The notes beneath the pieces were generated by a model, which ran no database searches, was not told the DNA's origin, and was given only the letters and a program-made list of their open reading frames with translations. A DNA stretch of 28,714 bases from a virus. The stretch spans positions 1 through 28,714 of IMG/VR virus record IMGVR_UViG_3300036390_000006; one strand, given 5' to 3'. Both the position numbers and the translations under genes were made by a program. Shown here piece by piece: positions 1 through 28,714 of the stretch. Position 1 is the first letter of the stretch; every line of letters begins with the position of its first letter.

Positions 1-897
1 TCACCGATACAGCACCCCGCCATCATGGGTGCTGTCGCCGCTGACATAGGAATAGGCAAAATCACTGCCGGGCATGTGCGGAAAACCTCGGAAATTCAGC
101 TGATTGCCGAACTTCTCTCGACAGGTGGCAAAGCTCTTGTCGCAGCCGACTGTCAGCGTCACGGCATCGCCCGCAGCCGGCCGCGCCTCCAGCGGCAGCC
201 AGAGCCGCAATGTCACCAGGCCACCCACCGCCGTACCGCTCTCCTCGATCGCCACCCGCCGGCCGGCCAACAGGCCATCGTCAAAACGAAGATGCCCCAG
301 TCGGAAATGCCCCTCGACCAGATCGGGCAGCCCCGACAGCGTCAGCCGGTCGGCCGACAACACCCCGGCGACGGCAGCCGAAACCCTGCGGTTCGCCACC
401 GCCATACTCACCCGGCACCTCTCATCTCCGAGATCGGCATCGCAGCGCCGGTTGTAGATCCGGCCCTCGGGCTGCTGCAGGCGGTGAGCGAAACTTCTGA
501 GTTCCGCCGAAAAGCCCGGCCCCCCACGGCTCACCTCGCCGATTTCCTGCACCGAGATCAGCGCGTGCTGCTCGTCCGCTGCCTGCCAGTTGACAAGAAA
601 AAGCTCAACCCGCGCGCCGTCATAACGTCCGGCCGCCAGATCCGCCTCGGCGATCGCCTCACTCGAAAAGCCGCCGCGCACTTCCGCGCCCGGTGCCGAA
701 AGCCCGCTTGCCACACTCGCCTCGGTCGCCGCAAAGCCAGTGCCCCGTTCAAACGCCGTGCCGTCGAATGTCAGCTGCTGGTCATGCTCGGTGAATCCCA
801 GCCTGAAGCCATCGCGGCAGGTCACCCGCCAGGCGCGACACAGCGTCGTTTCACCCGTCGCCAGATGGTCGGCCAACGCTTGCGGGAGGCGTTTCAT
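1..897 (-). CDS. GTA g13-like tail hub protein (DUF2163 / phage_BR0599 family)
   Basis: A complete 298-aa protein whose stop codon is the first three bases of the window. The N-terminal part matches the DUF2163 (TIGR02218) family and the C-terminal part the phage_BR0599 domain. This pairing is the g13 hub protein of RcGTA-type particles, which joins the distal tail ring to the baseplate. Four cysteines (about C152, C161, C252, C259) sit where RcGTA hub proteins bind an iron-sulfur cluster. Its ATG overlaps the stop of the g12 gene as ATGA, so the two are probably translationally coupled. The next GTA genes (cell-wall peptidase and large fibre protein) should lie beyond the left edge. Confidence 0.9.
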   Translation of the reverse strand: MKRLPQALADHLATGETTLCRAWRVTCRDGFRLGFTEHDQQLTFDGTAFERGTGFAATEASVASGLSAPGAEVRGGFSSEAIAEADLAAGRYDGARVELFLVNWQAADEQHALISVQEIGEVSRGGPGFSAELRSFAHRLQQPEGRIYNRRCDADLGDERCRVSMAVANRRVSAAVAGVLSADRLTLSGLPDLVEGHFRLGHLRFDDGLLAGRRVAIEESGTAVGGLVTLRLWLPLEARPAAGDAVTLTVGCDKSFATCREKFGNQLNFRGFPHMPGSDFAYSYVSGDSTHDGGVLYR

Positions 898-1526
898 GGG
901 ATCACCTCGATCAGCGGAATGGAAGGAATGCGCCCGGCGCTAAAGGCTTCGAGATCGATCTCGATCCGGTCGGTATCGAACCGCACCGCCACGTCATAGT
1001 CGAAGCCCGCGCGTATCTCGGTACCCTCGCCCGGCACATGCCCGGCAGTAAACGTCACGATCCCGGTCGTCGCATCGCAGGTGAACCCCTCGGTCACCTC
1101 GTCGCCATCAATCGCAACCCGCACCGATCCCGCCACCGGCTTCACCACCGGCCGCCGCTCCACCGCCGCGCCATCACCATAGGCCTTCAGCAGCTGAAAC
1201 GCCGAGGTCTCGCCGTCCCCCGTCCCGATCCATTGGTCGAGCGGCGTCACCGCCTCGCCCGGCCGCGCTGATGAAGAATCCACCGGATCGCGAAAGCGAA
1301 AGGCGTGCAGCTGGCCGCCGCGGGCCTCGAAAAACTCCAGCACCGCATAGAGATCCGCCACCGAGCGCACCGCAGTCCCGACATCATACCGGCGTCTGGA
1401 AAACCGCCAGCGCCGATTGCGCGCCTCGCGCCCGTTGGAGAGCGAAACGATATCCGTCTGCCGCCCAGGCCCGCCGCTCGTCGTCAGCGACAGCCTCAGC
1501 GGAAAACGCTGTTCATGAAAGGCCAT
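894..1526 (-). CDS. GTA g12-like distal tail protein (TIGR02217 / DUF2460)
   Basis: A 210-aa protein starting at ATG 1526 (MAFHEQRFP). The frame is open further upstream, but that part is low-complexity and reads back through non-coding sequence. Family marks are the RFPLRLS start, the RRRYDVG and FEARGG-HAFRFRDP stretches, and the ending IPSIPLIEVIP. This is the TIGR02217 / DUF2460 family, g12 in RcGTA, which forms the distal tail ring between tail tube and hub. It overlaps g13 by four bases. A gap of 169 bp separates it from g11, unusual for a cluster in which most neighbours touch. Confidence 0.88.
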   Translation of the reverse strand: MAFHEQRFPLRLSLTTSGGPGRQTDIVSLSNGREARNRRWRFSRRRYDVGTAVRSVADLYAVLEFFEARGGQLHAFRFRDPVDSSSARPGEAVTPLDQWIGTGDGETSAFQLLKAYGDGAAVERRPVVKPVAGSVRVAIDGDEVTEGFTCDATTGIVTFTAGHVPGEGTEIRAGFDYDVAVRFDTDRIEIDLEAFSAGRIPSIPLIEVIP

Positions 1527-1654
1527 ACCCGCCTCCGTTCTATGGATTGATGAGGATGAGGTTCTTCGAGCGCCGATCAGGCGGGCTCGCAGCAGGAGCG
1601 CGCCGCCGTTTGTCTCGCGGGTCGCTCGCGCCGACCGGTTGCCCGAAGGGCTCA

Positions 1655-1672
1655 GGTGCAACGTGTTGCACC
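1655..1672. repeat. Perfect 8+2+8 palindrome between g11 and g12
   Basis: GGTGCAAC and GTTGCACC flank a GT centre, a perfect dyad. It lies in the 169-bp g11-g12 gap, just after the g11 stop in the direction of transcription. No T-run follows, so it is not a clear terminator. It could be a protein-binding or RNA-processing site. No function is assigned. Confidence 0.45.
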
Positions 1673-1695
1673 GGGGATGTGGGGCTTCTACCGCC

Positions 1696-2304
1696 TCAAA
1701 GCCCCCGCCGCCCGCGCCCGACCGAGCGTGCCAGCATCGCCGTGATCTGCCCTTCGCTTCTGGCAAAACTCGCAGCATCTGTCGCCGTCACCTGGAAATG
1801 AATGACGGTCGCAGCGCCGGCCCCGTCCGCTGCCACACCGAGCGCGCCGTCGGCGCCCCGCTTCAAGGGCAGGATCGCCTCCGCCCCCGCCTCGCCCATC
1901 AGGCCCGTCCCGCCTGACATCGGAAAGTAGGTCGGCGCCGCCACCACCCCGCCATCGGCAAAGGGCACCAGCCGGCCCGGCACACCACCCTTCGCATAGG
2001 CGGTCACGCCGGTACCGGACACCTTGTCGAACCCTGCGCTCAGGCTGCCGATCAGGCTCTCCGCCGCATCGCCGAGCAGCCCTTCGAGCGGCTTCAGCCC
2101 CGCCGACAAGGCAATGTCGGTCAGCCGCGATCCGACACTGCGCAGCACCTCCTCCAGCCCCTTGCCCCCTGATGTCGCCCCCTTCAACGCCGAAGTCAGC
2201 GCCCGGCCAAAACTCGCCGAGCGGCTTTCGAGATCGTCGAGCACCGCGAGTGCCTGCGCGCCGTCGAGATCGACGGAGAGCGACAGCATGTCGTCATCGG
2301 TCAT
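1696..2304 (-). CDS. GTA g11-like short tail tape measure protein
   Basis: A 202-aa protein starting at ATG 2304 with a good ribosome site (AAGGAAA) just upstream. The N-terminus (LSVDLDGAQALAVLDDLESR) resembles tape measure starts. The C-terminal half is rich in Gly and Ala and contains AKGGV, FADGG and MGEAGAEAILPLKR, a signature at the C-terminus of many tape measure proteins. RcGTA g11 has a similar length and sets the length of a short tail. It lies between the tail chaperone genes and g12, the expected position. Confidence 0.85.
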   Translation of the reverse strand: MTDDDMLSLSVDLDGAQALAVLDDLESRSASFGRALTSALKGATSGGKGLEEVLRSVGSRLTDIALSAGLKPLEGLLGDAAESLIGSLSAGFDKVSGTGVTAYAKGGVPGRLVPFADGGVVAAPTYFPMSGGTGLMGEAGAEAILPLKRGADGALGVAADGAGAATVIHFQVTATDAASFARSEGQITAMLARSVGRGRRGL

Positions 2305-2355
2305 GCGTTTTTCCTTTCGCAGACTGTGCACTTCCACTGGTGGAAGCCTCAACGC

Positions 2356-2559
2356 TCAGTCAGGGAACCGCCGCATCAAGGCCTCGACCTCGCCGCGAGA
2401 CAAGCCCGCCGGCTCTCCGAACGCCCCGGCGATCGCCGCGAGCTCCGGCAGGCTCAATCCCCAAAACACCTCAGGCAAAAGCCGCAGACGGGAAAGCCCC
2501 AGCGTCATCGCCGTTTCCCAAGGAAACGGCCTCGCCCTCGTCCCGCCTGCGGCCTTCAA
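2356..2559 (-). CDS. GTA g10.1-like small tail assembly protein (TIGR02216 / rcc01693 type)
   Basis: A 67-aa protein. The first possible start is TTG at 2559, overlapping the g10 stop as TTGA; an internal ATG at 2508 would give 50 aa. The segment LGLSRLRLLPEVFWGLSLPELAAIAG matches in style the small rcc01693 family found between g10 and g11 in RcGTA clusters. Such proteins are thought to act as the downstream half of the tail assembly chaperone pair, coating the tape measure during tail assembly. The overlap resembles a chaperone pair, but no slippery frameshift heptamer was identified. Confidence 0.78.
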   Translation of the reverse strand: MKAAGGTRARPFPWETAMTLGLSRLRLLPEVFWGLSLPELAAIAGAFGEPAGLSRGEVEALMRRFPD

Positions 2560-2966
2560 GGGGAGGTGCCGCCCTCAACAACTCTCTGAGTATCCGCTTC
2601 ACCATCATAATACCCGGCCCCAAACGTCACTGCCAGCAGCTCGCCGACCACGCGCGCGGCCCCTGCCACCCCGCCGTCCACCGCCATCTCGGCCACATCG
2701 CCGTCCGACAGCCGGTTGCCCCCACCGCGAAGCCCGCAGGCGAGAATGCGCGTGAGATCCGCACTCTTCAGCCGTCCGCTCGAAAAGCGTGTTGCAAGAT
2801 CGGCCAGGCTCTCTGCGCCAAACGCCGTCTCCAGTTCGGCGAGCGCGCCCAGCGTCAGACACAGAATCCGTCGCTCGCCATCGATCACCGCCTCCACCTC
2901 GCCGCGATGGCGGTTGGCGCGGTTCACCGTCACCGGCTCGCGCATATTCCGTTCATAGCCCCGCAT
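2556..2966 (-). CDS. GTA g10-like tail assembly chaperone (GTA_gp10 family)
   Basis: A 136-aa protein starting at ATG 2966, chosen because GTGAGGCGG lies just upstream; ATG 2945 is an alternative. The core (VNRHRGEVEAVIDGERRILC-like start, then LTLGALAELETAFG) is the hallmark of the GTA_gp10 / tail-assembly-chaperone family. The start lies 7 bp after the major tail protein stop and the end overlaps g10.1 by four bases, so g9-g10-g10.1-g11 behaves as one tail module. It probably binds the tape measure before tube polymerisation. Confidence 0.86.
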   Translation of the reverse strand: MRGYERNMREPVTVNRANRHRGEVEAVIDGERRILCLTLGALAELETAFGAESLADLATRFSSGRLKSADLTRILACGLRGGGNRLSDGDVAEMAVDGGVAGAARVVGELLAVTFGAGYYDGEADTQRVVEGGTSP

Positions 2967-2973
2967 GGCCGCC

Positions 2974-3381
2974 TCACAGCGCCGCAAAGGAAACGGCCCC
3001 AGCCGATTCCAGCGCGATCTCGAAGGTCACCTCGCCATCGTGATTGCCGGCATAGTCCAGCGCCGTAACCTGAAACGGCGCCGTCACCGTGCCGAAGTCA
3101 GGGATCACGACCTGGTAGTTCAGGACCGAGCCGGCAAAGAAGGCGGCTCTCACAAGTGCGTCCGAAGCCGCATCCTTGAACAGCCCCGAACCGGTCAGCC
3201 CCGCGCGCCGCACCCCCGCGCCTTCCAGCAGCTCCCGCCAGCGCCCGGCGCTTTCACTATCGGTCACATCGACCGACTGCGCATTGAACGCCAGCCGCCT
3301 GGCCCTCAAGCCCGCCACCGTCACAAACCCCGCCCCATCCTCGATCTTCAGCAACAGATCCTTGCCCTTCTGCGCGCCCAT
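2974..3381 (-). CDS. GTA g9-like major tail tube protein
   Basis: A 135-aa protein starting at ATG 3381 with AAAGGAGAG upstream. It begins MGAQKGKDLLLKIED and contains VTDSESAGRWRELLEG and a final VTFEIALESAGAVSFAAL. This is the pattern of the RcGTA g9 / phage major tail protein (TIGR02126-like) family, which stacks as rings to form the tail tube. A longer reading frame upstream runs through repeat DNA and is rejected. In a normal GTA cluster g8 would abut g9. Here about 1.8 kb of repeats and an MFS transporter gene on the other strand separate them, so g9 may need read-through or its own promoter. Confidence 0.9.
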   Translation of the reverse strand: MGAQKGKDLLLKIEDGAGFVTVAGLRARRLAFNAQSVDVTDSESAGRWRELLEGAGVRRAGLTGSGLFKDAASDALVRAAFFAGSVLNYQVVIPDFGTVTAPFQVTALDYAGNHDGEVTFEIALESAGAVSFAAL

Positions 3382-3436
3382 GGCGTCTCTCCTTTGGTGA
3401 TGTGTGTGATGTTGCGGAAGCCGGCGGCGCTGCTCT

Positions 3437-3577
3437 CCACCTCCCCCTTGAGGGGGGAGGTCGCGGCAAAGCGGCGGGTGGGGGTGACCACGGCGAGACA
3501 GGGCAAAGCCGGGAAGCGGCCCCTCATCCCACCGCGGACGTCCGGTCCGACCCTCCCCCTTAAGGGTACGGTGGAGG
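3437..3577. repeat. Dispersed repeat family R1, copy a
   Basis: This stretch is bounded by CCACCTCCCCC and CGGTGGAGG and contains CAAAGCGGCGGGTGGGGGTGA. A second copy lies at 9165-9317. The first 51 bases of the two copies differ at about one position. Both start roughly 40-56 bp upstream of a GTA gene start (g9 here, g4 there), in the same orientation. G-rich and C-rich arms let it fold on itself. No transposase is present, so it is a non-autonomous palindromic repeat. Confidence 0.8.
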
Positions 3578-3596
3578 CAGCGCACCCAATGCATCC

Positions 3597-3700
3597 CCTC
3601 ACCCTGAGGTGCCCGACTCTGCCGGGCCTCGAAGGGTCGAGGCCTCCTATGAAACGGATGCTTCGAGGCCCTCGCCCGGCTCGGGCACCTCAGCATGAGG
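3597..3700. repeat. Dispersed palindromic repeat family R2, copy a
   Basis: It starts CCTCACCCTGAGGTGCC and ends GGCACCTCAGCATGAGG, an imperfect inverted pair. Inner arms GGCCTCGAAGGGTCGAGGCC and GCTTCGAGGCC fold further. It matches the copy at 5028-5137, so two related hairpins bracket the MFS transporter gene. This family resembles the palindromic intergenic repeats common in rhizobial genomes. Confidence 0.8.
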
Positions 3701-3814
3701 GCCTCGTACCGGGCACGCCCAACAGCGCACAGCCCAAGATTTCGCCCTATCGCCCGCCGCACAACCGGCCTAGAAGAAAAATCCCGCCTCTCTGAATCCC
3801 CTCCCGAGTCCCCG

Positions 3815-5038
3815 ATGAACATGCCCCGCACCATCCTCGTCGCCGCGCTTGCGGTTTCGCAGATCCTCGGCTGGGGCACGACCTACGAAATGCCGGCGGT
3901 GTTCGGTCGGGCCATGGCAGCCGATCTCGGGCTTGCCAATGAAATGGCCTTTGCCGGCCTCACCGTGATGATGCTGACCATGGCCTTTCTCGGCCCCTGG
4001 ACCGGGCGGATGATCGCCCGCCGCGGCGCCGCCAAGGTGCTCGCCCTGGGCTCCGTGCTGATGGCCTCAGGCCTTGCGATGCTTTCGGTCTCCACCGGCC
4101 TTCTCACCTATGCGATCGCCTGGCTGATCCTCGGTGCCGGCGGCTCGTTCGCGCTGACGGTGCCGGCCTTTGCCGCCGTCGTCGAACGCGAGGGCCGCGA
4201 GGCCCGCCGCGCCATCGGCATCCTGATGATCTTCACCGGCCTGTCCTCGGCCGTCTGCTGGCCGCTCCTGACACTGGCCGGCGAGGCCTTCGGCTGGCGC
4301 GGCGCGCTTCTTGCGGCCGCCGCCGCGCAGCTCCTGCTTGCCCTGCCCATCCATCTGGCGCTCGGCCGCATCGCGATCACCCGCTCGGACGAAGACCGCG
4401 CCGCCGATCAGATCGAGCCGCTCGCGATGAGCCGCCGCATGGCAACGCTGGCCTTCCTGCTGATCGCGCTCTCCACCTCGCTGGCCAGCCTCATGACCTT
4501 CGGCCTCTCACCACAGCTCCTGCATATCCTCGAACTCTCGGGCGCCACGCCGGCACTCGCGCTGCAGCTCGGATCCCTGCGCGCCGTCTTCGGCATCGCC
4601 GCCCGCGCCTTCGATCTCGTGCTCGGCAAGCGCTCCTCGCCTGTCACCACCGGCCTTGCCGGCATGGCAATGCTCACAGGCTCCAGCCTGCTCCTGATCT
4701 TCTCCTCCGGCACGCCGTCGAGCCTCTTCCTCTTCACCGCCCTCTACGGCTTCGGCTCCGGCGTCACCACACTCGCGCGCGCCACCCTGCCGCTCTCCTT
4801 CTTCTCCGCCAGCCGCTTTGCCCGCCAGTCGGCGCGCCTGTCACTGCCGCAAAACCTCGCCAATGCCACCGCTCCCGTGCTGATGACCGCCGTCATCGAC
4901 CGCGCCGGCATCGACGCCGGCCTGCTGCTGGCCACGGCTTTCGCCACGACAGGTTTCGTAGCCATCCTGGCGCTGGCGGTGATTGCAAAGCGGGGAAGCC
5001 GGAACACCGTCTCGACCACCATCCGCCCCTCATCCTGA
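3815..5038 (+). CDS. MFS transporter (passenger in the GTA cluster)
   Basis: A 407-aa integral membrane protein starting at ATG 3815; an ATG two codons later is also possible and no strong ribosome site separates them. About 12 hydrophobic segments are visible, with a basic motif-A-like loop (GPWTGRMIARRGAAK) after the second segment, typical of the major facilitator superfamily. The start (LAVSQILGWGTTYEMPAVF) resembles uncharacterised or drug-type MFS carriers. The substrate cannot be told. It runs against the GTA genes, sits between g9 and g8, and is bracketed by R2 repeats. The right-hand repeat supplies its last codons and stop, which suggests repeat insertion at the 3' end. Confidence 0.88.
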   Translation: MNMPRTILVAALAVSQILGWGTTYEMPAVFGRAMAADLGLANEMAFAGLTVMMLTMAFLGPWTGRMIARRGAAKVLALGSVLMASGLAMLSVSTGLLTYAIAWLILGAGGSFALTVPAFAAVVEREGREARRAIGILMIFTGLSSAVCWPLLTLAGEAFGWRGALLAAAAAQLLLALPIHLALGRIAITRSDEDRAADQIEPLAMSRRMATLAFLLIALSTSLASLMTFGLSPQLLHILELSGATPALALQLGSLRAVFGIAARAFDLVLGKRSSPVTTGLAGMAMLTGSSLLLIFSSGTPSSLFLFTALYGFGSGVTTLARATLPLSFFSASRFARQSARLSLPQNLANATAPVLMTAVIDRAGIDAGLLLATAFATTGFVAILALAVIAKRGSRNTVSTTIRPSS

Positions 5039-5137
5039 GGTGCCGGGCAAAGCCCGGCCTCGAAGGATCGAGGCCACACAGGAAGAGCGTAGGGATCCTT
5101 CGAGGCCCGCGCGTGGCGCGGGCACCTCAGGATGAGG
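5028..5137. repeat. Dispersed palindromic repeat family R2, copy b
   Basis: The ends CCTCATCCTGAGGTGCC and GGCACCTCAGGATGAGG are perfect inverted 17-mers, with inner arms GCCTCGAAGGATCGAGGCC and GGATCCTTCGAGGCC. The element overlaps the MFS stop codon and ends 24 bp from the g8 stop. A transcript on either strand would form a long hairpin between the convergent MFS and g8 genes. Confidence 0.85.
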
Positions 5138-5160
5138 TCGCACCTAGCGATGACCTCACC

Positions 5161-5559
5161 TCACTCCACCACCGCCCGAAAACCCGCCTCGGCCACAAAC
5201 AACCCGGCCCTCACCTCCCGCCGGCTGAGCGTCCGGCGATGCCGGAAATTCACCAGCCGAAACCCGTCGAGCATCTCCGGCAACCCGTCTGCCACCCGCC
5301 TGAACTCCGCCACCAGCCCTTGGGCCTCACGCTGCGACACGGCACTCCAAGCCTCCAGCGTCAACAGTATCTCCGCACCGTCCGCCTCGCCCGTCGAGAA
5401 ATCCCGCGCCTCGACCGACCCGAGCGCCAATGCCGGGAAGCGCTGCGGCCGGATCGTCCGGTCGGAGATCCCCTGCGGCCCGAGCACCGCCATCAGCGCC
5501 GCATCCGCCCTCACCGCCTGTTGAACAGCTGCCAGCAAGGCATTGACCACATTCGTCAT
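5161..5559 (-). CDS. GTA g8-like tail terminator / completion protein (DUF3168)
   Basis: A 132-aa protein of the DUF3168 family: ALLAAVQQAVRADAALMAVLG near the N-terminus, then LTLEAWSAVSQREA and a basic region LVNFRHRRTLSRREVRAG. In RcGTA and HK97-like phages this protein caps the tail tube and joins it to the head connector. Its ATG overlaps the stop of the small gene upstream as ATGA. It is the last gene of the head-connector block before the repeat/MFS interruption. Confidence 0.87.
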   Translation of the reverse strand: MTNVVNALLAAVQQAVRADAALMAVLGPQGISDRTIRPQRFPALALGSVEARDFSTGEADGAEILLTLEAWSAVSQREAQGLVAEFRRVADGLPEMLDGFRLVNFRHRRTLSRREVRAGLFVAEAGFRAVVE

Positions 5560-5750
5560 GTCGGAGCTCCCTGTTCATCGCTCGAATTCGAACCGGCACC
5601 TTGTCTTGCGGCGAGCTCCCCGGCGGCGGCATCAGTCGACAACCCATCCATCCGCCGCGCCCGCCGATATGCCAGCGCCTGGCGCAGCATCTCGCCCAGT
5701 CGCCTGCCACTTTCCTCCAGCGGTGTTTGGTTTCGCGCGCCGCCGGTCAT
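5556..5750 (-). CDS. Small 64-aa protein between GTA g7 and g8
   Basis: The ATG overlaps the g7 stop by four bases, and its own stop overlaps the g8 ATG by four bases. This double ATGA overlap is strong evidence of a real, translationally coupled gene. The product is hydrophilic, with an amphipathic basic helix (about residues 11-33) and an acidic Ser-rich tail. I recognise no family, and the canonical RcGTA order as I know it has no gene here. It may be a head-tail joining cofactor or assembly chaperone, but nothing in the sequence proves that. Confidence 0.65.
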   Translation of the reverse strand: MTGGARNQTPLEESGRRLGEMLRQALAYRRARRMDGLSTDAAAGELAARQGAGSNSSDEQGAPT

Positions 5751-6082
5751 CCCGTCACCTCACGGCACAGCGCCACCTGGAACCGCCCCGTCTCGTCGGG
5801 ATCGCGCAAAGCCAGGATGTCGAATACCCGCGCACCCTTGCGAAACCGCTGCCCGACCGCCAGATCCCCGCGCGTCCTGACCGTCACATGATGCGTCACG
5901 GTCGAAACCAGCCCCGGCCCCTTCTCTTCCTCGGCAAAACTGCGCGGCTCGATCAGCGCCCAGACGCGAGCGAGTTCGACGAAGCCCGTCTCCGCCCCGC
6001 CCTGGCCGTCCTCGACAGCCTCCGGTCGCTCCAAGACCAGCCGCGCGGTCAGCCTTCCGGCATCGATATCGAGAAGCGCCAT
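5747..6082 (-). CDS. GTA g7-like head closure / head-tail adaptor protein
   Basis: A 111-aa protein from ATG 6082; a TTG at 6088 overlapping the g6 stop is an alternative. It has the phage head-tail adaptor (SPP1 gp16-like) pattern: LERPEAVEDGQGG, WALIEPRS, the tandem VTHHVTVRTR strands, and FDILALRDPDE near the end. This protein plugs the portal-connector complex after packaging. It follows g6 with no gap and overlaps the 64-aa gene by four bases. Confidence 0.85.
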   Translation of the reverse strand: MALLDIDAGRLTARLVLERPEAVEDGQGGAETGFVELARVWALIEPRSFAEEEKGPGLVSTVTHHVTVRTRGDLAVGQRFRKGARVFDILALRDPDETGRFQVALCREVTG

Positions 6083-6084
6083 GG

Positions 6085-6654
6085 TCAAAGCCCCCTTCGG
6101 CAGAAGGGTCCGATCAGCCGGTCATAGCCGGGCGGCACCACCACCGGCTGGGCGTCCGGCGCCACCACGCCTCGGGCAGCAAACATGGCCGCAACATGCA
6201 AAAGCATCGCCCGCTTCAGCGTCGGCGGCACATCCGCTCCGCTTTCGCCGAAACCGGCGGAAAAGTCGACTTCGACCCCGTTCATCACCTGCCCCGGCTC
6301 CGGCACCGCGCTTAGCCAGAGCCTTGCCGGCCGCGCCTGCCCATCGAGCAGATGGCCGTCGAGACCGACCATCTGCGGCTCGCCGTCACCATCATAAACC
6401 GTCACCGCCGTCACCGCCCGCACGGGTCCGCGCGCAATCGTCATGATCCCATCTGCCGGCCAGTCGTCGCGGAAAAGCCGGAAGTTGCGCGCCGCCAGCA
6501 CCAGCCCAGTTTCCCGTTCCAGATGCTCACGCGCCACGATGGCGAGCGCCGACAGCAGCGCATCCTCCTCCTCGGTATCGAGCCGCAGATGCGCCCGCAC
6601 CTCGACAAGCGTCAGCGGCTCCACGGCGGGTGGAGTGAGTTCGATGATGGTCAT
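6085..6654 (-). CDS. GTA g6-like head-tail connector (phiE125 gp8 / gp6 family)
   Basis: A 189-aa protein with AGGAAAGAT upstream of ATG 6654. The N-terminus (PPAVEPLTLVEVRAHLRLDT, then E-E-DALLSALAIVAREHLERETG) is the conserved start of the phiE125 gp8 connector family, which forms the ring under the portal. RcGTA g6 occupies the same place after the capsid gene. A 547-bp gap with a small plus-strand gene and a hairpin separates it from the capsid gene, whereas in RcGTA the two are close. Confidence 0.87.
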   Translation of the reverse strand: MTIIELTPPAVEPLTLVEVRAHLRLDTEEEDALLSALAIVAREHLERETGLVLAARNFRLFRDDWPADGIMTIARGPVRAVTAVTVYDGDGEPQMVGLDGHLLDGQARPARLWLSAVPEPGQVMNGVEVDFSAGFGESGADVPPTLKRAMLLHVAAMFAARGVVAPDAQPVVVPPGYDRLIGPFCRRGL

Positions 6655-6794
6655 GGGATCTTTCCTGGAGATAACGAGAACTGGCGATCAGCCTGCGAAC
6701 GGTCGCAACCGCCGCTGCGCGCAAAGTTTGAATTGCCCGCAACCCATTGGCCTTTGCCGCGTTGGGTTGGACAGGTGGACGCAAGGAGATTTCA

Positions 6795-6965
6795 ATGCAG
6801 AGCAAGGACACATCGGATCATCACGGCGATCAACTTGACCGCCATGGCGACTGGTTCGACCAGATCGTCGGCAATTCCGGCTCGAATGTCGGCATGGCCC
6901 GCATCCTCGGCGCCATCCTCGCCTTCATTTTGGTCTTCGGCTCGGTCAGCTGGCTCATCGGCTAG
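6795..6965 (+). CDS. Small 56-aa single-pass membrane protein
   Basis: A strong ribosome site (AAGGAGAT) lies 6 bases before ATG 6795. The first 35 residues are hydrophilic and rich in His and Asp (DHHGDQLDRHGDW). The last 20 form one hydrophobic segment ending in WLIG. It is encoded opposite the GTA genes between g5 and g6 and is followed by a perfect hairpin at 7017-7044. No family is recognised. It may be an ordinary small membrane peptide; a lysis-related role is only a guess. Confidence 0.7.
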   Translation: MQSKDTSDHHGDQLDRHGDWFDQIVGNSGSNVGMARILGAILAFILVFGSVSWLIG

Positions 6966-7016
6966 AGATGCCCATTTCCAAGAGGCCGGTGGTCTCGCTG
7001 CCCTTGCCTTCACCGG

Positions 7017-7044
7017 CCCTTGTCCCCGCAGGCGGGGACAAGGG
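7017..7044 (+). terminator. Hairpin after the 56-aa gene
   Basis: CCCTTGTCCCCGC and GCGGGGACAAGGG form a perfect 13-bp stem with a two-base centre, 52 bp after the stop of the small plus-strand gene. There is no T-run, so it may act as a weak or factor-assisted terminator on either strand, including between capsid and g6 transcripts. Confidence 0.5.
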
Positions 7045-7201
7045 AGGCCCGGGCATCCCATTGTCGGCTTCTCAACGCCAGCGGAAAAGGTGCCGGCAGG
7101 TGGACGGGGGTGAGCGAAACCGAGACGGGGTGTTCAACGCTTGGCCGAACCGGCCCCGCCCCGGAGCAGGGCTCCGCCCCTTCAACGCGAGGGCAAGGCC
7201 C

Positions 7202-8551
7202 TCACACCCCGAACTTCACCAGCTTGATCGCCTCGAAATCCTGAACTCCGCCGCCGACGCGCTTCGTCGTGTAGAACAGCACGTAAGGCTTTGCCGAATA
7301 GGGATCGCGCAACACCCGCACGCCCACCCGGTCAACCACCAGATAACCCGCGCGAAAATCACCATAGGCGATCGCCGTCGCATTGGCGGCGATCTCCGGC
7401 ATGTCCTCGGATTCGGCGACCGCAAATCCCATCAGCGAGGCTGGATCACCGGCGCGCGCCGGCGGCGCCCAGAGATAGTTTCCGTCGGCATCCTTCAGCT
7501 TGCGCACCGCGCCTTGCGTGCGACGGCTCATGACGAACGTGCCGTTCTGCCGGTGTCCGGCCTTCAGCGCGTAGACCACGTTGATCAAAACGTCGGAGGC
7601 GCCGCTTGCCGCGAAAGCCCCCGCCGCGCCGGTCGCAATCGTGCCGATCTTGCCCCATTCCCAGGAACTGTCGGCCACTTGATCGTAGGAGAGAAAGCCC
7701 TTCGGCTTCAGTACGCCGTCACCCGACACGAAGGCCTCGCCCTCCTGTTCGGCAAAGGCGATGTCGACTTCGGCGGCAATCCAGGCCTCGATGTCGACGG
7801 CGGCATCGTCGAGCAGCGCCTGCGTTGCCGCCGGCATGGCATATAGCTCCATGGTCGGGAAGGAGAGTTCGGACAGTTCCGGCGTGCCGGTCTGGGGGCG
7901 TGCCGCCGTCTCCGCCACCCATCCGCTCGCGAAACCCGATGCGGCAAAGGGCTTCTTCAGCACAGCGCCAGAGACCTGCCGCACGGTCGCGAGCGACCGG
8001 ATTGGCGAGATCATGCGGAGCCTTCGGCCGATCTCCTCGTCCACCTGCGGCGGCACGAGATAACCGCCGTCGCCGGAGACGCCGGCCGACAGCGCCTTCT
8101 GGTCGAGATCGCGCAATGCTTGGTCGTCGCCGCGGCGCACATAGGCCTCGAAGGCCGCCTTGTGCTCGGCAAGCCCCACCTCGTCGCGGCCGGGCCGTTC
8201 CAAAGCGGGCCGGCGCTTTTTCAGCACCAGTTCATCGAGCAACCGGCTCTGCTCGTCGATCGCCTTGTTGATCCGCTCGACCTTGTCGCGGGTCACGACA
8301 TCACTCGACAGCTTCTCCTCGATCTCGCCCAGCCGCTCGTCATTGGCCTCCTTGAAGGCCTCGAAGGCAGTCATGAATTCGGCAAAGGCCGCCGTCACCG
8401 TGTCGGGTGCCGCCTTCACCTCGGGTGCTGACTTGGCCGCAGCACCGCCGCCTGCCCTCTTGCCGCTGCGCCCGCCTGCGGCAGACGCCACACGTCCCGC
8501 CTCATTCGTCACGCTCTCACCTGCCGTCACAACCTCTTCCATGTCGCTCAT
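7202..8551 (-). CDS. GTA g5 major capsid protein (HK97 fold)
   Basis: A 449-aa protein. The first roughly 130 residues are a Lys/Ala-rich and then coiled-coil scaffold (delta) domain, with AFAEFMTAFEAFKEANDERL and KVERINKAIDEQ. After that come the mature HK97-fold signatures: GGYLVPPQVDEEI, the RSLATVRQVSG strand, a GWVAETAARPQT loop, LYAMPAATQALLDDA, and the C-terminal MGFAVAESEDMP followed by AIAYGDFRAGYLVVDR. The protease gene precedes it with an ATGA overlap, and the protease presumably removes the scaffold during head maturation. It forms the small GTA head. Confidence 0.93.
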   Translation of the reverse strand: MSDMEEVVTAGESVTNEAGRVASAAGGRSGKRAGGGAAAKSAPEVKAAPDTVTAAFAEFMTAFEAFKEANDERLGEIEEKLSSDVVTRDKVERINKAIDEQSRLLDELVLKKRRPALERPGRDEVGLAEHKAAFEAYVRRGDDQALRDLDQKALSAGVSGDGGYLVPPQVDEEIGRRLRMISPIRSLATVRQVSGAVLKKPFAASGFASGWVAETAARPQTGTPELSELSFPTMELYAMPAATQALLDDAAVDIEAWIAAEVDIAFAEQEGEAFVSGDGVLKPKGFLSYDQVADSSWEWGKIGTIATGAAGAFAASGASDVLINVVYALKAGHRQNGTFVMSRRTQGAVRKLKDADGNYLWAPPARAGDPASLMGFAVAESEDMPEIAANATAIAYGDFRAGYLVVDRVGVRVLRDPYSAKPYVLFYTTKRVGGGVQDFEAIKLVKFGV

Positions 8552-9123
8552 CCTTTCGTGAAGTGATTTGTCGCCATCGACCGGGCCGCCCGGCGCATCA
8601 GCCGGACGAGCTCGGTTTCCCTGTCGCGGTAGAACCGCCTGTGCTTGACATTGGAGACCCTGGCCGTCGGCAGCATGGGAAAGGTCACCACCGAGATCTC
8701 CCAGAGATCGGCCTCCAGGATGCGCCGCACGCCGCTCTTGCGGTCGCTGCGGGATTTCACCGCCCGAAACCCGATCGAGAGGCCATCCAGCGCCCCTGCC
8801 TTCATCAGCGCATGTACCTCGCGGGCGCGGGCCACATCGGTCGCGAGCTTGCCCTCGACATAGAGCCCCCGCTCGTCCTCGCGGATATCAGTCCAACGAC
8901 CGATCACCTCGACCGGATCGTGCTGGTAGAGCATGCGCACGCCGCCGGCTCCCCGCTTCTCCAGTGACGCGGCAAAGGCACCCGGCTCGATCGCATCGCG
9001 CCCGAGATCCACCTCTCCGAACAGGCTGGCATAGCCTGAAAACCGCCCGTCACCGGCCACGCCCTTCAGCGTCAGCCCGGCATAACAAAACCGCGGCGCG
9101 CCGGCCGTTTCCAAAGCCTGCAT
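8548..9123 (-). CDS. GTA g4 prohead maturation protease (HK97 family, U35)
   Basis: A 191-aa protein from ATG 9123 with CGAGGAGACG upstream. The longer open frame runs through repeat R1 and is rejected. Conserved features are FSGYASLFGEVDLGRDAIEPGAF, the catalytic His in MLYQHDP, the Ser in DGLSIGF and the acidic residue in LWEISVVTFP, matching the His-Ser-Glu arrangement of HK97-type proteases. It cleaves the capsid scaffold domain. It overlaps the capsid gene by four bases. Copy b of repeat R1 ends about 40 bp upstream of its start. Confidence 0.92.
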   Translation of the reverse strand: MQALETAGAPRFCYAGLTLKGVAGDGRFSGYASLFGEVDLGRDAIEPGAFAASLEKRGAGGVRMLYQHDPVEVIGRWTDIREDERGLYVEGKLATDVARAREVHALMKAGALDGLSIGFRAVKSRSDRKSGVRRILEADLWEISVVTFPMLPTARVSNVKHRRFYRDRETELVRLMRRAARSMATNHFTKG

Positions 9124-9164
9124 GGCTCGTCTCCTCGTGATATTGATAAAGTCTCGGCAGCCTC

Positions 9165-9317
9165 CCACCTCCCCCTTGAGGGGGGAGGTCGCCGCAAAGC
9201 GGCGGGTGGGGGTGATCCTGGCTGCGAGTGGAATGCTGAACTTAGAGAAAGGCGCCGCACCCATCACCCCCACCCCGGCACTTCGCTCCGACCCTCCCCC
9301 TCAAGGAGAGGGTGGAG
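9165..9317. repeat. Dispersed repeat family R1, copy b
   Basis: It is nearly identical to 3437-3577 over the first 51 bases and ends in CCTCCCCCTCAAGGAGAGGG. It provides the stop and last codons of the small membrane protein gene at 9301-9636 and sits just upstream of the protease start. A copy this close on both sides means insertion happened between two genes that normally touch. Confidence 0.8.
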
Positions 9318-9636
9318 AGCCACCCACCCTGTCGGCCGCACGCCCCGTCAGCCTCACCAGCACGCCCAGGCCCCACCAGGCGGTGAAGGAGGCGAGCGTC
9401 GCCCCCGCCAGCATGATCTCCGCCGGCGACAGGCGCCCCTCCAGGCCCAGCTGTCTGGCACCCCAGACACCCGTCGGCCCGCCAAAGATCAGCCCGCAGG
9501 CGACACCGGTGAGAAAACGCACAGCCGCCTCACGGCGGTGTTTGGGCAGCAGGTAGACCAGCGAGATCGCGGATCCCGCGACAGCGCCGATCAGACGCGC
9601 AGAGGTCACTCCGCCGTCATGGCCGAGATCAGTCAT
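9301..9636 (-). CDS. Small membrane protein between GTA g3 and g4 (DUF6107-like)
   Basis: A 111-aa protein from ATG 9636. Hydrophobic segments around residues 12-30, 42-60 and 78-98 suggest three membrane spans. The text (SARLIGAVAGSAISLVYLLP, KHRREAAVRFLTGV, FGGPTGVWGARQLGL) fits the DUF6107 family often found beside the portal gene in rhizobial GTA clusters, and the place matches the small gene between g3 and g4 in RcGTA. The family assignment is from memory. Its role may be linked to release or assembly at the membrane. Its final residues come from repeat R1. Confidence 0.75.
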   Translation of the reverse strand: MTDLGHDGGVTSARLIGAVAGSAISLVYLLPKHRREAAVRFLTGVACGLIFGGPTGVWGARQLGLEGRLSPAEIMLAGATLASFTAWWGLGVLVRLTGRAADRVGGSPPSP

Positions 9637-9665
9637 TTGTTCATCTTTCGCGGTTAGCGTTTCAT

Positions 9666-9719
9666 CAGCGCCGGCCGGAACGATCCCGCCCTCAAGGCTG
9701 CGGCCGGCGCTGCTTTTTT
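9666..9719 (+). terminator. Plus-strand hairpin with T-run upstream of the small membrane gene
   Basis: CAGCGCCGGCCG (9666-9677) and CGGCCGGCGCTG (9701-9712) form a perfect 12-bp stem with a 23-base loop, followed by CTTTTTT. It has the shape of an intrinsic terminator for plus-strand transcription, but no plus-strand gene lies upstream. It may stop antisense transcription into the region or end a small RNA. Otherwise the 290-bp gap 9637-9926 shows nothing recognisable. Confidence 0.5.
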
Positions 9720-9926
9720 CGATCAGCCACCGTCCATCGATCCGTGGGCCCATGCCGGATTGTCGAGTCAGCTGAATCCCTTGGCGGCGAAACTTCAGAC
9801 AGTGATTCCGGCACTTCAAGGAAAGCTTGAAGCGCGGAGAAAGCCCCTTATCGCAGCAAGCTTCCGCGAGCCTGCGCGGCGGTGCTAAGATTCCATGCAC
9901 TCCCGCCCCGCCCCCGGAACGCTTGC

Positions 9927-10394
9927 ATGGACATCTTCTGGTTCTGGCTATTTGTCGTCCTGCTCGCCCTCCACAATGGCGAGGAATATGCGTTCATCGA
10001 CCGCTTGGCATCCCTGCCGACCCGGCGTCCGGTCCGCATTCCCGTCAGGCGTTTCCGCATCGCGCTTGCCGCCGTCACGCTTGCCGGCGCCGTCCTCCCC
10101 GCCCTCAAGATTGCGGGCGTGTTCCTGGCCGATCGGCTGCTTGCCGGTTCTGCCGCGGTGATGCTGGCCAATGCCGTCTTCCCGCATCTCGTCGCGACCA
10201 TCGCGCTGCGGCGCTACACCGCCGGTGTGGTGACCGCCGTCGTCATGATCACGCCGGGCTCGATCCTCATCCTGCAGGCGGCATTGCGGGCCGGACTTGC
10301 CCCATCCGAGATCGCGCTTGCCGCACTCTGGGTCGCGGTGCCGCTGGTTGCCTTCCTCTGGCTGTTCATCGGGACAGCGCTTCGGCAGGACTGA
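9927..10394 (+). CDS. HXXEE-domain membrane protein
   Basis: A 155-aa protein from ATG 9927, chosen because the membrane segment DIFWFWLFVVLLALHN begins there; the frame is open further upstream. The family-defining HxxEE motif is LHNGEEYAF at about residues 15-23, followed by four or five hydrophobic segments with few charges. HXXEE proteins are predicted integral membrane enzymes of unknown substrate, with His and Glu as probable catalytic or metal-binding residues. It lies next to a PAP2 phosphatase on the same strand, so both may act on membrane lipids, but that is inference. Confidence 0.8.
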   Translation: MDIFWFWLFVVLLALHNGEEYAFIDRLASLPTRRPVRIPVRRFRIALAAVTLAGAVLPALKIAGVFLADRLLAGSAAVMLANAVFPHLVATIALRRYTAGVVTAVVMITPGSILILQAALRAGLAPSEIALAALWVAVPLVAFLWLFIGTALRQD

Positions 10395-10524
10395 AGTCGT
10401 CAGTCCGCAAGCCAATCCACCATTCCCTTCGGCCACGCGCCCACTGCCATAAAACTACAATCGATCCGTCACACGGCTTTCATCGAGCCGAGCCATCTAT
10501 CGCGTGGGTAAAAGACATCGGGGG

Positions 10525-11394
10525 ATGGTCATGGTCTACGTCACACAGGACGTGCGCGCACCGCGCGGCACGGCCCAGGAAAAGCCGCTTCTTCTCGCCC
10601 TGCTCGTCACGCTCACGTTATCCGCGATCTTCGTCACCTTTCCGCAGATCGACATCGCGATCAGCCGGGCCTTCTATGTCGAGGGCCAGGGCTTTCCCGC
10701 CAATCAGGTGACCGCGCTCAACACCTTCCGCGCCTTCGGCCAGTATTTCCCGCTGACGCTTACCATCGTGCTGGTTTTCGGGCTGGTGCTGAAGCTCATC
10801 TATCCTTCGCGCCCGTCGCTCTTTCCGCCGCGCTTCACGCTGTATTTCGCCAGCCTCTTCCTTCTGGGTCCGGCTTTGCTGGTCAACGGCATCTTCAAAC
10901 CCTTCTTCGATCGCCCGCGCCCGCGCAGCACCATCGAATTCGGCGGGCAGGATGTCTTCGTGCATGCCTGGGCTTTCGGCGGCGACTTCTTCGACGACCG
11001 TTCTTTCGTATCCGGAGAGGCGGCCGTCGTCGTCTGCCTGATCCCGCTTGCCTTCTTCGTGCCGATCGTCTGGCGCCGTTGCGTCTTTGTGCTGCTCAGC
11101 CTGTTTGCCGCCTTGACCGCGCTCAACCGCATCGCCTTTGGCGCGCACTTTCTCTCCGACGTGCTGATTGCCGCCGGCCTGATGGCCATGCTGTCGATCG
11201 GTCTGGCCTATGTCTTCTACGGCCGCTCCGGCGCAAAAGCCTGCGACATCAAACTCGAAGCCGCCATGACCGAACTCGGCCACCGCCTGCATGCCCGGCG
11301 CCGCGGCGTGATCGCCTCGATCAGCCGCCGGCTGGCTGTCGCGCCAATGTTACTCGCGCCAGCGCCGTCAACGGGTGAAAACGACAAGGGCTGA
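10525..11394 (+). CDS. PAP2-family membrane phosphatase
   Basis: About 289 aa. ATG 10525 and ATG 10531 are both possible after the GGGGG stretch. Six hydrophobic segments surround the PAP2 signature: KPFFDRPRPR (motif 1), SFVSGEA (motif 2) and NRIAFGAHFLSDVL (motif 3). In motif 2 the usual His of SGH is replaced by Glu. Motif 3, with its His and Asp, is intact. Family members remove phosphate from lipids such as lipid A, phosphatidylglycerol phosphate or undecaprenyl pyrophosphate, with the active site facing the periplasm. The exact substrate is unknown. It sits opposite the GTA genes between g3 and g4. Confidence 0.85.
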   Translation: MVMVYVTQDVRAPRGTAQEKPLLLALLVTLTLSAIFVTFPQIDIAISRAFYVEGQGFPANQVTALNTFRAFGQYFPLTLTIVLVFGLVLKLIYPSRPSLFPPRFTLYFASLFLLGPALLVNGIFKPFFDRPRPRSTIEFGGQDVFVHAWAFGGDFFDDRSFVSGEAAVVVCLIPLAFFVPIVWRRCVFVLLSLFAALTALNRIAFGAHFLSDVLIAAGLMAMLSIGLAYVFYGRSGAKACDIKLEAAMTELGHRLHARRRGVIASISRRLAVAPMLLAPAPSTGENDKG

Positions 11395-11440
11395 AGGATC
11401 TAAACTCGTTAGGCAGCAGTAGGCGCAGTGCCGTGCAGCA

Positions 11441-11707
11441 CGCTCCCTCTCCCCCCACTGTGGGGGAGAAAGCGAAATCGAAGGCTTAGGCGAGCGCAAG
11501 CCGCCTAAACTTCAGATTTCGCAAGTGAGGGGATCCGTTCAGTTGCCACTGCGCCCGCGACACCCCACGCTTCCGTCCAGCAGAGCGGCGCCCCCCCGGG
11601 AACCCAGGTGCCATCTTCACCGGTCCCCTCACCAACAAAATCTGAGGTTTAGCCCTGATCGCTCTCAAGCCCTCGATTTTGTAACCTCTCCCACAAGGGG
11701 GAGAGGG
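11441..11707. repeat. Dispersed repeat family R3, facing pair of copies (left)
   Basis: The gap between the PAP2 gene and the portal gene holds two copies of an about 85-100-bp repeat pointing towards each other: 11441-11540 (ending GCAAGTGAGGGGATCCGTTC) and 11623-11707 (starting GTCCCCTCACCAAC). The copies share a GGGAGA ... AAATCGA ... GCTTAG ... CCTCAGATTTTG-like ... GTGAGGGGATC layout. The same pair occurs at 27982-28185 in reversed orientation. No gene is visible in this stretch. Confidence 0.8.
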
Positions 11708-11716
11708 AAAGAGCCC

Positions 11717-12889
11717 TCAATACCCCACCGCCTCACGCTTCTCCTCATCCGTCAAAAAACCCGCCGCCCCCACCCGCGTCCAGAGCGCATCTCGTTCCGC
11801 CGAAAGCCCCGCCACCGTATCGAGATCCGGCACCAGCCTCAGCCCCTCGCCCGTCAGCTCGCCGAGAAACACCGAGAGCGAAGCTCCCGTCCGGGTCACC
11901 AGCGGCAGCACGGTCAGGCGATAGAAGGCGCGATTGGCCTCCTGGTAATTGGCATAGGTGTTGTCGCCGGGAATGCCGAGCAACATGGGCGGCACGCCGA
12001 AGGCAAGGGCTATGTCGCGCGCCGCGCCGTTCTTCGCCTCGACGAAATCCATGTCCTTGGGCGAAAGCCCCATCGACTTCCAGTCGAGCCCGCCCTCGAG
12101 CAGCAGCGGTCGCCCCGCCCGCATCGGGCCGGAATAACCTTCGTCGAGCTCGACCTTCAGCCGCTGATACTGGTCGGCGGAGAGATTGCCGCCCTCCTTC
12201 GGCTGGTAGACCAGCGCGCCCGACGGCCTTGCCGAATTGTCGAGCAGCGCCTTGTTCCAGCGCCCCGCCGCATTGTGCAGGTCGAGCGCCACTTGCGCTG
12301 CCGCCAGCGGCGCAAACCCCTCGTGATCGTCGAGCGGATGAAACAGCTTCAGATGCAGCAACCCATCGAGCGTGATCCGCCTTGCACGGGTGCCGGCGCG
12401 ATAGTCATAGGCAGACGGCCAGCCATCGGCTCCCGTCACCACGCTGACCCGATCCGGCCTTAAGAGATGCAACTCCGCCGCCCGTTCCGAACTGCGCCCG
12501 CCGGCCGCCACCGCCTCGACATAGGCATTGCCCGAGAGCAGCAGCTGGCCATAGAGCGTTTCGAGAAAATCCGCCCCGGTCATCGCCCCGTTCGGCCGAG
12601 ACAGCAGCGTCAGCGCCGGATGCTCCGGCCGCTCGGTCTTGCTGTTATAGGCGAGGAAGGCGATGCTGGCGGCGGCCTCTGAGACCAGCCGCACGCAGCG
12701 ATGCGCCACCGGGTTCTTCATGAAGCCTTCCCGCGAAAGCGCCTGATAATTCCGCCCCGTCCAGCGCGCCTCGCCCTCGCCCGCAATCAGCGCCAAAGCC
12801 GTTCCGGGTCGGGTATGAAGCGCCTTTGCGTCGGACACAGGGGATCGATCCGGGGCTTCAACCCAGGGCAGACGAAAGGGAAATTTCAT
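11717..12889 (-). CDS. GTA g3 portal protein (HK97 family)
   Basis: A 390-aa protein from ATG 12889 with GAGGAAC upstream. Portal signatures are NPVAHRCVRLVSEAAASI, ALTLLSRPN near residue 100, GNAYVEAV, LHLLRPDRVSVV, LHLKLFHPLDD-type text, and AFGVPPMLLGIPGDNTYANYQEANRAFY, the wing/clip region conserved in HK97-type portals. It forms the ring through which DNA enters the head and docks the terminase. It should follow g2 directly. Here the TetR-to-41-aa passenger block and repeat R3 separate it from the terminase 3' end by about 3.4 kb. Confidence 0.93.
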   Translation of the reverse strand: MKFPFRLPWVEAPDRSPVSDAKALHTRPGTALALIAGEGEARWTGRNYQALSREGFMKNPVAHRCVRLVSEAAASIAFLAYNSKTERPEHPALTLLSRPNGAMTGADFLETLYGQLLLSGNAYVEAVAAGGRSSERAAELHLLRPDRVSVVTGADGWPSAYDYRAGTRARRITLDGLLHLKLFHPLDDHEGFAPLAAAQVALDLHNAAGRWNKALLDNSARPSGALVYQPKEGGNLSADQYQRLKVELDEGYSGPMRAGRPLLLEGGLDWKSMGLSPKDMDFVEAKNGAARDIALAFGVPPMLLGIPGDNTYANYQEANRAFYRLTVLPLVTRTGASLSVFLGELTGEGLRLVPDLDTVAGLSAERDALWTRVGAAGFLTDEEKREAVGY

Positions 12890-12987
12890 GGGATCTGTTC
12901 CTCGACAGGAATGAAAAACGGATCGGGCCGCCTTCAAAGGTCCGCCCGGGTCTCCTCTGCGCACACTCTCAGATTCCTCTGGCCGCT

Positions 12988-13608
12988 TCAGCCAGGTGCG
13001 GCCTTGCCCGCCGCGAAGCGCAAACCATCGATCAGCAGCTCGACCATCACGGGCGTCTCGCCCTCCGGCTCCGCACCCTTGATCGCCGAGAGATTGCCGA
13101 TGGCGCGCAGCAATTCGTAGGGCTCGATGCCGGCACGAACGGCGCCGACCTCGACAGCAGCGTCGAGCAGCCGTGTCAGCGCCGGCTCGAAATTCTGGCG
13201 GAAATAGTCCGGCAGCGCCTGGAAGGCCGGATCGCCAGAATGCAGCGCCTGGGCCAGCCCGCGCTTGGCGGCAATGAACCTCGTGAACCGGCGCAGCCAG
13301 AGCGCCAGCGCCTCGCCTGGCGGGTGGGTTGCCGCAAGCGTCGAGGCCTCCGCCGTGCAGGCATCCACCTCGCGCTTGAAGACCGCGATCACCAGATCCG
13401 CACGGCTCGGAAAGCGACGATAGAGCGTGCCCACACCGACGCCGGCGCGGCTTGCTATCTCGCGCGCTGGCGCATCGACGCCGCTTTCCGCAAAGATCGC
13501 CTTGGCCGCCTCCAGCAACGCATCTTCGTTGCGCCGCGCATCGGCGCGCACCCGCGGAATGTCCGCCTGCTGCCCGTGATTCTCGTGATTTCCCGCCTCA
13601 TCGCCCAT
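12988..13608 (-). CDS. TetR-family transcriptional repressor
   Basis: A 206-aa protein from ATG 13608, selected because AGGAG lies 7 bases upstream. The TetR N-terminal domain is clear: RNEDALLEAAKAIFAESGVDAPAREIASRAGVG with recognition helix VGTLYRRFPSRADLV. The C-terminal part (ALALWLRRFTRFIAAKRGLAQAL) fits the SbtR-like TetR C-terminal type. It is divergent from the alpha/beta hydrolase gene. Two near-identical palindromes in the shared spacer are its likely operators, so it should repress both itself and the hydrolase until an inducer binds. Confidence 0.92.
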   Translation of the reverse strand: MGDEAGNHENHGQQADIPRVRADARRNEDALLEAAKAIFAESGVDAPAREIASRAGVGVGTLYRRFPSRADLVIAVFKREVDACTAEASTLAATHPPGEALALWLRRFTRFIAAKRGLAQALHSGDPAFQALPDYFRQNFEPALTRLLDAAVEVGAVRAGIEPYELLRAIGNLSAIKGAEPEGETPVMVELLIDGLRFAAGKAAPG

Positions 13609-13647
13609 GTGCATTCTCCTGCCGTACGCCAAAAATCCGCGCAGCCC

Positions 13648-13676
13648 TTGCTAAACGGAACATTGTTCCGTATATC
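13648..13676 (+). promoter_or_regulatory. Probable hydrolase promoter with operator O1 in its spacer
   Basis: TTGCTA (13648-13653) and TATATC (13671-13676) are separated by 17 bases, a fair sigma-70-type promoter reading towards the hydrolase. The palindrome ACGGAACA-T-TGTTCCGT (13655-13671) fills the spacer exactly, so a bound repressor would block RNA polymerase. Confidence 0.65.
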
Positions 13677-13703
13677 CACCCAGCATTCGGAACATCGTTC
13701 CGA
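13655..13703. promoter_or_regulatory. Twin TetR operators
   Basis: O1 is ACGGAACATTGTTCCGT (13655-13671) and O2 is TCGGAACATCGTTCCGA (13687-13703). Both are perfect dyads around a shared core CGGAACAnnGTTCCG. Their centres are 32 bp apart, close to three helical turns, so two dimers would sit on the same DNA face. The position between divergent tetR and hydrolase genes is typical of TetR autoregulation. Confidence 0.85.
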
Positions 13704-13755
13704 TTAATCCCTAGCCCAATCGCCCGTTTAAATCCAGAGCCCGGAGGCTCCTTCC

Positions 13756-14730
13756 ATGAACGATCTCATCACCAAAGCCCGCGCCATCCCGACGCCCCAG
13801 CCGCAACCGACGCTCACCGTCAATCCCGTTACCCTGCCGGCGCCTGCTCGCGGCCGTCCGCTTGAGCTGCGCATCACCGCGCCGATCTCCGGCGACAAAC
13901 TGCCGATCATCCTGCTCTCGCACGGCCACGGCCCCTCGCTCTATATTCCCTCCAAGGATGGTTACGGCCCGCTCGTCGATTTCTACGCCGCCCATGGTTT
14001 CGTCGTCATCCAGCCGACCCATGCCAATTCCAAGGTCGCAGGCCTCGGCCACGATGCGCCCGGCTATCCCTTCTTCTGGCAATCGCGCCTCGATGACATG
14101 ACCCTGATCCTCGACAACCTCGCCGCCATCGAACAGGCCGTGCCAGTGCTCGCCGGCCGGCTCGACCATAGCCTCGTTGCGGCCGTCGGCCATTCGCTCG
14201 GCGGACAGACCGTCGGCATGCTGCTCGGCGCCGGCCTTACCGACACCGCCGACCCAGCCGTCACCCGCGTCCGCCGTCCGGAACCGCGCCTCAAGGCCGG
14301 CGTGCTTCTCGCCGCCCCCGGCCTCGGCGGCGACAGCCTCAGCGATCACGCCCGTCAGAACTACACCACGCTCAACCCGGATTTCTCGACGCTTGCCACC
14401 CGCACCCTGGTCGTCGCCGGCGATGCCGACGACAACCCGCATCTGACGCCCCGCGGCGCCGACTGGCATGTCGATCCCTATCGCCACGCCCCAGGCGCGA
14501 GAGCCTTGCTCACCCTCTTCGGCGGCAAACATGGCCTCGGCGGCATTGCCGGCTACGACGCCAAGGAAACCGATGACGAGGATCCCGAGCGCCTTGGCGT
14601 CACCCAGCGCCTGACGCTCGCCTGGCTGAGAACAGCGCTAGACATCGATGAAAACAGCTGGCCGATCGCAGTGGAGGCGCTCGAAGCAGGGGCTAAAGAC
14701 ATCGGCCGTGTGGACATCAAGGCGAACTGA
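13756..14730 (+). CDS. Alpha/beta hydrolase (lipase/esterase-type)
   Basis: A 324-aa cytoplasmic protein (no signal peptide seen) with GGAGG 8 bases before ATG 13756. The nucleophile elbow is GHSLGGQ in VAAVGHSLGGQTVGM, an oxyanion-type HGHGPS follows strand 3, and LVVAGDADDNPHLTP with GGKHGLGG gives the likely acid and His. The layout resembles dienelactone-hydrolase, PAF-acetylhydrolase or chlorophyllase-like esterases. The real substrate is unknown. The neighbouring TetR suggests induction by a small molecule related to the substrate. A weak hairpin follows at 14741-14771. Confidence 0.88.
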   Translation: MNDLITKARAIPTPQPQPTLTVNPVTLPAPARGRPLELRITAPISGDKLPIILLSHGHGPSLYIPSKDGYGPLVDFYAAHGFVVIQPTHANSKVAGLGHDAPGYPFFWQSRLDDMTLILDNLAAIEQAVPVLAGRLDHSLVAAVGHSLGGQTVGMLLGAGLTDTADPAVTRVRRPEPRLKAGVLLAAPGLGGDSLSDHARQNYTTLNPDFSTLATRTLVVAGDADDNPHLTPRGADWHVDPYRHAPGARALLTLFGGKHGLGGIAGYDAKETDDEDPERLGVTQRLTLAWLRTALDIDENSWPIAVEALEAGAKDIGRVDIKAN

Positions 14731-14740
14731 GACAGGTCAA

Positions 14741-14771
14741 CGGCTGCGGTGTCTTCGCGATGCCGCAGCCG
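14741..14771 (+). terminator. Weak hairpin after the hydrolase gene
   Basis: CGGCTGCGG (14741-14749) pairs with CCGCAGCCG (14763-14771), 11 bases after the hydrolase stop and followed only by GGTTTCGG. It lies between convergent genes and could end transcription on either side, though the T-run is poor. Confidence 0.45.
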
Positions 14772-14789
14772 GGTTTCGGCTCACCTCGC

Positions 14790-15095
14790 TCACAGCCTCT
14801 CCCGCACCGCCTGTTCCACCACATAATCGGCTGCAAACCGCTCCTCGCGCAGCGGCTTCACGCGCCGGATGCTTTCCTCATAATTCGGATGCGCCTTGTA
14901 GGCGGCGAGCGCCTCTTCATCGGCGAACTCGCCGTAGACGACGAGGTCGATGCTGCGGTGAAAGCCGTCGGTCTTCACATTCGTGCCGATCTCCAGCCGC
15001 GTCGCAGACGGGATCTCCGTCAAAATCGAAAGCCCTGCCCGGACCGCCTCCAGGTTCTCGGGGCTCACGGTGAAAAAGACGATGTGGCGGATCAT
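14790..15095 (-). CDS. Dabb (stress-responsive A/B barrel) domain protein
   Basis: A 101-aa protein from ATG 15095 (MIRHIVFFTV). Upstream in-frame ATGs give an unlikely leader. The Dabb pattern is clear: an N-terminal IRHIVFFTV strand, SATRLEIGTNVKT, RSIDLVVYGEFADEEALAAY and KAHPNYEESIRRVKPL. Such ferredoxin-like dimers are widespread and mostly uncharacterised; some bind or cyclise small molecules. It is convergent with the hydrolase and adjacent to the endolysin gene, with no clear link to GTA function. Confidence 0.85.
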   Translation of the reverse strand: MIRHIVFFTVSPENLEAVRAGLSILTEIPSATRLEIGTNVKTDGFHRSIDLVVYGEFADEEALAAYKAHPNYEESIRRVKPLREERFAADYVVEQAVRERL

Positions 15096-15165
15096 GGGCA
15101 GCCTCGCAGTCTGTTGCAGCGCAGCAGCCGATAGCATCGCCCGGCCCAGCACTCAATGCACCCCA

Positions 15166-15786
15166 TCAAGCCACCAGCCCCGCCCGGATCGCCGCATCAA
15201 ATGTTCTGGCCGTCACCGCGATCTTCTTCGCCCGGTCCGTCCCGTTGACGATTTTCCGCGCTCCGATCCAGTCCGCCGTCGTTCCCGAGAAGAAGTCGGA
15301 CAGCCGGGCGCCCGAAAACAGCCCCTCGGTCATGCCCACCACGAGAATGGTCGAGGCCACGTCCGGCCTGAGCGCCAGATCCGGTTCCGCCACGAGATCG
15401 AGCCCGGTCACCCGGCTCATCTTCGCATAATTCTCCCGATGGGTGATCTGCACCAGACCTCGGCCATAGTAACTGCGGCCCTCCGGGTCCCGCCGCCAAT
15501 AAGGCATCGTCACCGTCGGGAGGCGGCCCGCCCGCCAGGCTCGCTCCAGCCGCGCCACGGCCTCCTCGTCGGTCGGCGCAAAGGTCTCGCGCACCGCCTG
15601 CATCGTGCCGCCCGTCTCGTGATGCGCCGTCGCCAGCATATAGGCGAGCCAGCGAGGTTCGGCCCAGCCGCGTGCGCAAAACCGCGTCAGCACGGCCTCG
15701 ATGCCCTCCACCTGTCCCTGGCCGAGCCGCCCGCCGAACACAGCGTTGCGCAGCCCCGCGAAGACGATTCGCCGGTCGATCCGCAT
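15166..15786 (-). CDS. GH19-type (chitinase-fold) endolysin
   Basis: A 206-aa protein with CGAGGAATT before ATG 15786. The GH19 lysozyme pattern is ATAHHETGGTMQAVRET (catalytic Glu in HHETGG), then SYYGRGLVQITHRENY and a substrate-cleft NGTDRA near the C-terminus. Family members of this size in phages cut peptidoglycan. It lies 70 bp upstream of the Dabb gene on the same strand. No holin or SAR signal is visible in it. Its place in the GTA cluster, between g2 and g3, suggests a possible lysis role in particle release, but RcGTA itself is lysed by genes outside the cluster. Confidence 0.88.
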   Translation of the reverse strand: MRIDRRIVFAGLRNAVFGGRLGQGQVEGIEAVLTRFCARGWAEPRWLAYMLATAHHETGGTMQAVRETFAPTDEEAVARLERAWRAGRLPTVTMPYWRRDPEGRSYYGRGLVQITHRENYAKMSRVTGLDLVAEPDLALRPDVASTILVVGMTEGLFSGARLSDFFSGTTADWIGARKIVNGTDRAKKIAVTARTFDAAIRAGLVA

Positions 15787-15868
15787 GTCAAATTCCTCGA
15801 TGTCGGGATGGGAGTGGCAGCCCCCGCCATGTCAGGCGCCGGCGGCTCTTGAAAAAAATCCGGAATTA

Positions 15869-15895
15869 AAACGATTGAAGAAATTTCAATCGTTT
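15869..15895. promoter_or_regulatory. Perfect 11-bp inverted repeat upstream of the endolysin
   Basis: AAACGATTGAA and TTCAATCGTTT flank five bases in an A/T-rich stretch 83 bp upstream of the endolysin start and 101 bp before the 41-aa gene. This divergent spacer (15787-15995) is the only AT-rich island in the host part of the window. The dyad may be an operator controlling both genes; no regulator is known. Confidence 0.5.
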
Positions 15896-15995
15896 AGAGC
15901 TCGTTCCGTTCATATTTACAAAGGTTTAACGCTGTGGAACTTTCGCCTCACAGACACGTTTGGAGGCCAGACTTCCAAACCCGAGGAGGGAAGAG

Positions 15996-16121
15996 ATGCA
16001 GACGACCACTTCGACCAAGACCACCGCTCCGGCAACCATCCCGGCTCATGTCCTGCAGCGCCTCGAAAACGAATGGCGCCAGGTCCGCCAGCCGGCGCAG
16101 CCGACGGCTTCGGCCAAGTAA
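15996..16121 (+). CDS. 41-aa small protein with its own terminator
   Basis: ATG 15996 follows a strong GAGGAGGGAAGAG ribosome site. The peptide starts with a Thr-rich stretch (MQTTTSTKTTAPATIP), then a short amphipathic helix (HVLQRLENEWRQVRQ) and a Pro/Ala tail. An intrinsic terminator follows within 30 bp, so it forms a complete transcription unit. No family is recognised and no membrane segment is present. It is located between the endolysin and the terminase 3' end. Confidence 0.7.
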   Translation: MQTTTSTKTTAPATIPAHVLQRLENEWRQVRQPAQPTASAK

Positions 16122-16145
16122 ACCGATCCACCGCATTGCGTGATC

Positions 16146-16176
16146 AACCGGCGTCCGGAAGGGCGCCGGTTTTTTC
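16146..16176 (+). terminator. Intrinsic terminator after the 41-aa gene
   Basis: AACCGGCG (16146-16153) pairs with CGCCGGTT (16164-16171), extended by three inner pairs, closed by a GGAA tetraloop and followed by TTTTTC. This is a strong rho-independent terminator for the plus strand, 25 bases after the stop codon. Confidence 0.85.
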
Positions 16177-16201
16177 GTTTGGGCTCTCCATCCAGTCGAC
16201 G

Positions 16202-16274
16202 GATCCCCTCACCAACAACATCGAGGACTTAGCCCGATCAGGGTTAAACCTCAGATTTCGTTGGTGAGGGGATC
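16202..16274. repeat. Repeat family R3, palindromic copy at the terminase 3' end
   Basis: GATCCCCTCACCAAC and GTTGGTGAGGGGATC are perfect 15-bp inverted ends around an inner region with GAGGACTTAGCCC and TTAAACCTCAGAT. It is a compact fold-back version of the R3 repeat and begins 22 bp after the terminase stop codon. Confidence 0.8.
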
Positions 16275-16295
16275 GGTACAACAGGCACACCCATC

Positions 16296-16421
16296 TCACA
16301 CCCCCCGTATACGTGGCTCGCCGCCACCCTCCAGCATCAGCGCCGTCAGCGCCCAGACCAGCGCATCCAGCCGATCCGGCGAGCGGCCGTTCGACAATCC
16401 CTCCGGCCCGAAGTCACACAT
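16296..16421 (-). pseudogene. terL: 3' fragment of the GTA large terminase, cut off by the element
   Basis: Reading on the minus strand from the ATG inside the attachment core gives 41 codons: MCDFGPEGLSNGRSPDRLDA, then LVWALTALM and a Gly-rich tail. SPDRxDALVWALT is the conserved C-terminal motif of terminase large subunits and carries the last acidic residue of the RNase H-like nuclease centre. The fragment is in the same phase relative to the 8-bp core as the upstream piece at 26569-27936. Precise excision would therefore restore a 497-codon gene. Standing alone it has no ribosome site and is probably not translated. Confidence 0.88.
16414..16421. other. Left attachment core (attL) of the integrative element
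   Basis: TCACACAT is followed on the right by TTCATC, the end of the integrase gene. The same 8-mer occurs at 26561-26568 beside the other half of the terminase gene. The crossover lies somewhere inside these eight bases. Flanking bases on the host side (CGAAG) differ from those at the other end, as expected. Confidence 0.8.
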
Positions 16422-16422
16422 T

Positions 16423-17571
16423 TCATCTTGCACCGCCTATCCTATTGCTTTTGCTAGATTTCTGTTTTGCATTTTTCGAACGTTTTGCAGTCGCCGTCTT
16501 TGCCTCGGTTTCGAGCATCTTGAGAACGCCCGCCCTCGCGGACTCTCGACGATCGACGAAGCGGGAGTAACGCTCGACCATAGGCGGCGACATTCCGACG
16601 ATGTCGCAGATCTGGGAAACCGAAACGCCGCCCGCTCGCAGACGACCTACAGCCGTCGCCCGGAGGCCGTGAAGGGTCACGTTCGCCAGCCCCGCGATCT
16701 TCTCGCGCTGTCGCCGGAAGTGCACAGAGAAGTGTTTGCGGGTGAAAGGCCGCCCCATGGCTCGCCCCTCTCCCTGCTTCAGGAAAGGCCCCGGCTCGTC
16801 CGGCCAGGTGCGCATTTCCGCCTCCAGCTCGGGCAGGATCGGGCAGAAGATCGGAACCTTGCGCTTCTGGGTGATGATCTCGAAACCACCTTCCACGATG
16901 TGCTGCGGCCCCAGCCGCACGACATCGCTGCCGCGCAATCCTGTGTATCGATACAGGAAGAAGCCTCGACGAACCGAGCCGGTCAGCTTCGCCTCGGCAA
17001 TCGCCAACTGCTCAGGCGTCCAGGGCTGATGACCGCCCTCGGCTTTGTGCGCCGATATTCCCTCGGTGATCATGACGGCCGAAAGCTCATGCTTGCGGAG
17101 CCATTTGCCAAACGACCGCATGGCCGAAAGGAAATTGTTCGCGGCTCCCGGCTTCTTGTGCATCGAGTTGAACAGAGTTTCGACATGCAGAGGCTTCAGA
17201 CCGCCAGGCGGAAGTTCGCCCCATGCCTTCCGAGCCGGCCGTATCGACTGATCGTAAAACATGACGGACGAGCGCTGAATTCCCCTCTTTGCCTGCACGT
17301 CAATCAGCCATTTATCGATGGCGTCTGAGATCGTTAGCGCAGGAGCAGAGTGTTCTTCCCCGAGAAGCTGACGATATGCCACCGCGAACTCAACCGATTG
17401 CCTGTTACGAGGCAGCGAATGGCGCGGGCCCGGGTCTGCGCTGCCCCGGCCCTTCTGAAAGTAGTAATAGGTCTTGCCGCGCGAAGTTACGGCGAAGACG
17501 TGATCGGGCAACTCGATCGAGGCTCGCTTAGGTTTGGGCGGCATGGTGCGCCCCCGCGAGATATGGATCAT
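16423..17571 (-). CDS. int: Tyrosine recombinase (integrase)
   Basis: Up to 382 aa from ATG 17571; ATG 17544 (MPPKPKR, 373 aa) is also possible and follows a G-rich stretch. A SAM-like N-terminal domain (about 77-165) precedes the catalytic domain. Numbered from 17571, catalytic residues are R213 in TGLRGSD, H301 and R304 in LHGLRA, and Tyr335 in MVERYSRF. The usual second His of the GH motif is Met327 (VGMSPP), a tolerated change in some families. It overlaps the excisionase gene, and its stop is next to attL, the normal place for an integrase. It should catalyse insertion into and excision from the terminase gene. Confidence 0.92.
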   Translation of the reverse strand: MIHISRGRTMPPKPKRASIELPDHVFAVTSRGKTYYYFQKGRGSADPGPRHSLPRNRQSVEFAVAYRQLLGEEHSAPALTISDAIDKWLIDVQAKRGIQRSSVMFYDQSIRPARKAWGELPPGGLKPLHVETLFNSMHKKPGAANNFLSAMRSFGKWLRKHELSAVMITEGISAHKAEGGHQPWTPEQLAIAEAKLTGSVRRGFFLYRYTGLRGSDVVRLGPQHIVEGGFEIITQKRKVPIFCPILPELEAEMRTWPDEPGPFLKQGEGRAMGRPFTRKHFSVHFRRQREKIAGLANVTLHGLRATAVGRLRAGGVSVSQICDIVGMSPPMVERYSRFVDRRESARAGVLKMLETEAKTATAKRSKNAKQKSSKSNRIGGAR

Positions 17572-17800
17572 CAGCGACCAGTCGCCCCGTTGGTCGCTCG
17601 CCGATGAAAGCTTGAACGGCTTCCCAGTTATGACGGACCACCCCAGGAGAGATGACTATTGGAGGAGGCAACAGCCCCCTCCTCACCATATCGCGGACCG
17701 TGCTTTCGGAGACGTCCAGCTCGATCGCCAATGAGGCAGAGGACATCATCGAGGGCGGTCGGTTGATGCGGATCTGAGCACGCTTCGATTTCGACGTCAT
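17528..17800 (-). CDS. Excisionase-like helix-turn-helix protein
   Basis: A 90-aa protein with a MerR/AlpA-type HTH: SASLAIELDVSESTVRDMVRR, then LLPPPIVISPGVVRHNWEAV, the winged part that ends in a Trp-containing helix. Such short proteins act as recombination directionality factors or as activators of the integrase gene. Its start overlaps the upstream gene by four bases and its end overlaps the integrase gene, so the three are co-expressed. The function as excisionase is inferred from size, fold and place. Confidence 0.75.
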   Translation of the reverse strand: MTSKSKRAQIRINRPPSMMSSASLAIELDVSESTVRDMVRRGLLPPPIVISPGVVRHNWEAVQAFIGERPTGRLVADDPYLAGAHHAAQT

Positions 17801-18552
17801 GAACGCGCCCCCAATTCACATCCGCGCGCCCGAAACGTAAGGTCGCTCAGAAGCTCAAGTGTCGCCTCGATCCTGTGGACTGGAAGCATCAGGGACGCCT
17901 TCAGGTCGTCACAGAATCGCAACGGCTCTTTGGCGTCGATCAATGAAAAGTCCGAAAAGAAGTTCATGCGCTCGTCCAGGGCGTGGTGCGCAATTTTCAA
18001 GCAGCCTAAAACGCTGATGAACGCGTCATACACTTCATCCACCTCGGACACGGTCGCTCTGCAGGATGCACGGTTAATCTCTGCTGATGAGGGCAAGTTG
18101 ATCGGTTTCGCCTCAAGATCAAAGTAGAGGCGAGCCGCGCGGACCAGCGCCAATCCGAGTTCGTCGTCACCATTTGCCAGTTCATCGTCGGCCAGGCGCA
18201 GCGCCGCCAAGGCCTCATGACGTGTCACCGCTCCCCGTTCCCAGCTCTTCAGGCGACCGTAGGCATCGCCGTAAGTCGATGAGACAAAGGCATCGCTATC
18301 CTGCTCTTCTACAGATCCCCGGCAGAACGCCTCCTTTCCCTCAAGGTAGGCGTTGATTGTCTGAAGGAGACCGGGAGCCGCCTGTTCATCCGAGGTCGGC
18401 TCCCGGTCAGTCGCGGCCGGCGCGTTTGCGGCGACATTGCCGGCGGCGAATGTGCTCCGCACCAGTTTCAGTGCGGAAATCAGATCGTCTGTCTTTTCGA
18501 CAACGGACAAGCTTGCGGCGTGGGCCGCATTTGATGTATGAAGACTGTGCAT
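17797..18552 (-). CDS. Unknown 251-aa protein, first gene of the integrase operon
   Basis: AAAGGGATC lies just before ATG 18552, and the stop overlaps the excisionase ATG. The sequence is acidic and mostly helical. After an Ala-rich N-terminal third come GDAYGRLKSWERGAVTRHEA, a Leu/Ala-rich helix pair and a C-terminal helical part (HRIEATLELLSDLTFRARG). No signal peptide, membrane segment or catalytic motif is visible and I recognise no family. Being first in the integrase operon suggests a role in control of integration or in host interference, but nothing proves either. Confidence 0.7.
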   Translation of the reverse strand: MHSLHTSNAAHAASLSVVEKTDDLISALKLVRSTFAAGNVAANAPAATDREPTSDEQAAPGLLQTINAYLEGKEAFCRGSVEEQDSDAFVSSTYGDAYGRLKSWERGAVTRHEALAALRLADDELANGDDELGLALVRAARLYFDLEAKPINLPSSAEINRASCRATVSEVDEVYDAFISVLGCLKIAHHALDERMNFFSDFSLIDAKEPLRFCDDLKASLMLPVHRIEATLELLSDLTFRARGCELGARS

Positions 18553-18577
18553 TGTTGATCCCTTTCGTGGGGTTAGG

Positions 18578-18617
18578 AAAAGCCGACGCTGGTTCTCAGG
18601 CCTGAGCGTCGGCTTTT
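18578..18617. terminator. Bidirectional terminator between the RHH gene and the integrase operon
   Basis: AAAAGCCGACGCT (18578-18590) and AGCGTCGGCTTTT (18605-18617) form a perfect 13-bp stem with T-runs on both strands. The right arm encodes the last residues of the small RHH protein. On the minus strand it would end the RHH transcript before the 251-aa gene, so the integrase operon is either attenuated or has its own promoter. Confidence 0.8.
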
Positions 18618-18772
18618 TGCGTTTCTGGGGACGCCCCGTAGGCGCGGTTGAGCTGGTAGATGATTTCTGCGTTCATTGACCGAAAGTTATGCTCGGCAGC
18701 TTCCTTGATGCGATCTCGCATCCCGTCAGGGAGCCTTAAGGGGAACTGCTCTTTCAAGGTACGGTTTTCCAT
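18596..18772 (-). CDS. Arc-type ribbon-helix-helix repressor, 58 aa
   Basis: ATG 18772 is chosen because GAGGAG lies 6 bases upstream; an upstream ATG and GTG would place the start inside an operator. The Arc/Mnt fold is clear: strand EQFPLRLPDGMR, helix DRIKEAAEHNFRS, then MNAEIIYQLNRAYG. It is divergent from a second RHH protein with the same core (MRDRIK ... RSMNAEII), and three shared dyads lie between them. By family and place it is a repressor of itself, of the divergent operon, or both, acting as one arm of a two-repressor switch. Confidence 0.88.
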   Translation of the reverse strand: MENRTLKEQFPLRLPDGMRDRIKEAAEHNFRSMNAEIIYQLNRAYGASPETQKADAQA

Positions 18773-18781
18773 AACACTCCT

Positions 18782-18798
18782 CATATCCACTGGATATG
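18782..18798. promoter_or_regulatory. RHH operator 1
   Basis: CATATCCA-C-TGGATATG is a perfect 8+1+8 dyad, centred 18 bases upstream of the small RHH start codon. It is the best copy of the TATCCAnTGGATA consensus and overlaps the 5' leader of that gene. Confidence 0.8.
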
Positions 18799-18805
18799 TC
18801 TCAGG

Positions 18806-18820
18806 CTACCCATTGGATAG
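18806..18820. promoter_or_regulatory. RHH operator 2
   Basis: CTACCCA-T-TGGATAG is the dyad with one mismatch. On the minus strand TTGACG (18832-18827) and TAGCCT (18808-18803) could be a promoter for the small RHH gene with an 18-base spacer. This operator lies inside it, consistent with autorepression. The promoter call itself is weak. Confidence 0.7.
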
Positions 18821-18843
18821 GCCTTGCGTCAAGCGCTAATTGC

Positions 18844-18854
18844 ATCCAATGGAT
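18844..18854. promoter_or_regulatory. RHH operator 3
   Basis: ATCCA-A-TGGAT is a perfect 5+1+5 dyad ending 4 bases before the start codon of the larger RHH gene. A bound repressor would cover the ribosome-site DNA and block transcription start or passage there. The centres of operators 1-2 are 23 bp apart and those of 2-3 are 36 bp apart. Confidence 0.75.
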
Positions 18855-18858
18855 AGGT

Positions 18859-19599
18859 ATGAGCGAAGAGGTGAACCGCGCGTGGAAAGATCAGTATATG
18901 CTCCGCTTCCCGGAGGGGATGCGAGACCGGATTAAGCTTTCCGCAGAAGTGACGGGCAGGTCGATGAATGCCGAAATCATTCAACGGCTTAAATGGACGT
19001 TCGACGATTCCGAGGAACACGCCCTTCGTATCGTGCTACCCGTTGAGACGTTGAACGCGCTCATGACTGACGCCGCTATCAACGGCCAGTCGGAAGAAGA
19101 ACTTGTCGTCGAAATTGTCAAAGCCAATTATGGCCAGGCGGAGTTGAACAGGTCGTTCGATGCCGTCAACAAGATGGCCGATGAGAACACGAAGCTCTCG
19201 GAGCTGGTGAGCCATATGAAAGAGAAGGAAGACGCTGATTTCCTCCTCTACTACAGCAAGGTTGTGCAACTCCGCCAGCTGGCACAAGCAATTATCGCGG
19301 CCGAGGCGGACGTGCCGGACCATATCGCAACGACTGCGCACGATTTAGATGCGCTCGGGAAGGCTGAGATGGAGACCTTGGCGCATCGGCATGCTGATGC
19401 GCTCTTCGTGAAGAAGCTGGCAGAACACAGCAGGCGTCTTAGGGAAGATATAGAGGAGAACAGCGGCGATTCTGAAGCTGGAAACGCTGATCAAACCGAC
19501 GGCGACGCCCAGCATTGGGATTGGAAGAACAGCCAAACCGACACGCCGCAGCCGGTCGAAAAGCCGACGAAAACGCCAGGTAAGCGCCAAAAACGTTGA
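18859..19599 (+). CDS. RHH-domain regulator with long helical C-terminus, 246 aa
   Basis: ATG 18859 is preferred. The upstream ATG 18796 would put operators 2 and 3 inside the coding region (reading THWIG and QWIGM). The N-terminal Arc-like domain is DQYMLRFPEGMRDRIKLSAE with RSMNAEIIQRLKWTF. Then follow a second domain (LRIVLPVETLNALMTDAAIN) resembling another RHH-like unit, a coiled coil (about 95-195) and an acidic, Pro-rich, low-complexity tail ending in a basic KRQKR. It is the first of at least three plus-strand genes in the centre of the element. It probably controls the lysogeny-type switch together with the 58-aa protein. Confidence 0.85.
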   Translation: MSEEVNRAWKDQYMLRFPEGMRDRIKLSAEVTGRSMNAEIIQRLKWTFDDSEEHALRIVLPVETLNALMTDAAINGQSEEELVVEIVKANYGQAELNRSFDAVNKMADENTKLSELVSHMKEKEDADFLLYYSKVVQLRQLAQAIIAAEADVPDHIATTAHDLDALGKAEMETLAHRHADALFVKKLAEHSRRLREDIEENSGDSEAGNADQTDGDAQHWDWKNSQTDTPQPVEKPTKTPGKRQKR

Positions 19600-19614
19600 C
19601 ACCGCGGCCCCATA

Positions 19615-19653
19615 TTCTGATGTCCAATAAGCTCATGTTTTCGGACATCAGAA
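19615..19653. promoter_or_regulatory. Perfect 11-bp inverted repeat after the larger RHH gene
   Basis: TTCTGATGTCC (19615-19625) and GGACATCAGAA (19643-19653) are perfect inverted arms with a 17-base A/T-rich spacer. ATTTTT follows 4 bases later, so it could be a plus-strand terminator. The long loop also fits an operator pair. It lies 32 bp before the next gene. Confidence 0.55.
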
Positions 19654-19684
19654 CCGATTTTTGCACCGCCCAGGACCATGGCCG

Positions 19685-19882
19685 ATGAAGGTCCCCAAAC
19701 TTTCCCGATCACTCGTCACCCACTACGCAGCGCTTGCCAAATCCGAGCAAGTCGCGATCGAGATCAAGGTCGAAGGCGCGTCCTTCCGCATCACGCCCTT
19801 CGACGCAGCGGCAGAAGCTCGCAACAGCAGCAGAAGCGAAGGCATCGAACAGCCAAGAACCGACGGCCTTAAATCGTGGTGA
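19685..19882 (+). CDS. Small 65-aa unknown protein
   Basis: ATG 19685 gives MKVPKLSRSLVTHYAALAKS followed by EQVAIEIKVEGASFRITPFD, a helix and two amphipathic strands. An overlapping frame starting at 19678 gives a basic, low-complexity product and is judged a shadow. No strong ribosome site is seen. It is on the same strand as the RHH gene and the next gene. The family is not recognised, although similar short proteins occur in rhizobial islands by my recollection. Confidence 0.55.
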   Translation: MKVPKLSRSLVTHYAALAKSEQVAIEIKVEGASFRITPFDAAAEARNSSRSEGIEQPRTDGLKSW

Positions 19883-19942
19883 CGCATCCGCAACCAACCG
19901 TCTAAACTGCGCAATAGTTGATAGCTCAAGAGGATTGAGAAA

Positions 19943-20263
19943 ATGAACGTCAGCGACTTCGTGAAGGACACGTTCGAGCAGATCATCGACGGCGTCAAAC
20001 GAGCCAAAGCTGCAGGGGGCAACGCAGAAGGCATAGCCGCCGTTCAACGCTTCAAGATCGCCAGTCTTCCAGATTCCCTCATTCAGGACTCCTCCGGCGC
20101 GATACATACGATCGTTGATTTCGATCTTGCCGTCACTGAGGGGAGTTCATTCGAAGGCAAGACGGGTGTCAGCGTCGTTGCATTTAATGCAGGCGGATCC
20201 GGGACAAAGGAAAGCCAGACCGTGTCTCGCGTCAAGTTCTCGATCCCGATCACGTTCCGCTAA
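19943..20263 (+). CDS. 106-aa protein resembling Trypco2-type domains
   Basis: CAAGAGGATTGAG precedes ATG 19943. The N-terminal helix (VSDFVKDTFEQIIDGVKRAK) is followed by strands IHTIVDFDLAVTEG, GKTGVSVVAFNAGG and VSRVKFSIPITF. This order (helix, VxFDxAVT, GxxGVxV, SRVKFxxP) resembles the trypsin co-occurring domain 2 family, which is found with proteases in predicted conflict systems. The likeness is from memory and the function is unknown. It is the last plus-strand gene of the central operon, followed by two hairpins at 20277-20323. Confidence 0.7.
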   Translation: MNVSDFVKDTFEQIIDGVKRAKAAGGNAEGIAAVQRFKIASLPDSLIQDSSGAIHTIVDFDLAVTEGSSFEGKTGVSVVAFNAGGSGTKESQTVSRVKFSIPITFR

Positions 20264-20276
20264 GGTTGCGTCCCCA

Positions 20277-20323
20277 ACTGGCTAATTTAGCCAGTCCGCT
20301 CAACTGCGGAATCTCCGCAGTTG
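20277..20323. terminator. Two tandem perfect hairpins between convergent operons
   Basis: ACTGGCTAA-T-TTAGCCAGT (20277-20295) and CAACTGCGGA-ATC-TCCGCAGTTG (20301-20323) lie just after the 106-aa gene and 93 bp beyond the end of the minus-strand winged-helix gene. No T-run is attached. As a pair between converging transcripts they probably act as a double terminator or as RNA 3'-end protection. Confidence 0.55.
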
Positions 20324-20415
20324 GAAAAGGTCCCGGATGCGGACCATTTCAAATATTCCTGCTGAAAATGTTTTCGCGTGAAACGCTTTTCCGAAACCGT
20401 CGCAGCCGACCACGG

Positions 20416-20628
20416 TTAAGCCCGCCGAATCACGTTCTCTTCGCCCTGCCTGCCCTTCACCTTCAGCGCCCCGAGCTGCACCGCCTTGCCGATCGCGCTG
20501 CGCACTGTAGACCGACTAAAGCCGGACAGCCGAGCAAGCTCGGAGTGCGCCCGAGTGCAAGCGCCGCGCCTGTCGATCTCGTCTACGACGATTTCGAGGA
20601 TACGGCGCTCTGCAGTCGTGTAGCTCAT
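20416..20628 (-). CDS. Small winged-helix DNA-binding protein, 70 aa
   Basis: ATG 20628 is chosen because it falls 4 bases after the stop of the Ntn-hydrolase-like gene; an upstream in-frame ATG at 20670 would overlap it more. The sequence has a GntR/MarR-like winged helix: AERRILEIVVDEIDRRG, helix pair HSELARLSGFSRSTVRSAIG, then KAVQLGALKVKGRQGEENVI as the wing. It is the final gene of the long structural operon. It may regulate late genes or act on a host promoter. Confidence 0.75.
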   Translation of the reverse strand: MSYTTAERRILEIVVDEIDRRGACTRAHSELARLSGFSRSTVRSAIGKAVQLGALKVKGRQGEENVIRRA

Positions 20629-20632
20629 GAGG

Positions 20633-21331
20633 TCAGGCCGCAGCGCTCGCCAATGCAGCCGGAGCCGCATGGGGGTCGATAGGCTGGCCGATCACATCCG
20701 GCCAGGTCCGAATGCGTTTGGTGGTCACGCCTGCCGCCCGGATGACGGTATGATCGACATGGCAGCCAATGCCATAGACATCCGGCAGAAGGCTTTCTGC
20801 AGGGTTGCCCGCCTTCCGCAGCCGCAAGATCTCCATCAGGTCCGCGCCCTGATCTTCCAGACCTTGGCAAAGACTCTCGATCGAGACGCCGCCAGCCCTG
20901 ATATCATCGAGGTCTATCAAAGGCCCACCAATGACCTCGCGACCGAGCGCGTAAAGCGTCCACGGCTCCAGCCCGTCGCCCAGCGCAACGCTGCTGAAGC
21001 GGATCGTGAGCGGCCCCTGCTCTTCATGGATCGCACAAATGACGATCTCGAAAGGCGGAACGCCGAGCTTCGATTTCTGGCTCTCCAGATTCGTCTCCAG
21101 GCGCGAGAAAACCTCGGCCACCGATTTTGAGAACTGCGTAAGTGCCACGATGTAGGCGGCGAAGAGGTTCACCACGTCGGACGACCCGCGCCCTGTGACG
21201 GCGATCGGCAGCCGCTCAGATCGGGAAACCTTTTCTGCAGCTTCCAACAGAATGCCGTCCTCGTTGTAGATCGCGCCGTCGGTCAGCATCTCGATCCGAT
21301 CCTCATAGGCAATGCAAACATAAGCGCTCAT
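20633..21331 (-). CDS. Proteasome-like Ntn-hydrolase candidate, 232 aa
   Basis: Its ATG overlaps the tape measure stop by four bases. Counting Ser2 as residue 1, the acidic residue in MLTDGA is position 17 and the Lys in EAAEKV is position 33. This matches the Thr1-Asp17-Lys33 centre of proteasome beta and HslV subunits, with Ser as nucleophile. A Gly-rich TGRGSSDVVNLF lies near the position of the proteasome Gly47 loop. Removal of Met before Ser is the normal aminopeptidase outcome. The function is inferred; it could be a tail-associated protease or only a structural relative of the fold. No family name is claimed. Confidence 0.65.
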   Translation of the reverse strand: MSAYVCIAYEDRIEMLTDGAIYNEDGILLEAAEKVSRSERLPIAVTGRGSSDVVNLFAAYIVALTQFSKSVAEVFSRLETNLESQKSKLGVPPFEIVICAIHEEQGPLTIRFSSVALGDGLEPWTLYALGREVIGGPLIDLDDIRAGGVSIESLCQGLEDQGADLMEILRLRKAGNPAESLLPDVYGIGCHVDHTVIRAAGVTTKRIRTWPDVIGQPIDPHAAPAALASAAA

Positions 21332-22944
21332 TGGTGATTCCTCATGTCCAGAGTGTAGGTCTGGCCGAGCAGCGCACCGCCCCGGCCTCCAATGCCACCG
21401 CCAAAGATGGCGTTAACGAATTGATCAATGCCGCCCTCGGCAATCTTGCTGATCACGCGATCGAGGGCGTTCGCCAGGATGTCGGCACCGCTTTTCCCGG
21501 CCCTGAGGTCCGAGACGATACCGCCCAGGACGTCCTTCGCGACGCTCTGCAGCTCCTGCATGGCCTCCTGGTTTGCCTTCAGCGCCTCGCGCTCCGCATA
21601 GGTCGCCTCTACAAGCTGTTCGATCTTCGCCCGCTGCTCGTCTGTCGCGGCCGATCCGGCGCGGCGCAGCGCGTTCGCCACCTCGCGCTCCTGAGAGGTG
21701 GCCCCGATGAGGCTTTGCTCGAATTCAAGCTGCGTGATCAGATCGGCAACCGCCTTCTTCTCGCGCTCCGCATCGCTGACGGCGCTCGACCGCCCACCGC
21801 CTCCCTTGCGCCGCGCATCCTTCTCCGCCTCGATTTGCACCTGAGACTGGGTGGCATTGGCCCGGGCGTTCTGAATGGCCATGGCATCCCCGGTGATCTT
21901 GCCATCGACGCTCTGTAGGGGCGTAAGCGTCCCCAGGGCGGGAAGGCTCTGAGGCGGGATCGACACACCTTCACTTCGGAACCTGCTCGCCTGCCCAATC
22001 GCCGCGAGGATCTGCTGAGCGAGATTGGCATAAGCAGCAGCCAGGTCGTCGACCGCAGGCGTGGCGACGCGATCAAGAGCGCCGGCCAAAGCTTCCTGCA
22101 CGGATTTCACGTCCTCCGCAGTTGCTGCGCCTTCTTCCAGCCTGTCACGCAGATCACCGAACGCATTGCCAAAGTCTCGGATGAACGTCGGATCGACATT
22201 CGCTCCGCTCAGGTCACGATTGACGCGGGCAAAAAGCGGCGTGAGCTGCCTCAGCTCCTCCGCCAGTCCCTCATACTGTTCCTTGGCCGGGATTTCCGCA
22301 GCAGCCGAGCGTTCGCTCTCCTCTTCGACACGCTTTAGCTCATCGGCATATTCCTTGAGCGCCGGCATTGCCTCGCCCCATCGACTGGCAACGCGCTGGA
22401 TCAATTCCGCCTGTTTTTCGAGGGATAGCTCGACATCCTCCGAACTGGAGAGCAGCTCCGTGAAGTACTGGATCGCACTACCGCCCAAGCCGATTATTGC
22501 GATCGTCGCGAGAGATACCGGATTGAGCAGGCTTGTGAATGCACCTGCCAGCGCCGAGAGCGTCCCGCGAACGCCTGCCCCGCTTCCCAGCGCCTGGTTG
22601 ATCTGGCTGCCTTGCTGGAGAGCTATCAGGAACGGCGACTGCCCACCGGCCAACTGCACGCCGATGTCGTTGAACTGAGCGGCGAGGTTCGAAGTCTGCG
22701 TACGAGAGGCCGCCATCGCCCTATCCAGTTGCCTCGCACCATTTACCGCAACACCAAAGGCCCGATTGGAGTTCGCGGCCACGTCATTGAACGCGGCGGA
22801 GGAGGCCTTGTCGACCACTCCGAACGTATCTGCCAACACCTTCGTATCACGCTGGGTCTGACCGATCAGGGTCTTGAGCTGCCGCTGGATCTGCCGCGTA
22901 TCAGCGCTGATGCTCAAAACGAGCTGTTCGTTATCGGTTGCCAT
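21328..22944 (-). CDS. Tail tape measure protein (lambda-like TMP_2 type)
   Basis: A 538-aa protein with GAGAGAGCC before ATG 22944. The region about 50-185 matches prophage tail length tape measure text: GARQLDRAMAASRTQTSNLA, AQFNDIGVQLAGGQSPFLIA and LQQGSQINQALG, then a hydrophobic stretch LLNPVSLATIAIIGLGGSAI that may insert into the host membrane. Long coiled-coil regions follow (about 190-300 and 355-470). It is much longer than the GTA tape measure (202 aa), so this element would specify a longer tail. It overlaps the downstream gene by four bases. No tail tube or chaperone gene is seen beside it. Confidence 0.9.
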   Translation of the reverse strand: MATDNEQLVLSISADTRQIQRQLKTLIGQTQRDTKVLADTFGVVDKASSAAFNDVAANSNRAFGVAVNGARQLDRAMAASRTQTSNLAAQFNDIGVQLAGGQSPFLIALQQGSQINQALGSGAGVRGTLSALAGAFTSLLNPVSLATIAIIGLGGSAIQYFTELLSSSEDVELSLEKQAELIQRVASRWGEAMPALKEYADELKRVEEESERSAAAEIPAKEQYEGLAEELRQLTPLFARVNRDLSGANVDPTFIRDFGNAFGDLRDRLEEGAATAEDVKSVQEALAGALDRVATPAVDDLAAAYANLAQQILAAIGQASRFRSEGVSIPPQSLPALGTLTPLQSVDGKITGDAMAIQNARANATQSQVQIEAEKDARRKGGGGRSSAVSDAEREKKAVADLITQLEFEQSLIGATSQEREVANALRRAGSAATDEQRAKIEQLVEATYAEREALKANQEAMQELQSVAKDVLGGIVSDLRAGKSGADILANALDRVISKIAEGGIDQFVNAIFGGGIGGRGGALLGQTYTLDMRNHQ

Positions 22945-23045
22945 GATGGGGCTCTCTCGTCAGTGACATCAAGGATTGCGGGGGTGAGGGAGGCGACGGA
23001 AGACCATCGCCATCCCTCGGATGGGCTGGCCGAGGCATGCCAGCG

Positions 23046-23282
23046 TTACTCGATGACTGGAAACGGCGCTAACTGCATGCCGTTCTCATCGAAGCAGGCC
23101 CGATAGGCGGCGATCTGCGTTTCCGTAGACAACTTGAGGCGTGGATCGTCTTTCCACTGCTCCTAATGTCCATAACCGGGGAAGGTGCTCGGTTGAATGT
23201 AGACGTTGACCCAGGGCTTCGTGTCTGCCATCGCACCCGAAGACTTTCGCGGATCGCGGTGCCAAAGATAAACGCTTTTCAA
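23046..23282 (-). pseudogene. Small gene with an in-frame amber codon
   Basis: A frame from TTG 23282, overlapping the upstream stop as TTGA, reads KSVYLWHRDPRKSSG, AMADTKPWVNVYIQPS and ends FPGYGH at TAG (23165-23163). The same frame then continues EQWKDDPRLKLSTETQIAAY and ends PFPVIE at TAA, 38 more codons. Both halves have normal coding character for this element. Either the gene is broken, the short 39-aa product is the true one, or the amber codon is read through. A neighbouring gene (24722-24988) uses TAG as its stop, which argues against global recoding. Family unknown. Confidence 0.55.
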
Positions 23283-23458
23283 TTGACGCCCTCCCATACC
23301 TGCTCCCATTCAGGGCGGACCTCTCGAAATACCTCTTCAGTGATAGGTATCGGCAGGGATTGGCAGCGCGTACCGATCAGCTCATCACCGCTGTAGAGAT
23401 ATGCAACCACCGTCCGTCCGTCTTCGCAGAGGACAGCCTCAGCCTTTGGATTACTCAT
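23279..23458 (-). CDS. Small 59-aa protein of the structural operon
   Basis: This gene is too short for usual ORF lists. ATG 23458 overlaps the upstream stop as ATGA. The product, MSNPKAEAVLCEDGRTVVAY then LYSGDELIGTRCQSLPIPIT and a C-terminal EVRPEWEQVW, is acidic with a predicted beta character. Its end overlaps the TTG of the next frame. The overlaps and codon use support translation. No family is recognised; it lies between capsid and tape measure where a phage would have connector or tail genes. Confidence 0.68.
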   Translation of the reverse strand: MSNPKAEAVLCEDGRTVVAYLYSGDELIGTRCQSLPIPITEEVFREVRPEWEQVWEGVN

Positions 23459-23655
23459 ATCCGTACGCTCCCAGCCTGCACCCTGACCTTCGGTTTCTCC
23501 GGCTGCTTTCCTTCGAGAAGGTCGAGCCGTTCCTTGTGGTTTTTGATTGTCTCCGTGATGGTGTCCACGGCGCTGTAGAGTTCTTCCCGTGTCGGCGGTG
23601 AACGCATCGCTGCGGCACCGACTTTCTCACGGATATGGGCGCTCACGCTGCTCAT
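23455..23655 (-). CDS. Small helical protein downstream of the capsid, 66 aa
   Basis: ATG 23655 overlaps the capsid stop as ATGA and its own stop overlaps the next ATG in the same way, so translation is coupled on both sides. The product has an N-terminal helix (SSVSAHIREKVGAAAM), a coiled-coil heptad stretch (ELYSAVDTITETIKNHKERL DLLEG) and a basic Pro-containing tail. It resembles small coiled-coil proteins of head assembly in size and place, but no family was identified. Confidence 0.65.
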   Translation of the reverse strand: MSSVSAHIREKVGAAAMRSPPTREELYSAVDTITETIKNHKERLDLLEGKQPEKPKVRVQAGSVRI

Positions 23656-24668
23656 GGTGTCGGTGTCCAATCGATGTCCGCCAACTCCGCGACCGCATTG
23701 CCCCGGATCTTGTCGACCCCGAACGAGACCACCACCCGCATGGCAACCGAGTTCGTCTGAAAGAGGCTGACAAGCTCGCTCGCAGTCGGCGCTGCGCTTT
23801 CGTTGGTGGGGGCGTCATCGAGTTGGATCGACGCCTGGTTCGAAACGTCAAGCTCGATGCCATCAGCGTTGGCAGCGACCGAAGCAGCGTTGATCAGCCG
23901 AAGTGTACCAGCGGGGATCGCGGCGCTTACCATCGCAGGGAGGCCAAGTAGCTCGCCACCCAGCGGGGTCATGCCTTTGAAGGGATCGCCCTGAAGCGAA
24001 AAGCCGTTCGCTACGTCCGGAGACATAGCCCACAGAAGGGTCCCGGCCCCTGAGCTATTGACAGACTGAAGCATCTGCAAAACGTGTCCCTCTTCGACTG
24101 GTCCATCTCCGGCCGTCAACGGCGTCACGCCCAGCATAACAGTCGCGAAAAATGCCTGATCAACCACATCAGAGACTGCGCCGCGAAGCTCAGTATTCAC
24201 GAGGCTGTAGGAGCTCTCCTCCATCGACCGCGCAACCTCGTCGGTGACAACGATCAGCGCCGCCGCCGTGGTCGGCTCTAGGGTGGGCGTGTCGAGCGTC
24301 AGCTTGCTTACCGGAATTGGCTTGCCCTCGCCCCTCGACCAGGCGGTCGCACCTGCGACAACAACGCCCAAAGGTATGCGCAAGGGCACCCGGGCAAAGC
24401 CGCTGTCGAGAAGGCGGAAGAAGATCGAGCGATTTCGGAGACTGCCGAAAAACGCGTTGGAGGAAATTCGCCAGTCTCCCAGCACTTCACCGTAGGAAGC
24501 GTCCGACATGCTGCCAGCGCCAACGGCTGCCTTCAGAATCCGAGGAATGCGAGGGGATGATTTGCGGGCCTCAGCGATCGAGCTTGCCACCGATAGGTTA
24601 CCTCGGGCAGCAAGAAGGGTTTTGACGACGACGCCGAGGTCGCTGCTGATGGGATCGATGTTTGACAT
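23652..24668 (-). CDS. Phage major capsid protein (HK97 fold) of the element
   Basis: A 338-aa protein from ATG 24668 with AGGAAC upstream. A longer frame starts before a terminator and is rejected. HK97-type capsid marks are an N-terminal helical arm, VVVAGATAWSRGEGKPIPVS (the AWxGEGxxxP loop), PTTAAALIVVTDEVARSMEE, a dimer region VVDQAFFATVML and, in the C-terminal half, GGELLGLPAMVSAAIPAGTL. It differs in sequence from the GTA capsid. No scaffold domain or maturation protease is present nearby, which is unusual. The gene follows an intrinsic terminator, so it may have its own promoter or depend on antitermination. Confidence 0.88.
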   Translation of the reverse strand: MSNIDPISSDLGVVVKTLLAARGNLSVASSIAEARKSSPRIPRILKAAVGAGSMSDASYGEVLGDWRISSNAFFGSLRNRSIFFRLLDSGFARVPLRIPLGVVVAGATAWSRGEGKPIPVSKLTLDTPTLEPTTAAALIVVTDEVARSMEESSYSLVNTELRGAVSDVVDQAFFATVMLGVTPLTAGDGPVEEGHVLQMLQSVNSSGAGTLLWAMSPDVANGFSLQGDPFKGMTPLGGELLGLPAMVSAAIPAGTLRLINAASVAANADGIELDVSNQASIQLDDAPTNESAAPTASELVSLFQTNSVAMRVVVSFGVDKIRGNAVAELADIDWTPTP

Positions 24669-24702
24669 AGCGTTCCTGCCTTGTTGTGTTGGCGGACGAT
24701 GG

Positions 24703-24733
24703 AAAAAGAAACGCGAGTGCGCTACTCGCGTTT
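24703..24733 (-). terminator. Intrinsic terminator before the capsid gene
   Basis: On the minus strand AAACGCGAGT and ACTCGCGTTT (arms 24733-24724 and 24718-24709) form a 10-bp stem with a 5-base loop, followed by CTTTTT. It overlaps the stop codon of the preceding HTH gene and lies 35 bp before the capsid start, separating early from late genes. Confidence 0.78.
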
Positions 24734-24988
24734 CTCGCGTTTGTAGGCCTGCAGAGCAGAAAGGCTGATCATCCACCGCCCACCACGCTTCTCACCCATG
24801 GCCTTTGCGCGGCAGAGCCACCGGACAGTGTCATGTGGTAGGTCGAAGCGTTCGGCGGCAGTCGAGGTGTCAACCAGGTCGTCCTCCTCGATCGCTGGGA
24901 TTACGGGAGACGGAAGTTCGGTCAGCGCTTCCTTGAGCGCGATTAGATCCGCGACGATGCGGTCAATGATGGAAAGCGGGTCTTTCAC
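24722..24988 (-). CDS. Small HTH protein (excisionase/MerR-like), 88 aa
   Basis: GTG 24988 overlaps the upstream stop as GTGA and is the best start; a GTG two codons earlier is possible. An N-terminal helix (LSIIDRIVADLIALKEALTE) may dimerise. The C-terminal part is a DNA-binding domain: DTSTAAERFDLPHDTVRWLC then GEKRGGRWMISLSALQAY. The latter is the Trp-containing wing seen in excisionase-type HTH proteins. It could be a transcription switch for the late genes or a second recombination factor. It ends with TAG. Confidence 0.75.
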   Translation of the reverse strand: MKDPLSIIDRIVADLIALKEALTELPSPVIPAIEEDDLVDTSTAAERFDLPHDTVRWLCRAKAMGEKRGGRWMISLSALQAYKREKRE

Positions 24989-25344
24989 TTGCACAGATCT
25001 TCCTCCGCCAAACACGATTGACCTGACTTCGCTCTGAGCATCTGCAGGATCTCGTCTCCGGTCGGCCTTCTGCCGCCGAACATGTCGAGCAGCTTTTGTC
25101 CCGCCAAGCGGCCCTGATGCCGATATGCCGCGCCATATCTGAGCTTTCGCTCGCGGCGACAGGCGTCGGAACATGTGCTTGCCCGTGAGGTGGCCGGCGA
25201 GAAATCGTGGCCGCAGATGACGCAGGTCGCCGTCCTCACCGGCGGTGAAATTAAAGGCTTAGAAACGGTCCGACTTTCCGACGTCATTTCTATTTTCGTA
25301 ATCTTTTCAGTGCCTTGAAAAAGGTCTGACTGTGATCTGGTCAT
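24985..25344 (-). CDS. Four-cysteine zinc-finger-like protein, 119 aa
   Basis: The motif is C41-x2-C44-x13-C58-x3-C62 in CVICGHDFSP ... STCSDACRRERK, a typical zinc-binding FCS-like finger followed by a basic patch. A C-terminal part (TGDEILQMLRAKSG) is helical. Proteins with this finger occur in rhizobial phages and islands, sometimes as HNH nuclease remnants; no HNH motif is visible here. The start at ATG 25344 is preceded by a Gly-Ala-rich leader with GAAAAG near the ATG. It overlaps the next gene by four bases. Confidence 0.7.
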   Translation of the reverse strand: MTRSQSDLFQGTEKITKIEMTSESRTVSKPLISPPVRTATCVICGHDFSPATSRASTCSDACRRERKLRYGAAYRHQGRLAGQKLLDMFGGRRPTGDEILQMLRAKSGQSCLAEEDLCK

Positions 25345-25455
25345 CTTTTCATGCCTCTTTCGAAAACAAATCGGCTCGAATAAAAAACCTCCGAATGAGA
25401 TGGGCGCGGGTGGGGAAGCCGGGCCTTTCGAACTTTTGCCCCTCCCCCCCCGACC

Positions 25456-26295
25456 TCAGTGCGTTCGCGCATTCGCCGCCTCCGCATGCCAGTTGAGCCG
25501 AGCTTGCCGCATCCCGTTGGCGATAAAGGCGAGGCCGTTTCCTCGTCGCCGCATCTCCTCGCGAATGGCCGCGTTCAGCGTACTCTCATCCAGCCATGTC
25601 CAGACTTCTGCACCTCGATCGGGCATCCCGATTATCGCGGCGTGAACCCGCTCCGAGGCCGTGCTGAAGGCTGCGCCATGTCGAGAACTACCTGCGGTTG
25701 CCGCCCTCTCCCTCGCCTCGTAATTGATCCGATCGGGTGCCGCCTCCACCCTCCTCCCAAGCCCGTGCAACGGCTGCTCAGGATGCAGCGTTTCGGCCTG
25801 TTCGCTGCCGAGTTTCGACGTGTCCGGAAGAGAGATGGGTTTATTACATGGGTTACTTACATGGGTTTGTCGGACATTTTCGCCCGGGGTAACCGGACAT
25901 TTTCGCCCGGGGTCAGCGGGCATTTCTGCCCGGTTCTCATCGCCCCGTTCAGGATCGTCGATGCAGCGCATTCGTCTGTCCCAATCCCCTATGATCTCAC
26001 GAAACTTGGACCATTGAGGACGGTACTCAGCGCGGAAAGACTTGCCGCCATGACTGCTCTTCTGGAACAGACCTTGTGCGCAAAGCTCGTTCGTGGCCCG
26101 CCTAACTGTCTTTTCGTCGATACCGAGCAGCGCGGCCAGGCGCGCAATGCTCGGATCGCACTGGCCGGTTCTCTTGTTAAAATGGTCGAGGATGGCCCCG
26201 CCGACGCGCATATCAGCGGCTGACAAGCCGGGAGCTATCAGGAGGGCTTTTCGCCCGATGGCAACGTCGTGCCGTTCAAAGCCTGCCTTGCTCAT
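25456..26295 (-). CDS. HTH replication-initiator-type protein, 279 aa
   Basis: ATG 26295 overlaps the upstream stop as TGATG. The N-terminal winged helix is FERHDVAIGRKALLIAPGLS, then DPSIARLAALLGIDEKTVRR, ATNELCAQGLFQKSSHGGKS, resembling RepA/lambda-O-type initiators of rhizobial islands. The middle is low-complexity and encoded by two arrays of direct repeats. The C-terminal part (EVWTWLDESTLNAAIREEMR with RMRQARLNWHAE-type end) is helical. The repeats inside the gene look like an origin. This makes a replication-initiator role likely, but it is inferred and a pure transcription factor is not excluded. Confidence 0.75.
   Translation of the reverse strand: MSKAGFERHDVAIGRKALLIAPGLSAADMRVGGAILDHFNKRTGQCDPSIARLAALLGIDEKTVRRATNELCAQGLFQKSSHGGKSFRAEYRPQWSKFREIIGDWDRRMRCIDDPERGDENRAEMPADPGRKCPVTPGENVRQTHVSNPCNKPISLPDTSKLGSEQAETLHPEQPLHGLGRRVEAAPDRINYEARERAATAGSSRHGAAFSTASERVHAAIIGMPDRGAEVWTWLDESTLNAAIREEMRRRGNGLAFIANGMRQARLNWHAEAANARTH
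25835..25873. repeat. Three tandem 13-bp A/T-rich repeats
   Basis: ATGGGTTTATTAC, ATGGGTTACTTAC and ATGGGTTTGTCGG follow one another with an exact 13-base period. They adjoin the 23-bp repeats and lie inside the replication-type HTH gene. Thirteen is not a multiple of three, so the pattern is conserved at DNA rather than protein level. It resembles the melting 13-mers of iteron origins. Confidence 0.75.
25871..25939. repeat. Three tandem 23-bp iteron-like repeats
   Basis: CGGACATTTTCGCCCGGGGT begins at 25871 and again at 25894. A weaker copy, CGGGCATTTCTGCCCGG, begins at 25917. The period is 23 bases, roughly two helical turns and not a multiple of three, so the encoded amino acids differ among copies. 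Together with the 13-mers this looks like a replication origin embedded in the initiator gene, as in lambda O. Confidence 0.78.
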
Positions 26296-26564
26296 CACGC
26301 ACCGTCATAGCGCAGCGCGTGAGCGGTCTTGCAGGCGGCTATAGCCTCCGCAGCGGTGAGGTTGAACCGCGATCGCATAAATGGAATGATCGCACCGACC
26401 ACATGATCACGGTTAGCTGCCAGCCAGATTGCTGCTTCAGTGACCTGCGAAAGCGTTTTGCAGTCTACCGCTTCGTTCTGCTGCCGTTCACTCTTGGTAC
26501 CGGGTGCGCCTGAAACCGCATGTGTCTGATTAAATGAAACTTTCGGGCTTGATGGCGTTTTCAC
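26295..26564 (-). CDS. Small protein starting inside the attachment core, 89 aa
   Basis: The frame has no ATG inside the element. The earliest internal start is GTG 26564, within the 8-bp core; the open frame extends upstream into the terminase gene in another phase. The C-terminal half (CKTLSQVTEAAIWLAANRDH, then IIPFMRSRFNLTAAEAIAAC) is well-folded helical text resembling small proteins next to replication HTH genes in rhizobial islands. The N-terminal 35 residues are poor in structure. When integrated, GAGGA of the terminase gene lies 8 bases before the GTG. It is co-transcribed with the HTH gene. Confidence 0.6.
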   Translation of the reverse strand: MKTPSSPKVSFNQTHAVSGAPGTKSERQQNEAVDCKTLSQVTEAAIWLAANRDHVVGAIIPFMRSRFNLTAAEAIAACKTAHALRYDGA

Positions 26565-27936
26565 ACATCTGGTCCTCGAGCTCCACAAACCGGCCCGCAT
26601 GCAAAACCCGGCCCTGCTCGTAAAGTGCCGCCACAGGCTCGGCGCGCAAAAACTTGCCGCGTGTCGCCCGGACCGTCGTTACCGGCAGCCGCGCCTCAAT
26701 GCCCTCCAGCACGGCGCGCACCATGTCGCCGCCCTGGTTCACCTCGGCCACCACCCGGTCGGCCTCGAACCGCCGGAACGCACTCACCACCGCCCGCGCC
26801 CAGCCCGCCGGGCCCTGCCCTTCCACCGAACAGTCCGACAACACAACCGCCTGGCCATTCTCCTTCAGCCCCGCGACCACAATGCCGCAGCAGGCGGATA
26901 GCCCACCCGCCGGCGGATCGACCGCGACCACGATGCGCCGCAGGGGCTCAGCCAGCTTGACGACGATCTCGTCGAGCCGCGCGCGCTTCCACAAGCCATC
27001 CGCCCGGTCCTCGATCAGCTCGCCGTCCAGTTCCTGCCGCCCCAGCCTTGTCCCGCCATAGCGGCTCTGGAGCGCGCCCAAAAACCCCGGCGCCAGATGC
27101 GCCGCATTGGCAGCCGTTGCCATCCGCGTCAGCCGCGTTCCCTCATCCGCCATCAATCGCTTCAGCAGAGGCACCGGCCGTGGCGTCGTCGTCACCACCT
27201 GGCGCGGATCCTCGCCCAGCCGCAGCGCAAACTGCAGCATGTCGAAGGTCTCATCAGCATGTTTCCATTTGGCGAGCTCGTCGCACCAGGCGAGATGAAA
27301 TTGCGGCCCGCGCAGACTTTCGGGATCTTCCGAGGAGAAGATCTGCGCGATCGCCCCGTTCGGCCAGACCAGCCGCCGCCGCGAAATCTCCACCTCCGGC
27401 CGCATGCGCCGCGCAATCCTTGCCAGCCCCGAGGCCCCGTCGATCATCACCTCGCGCGCATCGCCCAGCGTTTCCGCCACCAGCGCAATCCGCAAATCCG
27501 TCCGCCGCCCCGCCGCAAGCACCTGCGCCTGCACCCATTCGGCCCCGGCCCGCGTCTTGCCCGATCCCCGCCCGCCGAGGATCAGCCAGCTCAGCCAGTC
27601 GCCTTCAGGCGGAAGTTGTTCGCGGCGGGCCAGAAGCCTCCAGTCGCGGGCGAGAAAGGCGAGATCGGAGGGCGAGAGTTCCGAGAGGTCGAGCCGCCCC
27701 CGGTGCGGCCCCGGCTGCACACCCTTGTCCGCTCCTGCCGGGACCAATAATCCTGCCCGCGCGCGGGTTTCAGGCGCCGTAGCCTCGATGATCGCCCCAC
27801 CCAGCACTTTCGACCTACGGATGCCGTCCGCGATCCCGATCAACCCCTGGTTTAGATCACCAACAATGCCGAGCGCCGATGTCTGCGCGTTCGCCGTCCG
27901 ATCCCTTGTCCGCCTGCCCAGGGATTTCGGCGTCAT
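26530..27936 (-). CDS. terL: GTA large terminase, N-terminal part truncated by the element
   Basis: The frame gives 468 aa. The first 456 codons are terminase and the last ones (ENAIKPESFI) come from the element. The ATPase has Walker A GGRGSGKT (121-128) and Walker B WCDE (217-220), with TTTPRP coupling motif near 250. The nuclease domain begins at VAVDPPAG with Asp340 and continues through AEVNQGGD. The final acidic motif (SPDRxDA) is missing here and lies at 16296-16421. Residues 1-80 have little family character, so the true start may be later; ATG 27936 lies 45 bp after repeat R3. Loss of the last motif should abolish headful DNA cleavage while perhaps leaving ATPase function. Confidence 0.9.
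   Translation of the reverse strand: MTPKSLGRRTRDRTANAQTSALGIVGDLNQGLIGIADGIRRSKVLGGAIIEATAPETRARAGLLVPAGADKGVQPGPHRGRLDLSELSPSDLAFLARDWRLLARREQLPPEGDWLSWLILGGRGSGKTRAGAEWVQAQVLAAGRRTDLRIALVAETLGDAREVMIDGASGLARIARRMRPEVEISRRRLVWPNGAIAQIFSSEDPESLRGPQFHLAWCDELAKWKHADETFDMLQFALRLGEDPRQVVTTTPRPVPLLKRLMADEGTRLTRMATAANAAHLAPGFLGALQSRYGGTRLGRQELDGELIEDRADGLWKRARLDEIVVKLAEPLRRIVVAVDPPAGGLSACCGIVVAGLKENGQAVVLSDCSVEGQGPAGWARAVVSAFRRFEADRVVAEVNQGGDMVRAVLEGIEARLPVTTVRATRGKFLRAEPVAALYEQGRVLHAGRFVELEDQMCENAIKPESFI
26561..26568. other. Right attachment core (attR) of the integrative element
   Basis: TCACACAT, identical to 16414-16421. To its right is CTGGTCCTCGAG from the terminase gene; to its left is element DNA. 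On the minus strand the core reads ATG TGT GA in terminase phase, giving Met-Cys followed by Glu here and by Asp in the remnant. Crossover within the core thus restores the host protein exactly. Confidence 0.8.
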
Positions 27937-27981
27937 CGGCAGTCTCCCGAAAGCATCCGCTGGCCGTGTGGCAACAGAACC

Positions 27982-28185
27982 GATCCCCTCACTTGCGAAA
28001 TCTGAAGTTTAGGCGGCTTGCGCTCGCCTAAGCCTTCGATTTCGCTTTCTCCCCCACAGTGGGGGGAGAGGGAGCGCGAGGCCAGCCGCGTCGACACCTC
28101 TCCCCTCTGTGGGAGAGGTTACAAAATCGAGGGCTTAGCCCGATCAGGGCTAAACCTCAGATTTTGTTGGTGAGGGGATCCGTTC
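27982..28185. repeat. Repeat family R3, diverging pair of copies (right)
   Basis: Two copies, 27982-28080 and 28094-28185, point away from each other, with outer ends GATCCCCTCACTTGCG and GTTGGTGAGGGGATCCGTTC. The first is almost identical to the reverse complement of 11441-11540 and the second to that of 11623-11707. They fill the 304-bp gap between g1 and the terminase, genes that normally adjoin. Nothing else is seen in this gap. Confidence 0.82.
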
Positions 28186-28240
28186 CGCTGGCAATCCATC
28201 AACATGACCTAGCGAGGAGCGATCAACTCAAAGCCCCCCC

Positions 28241-28714
28241 TCACGGCGGTCCCCGCCCCTCGGCGAGGCCCGCAACCTCCGCCATCCGCGCCGCCACCGC
28301 CTCTTCCAGCCGCTCTGCCACCTCAGCCGCCACCCGAGCTGCAATCAGCGCCTCGACCTCACCGCGCAGCGCCTCCGGATCGCGCGCCTCCAGCGCCCGG
28401 TCCTCGGCGTCCAGGCGGTCGCGCTCCAGCTGGCGCAACAGCGCATCGATCTTTTCCAGCGTGCGCACGATCAGCGCAATCGCATCGGTCGCCGCCTTGA
28501 TGTCGGCGCGTGCCTGCTTGGCCAGCGCCTCGTCGGCCCCGTCGAGCACCGCCTCGGCGCCCGCCCGCAAGCGGCGAAAGAGGTCGAACTGGGCGCGCAT
28601 CTCGGTGGTGAATTCGTTGAGCAGTAAATCCAGCTCGCCCGCGCCCGCCGCCTTCACCTCGATGACATCTGGCAGCGCCTCGTCCATCTCCCCCCGTCGA
28701 TCCTCGTCCAGCAT
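28241..28714 (-). CDS. GTA g1-like small terminase-type packaging protein
   Basis: A 157-aa acidic protein starting with ATG at the last three bases of the window, so an earlier start beyond the edge cannot be excluded. It is almost entirely helical: LDLLLNEFTTEMRAQFDLFR, then ADIKAATDAIALIVRTLEKI DALLRQLERDRL, and an Ala/Glu-rich coiled coil at the C-terminus. RcGTA g1, at the head of the cluster and upstream of g2, is of this kind and acts as the small terminase subunit. The identification rests on place and helical character more than on a sharp motif. The GTA promoter should be further right. Confidence 0.72.
   Translation of the reverse strand: MLDEDRRGEMDEALPDVIEVKAAGAGELDLLLNEFTTEMRAQFDLFRRLRAGAEAVLDGADEALAKQARADIKAATDAIALIVRTLEKIDALLRQLERDRLDAEDRALEARDPEALRGEVEALIAARVAAEVAERLEEAVAARMAEVAGLAEGRGPP

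Follow-up and report, generated by a model that had tools for sequence, protein, structure and literature searches.

A phage-satellite-like element very probably uses a fixed attachment site inside the large terminase gene of an RcGTA-like cluster

The stretch of DNA analyzed here (the window; positions 1–28714, 28,714 nucleotides) is catalogued as a virus, yet it consists mostly of a bacterial GTA cluster together with an inserted element. The GTA genes lie on the minus strand. Family matches identify the portal (g3, 11717–12964), the head maturation protease (g4, 8548–9273), the major capsid protein (g5, 7202–8551), and the head-tail adaptor and head closure proteins (g6 and g7, 5747–6654). 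The tail genes (major tail, g10, g10.1, a short tape measure [g11], a DUF2460 gene [g12], and the baseplate hub [g13]; 1–3879) run off the window edge, beyond which g14-g15 would lie. The interrupted cluster thus has the g2-g13 order of the RcGTA-like (type I) GTAs of alphaproteobacteria, with g3 to g13 otherwise present. We assign it to that group, as a prediction from genes alone, by this order, by wide presence in the bacterial family (see below), and by the lack of an integrase of its own: the only integrase recognized in the window is that of the insert. A GH19 endolysin-like gene lies downstream of the terminase (15166–15786, minus strand) and occupies the same position in genomes G001, G098, and G395. 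Genes of host type (MFS transporter, TetR regulator, and alpha/beta hydrolase-like) are found within the cluster at 3695–5038, 12988–13632, and 13756–14730.

The large terminase gene (g2) is present in two parts. The 5′ part is a truncated ORF of 468 aa (26530–27936, minus strand) made of 456 terminase codons and 12 codons contributed by the element; the 3′ part (16296–16421, minus strand, beginning DFGPEGLSNGRSPDRLDALVWAL) comprises the last 41 codons and the stop of the restored frame. Each break is marked by the same core, TCACACAT, at 16414–16421 (left core, between the integrase end and the terminase 3′ part) and at 26561–26568 (right core, between the terminase 5′ part and the element; ATGTGTGA in the terminase sense). 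A scan of both strands found TCACACAT at only these two places in the window, spaced 10,147 bp apart. The integrase stop is one base away from the left core, and the right junction is spanned by an ORF (26295–26600, minus strand) whose relatives occupy the corresponding end in G001, G098, and G395. Excising the 10,147 bp in silico yields one 497-codon GTA large terminase frame on the minus strand, from 27936 to a stop at 16296. An earlier sequence-only reading of the window had described the identical cores, the in-phase division into 456 and 41 codons, and the position of the integrase stop; all three were reproduced by our scan, joining, and ORF coordinates.

The element opens at the left core with a 382-aa tyrosine integrase (16423–17571, minus strand; phrog_1, E 1e-29), so classified because residues R213, H301, R304, and Y335, corresponding to the catalytic R...HxxR...Y, are invariant across seven family members. 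Next to it is an excisionase/AlpA-like HTH protein (17528–17800, minus; phrog_66), which likewise precedes the integrase gene in those relatives that were examined. There follow a 251-aa protein without a family (17797–18552, minus), an Arc-like ribbon-helix-helix regulator (18796–19599, plus) with related proteins in the elements of G001, G395, and contig L033, a 106-aa protein with a weak Trypco2 match (19943–20263, plus), and a 232-aa protein without a family (20633–21331, minus). The remaining genes, all on the minus strand, encode a 538-aa tail tape measure protein (21328–22944; phrog_8892, TMP_2), an HK97-type major capsid-like protein (23652–24776; phrog_617), an HTH_17 excisionase-like protein (24722–25174; family match), a 119-aa ORF with a zinc-finger-like cysteine motif and no family match (24985–25344), and a replication initiator-like protein (25456–26298; phrog_391, HTH_36). 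PADLOC returned no match for the window's uncharacterized cargo genes.

To see the site without an insert, we used 395 genomes from the bacterial family to which Rhizobium sp. PDO1-076 belongs. A terminase match was present in 308 of them, and among the matches listed nearly all terminases are uninterrupted at the site. The closest among these matches, from genome G239, is 84% identical over residues 1–497 and has an empty site with a single TCACACAT. The window aligns with G239 in two blocks, 16294–16421 and 26561–27987, which overlap in G239 by exactly 8 bp (16637–16644), these being the core; when joined, the window flanks align with G239 over 607 bp without a gap. The sequence-only reading had pointed to an uninterrupted terminase in a close relative as a check on the join, and G239 supplies one. 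It is a fair reference because most of the remaining GTA cluster and the intergenic repeats are common to both. These related repeats are spread across the GTA region (window 3594–3701, 5013–5137, 11441–11733, 16215–16288, and 27977–28185), and the MFS transporter region of the window aligns in G239 too.

The split removes the end of the nuclease domain. Terminase_6N is complete in the 5′ part, but Terminase_6C is cut at profile position 130 of 155: positions 2–153 are covered in the joined protein versus 2–130 in the truncated one. The lost 41-codon segment holds a SPDR(L/M)DA(L/M)VWA motif that is kept in all intact relatives aligned. Searching the PDB by sequence, using the joined protein as the query, gave nothing useful, and fold comparison was used instead. 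In a structure model of an intact terminase relative (mean pLDDT 56; the nuclease domain is better, mostly 57–91 per block), the nuclease domain matches that of the G20c terminase (Z 13.3) through model residue 488, and the cut falls after residue 461. In terminase nucleases, the third catalytic acid lies in this last helix, which here belongs to the lost segment. Because the nuclease domain is cut and this acid is expected in the lost helix, the truncated terminase has likely lost DNA packaging, and GTA packaging would be off while the element is resident.

An integrase search of the 395 family genomes revealed eight relatives. Those with at least about 46% identity adjoin the same terminase codon in five of five genomes (G001, G098, G395, G003, and G198); in each, the integrase abuts the terminase from residue 454 on, and the 5′ part of the terminase breaks off at ...LED(Q/E)MC. 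Scanning viral contigs with a single integrase as the query gave no relatives. The contigs were then scanned with an integrase profile and with a DNA pattern of the integrase-terminase junction, both of which were productive. The junction pattern matched 19 viral contigs (11 occupied sites and 8 unbroken terminases), and the profile recovered 37 integrase relatives. All 15 of these with at least 46% identity adjoin the terminase 3′ part, versus none of the 22 with 44% or less; more distant relatives are integrated in tmRNA or at other sites. After removal of contigs repeating a genome or one another, about 18 distinct occupied sites were counted, the window included (about 17 related elements besides it). 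Ten elements are complete, with their two ends on a single contig (L099 and L100 are apparently the same element); they carry ATGTG[C/T]GA at both ends, the C/T base being identical within each element. Most complete elements are 10.1–10.8 kb long, and two measure 16.5 and 18.3 kb. Neither of the observations that would have spoken against the proposed attachment site, an intact allele at odds with the join or differing repeats in other copies, was made: the intact alleles fit the join, and the other copies share the core. No carrier besides G001 was found in a class-wide sample of 376 genomes, and no integrase relatives in phage and plasmid collections.

In a tree of 22 integrases, with tmRNA sites assigned by Rfam, the 15 GTA-site integrases fall on one side of a branch with support of 98/97, and the tmRNA-site integrases are on another branch, with support of 100/100. 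Judged from integrase sequences and their neighbors, this is a lineage dedicated to the GTA terminase site. The tmRNA-integrating islands resemble it in their sister integrases (42–45% identity), the same int-xis layout, and, in some, portal and protease genes; they differ in target and in their separate, well-supported integrase branch. Related integrases adjacent to tmRNA were seen at L025–L030, L106, L107, L108, L110, L113, and L118 (alpha tmRNA gene); the tmRNA in the L106–L118 contigs and in L027 was called by sequence similarity only. Several of these loci have portal or protease genes nearby, forming a sister satellite group.

Gene content varies among the elements at the GTA site. Those of G198, G003, and L048 (about 10.2–10.3 kb) encode a rep-like protein, their own terminase (541–639 aa), capsid, protease, portal, xis, and int, and tail genes are absent, which is the gene content of cf-PICIs (ORF lists for all three; family matches for the G198 proteins). 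HNH genes were seen in the G198 and G003 elements; a head-closure protein was identified in the G198 element, with a similar one in L048. The G098 element additionally has a major tail protein, a tail terminator, and a tape measure. The window element and that of G395 have a replication initiator in common (52% identity), and both encode Arc-like proteins and carry tape measure genes. Unlike cf-PICIs, these elements have their attachment site inside a GTA terminase, and the window element itself lacks the TerL, portal, and protease of the cf-PICI module. By its predicted genes, the window element is a reduced form of this satellite-like lineage. In the Rhizobium sp. PDO1-076 element, a cargo protein (L003:647–1573) resembles the PD-Lambda-2_B and CapP profiles and is possibly a defense or regulatory gene.

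Taken together, the cores, the empty site, and the recurrence make it very likely that a phage-satellite-like element has inserted site-specifically into a fixed attachment site of the RcGTA-like large terminase gene and that its lineage is specialized there. By these same three lines of sequence evidence, the tyrosine integrase recombines an attP core with ATGTG[C/T]GA at terminase codons 455–457. The terminase is thereby split after ...LEDQMC: its 5′ part acquires a short element-encoded tail and is cut off from 41 codons that hold the conserved SPDRLDA motif and the final helix of the RNase-H nuclease domain. Precise excision, for which the integrase and the neighboring Xis-like protein are the predicted enzymes, would restore the gene; the sequence-only reading had likewise anticipated restoration on excision. 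The site is probably a conserved, non-essential safe harbor; a mobile element at such a place, for which GTA inactivation would be a consequence or side benefit, probably fits the data best.

A stronger role for inactivation, in which the element gains by disabling a GTA whose production kills the carrier host cell, appears unlikely. That other recombinases hit the same gene (G470 at the same codon; G179, G238, and G310 near codon 222) speaks for such a benefit, but integrases often pick conserved coding or RNA motifs, and the relatives of this one use tmRNA. The G470 insert (L051, L052, and L089) has a sister integrase in inverted orientation at the same terminase codon. In G179 (L085), G238 (L086), and G310 (L087 and L088), the terminase is interrupted near codon 222, in Walker B, between AWCDEL and AKWK; the inserts of G179 and G238 each encode a large serine recombinase along with a small resolvase and a long flagellin (677 and 696 aa), and in G310 the split alone was seen. 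Hits by several recombinase types suggest a general role for the GTA terminase as a target of integration. In L105, a contig that looks like a phage (grouped with L109), an integrase of 54% identity precedes an attP-like core, GACGAAATCGCACA, beyond which come more genes.

The insert could also be an immobile remnant of a prophage or satellite, a dead insertion fixed in the window's host. The window element has a capsid-like gene and a tape measure, with no portal, protease, or terminase among its ORFs, and it may therefore be immobile unaided or partly decayed. We nevertheless regard a dead remnant as rather improbable, given the full-length integrase with its family-invariant residues, the Xis-like gene, and the perfect cores.

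The sequence-only reading had gone further and proposed that the element keeps the GTA off while resident and allows it on after excision, by analogy with comK-type prophages. The geometry is exactly reversible, both terminase parts keep open frames, packaging loss during residence is likely, and the presence of the remaining GTA genes (g3 to g13) in the window fits restoration. Moreover, against G239 the two terminase parts show low dN (0.06 and 0.04) relative to dS (about 0.6). This low dN, however, mostly reflects time before the insertion. The circular attP junction was sought among viral contigs with two patterns: GATGAAATGTGCGAATTTARC gave no match, and AAGATGAAATGTGYGAA matched 31 contigs, eight with an unbroken terminase and none with a related integrase, so that no free circular form was found. 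Carriers make up only 5 of the 395 family genomes (308 with the terminase), so the insertion is not a fixed host trait. In G003, the GTA portal downstream of the element (L021:18466–19365) lacks about 86 residues through an in-frame internal deletion; the GTA of this carrier is, from its sequence, probably dead regardless of the element, which argues against reversibility being maintained there. A regulated switch (active lysogeny), in which host signals would trigger excision and thereby GTA production, in the way suggested for comK- and skin-type elements, is accordingly doubtful. The comK prophages of Listeria, the skin element of Bacillus, and the hlb-converting phages of Staphylococcus do share the site-specific gene split at a short core that excision would mend. 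Those elements are larger and their excision has been shown, whereas here it is predicted from sequence alone, and the interrupted gene belongs to a domesticated phage cluster. Phage-satellite-like is a better name for the element than comK-type full prophage, with several relatives being cf-PICI-like.

It is highly unlikely that the satellites use the host GTA as a helper, with the GTA motor stopped and satellite heads, packed by their own terminase, completed with GTA tails or baseplates. This proposal is unsupported because the head-closure protein of the G198 satellite is about 29% identical to that of the GTA and the other two tested gave no match. An assembly chimera or one-off random insertion, conceivable for a stand-alone virus record, is refuted by recurrence of the same junction in the isolate genome of Rhizobium sp. 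PDO1-076 and in many independent genomes and contigs.

A search of openly accessible papers turned up no element with its attachment site in a GTA terminase, which agrees with the sequence-only reading; within that search, the use of g2 as an attachment site sets the present cluster apart from published RcGTA-like GTAs. A 2024 study on how RcGTA arose from a prophage considers integrases in the vicinity of GTA-like clusters, and its integrase passages name no attachment site of this kind (PMC11409702). The elements described here also call for caution, as the presence of GTA genes in a genome does not equal a working GTA. GTAs have been retained over very long times although the producing cell is killed. 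The existence of a mobile lineage that inserts into the GTA motor gene points to a lasting conflict, or trade, of GTAs with satellites: time and again the lineage interrupts the gene-exchange machinery of its host, which its departure could restore. Natural pairs of occupied and empty hosts may thereby offer a way to measure what GTAs are worth.
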